This document shows positions 1 through 64,000 of a stretch of 64,000 nucleotides of DNA, piece after piece. This DNA is from Acidobacteriota bacterium (GTDB lineage: Bacteria > Acidobacteriota > Blastocatellia > Pyrinomonadales > Pyrinomonadaceae), in the NCBI GenBank assembly GCA_025463135.1, contig JAOAPY010000001.1:1-64000 (forward strand), written 5' to 3'. The stretch's first letter is position 1. Each line of letters starts with the position of its first letter. The position numbers were made by a program, and so were the translations under genes. The notes below the pieces were generated by a model. The model had not been told where the DNA came from. It ran no database searches and was given only the letters and a program-made list of their open reading frames with translations.

Positions 1-2338
1 GTGTGCCGGTCGTGTCGAAGGGCGTGGCCTGCGGCGTCAGCACCGCCTGGTTGAAGCTGATGTCGAACGCATAAGCGCCAATGCCCTGACCAGTGGTAGG
101 GCCGACAGTAACGGGAATTGTGCTGGGGCCACCGGGCGGATCTTGTTTGATGGGCAGTGATACAGGAATCGTCGCTGTTCCTTCTGGTGACGATGGTCCG
201 GAAGTGATTGGACCAGCAGGCGTCCAATTCCCCGATACATCGCCCACCAGTATTGCCTTCAGGTCCTGATTAGTCTGATCTGCGCTGAGGCTGTTAAAAG
301 TCAGACTCGCGGCTGTGAACTTCCAACTGCCGGCAATGCTGCCCGGAGAAGGGATGCTCGCCTCATAACGCGCAATCTGCGAAGCATCAAACGGCGACAC
401 TGCTCCGTTATTGCTCGAATCTGCCGCCGTCTGCTGATTGGTCGTAAGTGTAGTTAGATTGGCCGCGAACCTCGCCGCCTGGGAAGCGTCAAAAGCGGTA
501 ATACTCGGATCATGAACTTCAGCTGCGCGCGAAGGCGTGACCGTATAGTTGTTGCCCGCGGGCACATTTGGAAATGCGTAGTCACCGTTGACGTCGGTGC
601 TCGTAGTTCGCGTCGTAAATCCTCCCGAACCCGTCAGGGACATCGTAACGTTCTTCGCGCCCGTGACGCTGTCCTGATAATAGACTCGACCGCTGATTGT
701 GGGTCCCGAGTTGACGGCAGCGAGGGCATCGACGCGGCCGTAGCCGAACGAATTATTGGGGATCTGAGTCGAGGGTATGCCCCCGCAGGTCTGCGCGCTG
801 ACGGTAACATTGGGGTTGGCCGTATTCTGCAAGAGAGCTTTGGTCGCCGCGATATTGCGCAGCAATTGGGGTCGCGCAGACCACAGCAGTGCCACCACGC
901 CAACGACGTGCGGCCCCGCCATTGAAGTGCCGCTAAAGCTGCTATAGCTGGTATCCGTCGTAGGAACAGACGATCGAACGCTGGCGCCAGGCGCCGAGAT
1001 ATTCGGCTTGAGGAGGTTGGGAGTGTAGAACAGGCTCGGACCTCGGCTACTAAAGCTTTGGAGCGCATTGCTGGTTCCGCTTATCGCGCCCACTGAGAAA
1101 CTCGCCTCATAGATTGAGGGTGGGCCGGCGTTCGTCCCAGTGCTAATGCTGCTGCACGCAGAGCCGTCGTTGCCCGCGGAGGCTACGACGAAAATGCCGG
1201 ATGCTTGTGTGTTGTTGATGATGGTTTCTAACGCGCCGGCGGCGCAACCTTCGCTGGGCGGACACCCCCATGAGTTGTTCATAACGTGAGGACGCAGCGT
1301 CGGGTTAGGGCTGGTTCCAGCCAGGTTAGTGGGGGCGATGAAAAATTGGAAGCACTCGGTGTAAGTAGCCGGTGTGCCATTCCCCTGGTCCATGTTGCGG
1401 CAACCGATCCACTTTGCTCCCGGAGCGACGCCGATCTGGTTTCCCGCGCCGTCATCTCCTGAAGTTGTCCCGGTTGTGTGCGTTCCATGAGAGTTGTCGT
1501 CGCACGGGAAGGGGCTGTTGGCTCCACAGCTACCACCGCCGCTGTGGATAGAATCATGCCAGTTGTAATTGTGATCGGCGGTCATCAAGGTTGCGTCCCA
1601 GCCACGATATTTCGGCTTAATGGCGTTATGTGTCCAACGCATGCCTGTATCCTGATTGCCAATAACGATGCCCTGCCCATTAAAGCCCAGCGCCCATACC
1701 GCGGGAGCGTTTACATTCGTCACACCCGTTTCGATGGCCTCGGGAGTGTTGGTCTGTTTCGTTGGGTCGCTGAAGTTGGCTATCTCAGGATCTTCGATCC
1801 AGCGTGACGGTTTGTTAGAGTCAATTTGTGCCACATCCGCGCGGGCCGCGATCGACTCAACCAGGGAACGATCGGCAGTGGCTACGATCATATTGGCCGC
1901 CCAGAACGACTGGTAGGTTTTTCCGCGGGATTCGAGAAACGCCTTGAGTTGTTTCTGACTTTGATCGGCGTGCCTGGTCAGTGTGTTGTAAACATACCAG
2001 CCTCGCTCATCCTGGTCCTTGATCTCATAGGCCGCGCTGACGTCAGCCTGATCCGCAAGCAGGATCACAACCGAAGTGCTTTTGCCGTCGGCCGTATCAT
2101 CAAGCACGTGAGGCGCAATCTTGCTCGCTCGATCAACGAAAAGAAGTCGCTCTAGATTGCTCAGTCGCGAGTTCGAATTTTGATAAGCAGCAAATTCGCC
2201 ACGCGGGGAGGGGACCGGGCTTAGTGCACGAGACGATGAAATGGTCGTCGAGGCGTGCATCATACCCGCCAAACAAAAAGCAAAGAGCAAACCGTAGAAT
2301 AGAATTCGTCTTGGGTTGTGCCACATCTCTGGCTTCAT
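1..2338 (-). CDS. Secreted subtilisin-family (S8) serine peptidase with dockerin/cohesin-like C-terminus, partial
   Basis: This reading frame stays open from an ATG at 2338 to the window edge, giving about 779 residues without a stop. An N-terminal signal segment (hydrophobic around residues 11-30) is followed by an inhibitor-I9-like propeptide and a catalytic S8 domain. The triad is visible: Asp near residue 230 (IGNQDTG), His near 284 (DDNSHGTH), Ser near 472 (SGTSMAGPH), with the oxyanion Asn in VASAGNDG. After about residue 545 comes a carboxypeptidase-regulatory-like beta domain (SGRVYYQDSVTGA), then two dockerin-like half repeats (FDASQAARFAAN and FDASQIARYEAS), then the beginning of a cohesin-like beta sandwich (AYAFDISFNQAVLTP) cut by the edge. 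A Shine-Dalgarno-like GGGGAG lies 9 bases before the start. It probably degrades extracellular protein; the C-terminus may mediate surface or complex attachment (inference). Confidence 0.88.
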   Translation of the reverse strand, partial: MKPEMWHNPRRILFYGLLFAFCLAGMMHASTTISSSRALSPVPSPRGEFAAYQNSNSRLSNLERLLFVDRASKIAPHVLDDTADGKSTSVVILLADQADVSAAYEIKDQDERGWYVYNTLTRHADQSQKQLKAFLESRGKTYQSFWAANMIVATADRSLVESIAARADVAQIDSNKPSRWIEDPEIANFSDPTKQTNTPEAIETGVTNVNAPAVWALGFNGQGIVIGNQDTGMRWTHNAIKPKYRGWDATLMTADHNYNWHDSIHSGGGSCGANSPFPCDDNSHGTHTTGTTSGDDGAGNQIGVAPGAKWIGCRNMDQGNGTPATYTECFQFFIAPTNLAGTSPNPTLRPHVMNNSWGCPPSEGCAAGALETIINNTQASGIFVVASAGNDGSACSSISTGTNAGPPSIYEASFSVGAISGTSNALQSFSSRGPSLFYTPNLLKPNISAPGASVRSSVPTTDTSYSSFSGTSMAGPHVVGVVALLWSARPQLLRNIAATKALLQNTANPNVTVSAQTCGGIPSTQIPNNSFGYGRVDALAAVNSGPTISGRVYYQDSVTGAKNVTMSLTGSGGFTTRTTSTDVNGDYAFPNVPAGNNYTVTPSRAAEVHDPSITAFDASQAARFAANLTTLTTNQQTAADSSNNGAVSPFDASQIARYEASIPSPGSIAGSWKFTAASLTFNSLSADQTNQDLKAILVGDVSGNWTPAGPITSGPSSPEGTATIPVSLPIKQDPPGGPSTIPVTVGPTTGQGIGAYAFDISFNQAVLTPQATPFDTTGT

Positions 2339-2906
2339 CAAAGTTACTCCCCTGATTTCGCCTGAGGGTTCCGATTGGCAAGATGCTGTTAAGGCGCGGC
2401 AAAAAGGGCTGCCTATTCCACAACAGTCTTATCGGATGTGACCCGGGGGGCGATTTCTGTTAACGCTTAGCGTTGTTGGCTCTTAAGATTCCGGCAGGAC
2501 TGATGTCGGAATCAATTAGTTCAAGTCGACCGAGCATCTCGAACGAACCGACACATGCTAACGCACGTTAACCGTCTTTGGAAACTGGGAGCGGGCTGGT
2601 TGAGCACTAATTAAGGATGCGGTTGCCGGTGAGCATAGCGCTGGCTCGGCTGGAAGCTTTCTTCTCGGGGTTCCGCTGCGCGCCATCCCAGGCTTTACTC
2701 TGGCACCCGCTACGCGGGTTGAGAGACCTCTGTTCGTAACTTATCAGAAGTTCCTAAAGTCTACCGGACACTTGCGAAGTTGACCTACTCTCAAACGATG
2801 ATAAGCAGGTTGGCATGAGACTACCGACTGGCTCACGGAACAAACAAGAGCCAGTCGGTTTCAATTCTGTCGGCTTACGGCGCCTGACATCGTGCGATTT
2901 GATTTC
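2339..2906. other. Intergenic region without a convincing gene
   Basis: This gap separates two genes transcribed on the minus strand. It should carry the promoter and leader of the subtilisin gene. It contains a perfect 11-bp hairpin at 2824-2858 (listed separately) and a GC-rich patch around 2670-2730 resembling intergenic repeat debris. No ORF here shows recognisable protein features. Confidence 0.5.
2824..2858 (-). terminator. Hairpin, possible terminator of the S74 lipoprotein gene
   Basis: CCGACTGGCTC at 2824-2834 is perfectly complementary to GAGCCAGTCGG at 2848-2858 with a 13-base loop. It lies about 50 bases past the stop codon of the minus-strand gene ending at 2907. The minus-strand side has no clear U tract, while the plus-strand side runs into a T-rich GGTTTCAATTCT, so direction and efficiency are uncertain. 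Confidence 0.45.
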
Positions 2907-4739
2907 TTATCGCCGGCGACGCGAGGCCGCGCGTAACTGTCGGACTTGGCCTTTCAGTTGTTCAATCTCTTTCTGCTGCTCCTTGATGGCGTTGAGCATC
3001 GTCCAGAGAATTGGGTCGTTATTGACGACCAGGTAGCCCTGGTCGGTTGTTGATACGGCTTCAGGAACAATCTGCTGCACTGCCTTAGCACCAAAGCCGA
3101 TGTGTTCTCCTTCAGATTTGATACCCAGCGCATTATTCGGCCGGTATTCATAGCGAAGCGGCTGCAGTTGCATCACGGCTTTGAGCCCGCTGTTGAAATT
3201 GCCTTTGATATTCTTTAACCGTTCATCCGAAAACACGGCCCAGGATCCGCCGCCTGGTTTGCTCGCCGTGCCATTTACTGACAGGGTATCGGTGGGAGCA
3301 GTGGTCCCAATACCGACGCGGCCAGTGCTATCGATAGCCAATCGCGATGCTGACGCTGTGCCATCAAAAATACTGAAAGTGCCGGTTGTCCCGACTAAAT
3401 CACTTGCGCCACTTGTGAACACGGACCAACTGCGCCCACTGGGCATTGAGGAACCGTCCACAATAAGCCCTGGGCCAAACCCGGCTGACGAGGTAGTTGT
3501 CCGGACTTTTACTACCGCGTGATTGGTGGTTGTATCGGTGCCCGTCTTGACCACATCTAAAGCCTTAGTCGGGCTCGCTGTGCCAATGCCAACTCGCCCA
3601 TCGGCGGAGATATCGATGCTGCTCGTGGGCGCGCCGGGTCTGATGCGGAAGGGCAGGCGCGAGCCGCCGGTGACATCGCGGACGAAAAAGTTGGCTTCGT
3701 TACCAGCGACGTCCCAGGTCTGTGCCGTGAAGCCTCCCGAGTTGTTTTGTTCCAGTCGAGTGGCCGGAGTATCACTATCGTTAATATGCAGATTCAACAC
3801 CGGCGTGCCTGTCCCCAGCCCAACCCGCCCGGTGTTGTCCACCTTGACTGAGTTGGCCGGTGCGCCCGCATCGACTTCAAACACAATCGTTCCCGTCTCT
3901 GAATTACCGGTCGCTCCCTGGTCCACGAATGACAGGAAACTGGCGCCGCCACTGGCTGAACTGTTCGCCCTTATCTGCCAGTTGTTGGTCGGAAAGCCGG
4001 CGCTGGTACTCGTATCGTCAAATTGAATCCGCGTGTTGTTCTCTTTGATCCTAATCGAGTCAAAGCCAAAGACTTCGCCGTTGACGCAATCAAGGCCGAC
4101 ACAGGCGCTGCCCTGCACTATTAGATCGTCGGGGATAACATCATCCGGCGAGAAGAAGAACGCATGATGCCGCCGAGGTTTCAATAAAGAGATCGGTTCT
4201 GCGAGAAGCTTTGGCTGTGGCGTGATGTTGCTAACCGGCCGCGGCGAACGTGGCTCTTCCTGAGCTCCCGCGACGATAACCGCGCCGTGCAGGATTGAAA
4301 ATGTGCCGGACTGAACGAGGGCCTGGAGGTCAGCACGCTTGCGAGTCGAGCGTACTTCCTCAGGATCATCGTCCTTGCCTCGAGTGGCTTGTAAGGTGGC
4401 TTTTGCAGAGGCCGATAAGTCCGAGGCGATTCGCAATTCGTAAGTATAAGGCCCGTCAGGTAATCGTTGGCCCTGATTGTCAGTAAGTGTGAATTCAGCC
4501 GTGGAGCCCGCCTTGAGCTCCTTGCGGAACACGCGGCCATCGGGCGCGGAAACAGTGACTGTGAGCGAAGCGTAAGGAACGGCCAGGTCCCACCTGACAC
4601 TTGATCCCAAAGCACTGATGCGGGCGATGTTGGTTTGTCTGACTTCCTGACCCGCGGTCTGAGACTGTGCGGTAAAGTTGCAAGCAACAACTAGTAACGC
4701 ACAGAAGGATGCGATTGCTATTGATCTTGAGATTTTCAC
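2907..4739 (-). CDS. Fibre-like lipoprotein with C-terminal S74 intramolecular chaperone
   Basis: The 610-residue product begins with a lipoprotein-type signal ending in VVAC. The start chosen is a GTG at 4739 because GGAGG stands 8 bases upstream; an upstream ATG at 4778 lacks such a site. A central region repeats short units of the type DSTGRVGIGT / DNTGRVGLGTG, as in tail-fibre and adhesin stalks. The C-terminus carries the peptidase S74 (chaperone of endosialidase) signature: SDERLKNIKG, then LQPLRYEY, HIGFGAKAVQQIVPEAV, and a final coiled coil (KEQQKEIEQLKGQVRQL). In that family the domain drives trimerisation and may cleave itself off. It is probably a trimeric surface protein; the ligand is unknown. 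It is not prophage-associated here: no other phage genes are adjacent. Confidence 0.85.
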   Translation of the reverse strand: MKISRSIAIASFCALLVVACNFTAQSQTAGQEVRQTNIARISALGSSVRWDLAVPYASLTVTVSAPDGRVFRKELKAGSTAEFTLTDNQGQRLPDGPYTYELRIASDLSASAKATLQATRGKDDDPEEVRSTRKRADLQALVQSGTFSILHGAVIVAGAQEEPRSPRPVSNITPQPKLLAEPISLLKPRRHHAFFFSPDDVIPDDLIVQGSACVGLDCVNGEVFGFDSIRIKENNTRIQFDDTSTSAGFPTNNWQIRANSSASGGASFLSFVDQGATGNSETGTIVFEVDAGAPANSVKVDNTGRVGLGTGTPVLNLHINDSDTPATRLEQNNSGGFTAQTWDVAGNEANFFVRDVTGGSRLPFRIRPGAPTSSIDISADGRVGIGTASPTKALDVVKTGTDTTTNHAVVKVRTTTSSAGFGPGLIVDGSSMPSGRSWSVFTSGASDLVGTTGTFSIFDGTASASRLAIDSTGRVGIGTTAPTDTLSVNGTASKPGGGSWAVFSDERLKNIKGNFNSGLKAVMQLQPLRYEYRPNNALGIKSEGEHIGFGAKAVQQIVPEAVSTTDQGYLVVNNDPILWTMLNAIKEQQKEIEQLKGQVRQLRAASRRRR

Positions 4740-4976
4740 GGAATTTTCCTCCAGGGTGGTGTTGAGGTCACCCGTCATGAGAGTGGTCGTGCGACCATAA
4801 CCACAGGCATTAGACAGCGATTACAGTTCAGAGGTAGCGAACTCCACGGAGTGTCGCACGAGCCAAACTAATTTCTCTTTGTTTCGTGGAATTCGCGGCG
4901 AGTCTTAACAAACCGCTTCACTGCTGTCAAGAATATTTCTAATAACCCCCGGACAGGTAGGGATGAGCAGTCAAAG

Positions 4977-5053
4977 TGGTGCCCCCGGCGCGATTCCAAC
5001 GCGCGACCTCTCGCTTAGGAGGCGAGCGCTCTATGCAACTGAGCTACGGGAGC
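4977..5053 (-). tRNA. tRNA-Arg (anticodon CCU)
   Basis: Reading the minus strand gives a full cloverleaf: acceptor arms GCTCCCG and CGGGGGC, D arm GCTC...GAGC, anticodon stem CTCGC/GCGAG around loop CTCCTAA (anticodon CCT, decoding AGG), T loop TTGGAATC, discriminator A and an encoded CCA at 4977-4979. The rare AGG codon assignment fits a single-copy isoacceptor. Confidence 0.95.
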
Positions 5054-5229
5054 CTGTGTTCAAGATAGTAAGGGTTCAACCGCGAATGGTACAAGGGGAT
5101 GATTGTTCCTGGTGTTTGTGCTTCGTATTTTGTTCCTGGTTCTTTGATGTACTGGCTGTCTTGACCTCGATTCCTCTCAAGGTCCGATTCAACACCTAAG
5201 AACAATGTACCAAGTACCCAGGATCTTCT
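5054..5229. other. Short spacer with imperfect palindromic text
   Basis: This stretch between tRNA-Arg and apt contains GGTACAAGG/GTTCCTGG-type words that recur inverted near 5200 (AACAATGTACCAAGTACC). It resembles other self-complementary spacers in the window and shows no gene. Confidence 0.4.
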
Positions 5230-5751
5230 TCAGGATTGGTATTTGATCAGCGATCTTACGTCGTAGCCTTCCAATTTTTTGCGACCGGGAAGAAATTCCA
5301 GCTCGACGACGAAAACCAAACCTACAACTATGCCGCCGAGGCCTTCGACCAGATCGATCACTGCGCGGGCCGTGCCTCCGGTGGCTAACAGGTCATCCGC
5401 GATGATCACGCGATGACCGCTGCCGACCGCATCGCGATGAATCTCGAGCGTGTCCTGGCCGTACTCAAGATCATAAGAGATCGAAGCACACTCAGCCGGT
5501 AATTTGCGCGGCTTGCGCACCGGTACGAATCCGGCTTTCAGGTGATAGGCCAGGGCCGGGGCAAAAATAAAGCCACGCGCCTCGACACCGATCACAGTGT
5601 CGACCTGTTCGCCTTCAAATTCCGCCGCCAACGCGTCCACTGTATTGCGCAAACCTTCTGGATGCTTAAGCAGCGTGGTGATGTCGTAAAAGTTTATGCC
5701 GGCTTTGGGAAAGTCGGGGACTTCGCGAATTAAGGCTTTAAGATGGTCCAT
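5230..5751 (-). CDS. apt: Adenine phosphoribosyltransferase
   Basis: The enzyme converts adenine and PRPP to AMP and pyrophosphate in purine salvage. The 173-residue length is normal for the family. The N-terminal [20 protein letters not shown] motif and the PRPP-binding loop [14 protein letters not shown] (about residues 115-128) are both intact, as is the GVEARGFIF segment that contacts substrate. It is preceded by a long low-complexity palindrome (5755-5938) separating it from acylphosphatase, so the two genes may not share a simple operon transcript. Confidence 0.96.
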
Positions 5752-5755
5752 GGGT

Positions 5756-5938
5756 CTTTGGTTTTTGGTTTTTGGTCTTTGGTCTTTGGTCTTTGGTCTT
5801 TGGTCTGTCGATCTTTGATCTTTGATTTTTGGTTTTAGGTTTTAGGTTTTAGGTTCTTCAGCATCCTCGGTTTTTAGTCGGAGAAGAGTGTGGGGTGACT
5901 CATCTCAAAGACCAAAGACCCAAGATCAAAGACCAAAG
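5756..5938. repeat. Long imperfect palindrome of GGTCTTT / AAAGACC heptamers
   Basis: Positions 5756-5850 are built from repeated TTTTGGT and GGTCTTT units (about a dozen), and 5908-5938 holds the reverse complement (CAAAGACCAAAGACC...). The RNA could fold into a long AU/GU-rich hairpin between apt and acylphosphatase. Confidence 0.8.
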
Positions 5939-5947
5939 CTCCATTAC

Positions 5948-6229
5948 TTACCGCTCAACTCTAAACAATGAATACCGTCCCGTCGGATCGACAAAAATCT
6001 CTTCAACCTGTTCTACGACTGCAAAGCGCGGCCCGGTGGCCAGGTCGTTCCTGTAGGCCTCAACACTTTGGGCTGGACCTTCAACGAGGGATTCAACGCT
6101 TCCGTCCGGCAGATTTTTCACATAGCCAACGACCTGATGCTGGGCAGCCGCACGCTGCGCAAAGAATCTGTAGCCTACGCCCTGGACCTCGCCTCGAATC
6201 AAAAACTTGCGCGCGATTTTTCCTGACAT
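5948..6229 (-). CDS. acyP: Acylphosphatase
   Basis: This small cytosolic enzyme hydrolyses carboxyl-phosphate bonds of acyl phosphates. The 93 residues match the family length. The signature VQGVGYRFFAQRAA carries the catalytic Arg, and VGYVKNLPDGSVE carries the catalytic Asn and the GSV turn. No strong ribosome-binding site precedes the ATG. The neighbour apt lies downstream on the same strand, beyond the palindromic spacer. Confidence 0.93.
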   Translation of the reverse strand: MSGKIARKFLIRGEVQGVGYRFFAQRAAAQHQVVGYVKNLPDGSVESLVEGPAQSVEAYRNDLATGPRFAVVEQVEEIFVDPTGRYSLFRVER

Positions 6230-6507
6230 CTATCGTCTGTTCTACCCCTGGTCCAATTCGGCCGCGCGCATCTTAAGGCAAACGAGGCCGTGCGCCAAAC
6301 CTGGGAGCTCTCGTTACAAAACCGGGAGCGGTGCCGACCGTATCCCCCACTCAAACTTGCCATCAACTCTTTCAGGGGAAACACCGTGCGAGTACGACGC
6401 CGCCTGTTGGATCCGGAAGCTACGGCTCCCGGTTCTGTACCCTATTTCGAACTGAGTCATCAATTAATCTAAACTGCAAGTCCCCTGCCGGCGCTGCACG
6501 TTGATGG

Positions 6508-6939
6508 CTAGCGGCACTTTCGAATTCGTCCTTCCTGACCGTGAACCAATGTAAACGTACCGACATCCTGATTACTGTTCGCCAGGGTCACGGTCAATGT
6601 CATTTTCTTGCCATCGGTCCAACCGCTGAAACGCGCCGGTTCGCCTTTCCGCTCTTCGTTCATCCTAATGGGGCCGCCATGTTCTCTGACATGCGTGCCC
6701 TGAAGGCTAAACTTGCCGTTCCGATCCAGCCTTAGCGGCCCGGTAATCGTGCCGTTGGCGCAGTCGTACTCTATGGTCGCCGTGCTCCCGTCGATTTCCA
6801 GCCTGATGCTCGTACCGCCCCAGGTTCCGGTAGGAATCGTTTGCATCTTACGTGGCTTGCCTCCAATCACAGAGTAAGCGGCTCCCGAAAGTAAAATCAA
6901 ACAGACCGCCAGCGCCGGTTTCAAATGTTGGTATTTCAT
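6508..6939 (-). CDS. Small secreted protein of unknown function
   Basis: The 143-residue product starts with a clear signal peptide (KPALAVCLILLSGAAYSV). The mature part is short, beta-rich in appearance (GTWGGTSIRLEIDGSTATIEY ... FSGWTDGKKMTLTVTL) and would fit a small lipocalin- or beta-barrel-like extracytoplasmic fold, but I recognise no family. GGAGG occurs about 14 bases upstream of the ATG. It lies 142 bases downstream of the larger secreted protein at 7082-9853 on the same strand, so the two may be expressed together. Confidence 0.7.
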   Translation of the reverse strand: MKYQHLKPALAVCLILLSGAAYSVIGGKPRKMQTIPTGTWGGTSIRLEIDGSTATIEYDCANGTITGPLRLDRNGKFSLQGTHVREHGGPIRMNEERKGEPARFSGWTDGKKMTLTVTLANSNQDVGTFTLVHGQEGRIRKCR

Positions 6940-7081
6940 AGATGTTCGTCGACCTCCTCGCCGAGCTTCCAGCCGGCCTACGCTGATACGATGCCGAAAA
7001 CATTGTAACCGATGTAACGCAAGTGGTTAGCTTTAGTGTGATCTTAAATGCCACGCAACCGCCGCAAACTAACAGTTTCCG

Positions 7082-9853
7082 TTACCGGGTACTGAGTTCA
7101 ACGATCGCGATTCCCCCGGGCGGAATGCTGACGGTGACCTTCCCTTGTTTGTTTACTTCGAGGCTCCGGTCATCGGTCCATTCGCGCGCGCTCTGAATAA
7201 TCTGACCACGCAGCGCTACTGTGGCTGTCACGACCGCCCGGCGGTCGACCTGGGCCATACCCTGTTGAGGCTTCATGACTCCATTATTATTGATTAGCGT
7301 TATAACCCAGCCGTGTTCGGTGCGGTTGATGAGGTGCTCGACATCTCCGTCCACGGCGACAGGTGTTGCCTCGGAAAAGACGTGTGCGAGTAAATGCGCG
7401 GCAAACGGCGTCACGCGTTCGTCTTCGCCCAAAAGGTCGGGCAGGGCCACAAACACCAGCTTGCCGCGTCCTACTTTGTTGACAGTCACCAGCGGATCGC
7501 CGGTCGGCACCGCCATTAGAACTTCACTGCCGCTGGTCGCGACTCGCTCGTAACGAAATATCTGGCCCGAGAGATCCTGTGGCGGCTCGCCCTGGGCCAG
7601 ACAGCGCGCGTTGTGAGCTTCATCCTTTACGCCAAGCAAGCGAACGCCTAAAAGTTCCGCACTCAGCCCTTTTATTTGCGCTGAATTCAGAACAACAACT
7701 CCGCCCTTGCGCACATAGTCGGTTAGTCTCTGGGTCCATTCTTTGGACCATTCGATAGTGCCTCCGACGACTAAGGCACGATAGGAGTTGAGAGCGTCCA
7801 GGGGTGAATTGTTCAAGGCGGGCTTCGCCGCGGCGTTGGTTGAGGCAGGCAGGATGCCTGCGGTCCCAGGCGCAACGATCACATCGAAGATGTCGCCGAA
7901 GGCGCTCGATACAAATGCCTGTCGATCGGCGGTGGCCGGCTCGCCTTCGAGGACTGTGCCGGGATAGTAGGCAACACCAAACAACTCGCGCAGCGCGCGA
8001 TCACTGCGATTAATCTGTGAGAGTTCGAACGGCCATTGCGGGTAGTCGGTCATCTCAAAGCCGTGTGCCGGATCAAGCAGAAAAGCTATCGGGGTATAAG
8101 GCGTGCCGCGATCCGGATGCTTCTCTGCAAAATTCATGAACTCGTGCGTTATGCGGCCCAGCGGATTCAGTTGAAATGGCTGATCGCCTGGTCCAGGCTT
8201 AAAAAACTGATCGAACCCCTGCTCAAGATAAATGGCTGACGCGCCCGACATGTAGTAGAGGTAGTAACTCTTTCGGTACCACGACAGCGATGGTCCCATG
8301 GTGGCGCCATAGCGTGAATGAAAGAAATTATCCGGGCCGGCAAAGTTCTGCGCTTTGGTAAAGGTGGTGGCGCTGTCGCCGAAATTCGGCGCGTGATAAT
8401 AGAGGAAAGCGCCGCCGTACTGTCGGGCGGCCCCGCGTGTAAAAGCAATGCGCATGGCCGTCATTGGCTGCACCGCCGCCGTCTCCATACCGATCAGGCG
8501 CACGCCCCAATCAGTCAATGCGTGCGCGAATGAAGTGCTGGAAGTGGATTGGGCGGGAATCATCTTGTCCCACATCGGACCAGTCTGGGTGTGAAATGTT
8601 TCAGCCCACTTGCGGGCGATTGCGTTCGTATAGAAAACTCGATGTGCTTCCAGTAACTGCCGGCGCGACATCTCCGGCGTAATCTTCAACTCCTGCGGCG
8701 CGTGGTCCCAGACGAACCCAACACTCTCTCCAGAGATCCAACCGAGAAACTGGTCACGCAACTCGCCCGTCAATAACTTGAATGCAGCCTGGCCGTCAGC
8801 GGGGGAAAACTCCGCCGCTCCATAGTTAATCAGCACCACAAAAGGAACATGCGTCTCGCGCAGATAGCGTAAGAAGTGGCTGCCCTCCTTCAGGTATTCC
8901 GGCAGGTTGTTAAGATAGATAACAGGCACAACCAGTTTCGAATCGAAGATGGGTACTTCGCGTGCACCACTATACTTCTTAACAAATTCTTCAATTGGTT
9001 CCGCGTTGAAGGGATAGACCGGGCGTTCCGCTGCAGGCTTGTCGTAAAGAGGCCAGAACTCCTTTGCGATATTCCAGGGCATGAGAAAGTCGCGACCGGC
9101 AACCTTCGGACGGCGCCAGGGTTCCGGCACCGAAGTCATCGTCTGCTCCTCAAGGAGGGGCAACAATGAAACATGCGAAGTGGTCCAATCGCGCAGATAG
9201 CGCATGGCGGCAAAATCAGGTTTGCTTCTTCCGGACGGCGTGAAGGTGAGATCGTTGGTGAGGAGCACACAATCGACGTGGCGACGGGCGCCGGCTGCTT
9301 TCTCGATTTCAATTGAAAGCCGAGCCGAGCCTTTATCCAACGTCGCGGCGGCTCCGTCCCAGGTGAAAGCCCAGCCCCAATACATGCTTATTTCATCATG
9401 AGGATCAACGACATCCTTGCTCCCGAATTCATGACGAAAGACTTCTTTGCCCTGTTGGGTGACCTTAATGGTGAAGCTCTCGCTCTGGTTGGCCCAATCC
9501 GCATAACGGACCCAAATCCTGTATTCGCCTCCGCGCGGTATCTCCAGGTCCTGATAGATTGTCGCTTTGGTTTCGTCGGCGCCGGCCGCGGCGGAATTCC
9601 ACTCGCTTTCACCGCCCTGCGTCCATTCGGCTGAAACACCTGGTCCATTCATGGCCCAGCCGGGTACTTTGGATTTAGGGAGATTGAGGTACCAGGGATT
9701 CAGCAGCGGTTCGTGAAGCGTGTCGGTCGAAAAGCCGCGCATGTTTTCGGCTTCATACCAGAGGTATTCCGGTTCGGTCCGGGTTTGCGCGAAGGCACTG
9801 GTACACGCGAGCAGGAAGAAAAAGATGGACCGAAATATCCGCAGATTTCCCAT
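7082..9853 (-). CDS. Large secreted carbohydrate-active-like protein with N-terminal CBM-type domain
   Basis: The 923-residue protein has a signal peptide ending AFA|Q at about residue 22. Residues 28-200 look like a CBM6/35-type beta sandwich (YLWYEAENMRG ... GGEYRIWVRYADW). The middle (about 250-600) contains TIM-barrel-like stretches rich in aromatic residues. Residues 690-800 resemble the amidotransferase-like (beta-galactosidase trimerisation) domain: NSYRALVVGGTIEWSKEW followed by DYVRKGGVVVLNSAQIKG. The C-terminus (from about 840) has a beta-sandwich look. This architecture suggests a glycoside hydrolase-like enzyme of the periplasm or surface; the substrate and catalytic residues cannot be named from sequence alone. 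Confidence 0.72.
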   Translation of the reverse strand: MGNLRIFRSIFFFLLACTSAFAQTRTEPEYLWYEAENMRGFSTDTLHEPLLNPWYLNLPKSKVPGWAMNGPGVSAEWTQGGESEWNSAAAGADETKATIYQDLEIPRGGEYRIWVRYADWANQSESFTIKVTQQGKEVFRHEFGSKDVVDPHDEISMYWGWAFTWDGAAATLDKGSARLSIEIEKAAGARRHVDCVLLTNDLTFTPSGRSKPDFAAMRYLRDWTTSHVSLLPLLEEQTMTSVPEPWRRPKVAGRDFLMPWNIAKEFWPLYDKPAAERPVYPFNAEPIEEFVKKYSGAREVPIFDSKLVVPVIYLNNLPEYLKEGSHFLRYLRETHVPFVVLINYGAAEFSPADGQAAFKLLTGELRDQFLGWISGESVGFVWDHAPQELKITPEMSRRQLLEAHRVFYTNAIARKWAETFHTQTGPMWDKMIPAQSTSSTSFAHALTDWGVRLIGMETAAVQPMTAMRIAFTRGAARQYGGAFLYYHAPNFGDSATTFTKAQNFAGPDNFFHSRYGATMGPSLSWYRKSYYLYYMSGASAIYLEQGFDQFFKPGPGDQPFQLNPLGRITHEFMNFAEKHPDRGTPYTPIAFLLDPAHGFEMTDYPQWPFELSQINRSDRALRELFGVAYYPGTVLEGEPATADRQAFVSSAFGDIFDVIVAPGTAGILPASTNAAAKPALNNSPLDALNSYRALVVGGTIEWSKEWTQRLTDYVRKGGVVVLNSAQIKGLSAELLGVRLLGVKDEAHNARCLAQGEPPQDLSGQIFRYERVATSGSEVLMAVPTGDPLVTVNKVGRGKLVFVALPDLLGEDERVTPFAAHLLAHVFSEATPVAVDGDVEHLINRTEHGWVITLINNNGVMKPQQGMAQVDRRAVVTATVALRGQIIQSAREWTDDRSLEVNKQGKVTVSIPPGGIAIVELSTR

Positions 9854-9956
9854 TCAGGTTACGGTCGCAACTATCAGAAAGAACTTTCCCGCAAAGGCAC
9901 AAAGACGCAATGGAAAAAAGCGATTAGCCCTCTTTGCGTCTTTTGGGAAAAGATTT

Positions 9957-10727
9957 TTATCCCAACGCGTCCAGACACTCAGCCAACGTGCGCCGGCGAC
10001 AGGTGAACATCGGTGTATCGCGCAGCGTAAACGAACTCGCTTTCGTTTCGCGCAGTTCCTGAACCAGGTCCAGAAAATCGGCTGGATAGTCCGTCTCAAA
10101 GGCCACCACAAACTCCTGATCATCAAGACCGAAAGAATAGGTCGTATGCAGCTTGACCGAGCGATATTTGGTTCCGATCCGGATATGTTCGTCCATCATC
10201 TCCTGTCGCTGTTCAGGAGACCGCGAATACCATTCGCGAGTTTTCACGAAGGGATAAACAAACAGGTAGTCTGACTTACCGGGCACAATGTGCAAACGAT
10301 CTTCGACGTGGTCAGGGTTGTCTTTGTCGATGTACATCGAGCGCTTGGTCATGGAAAGAAACGACTGGGTCGGCTCGAGGTACTTGGCCATTTCCGACTT
10401 GTTGATGGCGGCTGTCATCTCCTGAAAAGGCTCCAACTCGTACCCGATGCGCCAGATCATAAAGTCGGTGTTGGTGCGCAGACCGATGGTGGAATAGGTA
10501 TGAATCATCAACTGCGACCGAAACTCATCGACGGTAGTGAGGAATGCTTCCCTGCAACTCTGTCGCTCGCCTTCGGTAAGCAAGCGCCATTCTGGACGCG
10601 CGCGATAAAAAGTAAAGTTCACAAATTGGCGCGGCAACTTTGGTTTTGGGTCTTCGATCTCGGCTGTGTGGGGAGCCAGGCGCAGTGAGCCTCGCGCCAG
10701 GTTGCCGGTTTCTGTGTCAGTACTCAT
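9957..10727 (-). CDS. hemQ: HemQ / coproheme decarboxylase (chlorite dismutase family)
   Basis: The product (256 residues) belongs to the chlorite dismutase superfamily. The family marker segment VKLHTTYSFGLDDQEFVVAF is present with the proximal haem His at about residue 194. The upstream YPFVKTREWY motif contains the Tyr used by coproheme decarboxylases. The lack of a chlorate-reduction neighbourhood and the length favour HemQ, the last step of coproporphyrin-dependent haem synthesis. A lipoprotein cytochrome c is encoded divergently next to it, a plausible haem-using neighbour. Confidence 0.88.
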   Translation of the reverse strand: MSTDTETGNLARGSLRLAPHTAEIEDPKPKLPRQFVNFTFYRARPEWRLLTEGERQSCREAFLTTVDEFRSQLMIHTYSTIGLRTNTDFMIWRIGYELEPFQEMTAAINKSEMAKYLEPTQSFLSMTKRSMYIDKDNPDHVEDRLHIVPGKSDYLFVYPFVKTREWYSRSPEQRQEMMDEHIRIGTKYRSVKLHTTYSFGLDDQEFVVAFETDYPADFLDLVQELRETKASSFTLRDTPMFTCRRRTLAECLDALG

Positions 10728-10886
10728 GGATGGACCTCTGCAGCGTTTCTTTTGGAATTGTACTAGTCGGGTTTGCGGCTCGGATTTTATCGAGCAATCC
10801 GTGGTTCGAGTGCGAGTTTATTCTGCGGTGTTCCGTGTTGGATTGCAACCGAGCAGCGTTGTTGCAACGCAAAGCGCAAAAGTGGC

Positions 10887-10937
10887 CCGGGCCTACCGCC
10901 CGTGAATCACGCGCAAGATGCACGTGCCACCTACCAT
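10887..10937. repeat. Degenerate copy of the GGCACGGGCGTCCCGCCCGTG repeat
   Basis: The text GGGCCTACCGCCCGTGAATCACGCGCAAGATGCACGTGCCAC is a diverged copy of the palindromic unit seen intact at 14319-14476, 51311-51500 and 51766-51965. It sits just upstream of the cytochrome gene. Confidence 0.6.
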
Positions 10938-10975
10938 GCTATACTCACGTTTATTTTTCACCGGGAGAATAACTG

Positions 10976-11401
10976 ATGAGCTTATCCAGGTTAGCTATTG
11001 TCGCTATTGCGGGCGGCATGCTGCTTACGGCTTGCGCCGGCAACACTGAAATAGTCACGACGGTGAGACCAAGCCCGACACAAGCGCCCGCCGCGGCCAG
11101 TCCCACTCCGGACGAGTTTGCGATCGTGCGTGCCAGTTACGCGAAAGACTGCGCGGTTTGTCATGGTGACACCGGCGAGGGCAAGACTGCTGTCATTGAA
11201 GGCAAGAAGATCAAAGCGCCTTCGCTGCGCACCGGGCACGCCCTGAACCATTCCGACGCGGACTTCGTCAAACAGATCGCGAAAGGCGGCGACGGGATGC
11301 CCGCTTTTGAAAAGAAGCTGACGCCTAAGGACATCGACGGCATGGTTCATTTCATCCGCAAAGAGTTTCAGGCCGGGAATCAGCCGGCGGCCAAGCCCTG
11401 A
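10976..11401 (+). CDS. Lipoprotein class I cytochrome c
   Basis: The 141-residue protein starts with a lipoprotein signal (LLTAC lipobox, Cys near residue 20), then a Pro/Thr-rich linker. A single haem site CAVCH lies near residue 60 and the distal Met is probably in GGDGMPAF. It is a membrane-anchored, outward-facing monohaem electron carrier. GGGAG is placed 8 bases before the ATG, and a TATACT -10-like hexamer lies about 28 bases upstream of the ATG. Divergent from hemQ. Confidence 0.9.
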   Translation: MSLSRLAIVAIAGGMLLTACAGNTEIVTTVRPSPTQAPAAASPTPDEFAIVRASYAKDCAVCHGDTGEGKTAVIEGKKIKAPSLRTGHALNHSDADFVKQIAKGGDGMPAFEKKLTPKDIDGMVHFIRKEFQAGNQPAAKP

Positions 11402-11513
11402 AAGAACTACTTTGTTCTTAGCACTTTGTTCGTTGCTCCGCATTCCAATGGTGCAGCTTGCCTTGAGCATAGAATCAAAGTACAAAGAACAAAGGACAGA
11501 GCTCCCTTTGTGT

Positions 11514-11590
11514 GCACCCGTAGCTCAGTTGGATAGAGCGTCTGACTTCGGATCAGAAGGTCGCAGGTTCGAGCCCTGCTGGGTGCACCA
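11514..11590 (+). tRNA. tRNA-Arg (anticodon UCG)
   Basis: Acceptor arms GCACCCG and TGGGTGC, D arm GCTC/GAGC, anticodon stem TCTGA/TCAGA around loop CTTCGGA (anticodon TCG, decoding CGA), T arm GCAGG-TTCGAGC-CCTGC, and encoded CCA at 11588-11590. Confidence 0.96.
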
Positions 11591-11637
11591 ATAACTTTTG
11601 ATATCAACTGTACCGTTTAGAGAGCGCACGTGGGGGT

Positions 11638-11738
11638 AGTGGGTCAGTTTCGCAGCAAATGTCCGACAAACTTTAGTTTGTCGCGGCGTTACGACAAGCT
11701 AAAGCTCATCGGACATCAAACTGACCCACTACCCACTT
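11638..11738. repeat. TGTCCGACAAACTTTAGTTTGTCG palindromic element
   Basis: A roughly 100-base element with outer inverted ends (GTGGGTCAGTTT ... AAACTGACCCAC) and inner palindromes (GACAAACTTTAGTTTGTC; GACAAGCTAAAGC). A near-identical copy lies at 55993-56085, and related copies at 20689-20806, 39507-39592, 45347-45420 and 60720-60745. Confidence 0.88.
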
Positions 11739-12130
11739 GTGCGCCAACCTCTGTTAATAGGTCCAATCGCAAGACGAATCGGGGCTGCGGCAGGCGGACA
11801 AGTCCGCTTCAAAGCGTATGGGTTTGAGGTCTCCGCGGACGACTGGCGTATTCCAATTGGGACCTGAAAGGCCAATCCCACCTTGCTATTACCCAGCTAT
11901 TAGTGCATAGTGGGCCACAGTTAATCCTTCTCTCGCGCATCGACGGTGATGCGCTCCGCGCAAAAAGATAGTTGGCGCTGGCGTTTTGGATGGTTCGAGA
12001 GCAGGCTGATTCTCAACTTCAGAAGCGCTCCTGTGAGCACCCGAACCCGGTCCTTCGCTGACTACCGTTACTTCGAAGCCAGTCCGATTCGCAGCTTCTT
12101 TCATTCCCAATACGGGAAAGGTACCTCTAC
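11739..12130. other. Leader region of the RRM protein gene
   Basis: No gene is evident. The stretch holds a GGCGGACAAGTCCGCTT palindrome at 11797-11813 (family seen again near 56332 and 62385) and a long leader ending in GGGAAAGG shortly before the RRM protein's ATG. Cold-responsive genes of this type often have long structured leaders; that role is only inferred here. Confidence 0.4.
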
Positions 12131-12535
12131 ATGTCCATGAAACTTTACGTAGGAAATCTCTCGTTCCAGACCTCCAGCGAGGATTTGCAGCAACTTTTTT
12201 CGGCAGCCGGCACGGTTGAATCAGCGAGCGTCGTTGAAGATCGTGACACAGGCCGTTCACGCGGCTTTGGCTTTGTCGAAATGTCCAGCAAAGAAGAGGG
12301 CGAAGCAGCGATCGCGCAATTCAATGGCAAGGAAGTCAACGGCCGCGCACTAAACGTCAACGAAGCCAAGCCCCGCGAAAATCGGGGCGGCGGCGGTGGT
12401 GGCCGAGGCGGATTCGGCGGCAACCGTGGTGGATTCGGTGGTAATCGCAGCGGCGGCGGCGGCGGCGGTGGTCGCAGCGGCGGCGGTTACGGCGGCGGCG
12501 GCGGCGGCGGTGGTAACCGCGAGCCACGCTGGTAA
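12131..12535 (+). CDS. Glycine-rich RRM RNA-binding protein
   Basis: The first 80 residues form one RNA-recognition motif with RNP2 (LYVGNLSF) and RNP1 (RGFGFVEM) intact. The remaining ~50 residues are almost only Gly, Arg, Asn and Ser (RGG-like), as in the cold-inducible Rbp proteins of cyanobacteria and plants. It should bind single-stranded RNA in the cytoplasm. Its neighbours downstream on the same strand are a DEAD-box helicase and IF-1, suggesting an RNA-chaperone/translation cluster. The GGAAAGG site stands 10 bases before the ATG. Confidence 0.94.
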   Translation: MSMKLYVGNLSFQTSSEDLQQLFSAAGTVESASVVEDRDTGRSRGFGFVEMSSKEEGEAAIAQFNGKEVNGRALNVNEAKPRENRGGGGGGRGGFGGNRGGFGGNRSGGGGGGGRSGGGYGGGGGGGGNREPRW

Positions 12536-12742
12536 TACCCTTTAAGCCCGAGAAGCTCCTGGCTGACTGTTTGTTGGTCAGGAGCACTCCCTCCATTCAG
12601 TGGTTCGTCCCCACATCTGGGCAAGCAACCACTAAATAATTGCAAATAGCAATTAATCGATATTGGCCTCACGGCTCGTGTTCTGTGTGAACACTACAAA
12701 GCGACGCTTTGAGTAAAGACTCGGCGTCACACTAAGGATCTT

Positions 12743-13963
12743 ATGAATTTTTCTGAACTGGGATTGGCCCCCGCGCAAGTGCGCAGTTGCGAATCTCTTG
12801 GATACACTGAACCAACACCAATTCAACAGAAAGCAATTCCTGTTGTCCTCCGCGGCGAGGACTTGATTGGTTGTGCCGAAACCGGCACTGGCAAGACTGC
12901 CGCATTTTTTCTTCCCATCATTCAAAGACTCACTGAGTCGTCGAAACCGGGAGTGCGCGTGCTTGTGCTTGCGCCCACTCGTGAATTGGCCCTCCAGATC
13001 GAGCAGATGTATGGTGAGCTTAACCCGGTCAAGCGCAATCGTTGTGTGGCCATCATCGGCGGCGCAAGTGCCAGCCGGCAAGTCGACGGTCTGCGCAAGC
13101 ATCCGAGCGTGGTGATTGCCACCCCCGGACGTTTACTCGACCTGATGGAGCGACGCTCTGTCGACCTTTCATTCGTGGAAGTGCTGGTCCTGGACGAAGC
13201 TGACCGCATGCTCGATATGGGTTTTCTACCCGCAATTCGACGCGTGCTCTCGGCTTTACCAACTAACCGCCAGACCTTACTCTTTTCGGCAACCATGTCC
13301 CCGGAAATTGAACGACTGGCGCGCACCACCATGCGTCAACCAAAGATGATCGAAGTCAGTCCCCGCGGACAGGCGGCGATGATGGTCGAGCAGACAGCGT
13401 ATGCAGTCGCGGCGGAATCGAAAACCGCGTTGCTGCTTGATTTGCTGGAACGCGAACGCTTTGAAAGAGTGCTGGTGTTTACCCGCACACGTCGCGGCGC
13501 CGAACGTCTTTCGCACATTCTGGAAGCGCGCGACCACAAGGTTAATCGCATACACGCCGATCGCTCGCAATCACAACGCGAGTCGGCGCTGCGTGGCTTT
13601 CGCGACGGCCGCACACGCGTGTTGGTGGCGACCGATATCGCGGCCCGTGGGTTGGACGTGGACCTGGTCTCGCATGTGATCAATTATGACGTGCCCTCGG
13701 CGCCGGAAGATTACGTGCATCGCATTGGTCGTACGGGTCGTGCGGGCAACAGCGGCAAAGCGATTACCATCGTAACGCCGGTTGATGAACTTTCGATGCG
13801 AGCCATCGAACGCCTGACGGGACAAAACGTAAAACGTGTCGTACCGGCGGGATTTGGCGGCGCGCAGAGGAGCGAAGGCAGCAACAAGAAGCCGGCGGGA
13901 TCTATGCCGCGTTCGAATGGCGCCTTTACACGCTCCTTTCGTCCCCGTCGCGCGAGTAGATAA
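12743..13963 (+). CDS. rhlE: RhlE-like DEAD-box ATP-dependent RNA helicase
   Basis: The 406-residue protein has every helicase motif in order: Q motif (GYTEPTPIQ), Walker A (AETGTGKT), PTRELALQI, TPGRL, DEAD (VLDEADRMLDMGF), SAT (LFSATM), then in domain 2 LVFTRTRRGAE, ATDIAARGLDV and HRIGRTGRAG. A short basic tail follows (RPRRASR). It unwinds RNA duplexes, probably for ribosome assembly or mRNA turnover at low temperature. The roughly 200-base leader between it and the RRM gene shows no obvious terminator with a U tract, so co-transcription is possible. Confidence 0.95.
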   Translation: MNFSELGLAPAQVRSCESLGYTEPTPIQQKAIPVVLRGEDLIGCAETGTGKTAAFFLPIIQRLTESSKPGVRVLVLAPTRELALQIEQMYGELNPVKRNRCVAIIGGASASRQVDGLRKHPSVVIATPGRLLDLMERRSVDLSFVEVLVLDEADRMLDMGFLPAIRRVLSALPTNRQTLLFSATMSPEIERLARTTMRQPKMIEVSPRGQAAMMVEQTAYAVAAESKTALLLDLLERERFERVLVFTRTRRGAERLSHILEARDHKVNRIHADRSQSQRESALRGFRDGRTRVLVATDIAARGLDVDLVSHVINYDVPSAPEDYVHRIGRTGRAGNSGKAITIVTPVDELSMRAIERLTGQNVKRVVPAGFGGAQRSEGSNKKPAGSMPRSNGAFTRSFRPRRASR

Positions 13964-13970
13964 CTTCCTG

Positions 13971-14063
13971 TCAGGACCACCTGCGGTAGCGGGTGGGCAA
14001 TGGTTTCGTTCGGGCCGTGTACCCAACAAGAGGAACCCACCCGCTACCGCAGGTGGTTCTGAC
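13971..14063. repeat. Long inverted repeat between helicase and infA
   Basis: TCAGGACCACCTGCGGTAGC...GGGTGG at 13971-13997 is the reverse complement of CCACCCGCTACCGCAGGTGG...TTCTGA at 14036-14062 with a single mismatch region and a ~38-base loop. It could act as a terminator/attenuator-like RNA structure or be a mobile palindromic element. Confidence 0.85.
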
Positions 14064-14088
14064 TGCTTCCATTTGAAGGAGAACTTGA

Positions 14089-14310
14089 TTGTCTAAAGAT
14101 GATTTAATTCCAGCCGAGGGCACCATAATCGACAAGCAGCCCAACGCCTTCTTTAAAGTCCAACTGGATGGTAGCGAGCACGTCGTGCTCGCGGCTATCT
14201 CAGGCAAGATGCGCAAACACCGCATACGAATTTTGGTCGGCGACCGCGTCAGCGTGGAAATGTCGCCCTATGATTTGTCGCGGGGCCGCATTACTTACCG
14301 GTTCAAATAG
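14089..14310 (+). CDS. infA: Translation initiation factor IF-1
   Basis: IF-1 binds the ribosomal A site with IF-2 and IF-3 during initiation. The 73-residue S1-type OB fold is complete: [48 protein letters not shown]. The start is TTG at 14089, supported by GAAGGAG ending 7 bases upstream. This copy lies outside any ribosomal-protein operon and follows an RRM protein and a DEAD-box helicase, so it may be an accessory, stress-linked copy; whether a second infA exists cannot be seen here. Confidence 0.95.
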
Positions 14311-14318
14311 AACACCGG

Positions 14319-14476
14319 TGGCACGGGCGTCCCGCCCGTGGTTCTCCGCAAGAGGCAATCCCTCCACTCGAAACACGCGCAGGATGCGCGTGCCACGCAC
14401 TCCCCGCCCGTGGTCCTCTGCCAAAGACAATTCACTCGAAACACGCGCAGGATGCGCGTGCCACGCACTCCCCGCT
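14319..14476. repeat. GGCACGGGCGTCCCGCCCGTG / CGCGCAGGATGCGCGTGCCAC repeat array
   Basis: One palindromic GTGGCACGGGCGTCCCGCCCGTG unit is followed by two copies of a ~70-base segment ending ACACGCGCAGGATGCGCGTGCCACGCACTCCCCGC. The units resemble the arrays around 51311-51965. Confidence 0.85.
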
Positions 14477-14519
14477 CAGCTTGCCCTTCTCCATCGCCTT
14501 GGATGAAGATATTCCTGCC

Positions 14520-14711
14520 ATGGCCATCAAAGTGTCCTATCCCGATGGATCAACCGAGATCATTCCCGGTGCGACCGTTGTCGATCAGCAAAATTTCCAT
14601 GAAGGCATGTATGACTTTTATGATGAAGGCGGCGTGTTGCTGAAACAGATCGGCATGGGTACAGGAATTCACTGGGAGTTGATTGCCGAACCCGAGGCCG
14701 ACACAAACTAA
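14520..14711 (+). CDS. Small conserved-looking acidic protein, unknown function
   Basis: A 63-residue product starting at ATG 14520 reads MAIKVSYPDGSTEIIPGA and continues with a compact acidic sequence ending ELIAEPEADTN. An upstream in-frame start at 14481 exists but would translate part of the repeat array, so the internal ATG is preferred. No family is recognised; the beta-strand pattern and the length suggest a small single-domain fold. It is followed by a short spacer and convergent citrate synthase. Confidence 0.6.
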   Translation: MAIKVSYPDGSTEIIPGATVVDQQNFHEGMYDFYDEGGVLLKQIGMGTGIHWELIAEPEADTN

Positions 14712-14931
14712 GCTCCAGATCAAACGGTGGAAAGCTGTACGTCGCCATGAAGCGCAGCTGGAAAAGAACTGCCGTCCGTGCGATTTAAGCTGCCGGCCGG
14801 TACAGAGACAGGCGCTCCTGCATTGGGCCTACGATTCGCGCAGGATTTGATGTACTGCAGGCTGCCGGCCTTGCGGCCTTTACCACCAAGGCACGTTAAT
14901 GATCCGCAACAGGCTGGCAGCCTGTTGTAAG

Positions 14932-16248
14932 TCACACACCAGCCGCGCTTTTGATGTCCGTTCCCCGTTGCTCGAGCGGCACGTATTCGCGTGAGCGGTG
15001 ACCCAAATAGATTTGCCGCGGGCGCGCAATCTTTTGCTCAGTATCCTCGAGCAGCTCGACCCATTGGGCCAGCCACCCCGAAGTGCGCGGAATCGCGAAC
15101 AGCACCGGAAACATGTCCACTGGGAAACGCATTGCCTGGTAGATGATGCCCGAGTAAAAATCCACGTTCGGGTAAAGTTTACGCTTCACAAAATATTCAT
15201 CTTCCAGCGCAATGCGCTCCAGCTCGAGCGCAATTTTGAGCAGCGGATCCTTACCTGTGACCTCGAATACTTCATCAGCTACCTGCTTGATGATGCGCGC
15301 TCGCGGATCGTAATTCTTGTACACTCGATGTCCAAACCCCATCAGGCGGAATTCCCCGGCCTTCACACGCTTGATATAGTCCGGCACTTTGTCGACTGAG
15401 CCGATTTCCTTCAGCATCCGCAGGACCATCTCGTTAGCACCACCGTGCAGTGGTCCATATAACGCCGCCGCCGCGCCGCCCAAGGCCGAAAAGGGATCAG
15501 TATGAGCGCTGCCTATACTGCGCATGGCGTTGGTGCTGCAATTCTGTTCGTGGTCTGCGTGTAGGATAAAGAGAACTGTCAAGGCCCGTTCCAATACCGC
15601 ATTGGGCTTATAGGTAAGCTCGGTAGTCTTGAACATCATGTTCAAGAAATTGCCTTCATAACTTAGGTCGTTGTCGGGATAAGCGTACTGCATGCCGATG
15701 CGATGCCGGAAAGCAAACGCGGCGATGGTGGGCACTTTGGCAATCAGCCGATAAATCTGTTTCTGCCGGCAATCCTTTTCAAAAATGTCCTTCGCGTCTG
15801 GATAAAAAGTCGACAAAGCACCCAGAGTTGATTCGAACATACCCATCGGATGCGCATTGTAGTGAAATCCGTCCATCACCTTCTTGATGTTCTCGTTGAT
15901 AAAAGTGTGATGCGTGATGTTCCAGCTCCAATCCTGGAGTTGCGCCTGGGTTGGCAATTCACCATTCAGAAGCAGGTAGGCGACTTCAAGATAGGTACTC
16001 TTCTCGGCGAGTTGATCGATCGGATAGCCGCGGTATTCGAGAATACCTTTGTCACCATCGATGAAAGTAATCCGGCTCTTGCATGAAGCCGTATTCATGA
16101 ATGCCGGATCGTAAGTCATCAAGCCAAAGTCATCATCTGCCGTCTTGATTTGACGCAAGTCCATGGCTTTGATCGTGCCCTGCTCGATCGGCAGCTCATA
16201 TTGTTTGCCGGTGCGATTGTCGGTAATGGTAAGAGTGTTCGCACTCAT
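14932..16248 (-). CDS. gltA: Citrate synthase (type II, hexameric-like)
   Basis: The enzyme condenses oxaloacetate and acetyl-CoA to citrate at the entry of the TCA cycle. The 438-residue length and the N-terminal beta domain (TLTITDNRTGKQYELP) fit the Gram-negative NADH-sensitive class. Catalytic residues are visible: His in GPLHGGANE, His in GFGHRVYK, Asp in NVDFYSG. The start chosen is the second ATG (16248), 7 bases after GGAGAG, rather than the ATG 18 bases upstream. The leader contains a 9-base tandem repeat. Confidence 0.97.
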   Translation of the reverse strand: MSANTLTITDNRTGKQYELPIEQGTIKAMDLRQIKTADDDFGLMTYDPAFMNTASCKSRITFIDGDKGILEYRGYPIDQLAEKSTYLEVAYLLLNGELPTQAQLQDWSWNITHHTFINENIKKVMDGFHYNAHPMGMFESTLGALSTFYPDAKDIFEKDCRQKQIYRLIAKVPTIAAFAFRHRIGMQYAYPDNDLSYEGNFLNMMFKTTELTYKPNAVLERALTVLFILHADHEQNCSTNAMRSIGSAHTDPFSALGGAAAALYGPLHGGANEMVLRMLKEIGSVDKVPDYIKRVKAGEFRLMGFGHRVYKNYDPRARIIKQVADEVFEVTGKDPLLKIALELERIALEDEYFVKRKLYPNVDFYSGIIYQAMRFPVDMFPVLFAIPRTSGWLAQWVELLEDTEQKIARPRQIYLGHRSREYVPLEQRGTDIKSAAGV

Positions 16249-16278
16249 CGCTTTGCTCTCCAGCATGGGGTTATGCGC

Positions 16279-16318
16279 GATTGACGAGATTGACGAGATT
16301 GACGAGATTGACGAGATT
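16279..16318. repeat. Tandem GACGAGATT repeat
   Basis: Four perfect 9-base GACGAGATT units at 16283-16318 plus a partial one lie in the leader of the citrate synthase gene. Unit number is likely to vary between strains by slippage. Confidence 0.9.
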
Positions 16319-16375
16319 AACCTGGGGCAAAGAACAAATCAAATGCGGCTAACGTCAACAAATTGCCTGGCTCCG

Positions 16376-18439
16376 TTATCCCGGTACGTCAATTGTTTTT
16401 GATATTGGCCTTTTGGTCGACTCGATGTCCTGATCAGCGAGCCTTAAATATTCGTTCTTCATTGCCGGGTCCATGGAGTCTAAACGGAGGCGGTCGTAAC
16501 ACTGAGCACGCTTCTCATAAAGGTGCCTGGCGTCAAATCCGGCAACCGTTAACGCATCAATCCCATCTGTGAGCGCGGTAAGAGCTGCTTTCAGGAGGCG
16601 ACGGCGTTCATCACCTCTCTCCGTGGACGCTCGCTCTATATTAGCCAGGGCAGTCTGTTCTTTGGACTCGGCATACAATTGCGCATAACCAGTCTTTGAA
16701 ACAAAGCCATTTGACAGCTCGAATTCGGCGATAGCCCGGTCAATTTCTCGCGTCCACTTAGGGGATCCTGTTCGTGATCGTTGAGCCCACCTGAATGACG
16801 CTTTTCCTCCAAGCTTGTGAACGTTGTGACACCTAACGCTGAAAGTCCCGGCTTGACAGGTCTGAGACGCGAGCCGAAGGTTTCCCATGCCCTCGTCGAA
16901 GAGCGCTTCGTCACCTGTCAGCCGACCCTCTTCAATTTGCGCCCCGCCGAGATACCCGAGTGTATTCAAACGGTCGACTGTATTCTCGGGCTTGAAAGCC
17001 CCGAGTGCAGTCTCATACGCCTGAATAGCCTTCAGATAGTCCTGTCTTCTAATATAAATAAAACCAAGAATATTCTGAGCATCCGAGTACATGGCGGGAA
17101 TCCCCCCGATGTACTTAAGAGCTTCGTGGAGCAGGGCCTCTGCGTCTTTTAGTTCCTTATTGGTAGCAACCCGGCTCTGTTCTATAGAACTCAGGTTAAA
17201 GGTGGCTCTGGCTTGCCCAATTAGCGAGTCAGCGTAGCGGGATAAATCTCCCGTCTCCTTGAAAATCTCGGCGGCTTTTGAGTAAGCGATGATAGCACTA
17301 TCTGACTCTTTCCGCGGCTGATCAGTTATGAGATACGTGAATATGGAATCATGGATCTTTCCTAGTTGCCGAAAGGAACTACCATTAAACTCGTTCGCGT
17401 CGCCATCCAGAGTGATTGCTTTCAGGAAGTGACCCTCGGCTTCTTCGTAAAGCTGACGAGCATTTGTTGATTGCTCAGCCAATTCATACGCAGCTCGCCC
17501 GGCAAAGTACTCTGACAGAACTGTCCTCGGAGTGGATAAGATTCGTCGCGCCGCCTCGTAGTCTGCCTTGTCGTAAGTTGCTAAGCCGTAAGACACCGAG
17601 ATTTGATTAGTAACCTCGTTGATCGCATCTTCCCCAACACCTCCGCTTCCCAGCGGTTTGGCCGTCAAAGAATGGTCTACTTCGTCAAAAGGGATAAGTT
17701 CATCATGGTTTGATTGAGTTCCGAATGGAAATACCCTGACGTAGTGTAAATGAACCACGTAACTCTGTCCGTCTTTGTGTGTGGATAATTCGCCCCAGAC
17801 AGCCAGATGACAGCCTGACTTCCGGCCGCTCCAGGCACGCGCTTCAAGAACTTGCTCTTCGGGCTTTTCACCCTTGATCTCCCTGTCGCGCGGCAGAACG
17901 AGGATTTCATTTCGATATCTCGCTTCCAACTCCCTCTGAATGTTGTCTCGAAAACTGTTCCCAACATCCTTCTTTCCGGTGTGGTCGGTTAAGGTAAACA
18001 AGACGACCGTAAAAGTGCTTGCGGACGGTCTAGCCTGACGGTCGACAGAAACGGATGCTATTAATAAGCCCGCCGCCGCTAGAAACATCATTTCGACAAT
18101 AACGAAATCAAACCAGCTACGCCTGTTGCCAACAAAGAATGCCCATACGCCGGCGACTAAGAAGATTAGACCAAGGAATAGCCAATAAGCGGGGTGGGCA
18201 AACGTTTCAGGAAATTCCGAGCCATCCCACATTTTGAAGATCCAGGAATACGTAGCAATGACAACTGTAAGAATGAAGGCTGCTATTCGATAGGGAGTCT
18301 TTGGAAGGCCATTAGCTTCCGGGTCGGTCCCCTCAGGCACAGACGGAGGTGGCCCATCCGCTTGCTCGGGGTCTGGTTGAGACATCGAACCATCCTCCGC
18401 TGGCGTAAAGAACAAATCCGGTGAGGATCGCAAAGTCAT
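16376..18439 (-). CDS. Membrane-anchored TPR protein of unknown function
   Basis: The 687-residue protein starts with a Pro/Asp-rich cytosolic segment, then three hydrophobic segments (about 50-68, 85-103 and 112-133). Residues 140-270 form an alpha/beta domain (TFTVVLFTLTD ... CHLAVWGELS) resembling a periplasmic or nucleotide-cyclase-associated TolB-N-like fold, often found in signalling ATPases. The rest is helical with tetratricopeptide-like repeats (e.g. ILGFIYIRRQDYLKAIQAYETAL). It may sense or scaffold at the membrane. An alternative start at Met19 (MSQPDPEQ) is possible. No operon partner is obvious: neighbours lie 90-130 bases away. Confidence 0.78.
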   Translation of the reverse strand: MTLRSSPDLFFTPAEDGSMSQPDPEQADGPPPSVPEGTDPEANGLPKTPYRIAAFILTVVIATYSWIFKMWDGSEFPETFAHPAYWLFLGLIFLVAGVWAFFVGNRRSWFDFVIVEMMFLAAAGLLIASVSVDRQARPSASTFTVVLFTLTDHTGKKDVGNSFRDNIQRELEARYRNEILVLPRDREIKGEKPEEQVLEARAWSGRKSGCHLAVWGELSTHKDGQSYVVHLHYVRVFPFGTQSNHDELIPFDEVDHSLTAKPLGSGGVGEDAINEVTNQISVSYGLATYDKADYEAARRILSTPRTVLSEYFAGRAAYELAEQSTNARQLYEEAEGHFLKAITLDGDANEFNGSSFRQLGKIHDSIFTYLITDQPRKESDSAIIAYSKAAEIFKETGDLSRYADSLIGQARATFNLSSIEQSRVATNKELKDAEALLHEALKYIGGIPAMYSDAQNILGFIYIRRQDYLKAIQAYETALGAFKPENTVDRLNTLGYLGGAQIEEGRLTGDEALFDEGMGNLRLASQTCQAGTFSVRCHNVHKLGGKASFRWAQRSRTGSPKWTREIDRAIAEFELSNGFVSKTGYAQLYAESKEQTALANIERASTERGDERRRLLKAALTALTDGIDALTVAGFDARHLYEKRAQCYDRLRLDSMDPAMKNEYLRLADQDIESTKRPISKTIDVPG

Positions 18440-18525
18440 TTTTGCCTTTTCTGCTTACCTTCCTTTCAATATGACCGTCACAAGAGTATCTCATTCTCTT
18501 CCTCTCGTCTCATTTCCGTCGCACT

Positions 18526-19116
18526 CTATCCCGCAGCTCGCCATGGTCGCCCTAATCCCTTTCGCAATAGCTGGGCAATCTTTGGCATAAGGAAAAGTGA
18601 GATTACGACAAAGCCGGTGACCAAAATGATCAAGGCAATTGGGAGAAAGAAAGCCATCACCATCGAGGCGATTGCCACCACGTCCTCCACCAGACTCACC
18701 ACGATGTTTGAAAACGGTTCCGGACTCAAGTTTACCGCGGCGCGCGCAGTTGCTTTCGTGCCGTGCGCGCTCAAGGCCAAGCCTCCGCCCACCAGCAAGG
18801 CCACTATTTGCACCTTGCGATCAAAATCGCCAAAGGCCGCGGCCGCCAGCACCGCGCCCGCGGGAATCCGAATAAACGTGTGAATCACATCCCAGGTGCT
18901 GTCGAGATACGGAATCTTGTCGGCAAAGAATTCAATGACAAACAGGGCTGAGGCTACACCGATGATCCATCCATTTGTTAGCACTTCGAGTTCGCCAGGC
19001 AGAGGGAGATGGGCGAAGCGCCCAAGCAAACCAAGTGTGGCTACTGTGGCGTACAAACGAATGCCCGAGACCCAACTGCTTCCCATTGCCAGTGCCAGCG
19101 TGCTGATAAGATTCAT
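18526..19116 (-). CDS. DUF4126 family integral membrane protein
   Basis: The 196-residue protein has four or five hydrophobic segments and the family hallmarks SWVSGIRLYATVATLGLLGRF near the N-terminus, FFADKIPYLDSTWDVIHTFIR in the middle, and ALSAHGTKATARAAVNLSPEP after it. The function of the family is unknown; the repeated glycine/alanine helices suggest a small membrane channel-like or scaffold protein. It stands alone between a TPR protein and a divergent small membrane protein. Confidence 0.85.
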   Translation of the reverse strand: MNLISTLALAMGSSWVSGIRLYATVATLGLLGRFAHLPLPGELEVLTNGWIIGVASALFVIEFFADKIPYLDSTWDVIHTFIRIPAGAVLAAAAFGDFDRKVQIVALLVGGGLALSAHGTKATARAAVNLSPEPFSNIVVSLVEDVVAIASMVMAFFLPIALIILVTGFVVISLFLMPKIAQLLRKGLGRPWRAAG

Positions 19117-19414
19117 GCGTCACCTCCAGCCAACACAAAATACGAAAGGAGTTCCGCGGATGTTCATCGTTGCCTTTGGAGTGCGGTGACTTGTCTCCGC
19201 TTTGGCCTGTGACGGCCAACTCCGCACTCACTCAATGACCCTCTCAAGGTACGGTTGCTGCGACAAGTCGCAGCGACCAAAGCGCCGACAGCCGGGATCC
19301 TCGGCGCGGCAGCCGCGTCGACGCACTCCAAAAGCATATTCTGGCGCAATCCAAGCGAACTAAGATAAGATGCGCCGCCAACGTTACCAACTTCGCAGCG
19401 GAGGTCCCCTCAAA

Positions 19415-19849
19415 ATGAATAAGGTACGATTGATCCTGACAATTGTAGTGGTCTTTATCCTGGCAAACTTCAGCGGCTTTTTTATTCACGCCATTTGGTT
19501 GAAACAGGATTACATGCCAATTGCCCAACACTATCGCCCCGAAGGCACGGAAAAAATGCCTTTCATCATACTAGCGTATTTGAGTTTCGCTATCGGCTCG
19601 GTGCTTATTTACGCTAGAGGAGTTGAAAATAAGCCACTGCTGATGCAGGGGGTGCGCTTTGGCTTATTAGTGTTTTTGGTCCTCACCATACCTTCGTTCT
19701 TCATCGCCTATGCGGTGCAGCCGGTGCCCGCGGTACTGCTGTCCAAACAAGTGCTGGCGGAGTTGGTGGACAAGATCCTTTTGGGAGTAATGACTGCGTT
19801 AGTCTACGGAAAAGGGCGCTTGGGCAGTTCGCCCAGCGCCCTTGTTTAG
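19415..19849 (+). CDS. Small four-helix membrane protein of unknown function
   Basis: The 144-residue product has four hydrophobic segments (VRLILTIVVVFILANFSGFF, IILAYLSFAIGSVLIYA, FGLLVFLVLTIPSFFIAYAV and VDKILLGVMTALVYG). The start is ATG 19415 because GGAGG lies about 10 bases upstream; an upstream start at 19370 would add a polar tail. I do not recognise the family. Confidence 0.72.
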   Translation: MNKVRLILTIVVVFILANFSGFFIHAIWLKQDYMPIAQHYRPEGTEKMPFIILAYLSFAIGSVLIYARGVENKPLLMQGVRFGLLVFLVLTIPSFFIAYAVQPVPAVLLSKQVLAELVDKILLGVMTALVYGKGRLGSSPSALV

Positions 19850-19864
19850 AAGCCGGTCATCTCG

Positions 19865-19895
19865 TTCTCATTCTCACCTGGTTTCAACCAGGTGG
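19865..19895. repeat. CTCATTCTCACCTGGTTTCAACCAGGTG palindromic element
   Basis: ACCTGGTTTCAACCAGGT is a perfect short palindrome preceded by CATTCTC. Related copies lie at 24590-24628 and 33875-33978. Confidence 0.8.
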
Positions 19896-20074
19896 CTGCG
19901 AGTCATTGATCTTTGAGTACCAATGCTGGTCCACTTTTCAGCCAGCCAACCCGTGCCAAACCCGCCGCGTCCAATTATGCGGACCAGAGTATAGGGACCA
20001 AGAGTGTCGCCATCCGCCGGCATAAGACAGTCGATCCTTGAGGGGACATACGCTTCTTGAATCCTCGGCTCGTC

Positions 20075-20602
20075 TTACTTCACGCTAACCAATTCAACAT
20101 CAAAAATCAGCGTAGCATTGGGAGGAATGTCCGGAGGCTGGCCCGTGGCGCCATAGCCGAGCGCCGGCGGAATGATCAAGTGACGTTTACCGCCGACCTT
20201 CATAGTCGCAATCGCTTCATCCCAACCCTTGATGGCCCGGCCCATGCCGACTGGAAACTCAAAAGGTTTCCCACCCGGTTTTTCACTGCTGTCAAAAACC
20301 TTTCCATTGGTAAGGGAGCCGGTATATTTCACTGAAGCTATTTGGCCGCGCTTTGGGCTTGCGCCTGTCCCTTCAACTATATCGGTATACTTTAAGCCAG
20401 TTGCAGTCGTTTTTTCCCTGGCGCCGGTGCGCGTGTACAACAGATATCCAGCGATCGCGACCAGCAGCGCCGCGGCGACGACAATCGCAATTGTCTTAAG
20501 CTGCTGCTCGTTTTTTGTGCTCCTGGCTGTTTCTCGGTAAGCAGCCATTTCTCTGGGGCGCTTTTTGGCTTTTGAGATCTTTCTATGACGACTTTGCGGC
20601 AA
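20075..20602 (-). CDS. Membrane-anchored FKBP-type peptidyl-prolyl isomerase
   Basis: The 175-residue protein has a basic N-terminus, one transmembrane segment ([20 protein letters not shown], about 37-56) and a C-terminal FKBP domain: [49 protein letters not shown] and [13 protein letters not shown]. The catalytic pocket residues (Tyr, Phe, Asp, Val, Ile, Trp, Tyr) are all present. It should speed prolyl isomerisation of exported proteins on the outer face of the inner membrane. Confidence 0.94.
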
Positions 20603-20688
20603 TCTTTTATCTCCCTCCGAACGTCCTGAACAGAAATAAGAGTGTCCTTATAACGTTTTCAGCAGGTGATGACAACTTGAGCGGCCAT

Positions 20689-20806
20689 TTGTCCGACGAA
20701 CTTCAGTTTGTCGAAATCGTCGAATACTCAAATGTTGGGTCAACGAATAACCTGGCACCTCTGGGGCATCGATTTGTCTCATCATCGACAAACCGAAGTT
20801 TGTCTT
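20689..20806. repeat. TGTCCGACGAACTTCAGTTTGTCG palindromic element
   Basis: GTCCGACGAACTTCAGTTTGTCG and the distal CGACAAACCGAAGTTTGTC are inverted relative to one another. It is a diverged member of the family at 11638-11738, placed upstream of the metK riboswitch. Confidence 0.75.
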
Positions 20807-20857
20807 ACCGTCGAATAGCCGCTTGCATCTCAATACGTGCTTTGCTACTCTCGCGCC

Positions 20858-20940
20858 CGCATCACGAGCGATCCGCGAGGATCCGGCAACCGAACAGGAG
20901 ACGGTGCCCGGGGCTGCTGCTAATTTAGCGCCCCGATGTG
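20858..20940 (+). promoter_or_regulatory. SAM riboswitch (SAM-I/IV-like) controlling metK
   Basis: The aptamer core is readable. P1 pairs CGCATC (20858-20863) with GATGTG (20935-20940). It encloses ATCACGAGCG, then hairpin GATCC-GCGA-GGATC (20870-20883), then CCGGCAACC with P3 GGC-A-ACCG (20885-20892) closing on CGGTGCC (20902-20908), then P4 GGGGC/GCCCC (20910-20934). The strings TCACGAGCG, CCGGCAACC and GGTGCC are those of SAM-I/SAM-IV family aptamers. It is followed by hairpin CAGAAGC/GCTTCTG (20941-20959), about 160 bases before the metK start. SAM binding should repress its own synthesis. Confidence 0.78.
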
Positions 20941-21100
20941 CAGAAGCCCTTCGCTTCTGAAACTGCCAGGTCTCCAATGTTCGTTTGCCACCCGTTGCTG
21001 ATGCGATTGGTGGCGTTTTCAGTTTCATGCACGGCGGATCGTCGTCCGTGTTGATCGCAGTAAAGAGACTATTCCTATTTTTTTGAGGTGATTCCCCACT

Positions 21101-22219
21101 ATGACTACGAAGCAATCCCGTTTTACCTTCAGCTCTGAATCAGTTTCCGAAGGACATCCCGACAAAGTTTGCGACCTGATCGCCGACTCAATTCTCGATG
21201 CCTATCTCGAACAGGACGCGCAGAGTCACGTCGCCTGCGAAGTTCTGTGCAAGGGCGGCAATGTTGTCCTGGCCGGAGAAATTACTTCCAACGGCAAAGT
21301 CGATCACGAACAGATCACCCGTCAGGCAATTCACGAGATCGGTTATGTCGAACCCAACGAAGCGTTTAATGCCGAGGGCGTAACGATTACTCAATTCCTG
21401 ACCACACAGTCTGCGGAGATCAACCAGGGTGTTGATTCCGCCAAGACGGAACACGGCGATCAGGGCGCCGGCGACCAGGGCATAATGTTCGGTTATGCGT
21501 CAAACGAAACGCCTGAGCTGATGCCGCTGCCGATTCATCTGGCCCACAAGCTGGCTAAACAGCTGGCCGACGATCGGCGCGCCGGTGTGGTCAACTTTTT
21601 ACGACCCGACAGCAAGACCCAGGTGTCGGTGATCTATGAAGGCAACGAGCCAAAGTTTGTTTCGGATGTGGTGGTGTCAACTCAACATTTTGAAGGTGTC
21701 GATCAGAACGAGATTAGAAATTATGTAATCGAGAAACTGGCGCCCGCCGGACTCGGTTCATGGTTCAGTCAGGAAACACGTTTCCTGGTGAATCCAACCG
21801 GCAGCTTCTCTCATGGCGGACCTTCCGCCGACTGCGGCGTGACGGGTCGCAAGATCATCGTCGACAGTTATGGTGGTATGGCGCCCCACGGCGGCGGCGC
21901 CTTTAGTGGCAAGGACCCTTCGAAGGTGGATCGCAGCGGCGCTTACTTTTGTCGCTTTGTGGCGCGCGAACTCGTTAAGAATGGAATTGCAGGCAAAGCA
22001 CAGGTACAGGTTGCTTACGCAATCGGGGTAGCTCAACCAGTCTCGATTAAGGTGGAAACGTTTGGCACCGGAGATGACGAGGCGGCGGTCGAGTTTTCGC
22101 GCGGCTTCGACTTTCGCCCGGCGGCAATCATTGAGCGTTTGGATTTACTGAGGCCGATCTATCGATCGACCACGAACTACGGTCACTTCGGTCGGCCTGG
22201 CCTGCCCTGGGAAGCGTGA
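21101..22219 (+). CDS. metK: S-adenosylmethionine synthetase
   Basis: The enzyme forms S-adenosylmethionine from methionine and ATP. Signatures are intact: SVSEGHPDK at the N-terminus, GAGDQGIMFGYA (methionine/ATP loop), and GGGAFSGKDPSKVDRSGAY (phosphate-binding loop). At 372 residues it is slightly shorter than the common 380-400. GAGGTG is 11 bases upstream of the ATG. The upstream SAM-type riboswitch makes end-product control likely. Confidence 0.97.
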   Translation: MTTKQSRFTFSSESVSEGHPDKVCDLIADSILDAYLEQDAQSHVACEVLCKGGNVVLAGEITSNGKVDHEQITRQAIHEIGYVEPNEAFNAEGVTITQFLTTQSAEINQGVDSAKTEHGDQGAGDQGIMFGYASNETPELMPLPIHLAHKLAKQLADDRRAGVVNFLRPDSKTQVSVIYEGNEPKFVSDVVVSTQHFEGVDQNEIRNYVIEKLAPAGLGSWFSQETRFLVNPTGSFSHGGPSADCGVTGRKIIVDSYGGMAPHGGGAFSGKDPSKVDRSGAYFCRFVARELVKNGIAGKAQVQVAYAIGVAQPVSIKVETFGTGDDEAAVEFSRGFDFRPAAIIERLDLLRPIYRSTTNYGHFGRPGLPWEA

Positions 22220-22227
22220 TCAAACTT

Positions 22228-22300
22228 AAGCGCAGACTGTTAGTTTGCGGTCCCGCTAAGGTCGGCCCGCAAGCCAGCAGCTCCCGTTACGGTTAAATCA
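22228..22300. repeat. Diverged GCAAACTAACAGTTTGCG element
   Basis: CGCAGACTGTTAGTTTGCGG followed by CCCGCAAGCCAGCAGC...GTTACGG is a degraded member of the family best seen at 23770-23841. Confidence 0.65.
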
Positions 22301-22302
22301 AA

Positions 22303-22599
22303 CTAAGCGCGAGGCTGTGCGCGGCTGGCGCTGAAACACTCGCCACATAAAACGGGTCGTCCGCTTGAGGGTTTGAAAGGCACCGAGTCAACCTTGCCGC
22401 ATTGATCGCACGTGATTTCAAAGCGCTGACGTTCTCCACCCGCTCCTCTGGGTGATCCAAAGTTAGTGCGGCGGGCGTCTCGGCAAGGCTTGCAACGCTT
22501 GGGGTGAGTTAGGTTTCGCTCCTGGTAATATTCTTGCTCTCGTTCCGTAAAGGGGAAGGCGGAATTGCACTCTACGCAGGTAATTTCGATGTCTGGCAT
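22303..22599 (-). CDS. Double zinc-ribbon protein
   Basis: The 98-residue product has two zinc-binding halves. The first is ITCVECNSAFPFTEREQEYY ... RCKPCRDAR (CxxC/CxxC). The second is ITCDQCGKVDSVPFKPSSGR ... LCGECF. This matches the probable zinc-ribbon (zf-trcl) plus CxxC-type tail arrangement. The ATG at 22599 is preferred over one 30 bases upstream because a purine-rich GGAGAAAAAAGAG precedes it. A paralogue with the same layout lies at 48853-49242. The role is unknown; such proteins are often nucleic-acid or RNA-polymerase associated. Confidence 0.85.
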   Translation of the reverse strand: MPDIEITCVECNSAFPFTEREQEYYQERNLTHPKRCKPCRDARRTNFGSPRGAGGERQRFEITCDQCGKVDSVPFKPSSGRPVLCGECFSASRAQPRA

Positions 22600-22809
22600 G
22601 ACTCTTTTTTCTCCGAGAGCATAGCCCATCGGGTTATGCCCTCATATGTTCGGAGCGGCTATCAGAGTTCCTTGATTGATCCGGGAGGAACTCAAGAGGG
22701 ATTTCTTTCAATCAGCGTTGAGACATTGTGCTCCGAAGGCCTTAAACGGCGAGGAGTTTACTCCACGAAGGAGTTAGTTACAACAGAAACCCGGTGTGGA
22801 AAAGACAGG

Positions 22810-23760
22810 TTAGCGATATTCAGCACTGAGTTCCTTAACGTGAGCAACCACGGTGCCGCCCAGAGTTTTCAGGTTATAGCCTCCCTCAAGACAGGAAACA
22901 ATTCTCCCCTGGCAAGTCTCGTCGGCCCACTCCCTGATGTTTCGCGTCATCGCTACAAAGTCGTCATCATCCAGCAGTAGTTGGCCCAGAGGATCGCCCT
23001 GGTGCGAGTCAAAGCCGGCGGAAATGATTATTAAGTCAGGACGGAACTTTTCATTGATGTCCTGCAGTCCCGCCTCCAGTGCCCGCTTGTGCTCGCGCGC
23101 CGGCGTCTGCGCGCGCAACGGAACGTTCAGTGTGTAGCCTCGTCCGCGACCGATACCTGTTTCGCCACGCGCTCCAGTGCCGGGGTACCAGGGATACTGG
23201 TGCAGCGAAAAGAAAAATACTTTCGGGTCGTCATAAAAGATTCCCTGCGTGCCGTTGCCGTGATGAACGTCCCAGTCAACAATTGCCACTCGCTCGATCT
23301 CCGCGTAGCGCGATTGGGCGTATCGAGCCGCAATCGCAACGTTGTTGAAAAGGCAAAAGCCCATCGACCGATCGGCAGTAGCATGGTGCCCGGGCGGACG
23401 GACGGGAACAAAAGCGTTGGTCGCCGCTCCGCTCATTACCAGGTCGATAGCCTCACAGGCGGCCCCTGCCCCATGCAGTGCCGCTTCAAGTGAATGCAGC
23501 GAAACCGTCGTGTCCACATCCAATGAGCCGAGGCCGTCTTTGACGGCGTGCTCTACAGTCTTGAACATCTGCGGCGTATGGCAAGCCTGCACGTCTCCGC
23601 GCGGTGCCTCCCTTGCTTGCACCTCGAGCAGCGAAGGCCATAGATCGATGTTGCCACGCAATGCTTCCATGACAACTGCATAGCGCGACGGCGATTCCGG
23701 ATGTTGTGGACCAGTGTCATGTTTCTCGAAAACGGGATGATGAATGATGGCAGTAGGCAT
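22810..23760 (-). CDS. Histone deacetylase-family (acetoin-utilisation-like) amidohydrolase
   Basis: The 316-residue enzyme belongs to the arginase/deacetylase fold. [15 protein letters not shown] opens the domain; [16 protein letters not shown] carries the catalytic His pair; [11 protein letters not shown] and [13 protein letters not shown] supply the zinc ligands (Asp, His, Asp). The ATG at 23760 is chosen because the longer frame extends into a palindromic repeat. Bacterial members deacetylate polyamines or acetylated proteins; the actual substrate is unknown. Confidence 0.92.
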
Positions 23761-23769
23761 GCGGCGATT

Positions 23770-23841
23770 GTAACGCAAACCTGTTAGTTTGCGTCCGGCT
23801 GAATGGCATTCAACGATCCGCAAACTAACAGTTTGCGTTAC
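23770..23841. repeat. GTAACGCAAACTGTTAGTTTGCG inverted-repeat element (type copy)
   Basis: GTAACGCAAACCTGTTAGTTTGCG at the left and CGCAAACTAACAGTTTGCGTTAC at the right form an inverted pair around CTGAATGGCATTCAACG, itself a palindrome. Related copies: 7062-7085, 22228-22300, 29096-29170, 33042-33106 and 42006-42027. Confidence 0.9.
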
Positions 23842-23873
23842 GGTTGGTGCTAGAATTCAAGCGAGGCAAAGTA

Positions 23874-24449
23874 ATGGGACATTATCGTGAGCCACAACCG
23901 AGACGCAGGATGGAAGTTCCTATTCCACCGCGGAAAGGGTCCAGGCAGAAAGGCGTGTCTTCCAGGCATTATGGTCAAGACAGAGCGGGCACTAATCGCG
24001 CGCTGATTGACGCAGGAATCGTTGTCCTTACAACTTTGCTGACGACCGTGTTGCTGCTTGCCATAAGTGGCCAGATTGGCGACACAACCGCTGCTGATCT
24101 GATTGCCGCGCCGCCACCCGCGCTGCTCACGACTCCGGCTACGCCACTGCAAACAGCCACTCCCAATCTTACTCCCACACATCCGGTGGCGGCTTCGTCA
24201 GCGGAAAAACAGAATCCCACGCCGGTTGCCACACCCGACGATACCGAACTTCAAGCTGCGATAGATAGTAAGTTGGGAGACGATGCCAGTTTGTCCCAGC
24301 TCGGGATCACGGCCACGGTGAATGAAGGGAAAGTAGTTCTGGTTGGAACGGCGCCTTCCGATGAGATGAAAGCTAAAGTCGAAAAGCTGGTGCGCAGCGT
24401 GAAAGGAGTCAAACAGATCAATAATCAGATTGTGGTGATAACTCAGTAA
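23874..24449 (+). CDS. Membrane-anchored BON-domain protein
   Basis: The 191-residue protein has a basic N-terminus, one transmembrane segment (about 45-65), a Pro/Thr/Ala-rich linker, and a C-terminal BON domain (about 125-191) with GITATVNEGKVVLVGTAPSDEMKAKVE and VKGVKQINNQIVV. BON domains bind phospholipid or envelope partners and occur in OsmY-like stress proteins. The ATG at 23874 follows GAGG by 7 bases. It is divergent from the HDAC-like gene. Confidence 0.88.
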   Translation: MGHYREPQPRRRMEVPIPPRKGSRQKGVSSRHYGQDRAGTNRALIDAGIVVLTTLLTTVLLLAISGQIGDTTAADLIAAPPPALLTTPATPLQTATPNLTPTHPVAASSAEKQNPTPVATPDDTELQAAIDSKLGDDASLSQLGITATVNEGKVVLVGTAPSDEMKAKVEKLVRSVKGVKQINNQIVVITQ

Positions 24450-24589
24450 TTAACGAATATCGAACGGGTGATGTCGATGCAGAGCTTGCTTGTTCTTAGA
24501 TAGTTTTCGTAACAGCGTCTGCTCACCTGGAAGCTGTGAATTAACTAGCCCTCGTCATTCAACTCGAGCCTCGCAACAAGTTGCCCTCT

Positions 24590-24628
24590 TATTCTCAACC
24601 AGTTTCAACCGGCTGAGAATGAGATGAA
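24590..24628. repeat. TTCTCAACCAGTTTCAACCGGCTGAGAATGAGAT element
   Basis: Diverged copy of the ACCCGGTTTCAACCGGGT family, here between the BON gene and a convergent hypothetical gene. Confidence 0.7.
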
Positions 24629-24655
24629 AGCGAAGACACTCGCGCCCTTCAGCGT

Positions 24656-25090
24656 TCACTCTTCTGCGCGGACTTCGATCTCACCTGTGCTCAACGAGGT
24701 TTCAACAATCAGGTTTGCCGACTCGCCAAACAATATCAATCGTCTGCGATCCTCGCGGGCGAAAAATGTAACTTCGGTGATCACGCAATCTATCGGCGCG
24801 GGCGTCAGGATCTCAAATCCCTCGGAGGATGGGCCATCTCGCTCAAGCGACTCTATCTCTGCGTTCAGTTGACTCCTCACTTCGGCCTCAATTTCCAATT
24901 CCCTGAGGGCCGCAGTTTGCGGCAGCAGGACCATCTGGCCATCAAGATAGACGGTCCAGATGAATCCGATATCAAGCAGGATATGCAGCGACTCATCCAA
25001 TACAAAGTATCCGGTCACACTGGTGCCGATGACGTGCGCGATCACGTGGTCCTGATGAGTGCTCGTTTCCGCGGTTGACCATTCATTCAT
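24656..25090 (-). CDS. Hypothetical cytosolic protein
   Basis: The 144-residue product has no signal or membrane segment. It is acidic and shows alternating hydrophobic strands (YFVLDESLHILLDIGFIWTV; LILFGESANLIVETSLSTG) around a charged helix (LRELEIEAEVRSQLNAEIESL). I recognise no family. It begins immediately after a repeat-rich spacer that separates it from the MFS gene on the same strand. Confidence 0.6.
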   Translation of the reverse strand: MNEWSTAETSTHQDHVIAHVIGTSVTGYFVLDESLHILLDIGFIWTVYLDGQMVLLPQTAALRELEIEAEVRSQLNAEIESLERDGPSSEGFEILTPAPIDCVITEVTFFAREDRRRLILFGESANLIVETSLSTGEIEVRAEE

Positions 25091-25124
25091 CGCTTAAGCC
25101 ATGGGGGGTGACGTGTAGGGTGTA

Positions 25125-25262
25125 GTGAGAGATTTTCCATTTGTCATTGGCGAATTCAACTTGAAGTGCGACAGAATAAAACCAATTCACCGTTGCACTT
25201 GTAAGTTGAATCCACCGAATGACAAATGAGAAATTATGAGAAATGACCAATGGAAAATCTGC
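25125..25262. repeat. Imperfect palindrome built on TTTTCCATTTGTCATT
   Basis: GATTTTCCATTTGTCATTGGCGAATTCAACTTG on the left is mirrored by the reverse-complement text CAAGTTGAATTCGCC... / ATGACCAATGGAAAATC on the right. Other members are at 26677-26812 and 36690-36806. Confidence 0.8.
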
Positions 25263-25347
25263 TCACCTCTTCCACCCACTCGCGACATCCCCAGCAGTAC
25301 GATCGTTACGCTAAGAACTCCCTCTTACTACACCCCACACCCCACAC

Positions 25348-26634
25348 CTACTCCCTCTCCTCATGGCCTTCATAGCTCAACAGACTCCTGGCCTTCATCA
25401 GCGCAATACCGGCCGCCAGGATTGAACCCAAGCCACCAGTCATGACAGAGAGCGGCGCACCGATCAACGCCGCCACCGTGCCCGCCTCTACTTCCCCGAG
25501 CTGCGGTCCACCCATGAAAAACACCATGTTGATGGAAGTCATACGACCGCGCAGATGATCCGGCGTGACCAGTTGGCGAATAGTCTGGCGCAACACCGTG
25601 CTGACAGTGTCCGCGGCTCCGGCCAGCGCCAGCATCAATAATGAAATCCAGAAAACTCGAGAGAGACCAAAAGCCATTGTCGCCAGACCAAAGACTGCCA
25701 CTGAACCAACCACGAGTTTGCCCTGCCGGCGAAATGTTCCCATCCGTGCCATCACCAGTCCGGTAATCACCGCGCCAATTGCCGGCGCCGCCGACAACAG
25801 TCCAAAGCCCCTCGCGCCCACGTTGAGAATTTTGTCGGCAAAGATCGGCAGCAATGCCGTTGCCGAAGCAAAAAAAGTCGCGGCGAAATCCAGCGTCATC
25901 GTCTGGACGATGATCGGCGTCTTGCGAACAAATGACAGGCCTTCCTTCAGCGCACCAAAGCTCAGCCGCGAAGTGGCCTCACCTTCTTTCAAAGCCGGGC
26001 GTCCACTGGTGCGAATCGCGATCAACGCGGCGATCACTGCCAGATAAGATGCAGAGTTTATGCCGTAGACGATTGCCGGGCCATGACTCGCCAAAAGAAA
26101 ACCGGCCAGGGCCGGACCGCCGATCATCGCAAAATAAAAGACCGTAACACCCAGGCTGATTGCGTTGGGAAAGTCGCGGGCGGGTACGAGCGTCGGCATC
26201 AATGATTGCCGCGCCGGCGTGTCGAACGCTGTGGCCGCCGAAGCAACCGCCGTCAACAAATAGATGGGCCAAACACGATTGAGACCCGCGATGGTCAATA
26301 GCGTAAGGCAGCTGGCACTTGCCAGCATCACGCTTTGCATGATGATCATCAAACGCTTGCGATCGACTGCGTCCGCAAAAACACCACCGGCAAGCGAACA
26401 CAAAATGATGGGAGCGCCACGAAAGAACCCCAACATACCCAGGGCAAAGGCGGATTTAGTCAGCAACCATACATGCCAATGCAATGCCGCGAGCTGCATC
26501 TGCGATCCTGTTACAGATACTATCTGGCCCAGCCATAGCAGGCGAAAATCGCGATGTCGCAAAGCGGCAAATGCGGGATATCGATACTTATCGGGAAGCT
26601 TCTGGGGAGGTTGGGAAGAGTTGCTCGCGGGCAT
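25348..26634 (-). CDS. MFS transporter (MFS_3 / EntS-like exporter)
   Basis: The 428-residue protein has about twelve hydrophobic segments and the N-terminal motif FRLLWLGQIVSVTGSQMQ typical of the MFS_3 group. The loop GGVFADAVDRKRLM matches the conserved cytoplasmic loop A motif. Members export siderophores, macrolides or other small molecules; no substrate can be assigned. A palindromic spacer flanks it on both sides. Confidence 0.88.
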   Translation of the reverse strand: MPASNSSQPPQKLPDKYRYPAFAALRHRDFRLLWLGQIVSVTGSQMQLAALHWHVWLLTKSAFALGMLGFFRGAPIILCSLAGGVFADAVDRKRLMIIMQSVMLASASCLTLLTIAGLNRVWPIYLLTAVASAATAFDTPARQSLMPTLVPARDFPNAISLGVTVFYFAMIGGPALAGFLLASHGPAIVYGINSASYLAVIAALIAIRTSGRPALKEGEATSRLSFGALKEGLSFVRKTPIIVQTMTLDFAATFFASATALLPIFADKILNVGARGFGLLSAAPAIGAVITGLVMARMGTFRRQGKLVVGSVAVFGLATMAFGLSRVFWISLLMLALAGAADTVSTVLRQTIRQLVTPDHLRGRMTSINMVFFMGGPQLGEVEAGTVAALIGAPLSVMTGGLGSILAAGIALMKARSLLSYEGHEERE

Positions 26635-26676
26635 TCGGAGAATGACGGATTACGGTTCGAAGACGAGGTTAGACGG

Positions 26677-26812
26677 TTTCATTTTCCATTTGTCATTTGA
26701 CGTTTCTCATTCGTCATTGGGAACTAATCTCATAGCTTCCGTGAAAAAGGAAATCATCGCCGCACGGCCAAATGAGAAATGTCCAATCACAAATGGACAA
26801 TGAAATCTTCTA
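26677..26812. repeat. Imperfect palindrome built on TTTTCCATTTGTCATT
   Basis: TCATTTTCCATTTGTCATTTGACG at the left is inverted as AAATGAGAAATGTCCAATCACAAATGGACAATGAAA at the right. Same family as 25125-25262 and 36690-36806. Confidence 0.8.
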
Positions 26813-26843
26813 CCTCTCGCGATAGGTGCTTCTCAACAGCACC

Positions 26844-27689
26844 TCACCCCCGCGGCGCGCGTACCACCTGCCAGATTATTCCCACCCGCGCCAACAACCT
26901 GATGACGTACCCGGAAAGATCCACTTCATACCACTGCCATCCGTGTACAGCCGCGGTTGGTCGCGCGTGATGATTATTGTGCCAGCCCTCACCGAAGGTT
27001 GCCAGACCCAGCCACCACACGTTGCGACTCTCGTCTTTGGTATTGTTCGGTCGCTGTCCCCACACATGACATACGCTGTTGATGCACCACGTAAAATGCC
27101 ACAGCGTCAACGTGCGCGCTATCGTGCCCCATAGCACGCCGCGCCAGCCCGCCAGGACATAACAAAAGATGCCGGTCAAAAACCACGGCAACGTGAACAG
27201 CGCTCCCTTGTCCAGCACTCGCAGCCACGGGTCGTCCCCGGATACATCGGGCACCAACTCGCGATAATCGCTGCCCTCTTCGGCGTCACGTCGCATGATC
27301 CAACCCATGTGCGCATGCAGGAACCCCATCAACGGCGTGTGCGGATCGCCATGCTTGTCGGTGGCTTGATGATGGCGGCGATGTATGCGGGCCCAACGCG
27401 CGGGACCACCCTGCAAGGCCGCGGCGCCCATCCAGGTAAGAATACGTCGCAGCCAGGTATTACACTTAAATCCACGGTGCGTTAGTAGACGGTGATAGCC
27501 GATGCCGATGGCAAAGGTAGTACAGAAATACAAACCCAGGAACAGCGCCAGGTCAATGGCGCGTGGCCAAATCCAAAAACAGAGCAAGCCGCAAACGTGC
27601 AGGCTTACGACCAGAAAGCTCTGGATCCAATTGAGTCTCAGTCTGTCCGTTGAGGCTGGTCGCGGCAGGGTTGTACCGATCATTTCCAA
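26844..27689 (-). CDS. Fatty-acid (acyl-CoA-type) desaturase
   Basis: The 281-residue integral membrane enzyme carries the three histidine boxes that bind the di-iron centre: HRLLTH near residue 65, RIHRRHHQATD near 105 and HNNHH near 240. Four hydrophobic segments flank them. It should introduce a cis double bond (delta-9 type) into acyl chains. It starts directly after the stop of the upstream gene at 27690, so it is the last gene of the small operon led by the 106-residue protein at 28825, linking membrane fluidity with an omega-like subunit. Confidence 0.93.
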   Translation of the reverse strand: MEMIGTTLPRPASTDRLRLNWIQSFLVVSLHVCGLLCFWIWPRAIDLALFLGLYFCTTFAIGIGYHRLLTHRGFKCNTWLRRILTWMGAAALQGGPARWARIHRRHHQATDKHGDPHTPLMGFLHAHMGWIMRRDAEEGSDYRELVPDVSGDDPWLRVLDKGALFTLPWFLTGIFCYVLAGWRGVLWGTIARTLTLWHFTWCINSVCHVWGQRPNNTKDESRNVWWLGLATFGEGWHNNHHARPTAAVHGWQWYEVDLSGYVIRLLARVGIIWQVVRAPRG

Positions 27690-28028
27690 CTAGTCCAAAT
27701 AATGTTCGCCGAGCTTTGCCTGTAAGGCAGAAGGCACGTTTTTCCAATTAGCCATCAGGAGTTCTCGCGGAGCAAACTCAGAGACATTCACGCGCGAGCC
27801 ACGCCACTGCCCTGCCTTCTCCTCGTAGCGCCACTGATAATATGGACCATCACCACGCCGGCTATAGAAAACTGCCGGGCCAGTCCGCGGCTCCGGGCCC
27901 ACCGATCTCAGATACATTCGTAGTCCGTTCATCTTAAAGTTGCCGTGCAACTCTGTCGTTGAAGTTGCGGCGGGTTTGACGGTTGGTCGAGTAAAGTTGT
28001 AACCACGCGCCTTGTATAACGTAGTCAT
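27690..28028 (-). CDS. Hypothetical protein translationally coupled to rpoZ
   Basis: The ATG at 28028 overlaps the rpoZ stop in an ATGA arrangement, so this start is preferred over the longer frame that merely shadows rpoZ. The 112-residue product is basic and aromatic-rich (YYQWRYEEKAGQWRGSRV), without signal or membrane segment. No family is recognised. The stop immediately precedes the desaturase start. Confidence 0.7.
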   Translation of the reverse strand: MTTLYKARGYNFTRPTVKPAATSTTELHGNFKMNGLRMYLRSVGPEPRTGPAVFYSRRGDGPYYQWRYEEKAGQWRGSRVNVSEFAPRELLMANWKNVPSALQAKLGEHYLD

Positions 28029-28291
28029 GACGCGACCGTCTTTACGCCCGCGGCATCTTTTGTGAAGCGCGTGAACGGCACTAATCCCCGCTTTACCTCT
28101 TCGAGGGCGATGCTGGTGTTTCGTCGCTTGAGCGGATCTGCCTGGATCCTGGGCGCCGAGCCGTGCAGCAATTGTTTGGTCCTCAGGGCGGCCACGATGA
28201 TCAGCCTGAAGCTCGAATCGATGCCGGGCCATTGTTGTTCGTGCACCTTGTCGACAGGAGCGTTCTTCTTATTTTCTTTTTTCTCAGCCAT
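28025..28291 (-). CDS. rpoZ: RNA polymerase omega subunit-like protein, divergent
   Basis: The 88-residue product shows the omega core: DSSFRLIIVAALRTKQLLHG, then a short linker, then NTSIALEEVKRGLVPF. In typical omega proteins the helix reads AAKRARQL; here it is AALRTKQL. AAGGA stands 9 bases before the ATG at 28291; the longer upstream frame reads through the neighbouring zinc-ribbon gene and is rejected. The usual neighbours gmk and coaBC are absent, so this could be the genome's only omega in an unusual setting or a paralogue. Confidence 0.8.
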   Translation of the reverse strand: MAEKKENKKNAPVDKVHEQQWPGIDSSFRLIIVAALRTKQLLHGSAPRIQADPLKRRNTSIALEEVKRGLVPFTRFTKDAAGVKTVAS

Positions 28292-28350
28292 ATGTTTCAT
28301 TCCTTGAGAGTTGCCTGGGTCACGAGTCGTTCCCACCAGTGCGCATTCGA

Positions 28351-28503
28351 TTAAAGAAATCTGATTAGCAGAAACAATGCCGGCACCGCGACCATCGCGA
28401 GCACCGCAATCTGCAACACATTCATACCCGAGTGATGACAGTTTGGGCACCGAATCTGCCAAAGAGGCAATACCGTTCCACAGTCATGGCAATACCAAAT
28501 CAT
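28351..28503 (-). CDS. Tiny zinc-ribbon protein with C-terminal membrane helix
   Basis: A 50-residue ORF, with zinc ligands CHDC near the N-terminus and CPNC about 11 residues later, then one hydrophobic segment (VLQIAVLAMVAVPALFLLI). The ATG at 28503 is one base after the stop of the preceding gene (TAAAATG), which argues for coupled translation. Ends about 60 bases before rpoZ. Function unknown; similar small zinc-ribbon membrane proteins are common but uncharacterised. Confidence 0.72.
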   Translation of the reverse strand: MIWYCHDCGTVLPLWQIRCPNCHHSGMNVLQIAVLAMVAVPALFLLIRFL

Positions 28504-28504
28504 T

Positions 28505-28825
28505 TTAGCCATTGCCATTACCCTTTCCCGATCCCCGCGCCAGGATTACAAGTTGCGCGTGGTCGATCCGGTGGCCACGCTTCAGATTTACCGCCTCCTG
28601 ATCCACGAGCCAAAAGTGTGAAGGGCTACTGCCATTCGCACGCCCCAGATCCTTGAGCACGGTTTCATCCACAGTCACAGGATGAAAAACAAGCATTTCA
28701 ACGTTGAATGCTCTGGCTTGCGCGGCGTCCCTGCTGCTTTGAAAAACGGGAACGCGAAAAGCCCCTTTGTCATCGAGTGCAAACCAATCGCCGTTCGCGC
28801 GCTGCATAGCCCATAGTTGGCTCAT
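28505..28825 (-). CDS. Hypothetical small cytosolic protein, first gene of the omega operon
   Basis: The 106-residue product begins at ATG 28825, 8 bases after a strong GGAGG; the longer frame upstream has no such signal. It starts MSQLWAMQRANGDWFALDD, has a central alpha/beta pattern (FNVEMLVFHPVTVDETVLKDL) and ends in a Gly/Asn tail. No known family. It heads the run 28825-26844: this gene, tiny zinc ribbon, omega-like, hypothetical, desaturase. Confidence 0.75.
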   Translation of the reverse strand: MSQLWAMQRANGDWFALDDKGAFRVPVFQSSRDAAQARAFNVEMLVFHPVTVDETVLKDLGRANGSSPSHFWLVDQEAVNLKRGHRIDHAQLVILARGSGKGNGNG

Positions 28826-29185
28826 TGCGATACCCTCCGCGCCCGCGCACACTTCCGCGCTGGTTTGGACCGTTGGCTTGTTGACTGGCGCAGTTGAAAG
28901 CAGAACGGCGTGATTGCTGACATCGGATTCTCCCTGGCGCTCGTCGCATTTGGAAAGCACTGGACGGCACAAGGACGGGGAACGCTACGCGTAAATCCTG
29001 ATGTCGAGAGTGGTTTTCTAAAGAAACCAACTATTTACATTTGCAGTGTATCACACATAGGGTCGAAAGCTGTGGGCAGCGCGCGCATTGATCTGTAACG
29101 CAAACTGTTAGTTTGCGATCGCTGAATGACATTCAACGGTCAAGCAAGCCAGCAGCTTGCTTGCATAACGCTTCAGCGGGCTTTA
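28826..29185. other. Intergenic region with promoter space and a palindromic repeat
   Basis: No supported gene. The right part (29096-29170) is a copy of the GCAAACTGTTAGTTTGCG family. The left part presumably holds the promoter for the omega operon. Confidence 0.45.
29096..29170. repeat. GTAACGCAAACTGTTAGTTTGCG element
   Basis: Left arm TAACGCAAACTGTTAGTTTGCG, centre CTGAATGACATTCAACG, right arm AAGCAAGCCAGCAGCTTGCTTGCATAACG. Same organisation as 23770-23841, with a diverged right arm. Confidence 0.85.
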
Positions 29186-30670
29186 TCAATTGGCGCCATA
29201 TACTTCACTCAACTTACGAAAGTGATATCCCATCGCCGCCAACCGGAGTGACTCTGCCAGTTTCTTATGATGCCCGGTGATGGTGTTAGCGAGAAAACGC
29301 CAAAACTCTTTTCGTTCGCGATCAAGCACCCCGAGCCGTATCGCAATACGCAACAGAGAAGCAATACTGTTCAGCACGTCGTAATGTTGTGGCTCAGTGC
29401 CGCTTTGTTCGGTCCGCTTCATGGAATCGAGTGCGCGCCGATAGTATTCGGCCGGACTGTAGATTGTCCGCATGATGGCTTGATAACCCGCAATCAAGCG
29501 TGCCGGATCCATCTTCGTCACAAAGTTGAAGGTGCACACAGTGTTGTTACCGGAAGCTTCGCCCAACAGACGCCCCTCGCGCTCGAGTCGCTTCCAGAGT
29601 TGCGTATCGGGAAGCGCATTGAGCAATCCCACCATTGCCAGTGGGATAGCGCTCTCACGGATAAAGTTAATCTGGCGCTCAAAAATATCGTCCGGATCGT
29701 TATCGAAGCCAACGATAAACCCGGCCATGACTTCCATACCATAACTTTGAATGCGCTTAACGGAGTCCAACAAGTTACCGCGGTTCTGTGACTTTTGCGC
29801 TTCCTTCAGGCTCTCTTCAACCGGAGTTTCAATCCCAAGAAAAACTCGTCGGAAGCCGGCCTCGCGCATGTTCCCCAGCAACTCTTCGTCATCGGCGAGA
29901 TTTACGCTGGCTTCCGTGAGCAGCGAAAAGGGATGGCCATTCTCTTTCTGCCAGCGCGTCAACTCCGGCAACAACTGCCGCACATTTTTTTTATTGCCGA
30001 TGAAATTGTCATCAACAATAAAAACTGTCCCGCGCCAGCCAAGATCGCGTAACGCATCGAGTTCGGCCAGGACTTGCTGATTGCTCTTGGTGCGTGGCAC
30101 GCGTCCGTAGATCTCAATGATGTCGCAAAACTCGCAACTGAAGGGACAGCCGCGCGAATACTGAATTGACATCGCGCTGTAGCGTTTCATTTCCGCAAGA
30201 TGAAAATCGGCGATTGGTGTAACCGAAAGCGGTGGGCGTTCAGCGGCTTTGTAAGATGCTTTGGCTTCCCCGCGTTCCAGGTCTTGCACAAACTGCGGCA
30301 GCGTGGTTTCAGCTTCACCGAGAAAGACGTGATCGGCTTCCGGTAAATCCTCGATCGTGGTTGTTACGTAGGGCCCGCCCAGAACGACTTTTTTGCCGAG
30401 GTGCTTGCAACGCTTGACGACTTCGCGCAACGAATCTTTTTGCACCAGCATCGCGGTGGCGAAAACCATGTCGGCCCACTCGATGTCCGACTCTTTCAAA
30501 GAGCGCACATTCATATCGACCAGGCGTCGCTCCCATGACTTGGGAAGCAGCGCCGAGACAGTCAAGAGTCCCAGAGGCGGAAAGGCGCAGCGCTTTCCTT
30601 CAAACGGCAAAGCATGGCGGAAGCTCCAATAGGTATCGGGAAATTCCGGGTTTATTAGCAGAACCTTCAT
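29186..30670 (-). CDS. B12-binding radical SAM enzyme, HpnR-like (hopanoid C3 methylase group)
   Basis: The 494-residue protein has an N-terminal cobalamin-binding Rossmann domain (about 1-150; [25 protein letters not shown]), a radical SAM domain with the 4Fe-4S motif CPFSCEFC near residue 175, and a C-terminal DUF4070-like helical region ([12 protein letters not shown]). This architecture matches class B radical SAM methylases such as HpnR, which methylates hopanoids at C3. The ATG at 30670 follows AAGGAGG by 7 bases. No other hopanoid gene is adjacent, so the substrate is an inference. Confidence 0.85.
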
Positions 30671-31079
30671 CTTGTCCTCCTTACCTCCAACAAAGCGAAA
30701 CTCAAACCAACAGTTGCGATGCAGACCGGGCCGGCAGCAGCCAAGTTTCACCCCATTAGAGTAGGCCCAATCAAGAAACCCGGCGGTAATAGTTCTGTAA
30801 GACTTGGCTGAACTCACGGCCCATGCTTGCTTGCCTCTTCGCGTTTAATCGAAAAGGTGATCGACACAGAAAAACAACACAAAGCTCACCGTATCATTTA
30901 ATAGAGGGGTGGATTTGGCTGATAAAGATCGCTAAGATACGCGCGTGACCCCATCACGAGTGCCAGACGACAACTAAAGACGTCACCCCGCGTCTTTCGA
31001 CAAAGACGGCAGGCTGACTTCCCAGTCGCCGAAATTTCACTTGCAAGCAAGAGATTTGCACGACACGTGGGAGATTTTC
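30671..31079. other. Divergent promoter region
   Basis: This spacer lies between the radical SAM gene (minus) and the hybrid kinase (plus). It should hold both promoters. Repeated GTCTTTCGACAAAGAC text around 30990-31012 forms a short palindrome. No gene is seen. Confidence 0.4.
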
Positions 31080-33041
31080 TTGATCAAACTCAATAACGAC
31101 ACCCTCGAAAGCGCTGACCTGTTAGCAGGCAGTCCCGAAGACCTCGCTACTTTGCTCATTCCGCAAAGTAACTGGAGTCAAAAGCTTCAGGGAACTCACT
31201 GCGCACAGTTTTACGACGCAGATTCGTTTCTACTTAACTCGCTAAACGATTTTGTTGGCACCGGACTCAATTCCGGCGACGCGGTCGTCATAGTCGCAAC
31301 CAAAGCGCACCGTGAAGAGCTTGACGAACTACTAACAACCGCGGGCTTTGATGTTTTCGAAGCCATAGCCTCGGGACAATATCTGTCGCTGGACGCGGCC
31401 GATACCCTGACGACGTTCATGGTTGACGGATCGCCCGACGCGCGACGATTTTCGAAAACTATTGGCGGCATCGTCAAAAGAGCAGCACAGGGCGGACGAA
31501 TGGTGCGCATCTTCGGAGAAATGGTCGCGCTGCTTTGGGCCGAAGAGAAATGTGATGAAGCAATTCGTCTGGAAGAACTTTGGAATGATTTGGGAAAGAG
31601 TCACCCGTTCCTATTGTTCTGTGCCTATCCAATGCACGTCTTTGGCCGTGATGCGCTGGCGGGGCCGCTCCTGAAGATATGCGCCGAACACTCTGAAGTA
31701 ATACCGGCGGAGAGCTATACCGCACTCGAAACGCAGGACCAGCGGCTCCGCGCCGTTCTCCAATTACAGCAGAAAGCACGATCACTCGAAGCTGAGATTG
31801 CAGAGCGTAAGAAAGCAGAGGAAGGACTGCGTGCTTCACTGGTCCGAGAGCAGATGGCCCGCACTGAAGCCGAGACAGCCAACCGCATGAAGGATGAGTT
31901 CCTGGCGACTGTTTCTCATGAGTTGCGCACTCCCCTGAACGCTATCATGGGATGGTCTCACATGCTGCGAAGCGGCAGGCTCGACCCGACAGTGGTAGAA
32001 CGGGCCCTGGAGACGATCCATCGCAACGCCAAAGCGCAAGCCCAACTTGTGGAAGACATCTTAGACGTGTCGCGAATGATTACCGGGAAGCTGCGCCTGG
32101 ATATGGAACCAGTTGATGTCGCTTCTGTAATTAACGCTGCCATTGACGCCGTCCAGCTTGCGGCGGAATCGAAAGGCATCCAACTCAAAGTCACGCTTGA
32201 TCCTTCGGCCCGGCACACCTTTGGAGATTCCGGCCGTTTGCAACAGGTCGTATGGAACCTGTTGTCGAATGCGATCAAATTCACGCCTTCGGGCGGCAGG
32301 GTCGAGCTGCGATTGCGGCGCCTGGATTCGAATATTGAGTTGCTCGTCAGCGATACGGGACAGGGCATCGAGGCTGAGTTTCTGCCCTACGTTTTTGATC
32401 GGTTTCGTCAAGCCGACTCAACCAGCACACGGCAAATGGGTGGGCTTGGTCTGGGGCTGGCCATCGTACGACATATGGTCGAGCTTCACGGAGGCAGCGT
32501 TGCCGCCTTAAGCGACGGCGAAGGATGCGGTTCAACCTTTACGATCACATTACCACTTGCAAGTGAGCGTGACCGCGCCAAGTACCGGCGCTCGGTCACC
32601 GGAACGCTGAGGCCGATCGACGAAGAGTTACCCGGAATGGCGTCTCCACCTTCACTCGACAATGTGCAGGTGCTGCTGGTTGATGACGACCAGGACACAC
32701 TGCAACTGTTAACGGTCTCACTGAGCGAATCAAACGCCAGGGTCCGAACTGCCTCATCGGTTGCCGAAGCGCTGGAGATGTTGGAGTGGTTCCAGCCCGA
32801 TGTGCTGGTTTCCGATCTCGCGATGCCTGGTGAAGATGGCTACTCCCTGATTAGCAAGGTGAGAGCGTTCGAGGCGGAAAACGGCAAGCACACTCCGGCA
32901 GTCGCTTTGACTTCTTACGTCAGAATTGAAGATCGCACTCGGGCCTTGTCCGCCGGCTTCAATATGTTTGTTCCCAAACCCATCCAATCGAATGAACTAA
33001 TCATCGCCATTGCGAGCCTGACCGACTCAAATTCCCTGTGA
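31080..33041 (+). CDS. Hybrid histidine kinase with MEDS sensor domain
   Basis: The ~653-residue protein starts with a MEDS (DcmR-type) sensory domain (about 20-205; HCAQFYDADSFLLNSL, then GRMVRIFGEMVALLW). A coiled linker (SLEAEIAERKKAEEGL) leads to HisKA with the phospho-His in VSHELRTPLN near residue 280, an HATPase_c with N (NLLSNAIKF) and G (GLGLGLAIV) boxes, and a C-terminal receiver with DLAMPGEDG holding the phospho-Asp. It has no membrane segment, so it senses a cytosolic cue. The TTG at 31080 follows TGGGAG; a TTG at 31041 is an alternative. The receiver has no output domain, so a partner should exist elsewhere. Confidence 0.9.
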   Translation: MIKLNNDTLESADLLAGSPEDLATLLIPQSNWSQKLQGTHCAQFYDADSFLLNSLNDFVGTGLNSGDAVVIVATKAHREELDELLTTAGFDVFEAIASGQYLSLDAADTLTTFMVDGSPDARRFSKTIGGIVKRAAQGGRMVRIFGEMVALLWAEEKCDEAIRLEELWNDLGKSHPFLLFCAYPMHVFGRDALAGPLLKICAEHSEVIPAESYTALETQDQRLRAVLQLQQKARSLEAEIAERKKAEEGLRASLVREQMARTEAETANRMKDEFLATVSHELRTPLNAIMGWSHMLRSGRLDPTVVERALETIHRNAKAQAQLVEDILDVSRMITGKLRLDMEPVDVASVINAAIDAVQLAAESKGIQLKVTLDPSARHTFGDSGRLQQVVWNLLSNAIKFTPSGGRVELRLRRLDSNIELLVSDTGQGIEAEFLPYVFDRFRQADSTSTRQMGGLGLGLAIVRHMVELHGGSVAALSDGEGCGSTFTITLPLASERDRAKYRRSVTGTLRPIDEELPGMASPPSLDNVQVLLVDDDQDTLQLLTVSLSESNARVRTASSVAEALEMLEWFQPDVLVSDLAMPGEDGYSLISKVRAFEAENGKHTPAVALTSYVRIEDRTRALSAGFNMFVPKPIQSNELIIAIASLTDSNSL

Positions 33042-33106
33042 CGCAAACTGTTAGTTTGCGTGCAGGGTGGCATTCGCCTTCAGCGCAAGCTAACAGCTTG
33101 CATTAC
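33042..33106. repeat. GACGCAAACTGTTAGTTTGCG element
   Basis: Left arm ACGCAAACTGTTAGTTTGCGT and right arm GCGCAAGCTAACAGCTTGCATTAC flank GGTGGCATTCGCC. It directly abuts the hybrid kinase stop codon. Confidence 0.88.
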
Positions 33107-33147
33107 AAGACAAGATCCTCATTAATTTCTGCAGCCCGTCCGTTAGT

Positions 33148-33678
33148 TCAGCCGGCCTTTTCGTTCTTCACAAACTTAAGTGCAACACCGTTCATGCAGT
33201 AACGCAATCCGGTAGGTCTGGGTCCATCGTTGAAAACATGTCCGACGTGGGCATCGCAGCGCGCGCAGAGGACTTCAGTTCGGACTTCCGCTAAGCTCTT
33301 GTCTATCTGCTCGTGAACATTCTCTCTGGAAATTGGTTTCCAGAAACTCGGCCAGCCAGTACCCGAATCGAACTTGGCGGCTGAGCTGAACAACGGCAAT
33401 GCGCAACAAACGCATTCAAATACGCCCTCTTCGTGAATCTCATTAAGGGGGCTGGAATATGGGGCTTCAGTCCCCTTCTGTCGCGCCACCTGATATTGAT
33501 CGGGCGTAAGAATTTGTTTCCACTCGGCATCTGTCTTAATCACTTTTTTGATTCCTTTCGCGCGCGTACTTTGCGCATTAATCTCCGGTAGAAGGGTCGC
33601 CGAAACGTTAGGCAGCTTCGAAAGTGCGGCCAACGCCCCGACGGCAATCGCTGAAGAAAGAAAATAACGTCTATTCAT
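33148..33678 (-). CDS. msrB: Exported peptide-methionine (R)-S-oxide reductase
   Basis: The enzyme reduces methionine-R-sulfoxide in proteins. Structural zinc Cys pairs CVCC and CARC are present, then HVGHVFNDGPRPTGLRYCMNG with the catalytic Cys. The N-terminus MNRRYFLSSAIAVGALAAL resembles a Tat-type signal (RRxFL), so the enzyme probably protects envelope proteins. The 176-residue length fits a signal plus the usual ~130-residue domain. Confidence 0.95.
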   Translation of the reverse strand: MNRRYFLSSAIAVGALAALSKLPNVSATLLPEINAQSTRAKGIKKVIKTDAEWKQILTPDQYQVARQKGTEAPYSSPLNEIHEEGVFECVCCALPLFSSAAKFDSGTGWPSFWKPISRENVHEQIDKSLAEVRTEVLCARCDAHVGHVFNDGPRPTGLRYCMNGVALKFVKNEKAG

Positions 33679-34059
33679 AATAAGTACCCCCGCTAATCAA
33701 ATAACCGCGCCGTTCAGGGTATTTACGTGTGGGCGCAAGCGATCGGATTTAGCTCAACCTTGCATTAAGGCCCTGAACTGCCGCTTTGAAGTGCGCTCAC
33801 CTGTCAGCGCTTTGGTCCCGGCGGTTCAATGGATTTAGCCGGGGACCCCCGAAGTCTGATAACTGTTTCTTCATTTCATTCACACCCGGCTTCAACCGGG
33901 TGACCAAGGGCTCACTGGTCTCCTAACCGATTTGAATGAGCGGCAAATCACCCGGTTGAAACCGGGTGAGAATGAGATTCGGACTCATCTCTAACCGAAT
34001 TGAACTCTCGGCCAACTGATCTGGTTCCGACGCCGTATCTGTCCGCCAACTTCGGCGTT
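33679..34059. other. Repeat-bearing spacer
   Basis: No gene is visible. The right half carries the paired ACCCGG...CCGGGT palindromes (33875-33978). Confidence 0.45.
33875..33978. repeat. Paired ACCCGGTTTCAACCGGGTG palindromes in inverted order
   Basis: CATTTCATTCACACCCGGCTTCAACCGGGTGACC at 33875-33905 faces CACCCGGTTGAAACCGGGTGAGAATGAGAT at 33948-33978. Each half is itself palindromic, so the whole can form either two hairpins or one long one. Confidence 0.88.
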
Positions 34060-34908
34060 TCACTTCAACTGACAAATATCCAACACCCTCATGTCGGTAT
34101 AATCAAGATTTTCCCCGCCCATGGCCCACAGAAAACAATAGTTGCTGGTGCCTGAGCCCATGTGTATGGACCACGGCGGCGACACTACGGCTTCTTCGTT
34201 CGCCAGCACCAGGTGACGCATCTCTTCCGGCTGACCCATGAAGTGCATGATGCGCGCGTTAGGTTGCATATCGAAATAAAAATAAACCTCTGAACGGCGA
34301 TCGTGCAGGTGCGGCGGACAAGTGTTCCAGACACTACCCGGCTCGAGCATAGTCAGACCCAGCAGTAACTGCGACGACTTGCACGTAGCCGGCACGACGT
34401 ACTGATAGATTGTCCGGTCGTTTGAAGTCTCAAGCGATCCGAGCTTTAGCGGCACCGCTTTATCGATCGAGATTTGCACGACATCGAAACGCGCGTGGGC
34501 TGGAGTCGAAGCAAGATAGAATCGAGCAGTGTCTTTCGGATCCTTACTTTCGAACACGACCGACGCACTGCCCATGGGAATGTACAGACCGTCCTTCGGC
34601 TGCAATTCATAGCGCTCGCCGTCTACCGTAATCAAACCAATCCCTGTTCCCACGTTGACGGCGCCCAACTCGCGGCGTTCGAGGAGCGGTTTGTCTTTTG
34701 CCGAAGCCGGCTCTTGCTGCGAGGGGAGCGAAACTGGCCGCGTCACCGGCGCTGCGCCGCCAATAACAAAGCGTTCATAGTGTAAGTAGTTCAAGCGGAT
34801 TGCGTCGGACGCAAACAGATCAGCGATGAGATAGCGGTCACGCAGCTGATCGTTAGTGGCGCCATCGACCGATCCCGGGTGGGTCGCGTAATAGGTCTTT
34901 TGATACAT
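34060..34908 (-). CDS. kduI: 5-dehydro-4-deoxy-D-glucuronate isomerase
   Basis: The enzyme isomerises 5-keto-4-deoxyuronate in pectin/uronate breakdown. The 282-residue length fits. Zinc ligands are visible in [18 protein letters not shown] (His, His, Glu) and the later [18 protein letters not shown] tail is the family's. It lies 103 bases downstream of phosphoglucomutase on the same strand. No other pectin-degradation gene (kduD, kdgK) is adjacent. Confidence 0.95.
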
Positions 34909-35011
34909 GATTCTCCGCTAAGTACGACAGGCTGCCAGTCTGTCGTTGACCATAGTTGGTAGTCCAGCAGCGCTGCAGGCTGGCAGCCTGCGGTACAAAA
35001 AATTTCTGCTC

Positions 35012-36649
35012 TCAAGTAATGATTGTCGGTTCGTCTCGGCCGAGTCTGGCGCGCAGATCGACTACTTCCCTCGCTGCCTGTACCAGCGGCGCGAGCACCG
35101 CTTCAATCGCTCCTTCGCCGCCGTCCTTAAGATACCGTTCAACGTACAGACGCAGCGTGGCGCCTTCTGTCCCTGTCCCTGACAGGCGGCAAACTATTCG
35201 GGAACCGTCTTCCAGTAGAATCCGGATACCCTGGTGCGCGCTTACACTGCCATCTGTGGAATCGGTATAGCTGAAATCATCGGCACGCGCTATGCGACTG
35301 CCGGCTATCGAGGCGTCGGCCAGTGTGGTTAGTTTGCTACGCAAGGCCTCGATTATCTCAGTCGCGGTCGCCAGCTCGAGGCCCTCATAATCGTGGCGTT
35401 GATAATAGCTGCGGCCAAATCGCTGCCAGTGTTCGCGCACCACCTCGGAAACCGGTTTACTCGTCGCCGCCATTATTGAAAGCCAACACAAGACCGCCCA
35501 CAAGCCGTCTTTTTCGCGCACGTGATTCGAGCCGGTGCCGAAACTCTCTTCACCGCAGATTGTACAGAGTCCAGCATCCATCAGGTTGCCGAAAAACTTC
35601 CAGCCTGTGGGCGTCTCGTAGCAGGGGACCTTCATAGCCTGGGCCACACGATCCACCGCCGTACTGGTCGGCATCGAACGGGCCACGCCTGCCAATCCCG
35701 CGCGATAACCCGGTATGCATGTCTGCGCATGTTCGGCGATCAGCGCCAGTGAATCCCCCGGCGTCACAAAGAAGTTACGTCCCAGGATTAGGTTGCGATC
35801 GCCGTCGCCGTCACAGGCAGCGCCAAGGTCCGGAGCGTCAGGCGCGTTCATGTGCGCTACCAACTCCGGGGCATGCGCGAGATTGGGATCGGGATGAAGG
35901 CCGCCGAAATCCTCGAGCGGAGTTCCGTTGATAACAGTACCCGCGGCCGCGCCCAGCAATTCTTCAAGGATGTGATGCGCATAAGGCCCGGTGATCGCAT
36001 TCATCGCGTCGAACTGCATGCGAAACCCCCTGGCAAAAAGCGCGCGCAGCGATTCAAAGTCGAATAGCTCCTCAAAGACTGCGGTGTAATCCGCGAGCGG
36101 ATCGATTATCACTACCTCCGAATTATCGATACGGAAAGTGCCTTCACCTTTCAAATCAAAATCCGGCTGATCGAGAGTTACATACTCCTTAATCTTAAGG
36201 GAGTGTTCGTAAATGCGCTGAGTGATGCTTTCGGGCGCTGGACCGCCGTTGCGCACGTTGTACTTGATACCAAAATCCGCATCGATGCCGCCGGGATTGT
36301 GACTGGCAGATAGCACGAGCCCGCCAAGCGCGCCGCGACGACGAATGACCGCCGAGGCGGCGGGCGTTGAAAGCATACAATCGCGTCCGACCAGCACCCG
36401 TCCGAAGCCGTTGGCCGCAGCCATGCGCAGAATTGTCTGCGTGGCGACGCGATTATGGAAGCGTCCATCACCGCCGACTACCAGCGTTTGATCGGCAAAT
36501 CCTTCGGGCAAGTCTTCCCGCACTGTATTGAAGACAGCTTGCACAAAGTTCTCCACATAGTGCGGCTGCATGAACACGCGCGTTTTCTTGCGCAGCCCGG
36601 AAGTGCCGGGCTTCTGATCGGAGAAAGGAGTTGTCTGGATAGTTACCAT
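35012..36649 (-). CDS. pgm: Alpha-D-glucose-phosphate-specific phosphoglucomutase
   Basis: The enzyme interconverts glucose-1- and glucose-6-phosphate. The 545-residue sequence has the phosphoserine loop SASHNPGG, metal loop CDGDGDRNLILG, sugar-binding loop CGEESFGTGSNHVREKDG and the C-terminal phosphate loop SGTGTEGATLRLYVE. The N-terminal KPGTSGLRKKTRVF is typical of the eukaryote-like subgroup. Neighbours kduI and a ROK-type sugar kinase suggest a small sugar-metabolism group. Confidence 0.96.
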   Translation of the reverse strand: MVTIQTTPFSDQKPGTSGLRKKTRVFMQPHYVENFVQAVFNTVREDLPEGFADQTLVVGGDGRFHNRVATQTILRMAAANGFGRVLVGRDCMLSTPAASAVIRRRGALGGLVLSASHNPGGIDADFGIKYNVRNGGPAPESITQRIYEHSLKIKEYVTLDQPDFDLKGEGTFRIDNSEVVIIDPLADYTAVFEELFDFESLRALFARGFRMQFDAMNAITGPYAHHILEELLGAAAGTVINGTPLEDFGGLHPDPNLAHAPELVAHMNAPDAPDLGAACDGDGDRNLILGRNFFVTPGDSLALIAEHAQTCIPGYRAGLAGVARSMPTSTAVDRVAQAMKVPCYETPTGWKFFGNLMDAGLCTICGEESFGTGSNHVREKDGLWAVLCWLSIMAATSKPVSEVVREHWQRFGRSYYQRHDYEGLELATATEIIEALRSKLTTLADASIAGSRIARADDFSYTDSTDGSVSAHQGIRILLEDGSRIVCRLSGTGTEGATLRLYVERYLKDGGEGAIEAVLAPLVQAAREVVDLRARLGRDEPTIIT

Positions 36650-36689
36650 CTATTCACCCTCAATATCGCGTAGGAATTTGCTCTGTTGA

Positions 36690-36806
36690 TTTTCCATTTC
36701 TCATTTTTCGCATCTCAATTTTCATTGAAAACCAGTAGCCTGGTTTTCACGACGTGATCCTCTCCATGACAAATGAGAAATGCAAAATGACGAATGGAAA
36801 ATAAAA
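36690..36806. repeat. Imperfect palindrome built on TTTTCCATTTCTCATTT
   Basis: GATTTTCCATTTCTCATTTTTCGCAT is mirrored by ATGACAAATGAGAAATGCAAAATGACGAATGGAAAATAAAA. Third member of the 25125/26677 family. Confidence 0.82.
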
Positions 36807-36864
36807 GAAAAGAAACTGGGCACCATTTCGATGCTCGCGAATCTTTCCTTCTTCCGGCAATATT

Positions 36865-37822
36865 TCACGCACGTGACCCCAAAGCCAGTGCCCCATAGAG
36901 ACCACTGTCGGCTCCCAGTCCTGCTTGCAGGATCTTAAATGAGTTCATACTCACGATGTGTACGCGTTGCTGCAACTCCTCTCGCAAAGGTTGGAGTAAC
37001 AATTCGCCGGCGCCGGCGGCAACACCACCGCCCAGGATTACGGCCTGAGGCACCAGGAGCGCGACGATGCTGCCAATTCCCACGGCCATCAGCCGGATGG
37101 TCTCTCGCCACACTGTGCAGGCTAGTTCGTCGCCTTCTCTGACAGCGTCGGCCACTGTCTTTGCCGTCACGAGCTCAGTATCGCTCACCATCTCACGCAA
37201 TTTGCTCGCTCTCCCCGCCTGTAAATATCTTCTGGCCCGCCGACCGATAGCCGTACCCGAGCACTCGGCTTCAAGGCAGCCCCGCGCACCGCAGCCGCAC
37301 AGCGCGCCATCCGGTACTACGGTCACATGTCCAGCTTCACCCCTTCTGTGCGCCAGCGCATCATCGGCGATGATGCCGCCACCAATACCCGTGGAAATAG
37401 TTAGATAAACCAGGTCATGATAGCCGCGACCTGCTCCATAAAGATGCTCGCCCAGCGCGGCCGCATTGGCGTCGTTCTCGATAACTACGGGCAATCCGGT
37501 TTGACGTTTGACAAAAGATCGCAGGGCAAAGTGATGCCAGCTGTCAGGCATGTTCGGCGGCGCGAGGCAGGCCACCTCGCTCAAAATCAAGTGGTCCGGG
37601 GCAGCCGATGCCGACGGCCGCCAGCCTGCCACCCTCAATTCCCGCCAGCGTCTCAAGAGTCTCAAGCAAACCGCTCACTACCGCGTCCGGAGAGAGCGCA
37701 ACGTCCGTTCGCAGCAAGCTGCGAGCAACAATTTCTCCCTTTTGTGTACCAATCGCCACCGCGATCTTGGTGCCGCCAATATCAATCGCTGCTATGAAGT
37801 CCTGGACCATCGGTGCCGTCAC
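36865..37822 (-). pseudogene. ROK-family sugar kinase, split by a frameshift
   Basis: Two overlapping frames together encode one ROK kinase of about 318 residues. The first (from 37822) gives the ATP-binding DIGGTKIAVAIGT and GIGCPGPLDFERG, then runs into a stop. The second, ending at 36865, continues with EVACLAPPNMPDSWHHF, the catalytic ENDANAAALGEHLYGAG, the GIGGGII motif and the zinc motif CGCGARGCLEAECSG. The switch must occur near 37571-37580 (CGAGGTGGCC). The rest of both parts is undamaged, so this is a recent mutation, a sequencing/assembly error, or less likely a recoding site. The intact enzyme would phosphorylate glucose or a related sugar. Confidence 0.85.
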
Positions 37823-38047
37823 AATTTTTTCATCAATGTTTTCGGTAATCAGAGGATACCGCGTCGCGCCGCATTCTTGTAGGGGCCAGGGTGTGGCCCG
37901 GATTTCTCACGCCTGAAGATAGACCGTCCTGGTGAGACTCATAGACTTTAAATGAGTTTTCGAAACCGCCGTTACGTTCCCATGGAAAAAATCACAGTTC
38001 CATAGAGAGCAAGACTTTATGATCTCGAAACCACGGAGAAGAAGACG

Positions 38048-39484
38048 ATGAAAAATCTAAAATCAAAGTTGCTACTGAGCCTCGCAGTTTCCCTTTCTGT
38101 TGTGATGATGACTATCGGACAGGAAAAAGAGATGGAGCTATCCGCTCTGAAATCAGACAAAGGACGTCAATATATTGATCAGATCGTAAAGGTAAAAGGT
38201 TTCCTGGTCGTATTGCCGGACGGCACCACCTATTTGGTTGACGACCTCACCAGGACGGAAATAAATACACCCATGCCGATGGCAAGCTATATCGTCATCG
38301 ACTCGGCAAACCGGAATAGGATTACACGCGAAAAATATCACGGCGCTTATGTTTTGCTGACGGGAAAGCTCGTCCTCAGCCGAGATCGAGTCGACATGGA
38401 TTTGGCGAGAACTCTCGGAGAAGCGTCGTTACTTAGGCTCTCGTTAACGCAAGCCCCGCAAGTTCTAAGAGAGCGGCGCAGCGGGACCGAGATTCCCCGT
38501 TATCTACCCGAATCTCGTTCGGTGGCGCCCCTTAGTCAAAGTAACTCAGCTCTTGGGAAGCGTTCTCTGTACGTATGTCCGCGGCGATACGCGATCTTAT
38601 TCAGTGGTGGCTACAATGCCGCCAATGCACATCCCCGCTACTGGAATGACATCCAGTATTTATACCAGGTACTGCGGACAAGGTACGGCTATTCAGATCA
38701 GGATATTGTGGTCATTTACAAAGATGGAATTACTCCTAACAGCAGTTACCCGGTTGACTATCCGGCTACTGCCGCGGGTTGGACCAGCGCCGTAAGCTAC
38801 TTACAAAATCGCATGACGACGACAGGCAGGGGCAGCTTGTTTTTCTTCGCCACCAATCATGGCAGCGGGTACTACGACCTGGCTCAGGCCAAGACCGCTT
38901 ACGGCTCCTCCGGAAACCAGGGCGGGCTGGTCGATTCAAACAACGATGAAGCCATACCGCCGCATGGTTCGGTCGACCCTCAACACCTCGATGAAGTTGT
39001 GTATTTCTATAACCAGTCATCAAATACGATCACCGACGACCAGTTGGCCGGCTGGATCAACCAAATTCCTTTTAAACAGTTGGTCGCGGTGCTCGAACCT
39101 TGTTTCAGCGGCGGGCTGATTTGGGATCTGCGTGGTCCAAATCGGATCCTGATGTCCGCCGCCAACGAATTCGAGTATTCGTGGGGCAGCGCCAGCAATG
39201 ATTTCTTTGCCGTGTACTTTACGGATGCGTTGAATGGGAAAGCGCTTTATACGGGGCTGCCCGTAAATGCCGATACCAGTCAGGATTGCGTGGTTTCAAT
39301 GAAAGAAGCATTCCTGTACGCCAAGAGCATGGATAGTTACGAGTATCCGCAGTATGAGGACAACGGCGACGGCATCAGCACCACCACACCAGGTGTTGGC
39401 GGTGACGGCATCAACGGAGACTTTGATCTCGGCTGTGGGCTCCGCTGTGCTCAACAAGGCGGGTTCTCGAATCCCACCGAGTAA
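38048..39484 (+). CDS. Secreted legumain-like (C13, clan CD) cysteine peptidase
   Basis: The 478-residue protein has a signal peptide (about 1-24). Residues 30-135 look like an OB-fold-type domain (IVKVKGFLVVLPDGTTYLV ... YVLLTGKLVLSRD). The caspase-like domain from about 178 has RRYAILFSGGYN, catalytic His near 271 in FATNHGSGY and catalytic Cys near 352 in LEPCFSGG, the two clan CD signatures. The C-terminus is acidic with a Gly/Asp-rich stretch (DGINGDFDLGCGL). GGAGAAGAAG precedes the ATG. It likely cleaves extracellular or surface proteins after Asn or Asp; target unknown. Confidence 0.85.
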   Translation: MKNLKSKLLLSLAVSLSVVMMTIGQEKEMELSALKSDKGRQYIDQIVKVKGFLVVLPDGTTYLVDDLTRTEINTPMPMASYIVIDSANRNRITREKYHGAYVLLTGKLVLSRDRVDMDLARTLGEASLLRLSLTQAPQVLRERRSGTEIPRYLPESRSVAPLSQSNSALGKRSLYVCPRRYAILFSGGYNAANAHPRYWNDIQYLYQVLRTRYGYSDQDIVVIYKDGITPNSSYPVDYPATAAGWTSAVSYLQNRMTTTGRGSLFFFATNHGSGYYDLAQAKTAYGSSGNQGGLVDSNNDEAIPPHGSVDPQHLDEVVYFYNQSSNTITDDQLAGWINQIPFKQLVAVLEPCFSGGLIWDLRGPNRILMSAANEFEYSWGSASNDFFAVYFTDALNGKALYTGLPVNADTSQDCVVSMKEAFLYAKSMDSYEYPQYEDNGDGISTTTPGVGGDGINGDFDLGCGLRCAQQGGFSNPTE

Positions 39485-39506
39485 CGAGTGGCTGAGATCA
39501 CAGCGT

Positions 39507-39592
39507 CCGATAAGCTTCAGCTTGTCGATGACCTGGCAAAGATGAATTGACGCCAACATCACGACAAGCTGAAGCTTATCGGACATTTGCCG
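39507..39592. repeat. TCCGATAAGCTTCAGCTTGTCG inverted pair
   Basis: CGATAAGCTTCAGCTTGTCG at the left is inverted as CGACAAGCTGAAGCTTATCGGACATT at the right. Same family as 11638-11738. Confidence 0.85.
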
Positions 39593-39652
39593 CGACTTTA
39601 CAGTCGCGGCATTATCCACTGGGTGATGATTCAAAAGCGATTCGGAGCCGGG

Positions 39653-40111
39653 CTATCGTCCTGCCCCACTATTTTCCGCGTAATATCCTTCGCGGTAACC
39701 GCGCGAAAAGCCCGAACGGTAAGCCTCGCTGTAGTTGCCAAAGCCCGCATCGTGGAAGTAGTGCGAACGCTCTGCACTGAAGCTCTTCGATTTCTTGCCG
39801 TCGCTTTCACCGGTTTTGAATCCGTCATGGTACCCCTGACTCATGGCCCGTTCCCCATTATCGAAAACGTACTGGTTATATCGGAATGAATCGTAGCCGA
39901 ATGGATCGTAACCAAAACGCGAGCGGCCGTACCACCGGCTGCGATAAGGATTGTAGGGACGATAGAAGCCGTAAGGACGCACGATGACAACTCGACGCTG
40001 GCCCCGGCCCTGCGCCTGGGCGGTGTTGCCTGCGGCGATCGCAACTCCGGAGAGTAAAATCGCTGCCATAATAAATCCACCAATCTTGCGCAATAATTTA
40101 TTTGTTCTCAT
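39653..40111 (-). CDS. Secreted Tyr/Gly/Arg-rich protein of unknown function
   Basis: The 152-residue protein has a signal peptide (ILLSGVAIAAGNTAQAQG). The mature part is dominated by Tyr, Arg, Gly and Phe (FYRPYNPYRSRWYGRSRFGY), then charged repeats of the type GYHDGFKTGESDGK and YRSGFSRGYREGY. Such low-complexity aromatic proteins are often envelope-associated. No family recognised. Confidence 0.72.
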   Translation of the reverse strand: MRTNKLLRKIGGFIMAAILLSGVAIAAGNTAQAQGRGQRRVVIVRPYGFYRPYNPYRSRWYGRSRFGYDPFGYDSFRYNQYVFDNGERAMSQGYHDGFKTGESDGKKSKSFSAERSHYFHDAGFGNYSEAYRSGFSRGYREGYYAENSGAGR

Positions 40112-40219
40112 ATAAACCTCCTCTGCGAAACATAGTTAGACGCCTCGAGAGTGGGACGGGTTTCCCTGAGAAAAGCGATCTTACTGATACGATCGCGTTA
40201 ACGATTTATTGCGTTTTGA

Positions 40220-40831
40220 TTAGCTGGCGCGGGGTGGGGCGGCGCGAGAATAATTGACTAATTTCCAGCCCAGGATAAAGGCCGCGATCAGTCCCACGAT
40301 TACCCAGGTGAGGTTGCCGGCAATGTCGACCAGCGCCTGAACTCGATCGCTGAAAAGGTAGCCAACCACCACGTAAAGGACCACCCAGAGTATCTCGCCA
40401 AGGATGTCCCAGAACAGAAATCTTTGCCAGGGATAGCCGACAATACCACTGGTCACATTCACCCAGGGCCCCAGCGCCGCAAACAGCCAGCGGGTGAGAA
40501 AGATTCCCGGGCCACTCCAGTTCCTGGTAAATCTCTCGGCCTGTTGGAGTCGCTCTGCACCGCCAAATCGACGGCTGATGCGAGTGACGAGGGGGCGGCC
40601 GCCCCAACGACCCAGGACATAGCCAAGCTGATCACCCAGGACTGCGGCAACGCTGGCCACCGCAATGACCGGCCACAACTTCATCTCGCCCTGTTGGACA
40701 AATGAGCCGGCCGCCACCAGCACCAGACTAACTGGAAAAGGAATGCCCGCCGAACAAATCAGAATCATGCCAAAGAGGACTGGCAGGCCATAGATTAAGA
40801 GCGCCGACAGGACGTGATCTGTGATACTCAT
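40220..40831 (-). CDS. DedA-family (VTT domain) membrane protein
   Basis: The 203-residue protein has the DedA pattern: a re-entrant GIPFPVSLVLVAAGSF segment, GDQLGYVLGRWGG, the basic FLTRWLFAALGPW loop and terminal transmembrane helices. The family flips or transports phospholipid/undecaprenyl-phosphate and supports membrane potential. Its start overlaps the stop of the upstream gene (ATGA at 40828-40831), so the two are translationally coupled. Confidence 0.92.
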   Translation of the reverse strand: MSITDHVLSALLIYGLPVLFGMILICSAGIPFPVSLVLVAAGSFVQQGEMKLWPVIAVASVAAVLGDQLGYVLGRWGGRPLVTRISRRFGGAERLQQAERFTRNWSGPGIFLTRWLFAALGPWVNVTSGIVGYPWQRFLFWDILGEILWVVLYVVVGYLFSDRVQALVDIAGNLTWVIVGLIAAFILGWKLVNYSRAAPPRAS

Positions 40832-41289
40832 GGCGACCGTCCTGCTGACGGCGCGGGCATAGTGTCATGAGTCGGTGCGTCCCTGCCCCCCGGTTGAATT
40901 CCCGGCCGCAGTCTCTCAGGTGGTCCCTGTTGGCGCCATTCCGGTGGTGGACCCGAGGGCGGAGGATAAGGCGGCCGCGAATGAACAATCGCGTTCTGCA
41001 GGATAGCGATGACTTCTTCCACCGGACGCCCCTGCTCGCGCGCGATCTCTCTGATTGGTCGCCTATCAGGTACGGGCGGCAACCCGAGCGCTTGATGCAG
41101 TACCCACGGCGGCACTCGATACGAGTGCGCGATATAGCCGACGTTCATCCACGGCCTAATCGCTTCGTCCTGATGGTGGCGCCAGTAGATCGCCCTTCGC
41201 ACCGTGCGCACGGCAAACAATCCCGTCGCCGTCAACACGACCACGAACGCCAATACCACCAACCACTGTCGCCAGCCAAAGTTCTTCAT
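40828..41289 (-). CDS. Single-pass membrane protein coupled to DedA
   Basis: The 153-residue product has one transmembrane helix near the N-terminus (WLVVLAFVVVLTATGLFAV), a periplasmic or cytosolic helical domain (YIAHSYRVPPWVLHQALGLPP ... EEVIAILQNAIV) and a Pro/Arg/Gly-rich tail. An upstream ATG at 41370 extends into intergenic-looking sequence, so 41289 is preferred. The ATGA overlap with the DedA gene suggests they act together. Family not recognised. Confidence 0.72.
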   Translation of the reverse strand: MKNFGWRQWLVVLAFVVVLTATGLFAVRTVRRAIYWRHHQDEAIRPWMNVGYIAHSYRVPPWVLHQALGLPPVPDRRPIREIAREQGRPVEEVIAILQNAIVHSRPPYPPPSGPPPEWRQQGPPERLRPGIQPGGRDAPTHDTMPAPSAGRSP

Positions 41290-41478
41290 GCGCTGTCTGC
41301 CTGGATCAAAGGATAACGCCTGATGAAGAGAAACGGCGAGTGAGAGAAGAGCTATGAGAACCTGAAGCAATCAAGCAAAGCAGAGAGTCAGTGAATTAAA
41401 TCGGCTTGGTCTAACGATGACGGGAAAGACTAAGAAGTGCGTGAAGGACTCCCGCCTTCTGCGGCAACTGTACTCCGG

Positions 41479-41628
41479 TCAAAACTCCTCCGTGCAATAC
41501 TTCGTCTCCGAGAACTGACCAGATGTCTCAAGCATTACCACTACGCCCGCCAGCAGCGTTATGGTATGAGGAGCAGCTTGTCGGTTTGGATATTCGCCCT
41601 CTAATGAATAGTAGGTTGAGCCACTCAT
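41479..41628 (-). CDS. Small ORF product with central hydrophobic segment
   Basis: A 49-residue product starts at ATG 41628, 8 bases after a strong GGAGGTG. It reads MSGSTYYSLEGEYPNR, then HTITLLAGVVVMLETSG and a charged tail ending in CTEEF. The single central hydrophobic stretch is short (about 13 residues). No family recognised; the strong ribosome-binding site is the main reason to accept it. Confidence 0.55.
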   Translation of the reverse strand: MSGSTYYSLEGEYPNRQAAPHTITLLAGVVVMLETSGQFSETKYCTEEF

Positions 41629-42005
41629 GAAACACCTCCAACTTTCAATTTTCCTTGTTTGCACTCATGCAGCCAGATGATTCGCTCCCTCATCAACGTT
41701 GTACCATCGCATCAGCTATGGCGCATAAACATCTAAAAGGCCGTCGCGAAAGCTATCCCGCGACGGCCAAGTTGGTTTTTGATAGGCTCTGCTGGTGGCT
41801 AGCTAAGTCTTGGAAAAACTATTAGTGCTTAGTATCCGCGCGAGACACCCGCGCCTTGTACGCAACACAGGAAATGAATAACCGGGGACTGTTTCACTCG
41901 CCCTTGCTTGCTCGTTGTTGTTGAATTGCGCTTCTTTCCTTTCGTTAATTCTTAACTGAGATAACGCATCCTTCCTTACCTGGCGATCGAGATACTGCCG
42001 CGCGA
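41629..42005. other. Spacer with terminator; no supported gene
   Basis: Apart from the hairpin at 41735-41768, this region between nrdJ and the small ORF holds a GTG-initiated 22-codon frame on the minus strand (near 41840-41905, containing CCVQGAG) that is too short to support. Confidence 0.4.
41735..41768 (-). terminator. Rho-independent-type terminator downstream of nrdJ
   Basis: GGCCGTCGCG (41739-41748) pairs perfectly with CGCGACGGCC (41759-41768) around a 10-base loop. On the minus strand the stem is followed by TTTT and then AGATG, and the plus side is flanked by GTTTTT, so it may work in both directions. It lies about 270 bases after the nrdJ stop. Confidence 0.65.
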
Positions 42006-42027
42006 CGCAAACTAACAGTTTGCGTTA
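42006..42027. repeat. GCAAACTAACAGTTTGCGTTAC half element
   Basis: Single palindromic arm of the 23770-23841 family, placed 6 bases from the end of nrdJ. Confidence 0.85.
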
Positions 42028-42033
42028 CTTCGA

Positions 42034-44703
42034 TCACTTGCATTTCGAGTATCCACAGTCCCTACAAATATCGCATCCACTCGCGTGTTCGAGTTGGCCT
42101 TTGCATTCCGGGCAGATGCCGATCATGTTGGACATGATGGCGCCGGTGACCTGTGGCTGCAGTGCGTGGGCCTGGGCTTGTTGTTTGGCCAGAGCGCGCG
42201 CAGAGTCGGGGCTGTCGTTGAGACGACGGTTGGTGATCATGATGCACTCGGCGACGGCTTGTTCGGGTGAAGTCAGCAGGCGCTGATTGAACCAGACGGC
42301 GTGTGTGCCGGTGACTTTGTTAAGGCTGTACGCCACTTCGGCGGCATCGAAACCACCGCGCAGCATCTTGGAAGCAAGGAGGCCCACGCCGCCGCTGATG
42401 GGGCCGGTGGCAAACACTTCCTGAATCATGCGACCGTCATGATTGACGGTGACGTAAAGGTTCTGGCCGTCGAAGGGAATCTGCCAGGTGGCGCCACTCA
42501 ATTCACGCGGGCGCTCGATACGAATCGCGGTCAACTCCGGCGCGCTTATGCCGGCTTCCGACAGACGCCGGGCGGACTGTGCCGCCTCCGCCTTTGCTTC
42601 CGCATCTGCTTCCTCTCGGATCACGGCCCCGGCTTCAGCTCTGGCCAGGCCCTCAGCGTCAGGATCGATGGCGATCACGTGCGCGGCGTCCGCATGTGTA
42701 GCGGGCGGATCGTCCAAAACTTCCGCCTCGGCGTTGCCGGCCTCAGTCTTACCTTCAGCCTTCATCGAAGTCAGCACCTGGTTTTCGCGCGAACCGTCGC
42801 GATAATAGCTGACGGCCTTGCAGCCAAGCTGGCGGGCCAGGCGATAGAGCGCGTCGACCGACTCAACCGTATCGTTGATCGCACCGTTGCACGTCTTTGA
42901 CACACTGTTGTCGACGTTGCGCTGTGCCGCGGCCAGCACGTGGACATGTTGTTCGGCGCTGATGTTCATGGCCGAGATAAAATAATCCGGCAGCTCACTC
43001 TCATGTTCGCACACGTAAGTGGCGGCGTGATCGATCGACTCCTGATCCGTCTGATCGACGTCGATGCCCAAAGCGTTTGCCGCCAGCGTGTGCACGTAGG
43101 TGCGCGTTCCCAGCGTATCCTTGCGCACATAGGCCCAGGAAAAGTTGGGCTCGATGCCCGAGGAAGTCTCAGCCACCAGGGAAATCGTGCCGGTCGGAGC
43201 AATCGTGGTCACTTCATAATTGCGCGGGGTCAACGCCACGTCGCTCGGAATACCGATCTTGTTGTAGAGGAAGTCGGCATAGGCTTCCCTGTTCGGTTCG
43301 AGATCGGGAAACACACCTTTCTCAGCACCCAGGCGCAGGCTTTCCACCCAGGCCTCGCGCCGCACAAAGCTCATCATTTCTTCCATCAAATCAATGGAAG
43401 CCGGCGTGCCGTACGTGACTTTCAAATTAAGACACAGATCGGCAAAGCCCATGATGCCCAGTCCGACCGGCCGCGTGCGATGGACCACATCATTGATTTC
43501 CGGTAACGGCCAGGCGCAGGTGTCAATCACGTTATCGAGAAAGCGCGTGCTGAGGTGCGTAACCTCTCGCAGACGGTCCCAATCGACCTGTCCCTTTTCT
43601 TGATCAAAGAACTTGCTCAGATCGATTGAGCCCAGATTGCACGAATTCGAAAAGTGCAGGAACTGTTCGCCGCAGGGGTTGCAGGAATAGATGGGCCCCA
43701 GTGAATTCATCAAATGATTGTGACGATTCACTTCATCGATAAAAGCGATGCCGGGTTCAGCGTACTTGTGGGCGCTGGCGATGATGCGATTCCAGATGTC
43801 GCGGGCAAAAACCATTCCCGGTTTGGGCGGCTCATCAATCTTGCAGTCAGAAAGATCGGTACCGAGAAACGACTGGCGATCCGGAAAGGTCACCGTGGTC
43901 CCATCGGGCCGGCGATAAAGCAGGTACTCGCCTTCGCGGACTGGATCATAAATTGAATCGGTCCATGATTCGCCGTTGAACTCGAGCTGGAACCACTCGT
44001 CGTTATCAACCGCCTTCAAAAACTTGTCTGTCACGTTCACCGAGATATTGAAGTTGGTAAGCGAATGCTGATCGTTCTTGGCGTGAATGAAACGCAGCAC
44101 ATCGGGGTGCGTCACGCGCATCATACCCATGTTCGCGCCCCGCCGGACCCCACCCTGCTTCACCACATCAGTTACCTGATTTACGATATTCATGAACGAG
44201 ACCGGGCCCGAAGCAACACCGCGCGTTGAACCCACCAGCGATCCTGAAGGCCGCAGAAATTCATAAGTCATACCAGTGCCGCCACCGGTTTGATGAATGG
44301 TCGCCGCGGCTTTCGCGTGATCCATAATGCCGGTGATCGAATCCGGCACTTCCAGCACAAAGCAGGCCGCCAGCTGTCCATTCGCCCTGCCGGCATTAAC
44401 CAGGCACGGCGTATTGGGTACGAACTCGCGCGCCAGCATCACTTCTGACATGGTCGCAAAAAATTCATCGCGCCTTGCCGGATCTTTTTCCGCGGCGGAA
44501 ACATGTCCCACCACGCGGCGCACGATATCCGGCCATTCCTCTATCGCCACCCCTTTTTTGTCCTTCAATGAATAGCGCTTGCTGATTACACGCTTGGCAT
44601 TCAGCCCCAGCACCGGTGTCTTTCGCGATACACCTGTGGTTGCGGGAGCGGTTACTGAAGAAACGTTCATGTTTGGGGTCTTGCGGCCGATAGCTGCGCT
44701 CAT
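42034..44703 (-). CDS. nrdJ: Adenosylcobalamin-dependent (class II) ribonucleotide reductase
   Basis: The enzyme makes deoxyribonucleotides independently of oxygen, using adenosyl-B12. The 889-residue length fits the long NrdJ form. Core motifs include the NPCGEQ and [11 protein letters not shown] segment with an active-site Cys, [17 protein letters not shown], and [15 protein letters not shown]. The C-terminus has a zinc-ribbon with [21 protein letters not shown], typical of this subfamily. The ATG at 44703 is preferred: an AAAGG lies 8 bases upstream, while the longer frame begins with TTG. A non-conserved Ala/Glu-rich insert (about 700-760) precedes the C-terminal domain. Confidence 0.96.
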
Positions 44704-45346
44704 CTTCTCTGCCTTTCTCACGCCCGGAGCAGCGCAAGTAATTGGGAGTTTCAAAAAATAGTTAGACGCCTGGTAAAACAACTCGCTGCGCTGAAATCGA
44801 ATGTGTAGCGGATACTGCGGTTGGCTTACACGAAGGGATAGATATCCCTCTAGAGCGCGACTTAGAGTACCCGCCGCTGCTCCAGCAACCCTCTTCGTTC
44901 AAAGCGGAGCGGAATATACATCTTTGTAAAGTCGATGTCAACATATTGTGGTCATCTTTTTTTTCAATGCTATAGAGTGTGCTTCTTAAGACTCCACCTT
45001 AAGATCTAAGTTGCTGACTGACGGTCGTTTTTGCGACTGCATCGGGGTGTCGGGGAAGCCGCCGGGGGAGAAAACTTCCGCTGAAATTATAAATCGAAAC
45101 GGAGCAATTTTGTATCGGCGAGGAAGGAAGTCGCGTCGAGACGCCGACGAACTTCAGGAAGTCCCGATCAGATAGTGACGGCAGACAGTGACGAGGGTTT
45201 GGCTCGGGCAATACCCCCGACGGTAGTCGGGGGATTATTCAGATCCCACCTGTCAGAACAGCGGTGTAGCTTTCTTTTGAATGCCCCAACTTCCGTTGGG
45301 GTATTCCGTTGGGGTTACCAGTAGAGGACTGTCTATCAGAGGCTAC
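44704..45346. other. Long spacer with two strong hairpins
   Basis: No gene can be supported in this ~640-base stretch between nrdJ and the PspA pair. A short minus-strand frame at 44999-45211 shows no coding character. Two perfect GC-rich hairpins lie at 45214-45233 and 45284-45301. No cobalamin-riboswitch box is evident, although nrdJ is B12-dependent. Confidence 0.5.
45214..45301. repeat. Two GC-rich hairpins
   Basis: CCCCCGAC-GGTA-GTCGGGGG (45214-45233) and CCCCAAC-TTCC-GTTGGGG (45284-45301). The second motif TTCCGTTGGGG is repeated once more directly after it. Both look like small mobile palindromes rather than terminators (no U tract). Confidence 0.75.
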
Positions 45347-45420
45347 TCAGTTTGTCGTTGCCTTTATTGAGACGAGGTTCGTAGTAACGGGAGTATCGAC
45401 AAACTGAAGTTTGTCGGACT
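45347..45420. repeat. CAGTTTGTCG ... TCGACAAACTGAAGTTTGTCGGAC element
   Basis: Member of the TGTCCGACAAACTTCAGTTTGTCG family, next to the gene of the PspA-linked protein. Confidence 0.82.
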
Positions 45421-45431
45421 TTAGTGAAGAT

Positions 45432-46271
45432 CTACTTCGAGGGGGCGGTGTTCGATAGCAGTAATTCGTAGTTGCCTATCTCGCGGTTATGCGTATCGAG
45501 GGCGGCAAACGTATCGGAGGTTTCCTCGAGCATTTGTTTCGTCAAGGCAATTGAGTCGCTAAGCTGCTCGAAGTCGAGAGACGACACGCGTTCAGGAGTG
45601 GGCAGCGTGACTACCTGATCGTTGACCAGGCCAAAAAAGTTTTCAATTGATTGCAGTTGGCCTTCGACCAGCTTCACCGAACGCTCTATGTCGTTAAAGG
45701 CGGCTACCCTGCGTTTGAGGATCTCGGCGTTGGCCTGTTGCACGCGCTTCTCACGATCGTCCCGCGAGCCTTGGATCGCCCGCTCTGCCTGCACCAACTG
45801 GTTCTGTACAGCCTGGCGGTTGATTGATCGCAGGTGATGTTTGCGTCTCCGATAGACGTCGAGCAGATCAACGAAATCCTCCCAGCGCGAATCCAGGCTC
45901 TGAATGTTCGAAGGAATGTCTTTCGTGCCCGTAAACTTTCGATAGTTGGAATAGATCTGGTTCTTCATCCAACGCAGGTATTCGACGGCCTCGCGTTCGC
46001 GCGGATCGAAGCCTTTGATCTGGGCTTCACGATGCTGATCGCGCAGTTTGTTCATCCGCTGCTTTTCACGGCGGTCAACTAAACGGCGATAGAAACTTGT
46101 AGCCGGCACAGTAGCTAAATACACACCTTCGGCAGCAAGGGCCGCCACCAGGGGGGTAATATCCTGAACATAAGCGGCCGCAACCGCGAAACCCGCCATA
46201 CCCCAAAAATTGATGGGTTCCTTGAAAGCCTCTTTCAAGTACTTAAGATCGAACTTCGGAAGCTGGGCCAT
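45432..46271 (-). CDS. PspA-linked membrane/coiled-coil protein
   Basis: The 279-residue product has two hydrophobic segments near the N-terminus (about 22-60; FWGMAGFAVAAAYVQDI, LVAALAAEGVYLATV). The rest is a long charged helical region predicted by eye as coiled coil (e.g. LQSIENFFGLVNDQVV, LDFEQLSDSIALTKQMLEE). It begins 35 bases after the pspA stop on the same strand, so the two form an operon. No family name; a membrane partner or anchor for PspA is a reasonable inference. Confidence 0.78.
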   Translation of the reverse strand: MAQLPKFDLKYLKEAFKEPINFWGMAGFAVAAAYVQDITPLVAALAAEGVYLATVPATSFYRRLVDRREKQRMNKLRDQHREAQIKGFDPREREAVEYLRWMKNQIYSNYRKFTGTKDIPSNIQSLDSRWEDFVDLLDVYRRRKHHLRSINRQAVQNQLVQAERAIQGSRDDREKRVQQANAEILKRRVAAFNDIERSVKLVEGQLQSIENFFGLVNDQVVTLPTPERVSSLDFEQLSDSIALTKQMLEETSDTFAALDTHNREIGNYELLLSNTAPSK

Positions 46272-46306
46272 AACCTGTGAAACAAATCATCCGGACGGTA
46301 ACAAAC

Positions 46307-47068
46307 TTAATTATTGGTGCTGCCCTCGTTGATAACGGGGTGGGCGTTAGCGGTTTCCCCTTCAGCCGGCAAGGCCTGTTGGCCCCCGCCGCCCGGACCC
46401 AGCAATCCCATTTCGCGTTTGTAAGTCAGCAGCTTGTCCTGCAATTGCATATCCATTGCTTCCCGTTCAATCTCCTGCATCTGAGTATCGACAGAGGAGG
46501 TGCCAAGTTGCAGCTTTGCCTCAGCCGCGGCGGCGCGCCGGTCGATCTTGTCGCGCATTTCATTGAAGGTCCCGGCATCGTCGCCTAATTGGAAGCTGGC
46601 CATCGTCTGGGCGAGCTGTTCCTGCAACTTGGCCTGCTTCGACTGATTGATAAGCTGCATCGCTTCGGCAGTGCGACGCTGCATCTGCAGCACATAGTTG
46701 TCGCGCGCCTTAAGCGCCTGTTTGGATGCCAGCTCGGCGTGCTCAAGTTGCTGGCTCGTCTTCTGGTGATCCATCTGCGCCTGTTGCAACTGACCGATGT
46801 AAGCAGTAGCAATGTCGTCGCGACCCATCTTTACTGAGGCCCGAATTCTTGCATCCAGATCCACCACCTGCGTTCCCAACCGCTCCTTGTTCTTCGCCAA
46901 AAGCTTTTCGGTAGCCATAACCTGGGCCACGGAATTATTCAATTCGGGCACGCGGTCACGCATGTCGCGAATAGTCTGCTGAAGAATCAGTTCCGGGTCT
47001 TCAGTCTTTTCGATAATCCCACCGAACAGTGCGCGCATTGAGCGCTTAACTCTGCTCCATAGTCCCAT
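46307..47068 (-). CDS. pspA: PspA/IM30 (ESCRT-III-like) membrane-stress protein
   Basis: The 253-residue protein is almost entirely helical and shows the PspA opening pattern: MGLWSRVKRSMRALFGG then EDPELILQQTIRDMR, followed by long heptad helices (LNNSVAQVMATEKLLAKN, AKLQEQLAQTMASFQLG). A short Gly-rich disordered tail ends it. Such proteins coat and repair stressed inner membrane. AAGGAG stands 8 bases before the ATG. It is the first gene of a two-gene operon with 45432-46271. Confidence 0.92.
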   Translation of the reverse strand: MGLWSRVKRSMRALFGGIIEKTEDPELILQQTIRDMRDRVPELNNSVAQVMATEKLLAKNKERLGTQVVDLDARIRASVKMGRDDIATAYIGQLQQAQMDHQKTSQQLEHAELASKQALKARDNYVLQMQRRTAEAMQLINQSKQAKLQEQLAQTMASFQLGDDAGTFNEMRDKIDRRAAAAEAKLQLGTSSVDTQMQEIEREAMDMQLQDKLLTYKREMGLLGPGGGGQQALPAEGETANAHPVINEGSTNN

Positions 47069-47299
47069 TTCCTTCTCCTTCAGCCTCTCTTGGGTGGTGC
47101 GGTCTTGCGATAGTGGCTAATCAGCGAAATTAACTTCAATTGGCAGCCCTTTCCGCCGGTGTTTGTACGATGGTTCGCGGTAGACAGTTGCAATAACCCA
47201 CTTTGAAGTCAGAAGTATAGCAGGAGTTCCACACAGGCATCCACAAGGACGGTTGCTGACACTGCTCCTTTTTCGGGCTAAAGATCTCTCAACCGCCTG

Positions 47300-48613
47300 T
47301 TACTCGTTCGATACCGTTGGCGGTTCGGACAAGAAGCTGCCAATGTCACGCCGGTATTGCATTCCCTGCCAATGGACTTTTGAGATAAGCCGATAGTCGC
47401 GGGCCAGCGCTTGAGCAAGGTCCTCGCCTGTCGCAGTGACACCCAGCACGCGACCACCCGCGGTAATCCACTCACCGCTTGACGACCGGGCGGTACCGGC
47501 ATGAAATATCTGAACTCGATCCTCGTCAGCGCATTCATTAAGTCCCATGATAACGGCGCCGCTTTCGTATTTCCCCGGGTATCCGCCGCTGGCAAGTACG
47601 ACGCAAGCAGACGATTCGTTGGTCCATTCGAGTTTGATGTCCGCCAATGTTCTCCTGGCCATCGCAAAAAATATTTCCGCCAGGTCCGTCTGCAGTCGAA
47701 CCAGAATCGCCTGGGTCTCAGGATCGCCGAAGCGCACGTTGTATTCCAGTACGCGCGGTCCATCGCTGGTCAACATGAGGCCAATGAAAAGCACACCGCG
47801 AAAGGGGAAACCCTCAGCGGCGGCTCCCGAGAGAGTTGGCTCGACTACTCCCCGGATTATTCGTGCCAGCAGTCCTGCATCGAGCACCGAGTTGTCAGTG
47901 ATGGCACCCATGCCGCCTGTGTTAGGGCCGGTGTCCCCTTCGCCGATGCGTTTGTGATCGCGGGCAGCGGGCATTATTGAATAATTAAGACCGTCTGAAA
48001 AAAGTAAGAGCGAGACTTCCCTTCCTCGCAATGCCTCTTCAATTAGTATTTGTTCCGCGGCCTGGCGATCAATCAACCCGCCTTCCATTATTTCGTGGAC
48101 AGCTTCCTGGGCAGCGCTTCGGGATCTGGCCACTACGACTCCCTTGCCGCCGGCCAAGCCGTCCGCCTTTACGACTACAGGGGTATCCGGTGGTCCGAAT
48201 TCACCTCTGGCAAGTATATCGACAGCTTCCGCTGCTGAACTCGCAAGCTTGAAGCGCGCGGTAGGTATTCCATGTCGGGACATGAACTGTTTTGCAAAAC
48301 TTTTGCTTGCCTCAAGGCGCGCGGCCGCCCAGCTTGGACCCACTATTGTCAGTCCACGCCTCTCGAACTCATCGACAATGCCGGCGGCTAACGGTGCTTC
48401 GGGTCCCACAAAGGTGAGATCGATCATCTCGGTTGTGGCAAACTCGGCGAGGGCCGCAATATCGGTTACCGGAATTGCAATGCAGCGTGCCAGTTGCGCT
48501 ATGCCGGCGTTGCCCGGAGCGCAATAGAACTTCAATGAATGTCGCGTTGTTTTCACCAGGGACCAGAGGATTGCATGCTCTCGGCCGCCGGATCCGATGA
48601 TCAGAATTCTCAT
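47300..48613 (-). CDS. purD: Phosphoribosylamine--glycine ligase
   Basis: The enzyme makes GAR in purine synthesis, step two. The 437-residue ATP-grasp protein has the N-terminal GSGGREHAILWSL, the ATP-grasp loop VKADGLAGGKGVVVA, and the metal/substrate motif YNVRFGDPETQAIL. It is not clustered with other pur genes here; apt (salvage) lies 42 kb away. The minus-strand spacer that follows leads to a convergent zinc-ribbon/APC region. Confidence 0.96.
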   Translation of the reverse strand: MRILIIGSGGREHAILWSLVKTTRHSLKFYCAPGNAGIAQLARCIAIPVTDIAALAEFATTEMIDLTFVGPEAPLAAGIVDEFERRGLTIVGPSWAAARLEASKSFAKQFMSRHGIPTARFKLASSAAEAVDILARGEFGPPDTPVVVKADGLAGGKGVVVARSRSAAQEAVHEIMEGGLIDRQAAEQILIEEALRGREVSLLLFSDGLNYSIMPAARDHKRIGEGDTGPNTGGMGAITDNSVLDAGLLARIIRGVVEPTLSGAAAEGFPFRGVLFIGLMLTSDGPRVLEYNVRFGDPETQAILVRLQTDLAEIFFAMARRTLADIKLEWTNESSACVVLASGGYPGKYESGAVIMGLNECADEDRVQIFHAGTARSSSGEWITAGGRVLGVTATGEDLAQALARDYRLISKVHWQGMQYRRDIGSFLSEPPTVSNE

Positions 48614-48852
48614 TTTTTAGCACCGCCCCTGAGTAGCTCCCGAAAGAAAGTGGCCGAAAAGCCGGATAAGTCTTGACACTGTTTCGACATAGTTATACTT
48701 TTGCCCCGAAAAATTTGCCACCCTGGGTATGAACCCTGGTTCCTCACAGTTGGAGACAGCGGCCACTTACTATAGAACAATCGTTCCGAAGTACTCTCGG
48801 AATGTTTGCACCTAATCATCTTGCGTGAACGTGCCCAGGGGAGCAGCGAGCC

Positions 48853-49242
48853 ATGGAACAAACTCAGGTAATAACAGAAGAACAGATCAGCAATACCCAG
48901 GTTCAGAACGAGAGCGAATTCGAAGATCGGAACATCAGATGCGTTGATTGCGGCGAGAACTTTATTTGGACTGCGGGCGAACAAGTCTTCTTTCATGATA
49001 AGGGATTGAAGAACGAGCCCAAGCGGTGCAAAGGATGCAAGCAGGCAAAAAATGAACGTCTGGCTGCGATTGCCGCGGCACAATCTTCAGGCGTTCGGCA
49101 GCGCATCGAGGTCTCGGTTCAATGCGCGCAATGCGGACAGCAAACAACTGTGCCTTTTTATCCTTCCCAGGGTCGGCCAGTTTATTGCCGAACTTGTTTC
49201 CTTGCGGCACGCGGAGTTGATAGCAGTGCGGCATCCGCTTAA
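48853..49242 (+). CDS. Double zinc-ribbon protein, paralogue of 22303-22599
   Basis: The 129-residue product repeats the layout seen at 22303: a first ribbon RCVDCGENFIWTAGEQVFFHD ... RCKGCKQAK and a second VQCAQCGQQTTVPFYPSQGR ... YCRTCF, plus an acidic N-terminal extension of about 30 residues. GGGGAG lies 9 bases upstream of the ATG. It is divergent from purD. Function unknown. Confidence 0.86.
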   Translation: MEQTQVITEEQISNTQVQNESEFEDRNIRCVDCGENFIWTAGEQVFFHDKGLKNEPKRCKGCKQAKNERLAAIAAAQSSGVRQRIEVSVQCAQCGQQTTVPFYPSQGRPVYCRTCFLAARGVDSSAASA

Positions 49243-49270
49243 TTCGATCGGGCCTTAGCTTGATCACGCT

Positions 49271-51265
49271 CTATTTGTGTAGATGATAGGGCACACTGGT
49301 CACGATCACCCCCTTCTTAAACAACAACGCGCCTTTCAGCAAGAGCGAGCTCTGGTTGTGGAGCAACTGATGCCACCATTTCGCCGGCACAAACTCCGGC
49401 AGCAGTACAGTAGTCATCTGATTGTCGACCTGGCGCGCGACCCGCTCAACATATCGCAATAGCGGTCGCGTCAGCGAACGATAAGGCGAGTGCAAGACAA
49501 CCAGATTCACGCCTTCGCCCCACAAAGGCCACTTCTCACGCAACTTGCGCGTTGCTTCTTCGTTAAGATCCACATAAATCGCGGTGACGTTTCCGGGGGC
49601 GATCGACTTGGCGTATTCCAAAGCGTAAATCACGCCGCGATGGATGCCGGAGATTGGTACCAATACCTGATGAGCCCTAATGCCACCCACCGGGACCAGG
49701 CCCTCCGTAGACAATTGACTGGCAACCTCGACATAGTGCCGGCGAATGGATCGGAACATCACCACCAGAAGAGGAATCAACACCAGCACCGCCCAGGCAC
49801 CGTGCGTAAACTTCGTCAGCACGATGACAATCAGGACCAGGAAAGTAATGGTAGCGCCGAGCCCGTTCACCACGATGGACGCTAACCAATTTCCAGCCAG
49901 GTCTCGGTCAATTGCGCTCAGCCGTTCACTCTCGTGACTGACCGCTCCGGTGTCGCCGGATTCTGTGCGATGAATTTCCTCCTCTTCCTTGATTCTGCGC
50001 TTTGACTCGTCAACCCGACGCAAGCGTAACCAGTGAATGACCATGCCCGCCTGAGAAAGCGTGAAGGAGATGAAAACACCAAGCGCGTACAGGGGCAGCA
50101 TCGCCTGCTCATCACCCCTGAAGAGAAGGATTAGTCCCGATGCCAACAGGGCCAGGATGAGGATGCCATTGGAAAAAACCAGCCGATCACCGCGACTCGC
50201 AAGCTGGCGCGGCAGGAAACGATCGGCGGCCAGCAAGCTCGCCAGACGCGGAAAGTCTGCAAACGAAGTGTTTGCCGCGAGCACGAGAATGCCGGCCGTG
50301 GCGGCTTGAATGATGAAGTAGATTGTTCCGCCGCCAAAAGTGAAACGAGCGATCGAAGAAACCAGAGTTTCTTCCGGACCGACAGGGTGCGCCTGGATCT
50401 TGTACGCCAGAAACCCGGTTCCCAGAATCAGCGTGGTCATGACTAACGCCATCCAACTCAATGTGGTGGCGGCATTCTTTGATTCCGGCGCCTGGAAAGC
50501 CGGAATCCCATTCGAAATTGCTTCTACGCCTGTCAGTGCCGTACAACCGGCGGCAAACGCGCGGAGCAAGAGCCAGATTAAGGCGCCGCCCGTCAGCAGG
50601 TGATGGGCCACGCTGCCCACTGACGAATCGAAATAGAGCTTCTCAGGAACCGGCATCACCTGATGTGCTGTGAAGTAGCGAAACAAACCCACCGCTATCA
50701 GCGCCAGCATCGAAAGAATAAAGAGGTAAGTCGGCCCGGCGAAAAATGCTCCTGATTCGCGCACCCCACGCAGATTAATCACCGCGATGAAAGCTACGAA
50801 GAAAATGCAGAGGGCTACCCGATGATTTTGCAAGACCGCAAAGCGCGTCCCCTGTGCGGCTGACGTTATGGCCGCCACTCCCGCGGAAACCGACACCGAC
50901 ACTGTCAGAATGTAGTCAACCAACAATGATCCCGCCGCGATCAATCCAGCCTGAGTTCCCAGATTGTCCTTTGCAACAATGTAAGCTCCGCCACCTGAGG
51001 GATAGGCGTGAATAGTTTGCTTGTACGAGAGAGCCAGGATCGCCAACAGCAGGGTTAACCCGATGGCAATCGGCGGCAGGTAAATGATAGCGGACGAGCC
51101 CGCAGCCACGAGCACGAGGAGGATAGCTTCGGTGGAATAGGCCACCGACGAAAGCGCATCCGACGAAAAAACCGCCAGAGCGGTTTTTTTATTCAGCCGC
51201 TCATGAGCAGCCTGCTCGCTGCGCAAGGCTCTGCCAACAAACAGACGTTTCAGTGTCGTAGGCAC
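49271..51265 (-). CDS. kimA: KimA-like potassium importer (APC superfamily)
   Basis: The 664-residue protein has about twelve hydrophobic segments and the KimA (YdaO) N-terminal pattern KKTALAVFSSDALSSVAY, then GGGAYIVAKDNLG and LVDYILTVSVSVSAG. The C-terminal ~170 residues are a soluble USP-like domain (VLVPISGIHRGVIYAL). KimA imports K+ with H+ and is inhibited by c-di-AMP. The start is GTG at 51265 after GGGAGGAAGCA. The upstream c-di-AMP riboswitch strongly supports the assignment. Two repeat copies lie between riboswitch and start. Confidence 0.9.
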   Translation of the reverse strand: MPTTLKRLFVGRALRSEQAAHERLNKKTALAVFSSDALSSVAYSTEAILLVLVAAGSSAIIYLPPIAIGLTLLLAILALSYKQTIHAYPSGGGAYIVAKDNLGTQAGLIAAGSLLVDYILTVSVSVSAGVAAITSAAQGTRFAVLQNHRVALCIFFVAFIAVINLRGVRESGAFFAGPTYLFILSMLALIAVGLFRYFTAHQVMPVPEKLYFDSSVGSVAHHLLTGGALIWLLLRAFAAGCTALTGVEAISNGIPAFQAPESKNAATTLSWMALVMTTLILGTGFLAYKIQAHPVGPEETLVSSIARFTFGGGTIYFIIQAATAGILVLAANTSFADFPRLASLLAADRFLPRQLASRGDRLVFSNGILILALLASGLILLFRGDEQAMLPLYALGVFISFTLSQAGMVIHWLRLRRVDESKRRIKEEEEIHRTESGDTGAVSHESERLSAIDRDLAGNWLASIVVNGLGATITFLVLIVIVLTKFTHGAWAVLVLIPLLVVMFRSIRRHYVEVASQLSTEGLVPVGGIRAHQVLVPISGIHRGVIYALEYAKSIAPGNVTAIYVDLNEEATRKLREKWPLWGEGVNLVVLHSPYRSLTRPLLRYVERVARQVDNQMTTVLLPEFVPAKWWHQLLHNQSSLLLKGALLFKKGVIVTSVPYHLHK

Positions 51266-51310
51266 TGCTTCCTCCCGCGTTTACTGCGATGAGATGTGAC
51301 TAGGGATGAC

Positions 51311-51500
51311 GTGTGGCACGGGCGTCCCGCCCGTGAACGTGGGCCAGAATCAAGTGCAATGCAAAATGAATCTCCTGCCAACACACAGGGGCAGGATGCC
51401 CCTGCCACTTGATTGTGGCACGGGCGTCCCGCCCGTGAACGTGTGGCAAGAATCAGCTGCAATGCAGAGGGCCGGCAAGCGGATACAACGAGGGTGTCGA
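51311..51500. repeat. GGCACGGGCGTCCCGCCCGTG repeat array (about 1.5 units)
   Basis: A ~100-base unit (GTGGCACGGGCGTCCCGCCCGTGAACGTG...CAGGGGCAGGATGCCCCTGCCACTTGATT) is followed by a second partial copy. The GGGGCAGGATGCCCCTGCC stretch is palindromic. The array sits between the c-di-AMP riboswitch and the kimA-like start. Confidence 0.9.
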
Positions 51501-51551
51501 GTGCGACGCCTGACACCCTGACAAGACTGGATGGTTCGATCATGCCCTTCA

Positions 51552-51715
51552 CAATTCGCCTACGAGGTTAGCTGACGGGCTCGAACTGGAAGTGTTCTAC
51601 GTGAACGCTTAAATCGAGGTTCACGATGCGCCCCAAGTCTCGTTTTACAACGAGACTGCTGGTTCCCCCGCGTTAGCTACCAACATTTCGCGATAGCTGA
51701 CTTCGGCAGACAGTT
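51552..51715 (-). promoter_or_regulatory. c-di-AMP riboswitch (ydaO/yuaA class)
   Basis: Read on the minus strand, the RNA contains CTGCCGAAGTCAGC, then TAGCTAACGCGGGGGAACCA, a variable stem (GTCTCGTT...AACGAGAC), TTGGGGCGCATC, GTGAACCTCG ... GTTCAC, and the hallmark 3' end CCCGTCAGCTAACCTCGTAGGCG (at about 51580-51556). These match the conserved core of the ydaO class (GGGGAACC ... GGGGTGAATC ... CCCGACAGCTAACCTCGTAGGCG). It lies ~290 bases upstream of the kimA-like gene. c-di-AMP should switch the importer off. Confidence 0.9.
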
Positions 51716-51765
51716 ATTTCAACGACCCGGATGTTACAACCAGGCACCCACGGAAGCAAGGTTAC

Positions 51766-51965
51766 GTGGCACGGGCGTCTCGCCCGTGAAGGTGGGTAAG
51801 AAGCAATTGCAATGCAAGGTGATCTCTTATCAACACACATGGGCAGGATGCCCATGCCACTTGATTGTGGCACGGGCGTCCCGCCCGTGAAGGTGCGTAA
51901 GAAGCAACTGCAATGCAAGATGATCTCTTATCAACACACATGGGCAGGATGCCCATGCCACTTGA
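51766..51965. repeat. Two tandem ~100-base repeat units
   Basis: Two nearly identical copies of GTGGCACGGGCGTC(T/C)CGCCCGTGAAGGTG(G/C)GTAAGAAGCA...ACACATGGGCAGGATGCCCATGCCACTTGATT lie head to tail. Same family as 51311-51500 and 14319-14476. Confidence 0.93.
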
Positions 51966-53951
51966 TTAGCCACCAACGTGTACAGTTGGACGCCGTTCGG
52001 GATTTTTCTCCGCTTGTCGCAGGACCTCGTGAGTTATCGGAGCCGTATCGCCTTCACCAAAGGCTACATACTTAAAAAGGTAGGACAGTGGATTGCCTTC
52101 ACTCCAGCCAAAGTAGACGTGCGGTATTTTGTTCGTTTCGTTTCGCAGGTAGAGCAGGAAGGCAGCGATCGCATTAGGCACCGCCGGCGCCGCCGTTCGC
52201 AACACGCGAAATCCGTCGACGCGTTCACCCCGCACCCGTAACACCCCGGAAAATTCCGAGGCGTCGGCCGGCGTTACTTCCAGAAACAATATCGGATCCC
52301 CAGCCGGAATATGATTGTCGAGCCGCTTTTCTTTTTCTTTGGCTTCGTACTCCGAGGGATCTCCCTGATCGCGACGATTCGCGATAATGCGCACCGTTCC
52401 TTTCGCCGCGTCCTGTATGAATGCCCGCGCCTCTTCATCCAACTCTACGCGCTCAACCCTGAGTTCAGTGGTGCGCCACACCCTCGAGAATAACGAAGCA
52501 GCCACAATCGCCCCAATGAAGAAGGAGGCAATCTTAAGACCTTCCGGTCGCTCGTGGATATTCTGGAGGGTCGTGTAAACGAAGACTAAGGAGATGACGA
52601 AGAAAATCTGCCAGTGTCCCTTCTTGCGGCGCATGGAAAGCGTTACCGCAATCGCCGCTGAGGTCATCAGCACCAGTACACCGGTCGCGTAGGCCCCGGC
52701 TTGCGCGTCCACGTCGGCGCGAAAGATCAAAGTTACGGCCAGGGCAATCGCAAGATACACCATCACCAGTGGCCTGGTTGCGCGCGCCCATTCAGGCGCC
52801 ATTCCGTACCGCGGAAGATAACGCGGAACAATATTCAAGAGGCCCGCCATCGCCGAGGCGCCCGCGAACCAAAGGATCGATATCGTGCTCAAGTCATAAG
52901 CCGAACCAAAAACGTCGCCAAAGAACTGATGGGCCAGGTAAGCGATAGCTCGGCCATTGGCTGCCCCGCCCTCGTGAAACTCGGCCGCGGGAATCAACAT
53001 GGTAGTTACAAAACTACTGCTGATGAGCATTACGCTCATTATCAAAGCGGCGGTGCGCAGCAGCTTGCGCGTATTGGCTATGCGGCTCTTAAGAAGCGCC
53101 TGTGTGTCAGGCAAAATACGACGACCATCCCGGGTTGAGTGAATGTCTTCCAACTCGTCTTCACTTAGATCTTTGTCGCCCTTCACCAAAGGCATCACCG
53201 CCACTCCCGTTTCAAACCCCGAGAGCCCCAGGGCAAGCCGCGGGAAAATAATGAGTGGGACGGCGATAACCAACCAGATGTTTCCGTGTACGCGCGGGTC
53301 GCTTAGCAGGGCCGCCTTCCACTGGGACAGGTGGTGTGCGTGAGCAAAAACCTGGAAGGTCCCGTACCCAATCACGACAACATTAAACGCGAGATAGATC
53401 GCCACCAGAACAACTGCGATTCCTATGGCCTCTTTGAAACCTTTGAAGAAAACCGCCCCGAGGAGGACCAGCAGGATAAGGGTCACCCCGATCTGATGTT
53501 TCATCAGAGCCGGCGTGAAGGGATTCTCGAGAATATGGGCCGTCGCATCGGCAGCAGAAAGTGTAATGGTGATGATAAAGTCGGTGGCCACGAAGCCGAG
53601 CAGTACGAGCACAAACAACTTCCCCTTCCAACGGGACAGGAGGTGCTCGAGCATGGCAATCGAGCCTTCACCGTGCGGACTTTCCTCAGCGACGTGGTTG
53701 TAAATCGGTAAGGCGCCAAAGATCGTCAGCAATATCAGGACCAGGGTGGCAATCGGGGACAGCGCGCCTGCGGCAAGAAAGGCAATGCCTGGTTGATAGC
53801 CGAGGGTGGAAAAATAGTCGACCCCGGTGAGGCACATCACCTGCCACCACGAGTGTTGTTTATGAGTTGTTTCGGTACCGCCGGCCGATTGCTTTCCGCC
53901 TCGAAATAACCACAGCCTTACATGTCTTCGCGATATACCGAAAAGAGACAT
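51966..53951 (-). CDS. Second large APC-superfamily permease
   Basis: The 661-residue protein has about twelve hydrophobic segments with the APC-like opening [21 protein letters not shown] and a soluble C-terminal region (about 490-661; [35 protein letters not shown]). It belongs to a different branch from the KimA-like neighbour (long, glycine-poor loops). The substrate could be K+ or an amino acid. The leader contains a promoter-hairpin-terminator unit (54083-54212). Tandem with the kimA-like gene but separated by the riboswitch and repeats, so expression is probably independent. Confidence 0.85.
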
Positions 53952-54082
53952 TTTGATGGCCAGTAACTGATACTCGAATCAGCGACTGGCCTCTCCATTA
54001 ACGGTCAAGTTGGCAAACATTCTACGAATATTGACTGCCGCGTCAAGATACTTTTTGCGCAGTTGTATTTCGATGTCCTCAT

Positions 54083-54120
54083 AAAAAACAATGGGCAGGG
54101 GCCTCCCACAGCCCCCGCCC
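54083..54120 (-). terminator. Rho-independent terminator upstream of the second permease
   Basis: On the minus strand GGGCGGGGGC (54120-54111), loop TGTGGGAG, GCCCCTGCCC (54102-54093) is followed by ATTGTTTTTT (54092-54083). The stem is nearly perfect and the U run is good. It ends about 130 bases before the permease start, so it can act as an attenuator of that gene or end a small RNA. Confidence 0.82.
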
Positions 54121-54182
54121 TAAGGCCACGTGTCCTCACCCCACGCGACCACTTCGTCCACCGGGGAGGTGAACGCGGCGCA

Positions 54183-54212
54183 ATTATGCAACAGGTCCGC
54201 ACGAACTTTCAA
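54183..54212 (-). promoter_or_regulatory. Sigma-70-like promoter of the leader RNA
   Basis: Minus-strand TTGAAA (54212-54207) and CATAAT (54188-54183) are separated by 18 bases, close to the consensus. Transcription would begin near 54176 and run through the structured stretch into the terminator, a ~90-nucleotide RNA. Confidence 0.6.
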
Positions 54213-54453
54213 CCAGTTTAATTAAGCTTGAATGTGCTTCTAAACGGAATGATTACTTTCACGCGCAAGCGTGAAGCACCGAAGAAGAAAGCTTTTGAGT
54301 GGAAAGAAATTTTGGCTTGCCGGAAAGAGAGTTATCCGCAGATTACGCAGACGTGAGAAGGAAGCCGCTTATAGTATTTCAATTCTTGTTAGACCCCATC
54401 TGTCGGTATTTGAAATCCGCCTATCCCGTGTAATCTGCGGATAGAGTTTCGCG

Positions 54454-54717
54454 CTAGGTTCGCCGGCTCGCGGAACTCTTGACGCCGGCCCGATCCAGCG
54501 GCGCGCTGTCGCTCACCATTGCCTCGGAATGCTTGAGGTCGGTCGTGGCAACTACCAACAGCAACACCGTGACGCCAACGGTAGCCAAAATGTAAAGGAT
54601 GGCTGTCAACTCCCAATATATTAAAGAGATGGTCAAGGCTGCCAGCCCTGCAATCCACAGATAAGTAAACATCCGTCGGCGTCGTTGCGCTGTGCGAGTA
54701 GCAGAAGTAACACTCAT
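54454..54717 (-). CDS. Small two-helix membrane protein
   Basis: The 87-residue product has a basic N-terminus (RTAQRRRRMF), two hydrophobic helices (LWIAGLAALTISLIYW and ILYILATVGVTVLLLVV) and a polar tail. AAGGAAAA lies about 6 bases before the ATG at 54717. Unknown family. It lies about 110 bases downstream of the polysaccharide-export gene on the same strand. Confidence 0.72.
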   Translation of the reverse strand: MSVTSATRTAQRRRRMFTYLWIAGLAALTISLIYWELTAILYILATVGVTVLLLVVATTDLKHSEAMVSDSAPLDRAGVKSSASRRT

Positions 54718-54826
54718 TTGCTTTTCCTTATGATGCGATAAATGATGCGATAAATTTCAAACTCAGTCACATGAGCAGGGCCGGCCGAAATCAACCCCTT
54801 TTTCACGGAAACCTGAGCGCACTTCC

Positions 54827-55852
54827 TCAGTACATAACGCGTGTAGGAAGCGCGGTAAACATCGATTGAAACCCACCCGATACGCCACTCAACAAAGTCG
54901 AAGGGAGCCGTTTGGCTGAGAACATACCCGCCTCTGCTACCTCAACCACGTCATAAGGCTGCAACAGAATGTCAGGCGCCCGATTCTTTTTGATAGCGGC
55001 AAGATCTACTTTGATCGTCTCCTGCTCTTTTGAGCCGGGCTTTTGACGATAGATGCGCACGTCGTTGGTCTTAGCTTCCTTGCGTACGCCGCCGACCATC
55101 GCGAGTGCCAGGCTGAGAGTTAGCTGGTCCCGCATATAGACACCTTGCGGTGAAACCACGCTGCCGGTTATGTAGACCGGCTCAGCTTCGGTTACGACAA
55201 TATAATCACCAGGTCGAATGATGGGGTTGGCTTCGGGTTTCCCTGACTTCAGATCCTGGATCTTTACAATTTCCAACGGCACCTTAACTCCATCGATGGG
55301 CGCCGCGGCCGCTTCATCACCCGGTTCCGGACACATCACCGGCTCGGTATGCAGGATCTGAATGGTACCGGAAGCTCGCTCTGTCAGCCCTCCGGACGCG
55401 GCCATGATTTCATTGAGCCGCACCTTTCTAACCATCACGAGTCGCGTAGGCTGACGCACGGCGCCGAACACAGTCGCCGGTTGGCGGCTCTTGCGCTCAG
55501 TGATTCTGACGCTGACCTGTGGTCCCTTCAGATACTTTCCGTAGGCCGCGGCTATGTCCTTCTGGACATCTTTTTCCGTCCGACATTTCGCGGGGATCGG
55601 CTTCTCCAAAAATGGCAGCGAGCTGATGTTGCCATCGCTGTCTACCTCGGCGATGGCGTTCAAATCCGGCTGGCCAAAAACCCGCACATCGATTACATCA
55701 CCGGGTCCCAGCAAATAGTTCTTGACACCCTGATTGTCGACCGAAGGACCGGACGACGAACTCGGCGCAGAAGACTGACCCGGTTCCTGCGGACGCACGA
55801 TCGTGGCGAAACAAATAAGCAGAGCAAGGAACAGCGAAAGTTTTAACTTCAT
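54827..55852 (-). CDS. Polysaccharide biosynthesis/export protein (Wza-like, SLBB)
   Basis: The 341-residue protein has a signal peptide (LSLFLALLICFATIVRPQE). It then shows the Poly_export start YLLGPGDVIDVRVFGQPDL and conserved SSLPFLEKPIPA, and a following SLBB-type domain (PATVFGAVRQPTRL, then VYITGSVVSPQGVYM). Such proteins form the outer-membrane exit channel of exopolysaccharide. GAGG lies 7 bases before the chosen ATG. Other polysaccharide genes are not in view. Confidence 0.9.
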   Translation of the reverse strand: MKLKLSLFLALLICFATIVRPQEPGQSSAPSSSSGPSVDNQGVKNYLLGPGDVIDVRVFGQPDLNAIAEVDSDGNISSLPFLEKPIPAKCRTEKDVQKDIAAAYGKYLKGPQVSVRITERKSRQPATVFGAVRQPTRLVMVRKVRLNEIMAASGGLTERASGTIQILHTEPVMCPEPGDEAAAAPIDGVKVPLEIVKIQDLKSGKPEANPIIRPGDYIVVTEAEPVYITGSVVSPQGVYMRDQLTLSLALAMVGGVRKEAKTNDVRIYRQKPGSKEQETIKVDLAAIKKNRAPDILLQPYDVVEVAEAGMFSAKRLPSTLLSGVSGGFQSMFTALPTRVMY

Positions 55853-55992
55853 GGTAAACCTCAAACAAAGTATCTGGAATTTAATCGCACTGGCTCTTGC
55901 GCAAAGCGCGCGGTCAGGGGGAAAGCGATCGATTGAAGGTGCATGATCGCATAAAAGACTCTGGATGCCAAACACTCGAACCGACGGATCGA

Positions 55993-56085
55993 GGGTCAGT
56001 TTCGCGGCAAATGTCCGACAAACTTTAGTTTGTCGCGGCGTTACGACAAGCTAAAACTTATCGGACACAAGCTGACCCACTCCCA
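55993..56085. repeat. TGTCCGACAAACTTTAGTTTGTCG element, near-identical to 11638-11738
   Basis: GGGTCAGTTTCG(C)GGCAAATGTCCGACAAACTTTAGTTTGTCGCGGCGTTACGACAAGCTAAAACTTATCGGACA...AGCTGACCCACT matches the 11638 copy almost base for base. Confidence 0.93.
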
Positions 56086-56331
56086 ACCGACCGGTAAAGC
56101 CCTAATTTGCTGTGCTCCCCCTCTCCGCTGCGTGGGGAGGGGCTGGGGGTCGGTTAATAAGCGGATACTACCTCTCACGTAACCTCTCTCGGACTGCGGA
56201 GAGGGGGACTAAATTCAAGTTAGGGCAGTGCCAACCGGCCAGCGTCTCTCTATAGCGTGGACCGTTTAGAACCAGCCCTTTGACCCACGCCTGGCCCAGT
56301 TTGGACAGGGCATTGCGCCCGGCGCACACCG

Positions 56332-56348
56332 CGGACAAGTCCGCTTTC
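56332..56348. repeat. GCGGACAAGTCCGC palindrome
   Basis: Perfect palindrome CGCGGACAAGTCCGCTTTCC; also found at 11797-11813 and 62385-62401. Confidence 0.75.
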
Positions 56349-56360
56349 CTTAACGGGTTG

Positions 56361-57374
56361 TTACGAGGGTCTTTGCTCCTTCTGATCGCGGCCGTTGCCC
56401 TTTCCAAAGTGGTTGATGCGGGCCATGAGCAATTCAATTTCGCGGCCAATTCTTTCCGCCCCGGCATTTCGAACTTCTTCGTTCACAGTCTCGCGGCTTA
56501 AATAAAACAATGCGTCTTTGTAACGCTCGATGGCGCGACGGTAATGGCCTTTGAAAGCCGACCGCTCGGCAAGCTCGACCCAGTGCGCCACTTTTACGGA
56601 AGCGATGAACTCGCGAATTGCCAGTTTGGACGCTTCCAACTCGGGTTCGTCCGCATACACCTTCAACGCCGTGTCCAGGCAATCAAGCGCCCGGTTCGCC
56701 GTTTCTATTTTGTCCGACATGCGGCCGCGCTGCTGCGCTTCGTGCGTCAAAGCGAGTGACGCGTCCCTGGACCATGTCAACAAGTGATGCTTTTTCAGGG
56801 ACCGTACTTTTTCCTGGCCCGCGCGAATGGCCATGCGGCTTTCGGCCGAAAGGCTGTTGGAACGCAATGCTTCATCGGTATTGCCAAGGTAATCCTGACA
56901 GGCATGAAATATCTCAAGGTGTATTTCGGCCGGGGCGTTTGCGGAATCCGCTTCGACTGATTGTTTTTGAATAGTCCTCAGAGCGGCCGAATGGAGCGCA
57001 GCCGAATGCATTTTCTTGGCTGAGGAGCTTTTATGCGAGGCTTCGCGGCTGGGGTGCTCATGCTGGTCCTGCTCCAACAAATAGCGAGTCCAGGCGCGTC
57101 GCATGATAACTTCTCTGGCCGAAAACGCGATAAGCAGAACCACGCTCGCCGCTAACCCCGCCGGTACCCAGGGAGCTTCATCACCGCCGCTCACCAGAAC
57201 CCACCACAAGGCAAAAAACAAAACGATGGCGATAGTCACCGCGACGATCAGGTAGCCGGCGCTCGATGGCATCCTCGCGCGTTGGGCCTTACGGCGAGCG
57301 GATTCACCCGATGCGCTGCGCACTTGCGAGCGTGCGGACCTGGGGAAACCCTGGCCGGCCGTATTGTTAGCCAA
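56361..57374 (-). CDS. Membrane protein with helical C-terminal domain, unknown function
   Basis: The 337-residue protein has a basic N-terminal tail, two hydrophobic helices (about 40-58 and 72-90), and a long charged helical region (RIGREIELLMARINHF near the end; ALRTIQKQSVEADSAN). The C-terminal half resembles a TPR-like or coiled helical scaffold (KGHYRRAIERYKDALFY). No family is recognised. It ends in a charged tail. Divergent from the SDR gene. Confidence 0.7.
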   Translation of the reverse strand: MANNTAGQGFPRSARSQVRSASGESARRKAQRARMPSSAGYLIVAVTIAIVLFFALWWVLVSGGDEAPWVPAGLAASVVLLIAFSAREVIMRRAWTRYLLEQDQHEHPSREASHKSSSAKKMHSAALHSAALRTIQKQSVEADSANAPAEIHLEIFHACQDYLGNTDEALRSNSLSAESRMAIRAGQEKVRSLKKHHLLTWSRDASLALTHEAQQRGRMSDKIETANRALDCLDTALKVYADEPELEASKLAIREFIASVKVAHWVELAERSAFKGHYRRAIERYKDALFYLSRETVNEEVRNAGAERIGREIELLMARINHFGKGNGRDQKEQRPS

Positions 57375-57624
57375 TAGTTTTTTCCTTTGCGCCTGTCGCT
57401 GGTCCAGACTCGGTGCCGCGACACCGACAATCTGTGTGCTTCGCCGTCAGCAAAATTGTGCGAAAACTTTTCGCGCTGCCCATGGCGAAGCGAATTGTGC
57501 ATAATAGTCGACTTTTTGGACTTCTTCTGTCAATAACCGTTTGCTTAGGCCGTTGAGAGAGTTGGGCGCCGGAGATGGCTCCTGAGGAAGGAAGTTCCAA
57601 ACCACTCTAGCGAGGACAACGAAC

Positions 57625-58398
57625 ATGGATAATGAGTTCTCAGGGAAAGTAGTCATAGTTACCGGCGCGACCTCGGGCATCGGGCGAGCCACCGCCCTGC
57701 GCTTTGCTGAAGCTGGCGCTGCCGTGACGGCTGTTGGCCGAAAGGAGGACGCGCTCGCCGAAGTCTCAGCAACCATCCAACAACTCGGCAGTCAGTGTCT
57801 TACTATCCAGCAAGACCTGAATGCTGAGGCGGCGCCTGCTGCTGTAATTTCAAAGACCGTCGAGCACTTTGGCGGCATCGACGTGCTTGTTAACGCTGCC
57901 GGCCATATTTCTTCCGGCACGGTTGAAACCACATCCCTTGAGGCCTGGGACAAGATGCTCGATATCAACCTGCGATCGGTCTTTCGACTTATGCAAGCTG
58001 CGATTCCTGCACTGCTCGAACGCCGCGGCAGCATCGTCAACGTTTCCAGTGTGACCGGGCTGCGCTCATTTCCCGGTGTGCTTGCTTACTGCGTGTCGAA
58101 AGCCGGCCTGGACCAATTGACGCGTTGCGCCGCTCTTGAGCTGGCCGCCAAAGGTGTCCGGGTGAATGCGGTGAATCCTGGAGTGGTCGTAACCGAAATC
58201 CATAAACGGGGCGGGATGAACGAGGAACAATACGCGGCGTTTCTCGATCACTCCAGAGAAACGCATCCGCTCGGACGCGTCGGCGAGCCAGGCGAAATCG
58301 CCGACCTGATATTTTTCCTCGCCTCGAATCGGGCAGCGTGGATTACGGGAGCGACCTATTCTATCGATGGGGGCCGCGCTTTGACTTGTGCTCGCTAG
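57625..58398 (+). CDS. Short-chain dehydrogenase/reductase
   Basis: The 257-residue classical SDR has the NAD(P) motif TGATSGIGRATALRF near the N-terminus, NAAGHISSG in the middle, the catalytic Ser and Tyr-x-x-x-Lys (INVSSVTGLRSF; AYCVSKAG), and the closing NRAAWITGATYSIDGGRAL. Cofactor preference and substrate are unknown. GAGGAC lies 8 bases before the ATG. Divergent from the membrane protein at 56361. Confidence 0.93.
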   Translation: MDNEFSGKVVIVTGATSGIGRATALRFAEAGAAVTAVGRKEDALAEVSATIQQLGSQCLTIQQDLNAEAAPAAVISKTVEHFGGIDVLVNAAGHISSGTVETTSLEAWDKMLDINLRSVFRLMQAAIPALLERRGSIVNVSSVTGLRSFPGVLAYCVSKAGLDQLTRCAALELAAKGVRVNAVNPGVVVTEIHKRGGMNEEQYAAFLDHSRETHPLGRVGEPGEIADLIFFLASNRAAWITGATYSIDGGRALTCAR

Positions 58399-58690
58399 GG
58401 GCATGCTGGTCCATCGTGCTCGAGCCGTGGAGAAAGCGGCGTGGCCCAACCCACCTGCAGCGTTTCGATAGGGGTTTCCTTTCCAAATGGGTTTCCTTTC
58501 CACTCGCCGTTGAGAACGCGGTGTTGCTTTCTCACGCACTGTTTAGACAGCGCACTTGTCCGCACCGTCCGCCGGGCCCAAGTACGCTATCTAAACGGTA
58601 TGCGGCGTAAGGAACCAGGCCCCTTCATCTTTAGTAGTTATTGCTATCCAAATCCGGTATATACTGGCCGCCGCCTTTTCACGAAAAGCC
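58399..58690. other. Leader of the PrsW-like gene
   Basis: No gene seen. The text GGTTTCCTTTCCAAATGGGTTTCCTTTCC (about 58466-58494) is a direct repeat, and a diverged TTGTCCGC...GCGGAC palindrome is near 58550. Confidence 0.4.
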
Positions 58691-59860
58691 ATGATGAACA
58701 ATCCACAATATCCCGAGATGCCCGTCCCGGCGATTGTGGCCCCGGCCTCGGGCCACGCAAGCGCAATCAAGATAGCGCTTGGGATTGCGGCTGCCTTGAT
58801 AGCTGTCCTGCTGGGTTTGATAGTTCTGCTCTTGATCGGATTTGAGACGGGACCCGTGGCGCTCCTGATCGGGATGGTGTTTGCGACGATTCCGGTGCCG
58901 ATTTACGTGACCCTGGTTCTCTGGATCGATCGCTATGAATCAGAGCCGCTCTGGCTTTTGGCGACGGCCTTTTGTTGGGGAGCACTCGTCGCCGTGTTCA
59001 TCGCCTTCATATTTAATACTGCCGGCTTTGTCGCGGTCGCAGTCATGACTAACAGTCAGAGTGCGGGCCAAACCGCCAGTGCGGTCATCTTTGCTCCCAT
59101 CGTCGAAGAGAGCGCCAAGGCTTCGATTCTCTTCGTCCTGTTCTTTTGGAAAAGCGATGAGTTTGACGGCGTGATTGATGGCATCGTCTATGCCGCATTG
59201 GTGGCCCTGGGCTTTGCCATGACTGAGAATATTCAGTACTACGGCAAGGCTGCATTACACGGGGGCGGCGTTGGCCTGACTTTGACCTTCATCGTCCGCG
59301 GAGCTCTGGCGCCTTTTTCTCATCCGCTCTTTACCAGCATGACTGGAATTGGTTTGGGATTGTCCCGCCAGTCCACCAATCAGGCGATAAAGTTCATCAC
59401 GCCCGTGTTGGGACTGATGATGGCCATGGCCATGCACAGTATCTGGAATGGTTCGGCAGTGATGGGTGGAGGATTGGGGTTCTTACTCACCTATCTCATC
59501 ATCATGGTTCCGGCGTTTCTTATCCTGTTGGTCATCATAATCTTTTCCCTGCGTCGGGAAGGACGCATCGTGCGTGAGTTTCTCTACCCTGACTTTCAGG
59601 GCGGCCTCTTGAATCAACAGGAGTACGAACAACTTTGCAGCGTGACCAAACGAACCGGGGCTTCGTTTAGCGCCCTATCGCAGGGCGGCATGGCACGCTG
59701 GCGCGCCTGCAAACAATTCAACCAGATGGGTAGCGAGCTGGCCTTTCATCGCAGCCGTGTTGCCCGCGGCATATACAAAAGTGAACAGGAAGCGCGTGGC
59801 CGCGAAGCCGCATACCAACAGCGGCTACAGGAGATTCTCAACCGCCTGCGCGGGGGGTAG
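58691..59860 (+). CDS. PrsW-family intramembrane metalloprotease
   Basis: The 389-residue protein has about eight hydrophobic segments. The PrsW signature is visible: EESAKASILFVLFF (metal-binding Glu pair) in one helix, then ALGFAMTENIQYY, then HPLFTSMTGIGLGL and AMAMHSIWNG with the remaining His ligands. PrsW cleaves anti-sigma factors within the membrane. The start ATG at 58691 could also be the next codon. A soluble C-terminal tail (about 300-389) is unusual for the family and helical (KSEQEARGREAAYQQRLQEIL). Confidence 0.9.
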   Translation: MMNNPQYPEMPVPAIVAPASGHASAIKIALGIAAALIAVLLGLIVLLLIGFETGPVALLIGMVFATIPVPIYVTLVLWIDRYESEPLWLLATAFCWGALVAVFIAFIFNTAGFVAVAVMTNSQSAGQTASAVIFAPIVEESAKASILFVLFFWKSDEFDGVIDGIVYAALVALGFAMTENIQYYGKAALHGGGVGLTLTFIVRGALAPFSHPLFTSMTGIGLGLSRQSTNQAIKFITPVLGLMMAMAMHSIWNGSAVMGGGLGFLLTYLIIMVPAFLILLVIIIFSLRREGRIVREFLYPDFQGGLLNQQEYEQLCSVTKRTGASFSALSQGGMARWRACKQFNQMGSELAFHRSRVARGIYKSEQEARGREAAYQQRLQEILNRLRGG

Positions 59861-59937
59861 GAGCATCACTTTATACACCGCCCTTTGGAGTTTCATGCGG
59901 CTTATCATATGTTGGGCCGCGCCCCGGATAACTTCTA

Positions 59938-60714
59938 GTGAACATTCAACTATTACCCAGCAGCTTTGATGGTCAGGGCCAGGCAACTGGCGACCAGCGC
60001 CTCACGTGCTACCTGCTTGACGATTGCGTCGCCGTGGATGCGGGGAGCGTCGCCATTGCCTTGAGCGACGACCAGCGACAGCGGGTCCGCGATATTATCG
60101 TCACGCATCCGCACATGGACCATATCGCGAGTCTCCCGATTTTCATTGACGATCTCTTTGCCAGCCTGAAAGAGCCGGTTCGTATCCATGCCACGCAGGT
60201 CGTGATTGATTCCCTCGAGCGTGACGTCTTTAACTGGAATGTCTATCCACGGTTTTCCGAACTAACGAACGAGCATGGACCGGTGATGAAATACGTGCCG
60301 ATTATGATCGGCAAGGAATTCCAGGTGGCCCACCTCCGAGTTACCGCCATTGCCGTCAATCACATTGTGCCGACGGTGGGCTTGCTAATTTCAGACGACC
60401 GTACGACGGTGGCCTTTAGCTCGGACACGGCTGAAACACAGGAGTTCTGGGATCTTTTGAATCGCACTCCGCATATTGATGCGCTACTGATTGAAGCTTC
60501 GTTCCCGAACGCGATGTCGGAGCTCGCGGAAGTTACACGTCATTTCACACCGGCTTCCCTGCAGGAGGAACTAAAGAAGCTGAATCACAACGGGCTCGAC
60601 ATTCTCACCGTCCATTTGAAACCTACTTACCGTGAAAAGCTGATTGAGGAATTAAAAGCGCTGGGGATTCCGAAGTTAGAAGTGATGGAGCCCGGTCGCA
60701 CGTATAGCTGGTGA
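59938..60714 (+). CDS. Class II 3',5'-cyclic-nucleotide phosphodiesterase-like MBL protein
   Basis: The 258-residue metallo-beta-lactamase-fold enzyme has THPHMDHIASLPIFIDDL (HxHxDH), a His in AVNHIVPTVG and Asp in FSSDTAETQEFWDLL, the arrangement of class II cyclic-nucleotide phosphodiesterases. It should hydrolyse cAMP or a related nucleotide. The GTG at 59938 is used; no strong ribosome-binding site precedes it. Transcribed after the PrsW-like gene with a ~77-base gap. Confidence 0.88.
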   Translation: MNIQLLPSSFDGQGQATGDQRLTCYLLDDCVAVDAGSVAIALSDDQRQRVRDIIVTHPHMDHIASLPIFIDDLFASLKEPVRIHATQVVIDSLERDVFNWNVYPRFSELTNEHGPVMKYVPIMIGKEFQVAHLRVTAIAVNHIVPTVGLLISDDRTTVAFSSDTAETQEFWDLLNRTPHIDALLIEASFPNAMSELAEVTRHFTPASLQEELKKLNHNGLDILTVHLKPTYREKLIEELKALGIPKLEVMEPGRTYSW

Positions 60715-60719
60715 GTCAA

Positions 60720-60745
60720 CTGTCCGACAAACTTCAGTTTGTCGC
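60720..60745. repeat. TGTCCGACAAACTTCAGTTTGTCG element (single arm)
   Basis: One intact arm of the 11638-11738 family between two convergent genes. Confidence 0.88.
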
Positions 60746-60757
60746 TCGGTGGTAGGG

Positions 60758-61060
60758 TCAGCGGATCTGTTCGAACTCTTTTTCTGCATGCTCGCCGCCC
60801 GTCCCATCCAACAGCACGCGACCGCTGGGCAATAACTCTTTGACGCGAAATGAGCGCTCCAGGCGATCGCGCCCGGGCATCAGCTCGGCGCGAAAGGTCA
60901 CTGCCATACCGGGTCGCGCCCAGACATCCGGAACAGTATCCCTTTCAGCTTTGCGCTGACGCCGATCGGTATTCTTCTTAACCAGCAGGGCACCCAGGGC
61001 TCCCACCGATCCCGCTGCAATTACCAGCCCGCCGACCACCTGTTTTGTCCTTCTGTTCAT
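60758..61060 (-). CDS. Single-pass small protein with C-terminal beta domain
   Basis: The 100-residue product has one N-terminal membrane helix (VVGGLVIAAGSVGALGALLV) and a compact basic/acidic domain (MAVTFRAELMPGRDRLERSF ... LLPSGRVLLDGTGGEHAEKEF) that looks like an OB/SH3-type barrel by its strand pattern. No family name. It lies about 50 bases downstream of the ferredoxin gene. Confidence 0.65.
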   Translation of the reverse strand: MNRRTKQVVGGLVIAAGSVGALGALLVKKNTDRRQRKAERDTVPDVWARPGMAVTFRAELMPGRDRLERSFRVKELLPSGRVLLDGTGGEHAEKEFEQIR

Positions 61061-61108
61061 CGGTTCCCTGGGACCGCCGCATCCTGCATGCTTTAGCCGC
61101 GGCGGCTT

Positions 61109-61387
61109 TTATCCGCACAATGGATCGAGCCGAGAGGTAATCGTAGGCAGGCCGCTTAATGATCGCTCCGCATTCAGCGTCGTGTAACTGGCCCACTCCG
61201 CCGGCACCTTATCTTCGGCAAATACCGCCTCGACGGGACATTCCGGCACACAGGCGTCACAGTCAATACAAGTCTCCGGATTAATAATCAGCATGTCGTC
61301 ATCAAGATGAAAGGCTTCGACCGGACAAGGTATTGCGCAATCCGTATAGCGGCAGCCAACGCAAGGTTCCACAACAACGTATGTCAT
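61109..61387 (-). CDS. fdxA: 7Fe ferredoxin (FdxA-like)
   Basis: The 92-residue electron carrier opens TYVVVEPCVGCRYTDC, continues CPVEAFHLDDDMLIINP and ends CIDCDACVPECPVEA, the pattern of the 3Fe-4S/4Fe-4S ferredoxins related to FdxA. All cluster Cys are present. A tail of about 30 residues follows the second cluster, as in FdxA. Redox partner unknown. Confidence 0.95.
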   Translation of the reverse strand: MTYVVVEPCVGCRYTDCAIPCPVEAFHLDDDMLIINPETCIDCDACVPECPVEAVFAEDKVPAEWASYTTLNAERSLSGLPTITSRLDPLCG

Positions 61388-61576
61388 TCAGTTCCCTCCT
61401 TCGGAAAACAGCGAAATGAGTCTGTGGCTGAGCTTCAAGCGCGTTCCAACCATTCACACAAAAATCCCACTGCTATATTAAGCATGAACGCGTCGGATTT
61501 TAAAGATGAAAAAGACGCGGGACTTCCAATTCCGACCAGAGCACCCACTGAGCTGGGTTTCCCAGCCTCAGGTCCG

Positions 61577-62137
61577 TCACTCGGGTTCATTCCAGGTGTA
61601 CGCAGGACTGCCGGTAGAGAAATCGTAGAAACCCAGATCCTTATTGGCGAGCAATTTGGTGAGTAGAATTATCTGTCCGGTGTGCATCGAAAAATGTTCG
61701 ACGACGTGATAGATGGCTGCCAACGCCGTGACATCACATTCCTGAATGCGATAGTGATCAAGCAGTCTGCTGGAATTGAACTCAGCCAGTACTGCGTCAA
61801 CCTCATGCAGTGTTTCGCGCAATCTCGATAACAAATCCTCGCGGCTGACAGGCGCTCGCTGATCGAATTCCGTTTGCCGCTCGCGCCGGTCGATTGATCC
61901 TCCGAGGCCGGAGACGATCCACTGTCTGGCGTTGCCGGAGAGATGCAATAACAGGTTGCCGATGCTGTTTGATTCCTCGTTAGGCCGCCACCAGAGGTCG
62001 CGGTCACTCAGACTCTCCAGACATTTTTGGATTTTCGGCAGATACTCTTGTGCAAGGAACTCGCGCGACTGGGCCAGGAATGCGGCACCGAGTTCCAGAT
62101 CAGCGGAATTGTCTTTGACATCGTTCATGGTAGCCAT
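61577..62137 (-). CDS. DinB/YfiT-like four-helix protein
   Basis: The 186-residue protein has the helix layout of DinB-type metalloenzymes: LWWRPNEESNSIGNLLLHLSGNARQW with the first His, YHVVEHFSMHTGQIILL with two further His ligands. Such proteins are thiol-dependent metal enzymes of detoxification or remain uncharacterised. The ATG at 62137 is taken rather than a TTG one codon earlier; no clear ribosome-binding site. Confidence 0.86.
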   Translation of the reverse strand: MATMNDVKDNSADLELGAAFLAQSREFLAQEYLPKIQKCLESLSDRDLWWRPNEESNSIGNLLLHLSGNARQWIVSGLGGSIDRRERQTEFDQRAPVSREDLLSRLRETLHEVDAVLAEFNSSRLLDHYRIQECDVTALAAIYHVVEHFSMHTGQIILLTKLLANKDLGFYDFSTGSPAYTWNEPE

Positions 62138-62155
62138 CAAGTGATGTGTTGAGCT

Positions 62156-62344
62156 TCAATCTTCAGGTTCGGAGCTGACAAGGTTCGTGGCGGGTGGCTT
62201 GTGCTTGGCCTTGCGCCCGGCGGGCCTGGCCTTTTCCTCCGGCCTGGCCTGAGTCAAAGGGTGTCCGGGCGGCGCAATTGGCTTTCGGATACTGGTGAAG
62301 ATGTTCTTCAGTCTCTTCTTGCCTTTTTTTCGTGTACTCATCAT
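62156..62344 (-). CDS. Small basic Pro/Lys-rich protein
   Basis: A ~62-residue product from MMSTRKKGKKRLKNIF, with SIRKPIAPPGHPL and a basic tail (KHKPPATNLVSSEPED). No domain visible. The ATG at 62344 is preferred over an upstream start, since the upstream text includes the GCGGACAAGTCCGC palindrome region. Coding status is uncertain. Confidence 0.45.
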   Translation of the reverse strand: MMSTRKKGKKRLKNIFTSIRKPIAPPGHPLTQARPEEKARPAGRKAKHKPPATNLVSSEPED

Positions 62345-62611
62345 GTGGCCGTCGCGTCTAGGGAGGCATTTTGCCACAGCGCCGGCGGACAAGTCCGCTC
62401 TCTCTAAACGGGAGGTGGAAGTTAAGACGGTAGCGCTGGATGCTATCTCCGGAGACTGGACGTGTCAACGAATCTTTATCTGCCGTAGTACCCTACCTTT
62501 TCTGCGGCCCCGCACATCACGATCCTTTGAAACTGTCCAGAGCTTAGCTTGGGTCGAGGTAGATTAACCCGAGGTGGGGCCATTCAAGCAAAGGGTGTGG
62601 GGTGTTGGATC
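62345..62611. other. Spacer with GCGGACAAGTCCGC palindrome
   Basis: Contains GGCGGACAAGTCCGCTCTCTC at 62385-62401 and otherwise no supported gene. Confidence 0.45.
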
Positions 62612-62827
62612 CTAAGCCTCGCTGGGCCGACGTGTCTCAGTTAGGAGCATTTTCAAGGCTTCGGAAGTTTCCTGCCGCTTGGTCTGTTGCAGCTCGTTAA
62701 CCCAATTCGTTACGGTTTGGACCATTTCGCGTGCCGCTTCGCGCGCGCCTGCTGGCTTGGGAACGCTGGATTCCTTCCGATTGCGCTCGTCTTTCTTGAT
62801 GATCTTTATTGGCTTCTTGCCGGACAT
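62612..62827 (-). CDS. Small basic/amphipathic protein
   Basis: The 71-residue product begins MSGKKPIKIIKKDERNRKES, then a helical segment (AREAAREMVQTVTNWVNELQQTKR) and a polar end. AAGGAAT stands about 8 bases before the ATG. No family; could be a small nucleic-acid-associated or regulatory protein. Confidence 0.55.
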   Translation of the reverse strand: MSGKKPIKIIKKDERNRKESSVPKPAGAREAAREMVQTVTNWVNELQQTKRQETSEALKMLLTETRRPSEA

Positions 62828-63067
62828 GATGACTAATTCCTTGTATTTTCTAATGTATGCTTGTTTGTATTTAACGATTTTCCGACTAAAGAGTTCCCGC
62901 TTTATCCATCTTTAAGAACGAGAGTCGCGGAACTCACTTGCAAGTGCGAGACCAAAGTTTTTTTTTACTATCGCTGGTCAGTGGCTCCTGCAGCATTTAC
63001 GAATATCCCCGGCTCTTTGGATGCACGAAACGGCGGATTTGTTCCGTTCGAACCACGGAAATCTAAT

Positions 63068-63826
63068 TTAGCGCGAACCCAATTCGTACAAAGTTCTCGC
63101 GGTCTGTACGGTAATGTTGCCGGCAGGTTCTCGCGGTTTATGCTGGATCTCCACCAAGTCGCCGGCATTCTCTTTGCGCTCCATATCAAGGCGCCGAATT
63201 TTTTTCTGAGTCTGATAGACAAGAACAAGGAGCCCGACCAGAGCCCCGACATTTACAAATTTCAGTCCGCTTATCATGTGGCGAGTTCCGAACTGGACCA
63301 GCAGACCGTTAATCACAACCAGCGCCAGGCGAAATTCCGTGGGACCGAACTTGAGATAACTGATCTGAAGTTTTTCCATCGCCGCAAATGCCAGGAAGGT
63401 GCTCATGTCGTAGGCCCCGAACAGCACCAGCATTAACAACAATTGAAACCGGGACTGCTCAGGCAGAATGAAGGCGTAACCCACAATCAGCGAAGCCAGG
63501 AAAAAATAGTCCAGCAAGTGGTCCATGTAATAGCCCCAGCGCTCCAAACCTGTGCCGCGATACTTTCCCAGTTTGCCATCGAAATAATCCGTTAGGTACT
63601 GGCACACGATCATCACAGAGACAGCCCACAACCAGCGGATGTCGCTCGACGCCAGGTAGCTAAACCCGAGAATGCCCAGGCACCAAACAACGGTAAGCAA
63701 AGTAAGGTGCTGCGTCTCGACCCAGCCGGGTATCCGGGGTAGGACAATCGGATCCAGGCGCCGTTCCAGCGGTTTGAGAAATGACGTATTTATCTTGCTC
63801 GCTCCCGCAAATTCTTTGTTCTTCAT
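63068..63826 (-). CDS. CDP-alcohol phosphatidyltransferase
   Basis: The ~252-residue membrane enzyme carries the family motif as DYFDGKLGKYRGTGLERWG...MDHLLD, with the DxxDG head and the later G(x)3D(x)3D. The motif's usual A-R pair is replaced by G-K. About five transmembrane helices follow. It transfers a phosphatidyl or phosphoalcohol group from CDP-linked donors in phospholipid synthesis; the acceptor is unknown. The ATG at 63826 is used; a GTG 30 bases upstream is an alternative. Confidence 0.88.
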   Translation of the reverse strand: MKNKEFAGASKINTSFLKPLERRLDPIVLPRIPGWVETQHLTLLTVVWCLGILGFSYLASSDIRWLWAVSVMIVCQYLTDYFDGKLGKYRGTGLERWGYYMDHLLDYFFLASLIVGYAFILPEQSRFQLLLMLVLFGAYDMSTFLAFAAMEKLQISYLKFGPTEFRLALVVINGLLVQFGTRHMISGLKFVNVGALVGLLVLVYQTQKKIRRLDMERKENAGDLVEIQHKPREPAGNITVQTARTLYELGSR

Positions 63827-64000
63827 GTTCGTTGTAAGTTGGAATATTTTCTGCACCTCAAGGAGGGCAAACGCTACGCCAGAGCGCCGAACGCGAATTT
63901 GCCCATGAATTCGCCAGTGGCGAGCGCCCTGGGTGAAGGTCAGGCTTTCAGTTGCAGGATTTTTACTACCAGAGAAATAGGGCGAGAGCGGCTAAATGAA

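Follow-up and report, generated by a model that had tools for sequence, protein, structure and literature searches.

The window, i.e. the whole stretch of 64,000 nucleotides that was analysed, is located on contig C25 of a 6.48 Mb genome. The assemblies that carry a related omega subunit belong to the Pyrinomonadaceae/Blastocatellia (Acidobacteriota). From 26844 to 28825 five open reading frames were found on the minus strand in the order g106, zr, omega2, g112, desaturase, exactly where an earlier note on this DNA had placed them. They are listed together with an upstream gene and a possible terminator:

29186..30670, minus strand: B12-binding radical SAM protein, upstream of the five genes, a recurrent neighbour in 7/15 genera
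28505..28825, minus strand: g106, 106 amino acids, no known family, kept upstream of zr/omega2 in several genera
28351..28503, minus strand: zr, 50 amino acids, putative CxxC...CxxC zinc ribbon, then a single hydrophobic helix of the transmembrane type
28025..28300, minus strand: omega2, paralog of the RNA polymerase omega subunit (RpoZ/Rpb6), start at 28300 or 28291
27690..27932, minus strand: g112, family-specific beta-rich protein of 80 amino acids (112 if ATG 28028 is used)
26844..27689, minus strand: fatty-acid desaturase, PF00487, three histidine boxes, start at TTG 27689 or ATG 27683
26780..26799, minus strand: possible intrinsic terminator 3' of the desaturase, from a consensus scan alone

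The stops and starts of these genes had been said to overlap or nearly touch. This holds for TAAAATG, the junction of the g106 stop with the zr start, and all other junctions of the run are tight as well with the exception of zr-omega2. There, the gap is 50 nt if omega2 starts at ATG 28300, or 59 nt if it starts at ATG 28291, which is better placed behind an AAGGA. Therefore, the zr/omega2 pair is not tightly coupled. The ATGA reported at the next junction is present, but in it the omega2 stop overlaps an ATG upstream of the likelier g112 start. Because g112 of nearly all relatives begins at the equivalent of the internal Met 33 (MNGLR...), position 27932 is the more likely start, and the supposed 112-residue protein probably has 80 residues. 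The desaturase start is either 0 nt (TTG 27689) or 6 nt (ATG 27683) past the g112 stop.

An Rfam scan of positions 11500-31500 had a single match, a tRNA at 11514-11587, i.e. no known RNA element within or upstream of the operon. A sigma-70 consensus promoter scan found none where 1.9 were expected by chance, a consensus which is uninformative for this phylum. The terminator scan returned six terminator-like sites against 3.1 expected in shuffled sequences. An anti-phage system was considered and dismissed, as PADLOC had no match for any of the five proteins.

The third gene of the run had been described as a divergent omega subunit. This was borne out. Omega2 exceeded the cut-offs of Pfam RNA_pol_Rpb6 (PF01192; 32.6 bits, cut-off 26) and NCBIfam rpoZ (TIGR00690; 32.7 bits, cut-off 23.6), and its profile matched solved omega and archaeal Rpo6 chains with E values down to about 1e-8. 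The second rpoZ proposed for this genome was found as well: a canonical copy, omega1, is located after gmk on contig C24 and is 53% identical to omega2. As noted earlier, omega2 lies away from gmk; the gmk position is held by omega1, as in 17/17 canonical loci examined. Copies of the omega2 type were present in 28 of 120 family genomes, including that of the window, and 27 of these 28 also had a canonical omega. The exception, G004, is 78% complete. In a tree of 49 short sequences 29 of 30 omega2 copies formed one group with a support of 89/90; the remaining copy, G132b, was a long branch. Pairwise dN/dS of omega2 was 0.03-0.18.

A column comparison showed that omega1 and nearly all of the 30 omega2 copies share a core consisting of R29, L30, A34, R37, K39-L41, G44, R48, T59, I61-A62, E65 and G69. 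Thus, in profile score, conserved core and overall identity omega2 resembles the canonical RpoZ. It differs from it as an extra copy off gmk and by its linkage to zr and g112. It also differs by near-fixed, lineage-wide switches seen in 30/30 copies (Q/K to L36, P to N58, R to S60, K to L70) and by a conserved N-terminal WPGID motif that is absent from omega1. The systematic exchange of residues that omega subunits otherwise conserve, the WPGID motif and the highly stable association with zr and g112 would also fit a protein repurposed outside of RNA polymerase, e.g. as a scaffold with a membrane-anchored zr and g112. With the omega core kept and the Pfam and NCBIfam omega cut-offs passed, we regard this as improbable.

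A second RNA polymerase core in this genome was discarded as an explanation; there is one match to PF04997 (rpoC). One match each was also found in G009, G029 and G015, two were found in G012 and none in G010. Both omegas are likely to share one beta' subunit, though perhaps not in every genome. The two rpoC N-terminal matches in G012 (contigs C48 and C67) have equal scores and are possibly a real duplicate or an assembly redundancy. G010 has two omega2 copies (L044 and L045 on contigs C101 and C37), of which one has g112 and the other zr; the module looks as though it was divided after a duplication.

Second omega-family genes were also seen outside the Pyrinomonadaceae. At one of the two loci concerned, L176 (G340:C6) and L174 (G049:C125), a DEAD-box helicase lies 2.5 kb away; at the other there is a B12 radical SAM gene 1 kb away. 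L177 (G027:C85:110981-111217; 10.0-10.3 kb of the locus) encodes a strongly divergent third omega-like protein (MVIVVSLRHKQLNNGANPRV...). A DnaJ-type zinc-finger match lies 0.2 kb upstream of it, and the opposite strand has a desaturase at a distance of about 0.5 kb; this genome contains neither omega2 nor g112.

In many genera zr, omega2 and g112 followed one another in this order on one strand, mostly less than 110 nt apart. The earlier note had named conservation of gene order in relatives and purifying selection on the small frames as the points to check. Both were found: dN/dS of omega2, g112 and zr was below 1 throughout (0.03-0.58). The order conserved across genera and the low pairwise dN/dS argue that the arrangement is more than chance. 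In some genomes of genus g3 (L136-L139) zr and g112 are adjacent and directly followed by infA2, a gene for a second translation initiation factor IF-1, and omega2 is absent. This suggests that omega2 was lost from an intact module. As these loci retain zr, g112 and infA2, omega2 is dispensable to the island.

Of the small partners, zr is a zinc ribbon by motif alone, i.e. by its two CxxC pairs. It stayed below the Pfam cut-offs (best DZR with 19.9 bits, cut-off 27.3). Its homologs adjoin omega2/g112 in 11/15 genera, and its dN/dS of 0.26-0.58 indicates a weaker constraint than on omega2 or g112 (g112 0.03-0.09). g112 was present in 31/119 family genomes and in 0/278 other Acidobacteriota; in the sample of 297 phylum genomes all matches were within the family. 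Its AF2 model is fairly confident (pLDDT 82), and Foldseek gave no match with E <= 0.001. The best VIA match was weak and Sm/SH3-like (an Sm-like protein, Z 4.6, rmsd 3.9, 68 residues aligned), and a single g112 member matched DUF6697 at E 0.0013. For g106 there was no Pfam or NCBIfam family and no convincing PDB relative; its AF2 model is poor (pLDDT 48).

Neighbouring frames were clustered without prior choice and then named by Pfam/NCBIfam. RRM proteins, DEAD-box helicases, a second IF-1 and desaturases recurred, and so did DnaJ-type zinc fingers, Crp/Fnr and XRE regulators, B12 radical SAM proteins and a zinc-ribbon protein of no known family. A frequent layout (L033, L034, L036, L042), mostly on one strand, was RRM - DEAD - IF-1 - zinc protein - desaturase - zr - omega2 - g112 - Crp - radical SAM. 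In the window, three members form a block on the plus strand (12131-14310), 14-16 kb from omega2:

12131..12535, plus strand: RRM RNA-binding regulator, NF058537, belongs to this type of island, 16 kb off in the window
12743..13963, plus strand: DEAD-box RNA helicase of the RhlE/CshA type, island member
14089..14310, plus strand: infA2, second translation initiation factor IF-1, paralog of infA on contig C50

At least one of RRM, DEAD, IF-1 or desaturase was located within 6 kb in 22/30 omega2 loci compared to 0/17 canonical omega loci (Fisher 3.9e-7). The eight omega2 loci with none of the four include some on short contigs. When omega2 and g112 loci were pooled, RRM was near in 11/15 genera, DEAD in 9, desaturase in 8 and IF-1 in 8. 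Genomes contained 2-4 RRM genes, and the counts expected per 12 kb were about 0.008 for RRM, 0.005 for desaturase and 0.002 for infA2. infA2 passes the TIGR00008 equivalog cut-off (101.1 bits, cut-off 61.15). It was found in 22/37 family genomes, i.e. in 15/15 with omega2 and in 7/22 without (Fisher 1.8e-5, uncorrected for phylogeny). The p-values denote strength and are not formal tests, as homology was used to sample the loci and genomes of one genus do not count as independent. Most of the genomes were assembled from metagenomes and have short contigs, so that linkage appears lower than it is. A generic CspA query had zero matches in these loci.

Could omega2 simply be a redundant duplicate, a dosage or backup omega at a position without functional meaning? 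Duplication does happen, as about 12 of 297 sampled Acidobacteriota genomes have at least two omega-family matches. However, omega2 is one old clade under strong purifying selection with conserved partners and the co-location just described, and we consider mere redundancy very unlikely.

infA2 loci without omega2 nearby often retain RRM-(DEAD)-IF1-zinc protein. On these grounds omega2 appears to have been added to an already older island. The zinc-ribbon protein which recurs after IF-1 (L043:8480-8830 and about 18 other loci) has about 117 amino acids and no Pfam or NCBIfam family above cut-off; its C-terminal GQTMTHxTYGxGEV segment may be Tudor-like, as judged by eye. Similar dispersed stretches resembling inverted repeats (GTAACGCAAACTGTTAGTTTGCG; GGCACGGGCGTCCCGCCCGTGG) were noticed at 29095-29160 and 14319-14470 of the window and at 1226-1320 of L001, i.e. 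close to each of the two omega genes and behind infA2.

The earlier note had proposed a link between transcription and membrane-lipid adjustment. The desaturase of the window scores 61 bits with PF00487 (cut-off 29.7) and has the boxes HRLLTH, HRRHH and HNNHH. The genomes contained 1-4 desaturases, and 22/43 loci from 8 genera had a desaturase, of either of two subtypes, at most 6 kb from the module. Genes of the window subtype, 76-78% identical, lie directly downstream of g112 in genera g1, g26 and g10 only; those straight after g112 are in G025 and in three genus-g10 genomes. The other subtype, about 37-42% identical to that of the window, is usually upstream (g16, g12, g3 and others). The idea that desaturase adjacency is limited to the window and G025 fell with these further loci. 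The lipid link thus stands in part: desaturases recur near the module, but the downstream, co-directional arrangement is confined to three genera. Location supports the link indirectly, whereas the data indicate a wider set of RRM, DEAD-box helicase, IF-1 paralog and desaturase.

The narrow spread of the downstream desaturase, together with an order and strand that differ between genera, would fit an ordinary chromosomal hotspot collecting unrelated small genes; the desaturase would then be adjacent by coincidence. The co-occurrence of infA2 with omega2 and the fact that very few island genes would be expected by chance speak against this, and we deem it the least probable of the readings.

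What then may omega2 do? We consider it about an even chance that omega2 is a family-specific omega duplicate fixed in a cold- or stress-acclimation island, a swap-in subunit for a single beta'. The observed basis of this proposal is a selected, conserved paralog, the gene order, the co-occurrence with a second IF-1 and the co-location. Omega2 would probably still bind to the one beta' subunit and, under certain circumstances, most likely a temperature downshift, displace omega1 or compete with it. The exchange may change promoter or sigma preference, or the stability of the core. RRM protein and DEAD helicase would maintain RNA structure, the IF-1 paralog translation initiation and the desaturase membrane fluidity; zr with its putative TM segment and g112 would probably serve as accessory partners. 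We favour a swap-in omega acting in the cold or a related stress since genes of these types take part in known temperature responses. Against it count the CspA query without a match, the g3 loci that lack omega2, the distance and opposite strand of the RRM-DEAD-IF1 block in the window and the eight omega2 loci with none of the four genes nearby.

In Synechocystis, rbpA, crhR and desaturases constitute a cold set, and RbpA3 stabilises desaturase mRNA (PMC6789579). The island resembles these cyanobacterial genes (rbpA, crhR, desA/desB) in its combination of RRM, RNA helicase and desaturase. The cyanobacterial set is cold-induced, whereas that of the Pyrinomonadaceae, known from the genes alone, is clustered with omega and IF-1 paralogs. 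In mycobacteria, the small CarD/RNAP-binding protein CrsL acts as a repressor of desA and of a DEAD helicase and alters growth at 16 and 45 °C (PMC12709188). CrsL resembles what is proposed for omega2, being a small RNAP-associated regulator tied to desaturase, DEAD-box helicase and growth temperature; unlike omega2, it is a disordered CarD partner and no omega paralog, and we do not claim a sequence relation. The omega of Synechocystis is needed for heat acclimation (PMC4227741) and so influences temperature acclimation as proposed here, yet it is that organism's canonical omega and the acclimation is to heat, not to cold. From RcGTA omega is known as a contact for regulators (PMC9638019).

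RRM, DEAD and IF-1 proteins also have roles in general RNA metabolism. Possibly, omega2 is a real RNAP variant in a general stress or slow-growth island, the signal being nutrient limitation, redox or growth phase. Crp/Fnr, XRE, B12 radical SAM and DnaJ-type zinc-finger genes as recurrent neighbours are consistent with this, and in Synechocystis salt, osmotic and light stress also elicit responses of the RNA helicase gene and of further cold genes (PMC6789579). Yet the repeated pairing with two desaturase subtypes fits a control of membrane fluidity better than pure nutrient stress, and we rate a general stress signal as unlikely, if conceivable. A more detailed version of the cold swap-in omega is doubtful: on cooling, omega2 would replace omega1 on the only beta' subunit to give an alternative polymerase core and, with anchored zr and g112, couple the membrane state to acclimation transcription, while the IF-1 proteins would be swapped in parallel.

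Our literature search found no omega paralog of this kind described; most subscription journals were outside the search and novelty is limited to its scope. It returned nothing relevant on a cold response of Acidobacteria or, among largely off-topic matches, on IF-1 paralogs. A function of omega beyond core assembly has been a long-standing open question. Two omegas on apparently one beta', with omega and IF-1 paralogs in one stress-type island, constitute a natural experiment on what omega does. If the proposal is true, this would suggest that bacteria can retune the polymerase core itself, beyond sigma factors, for stress.
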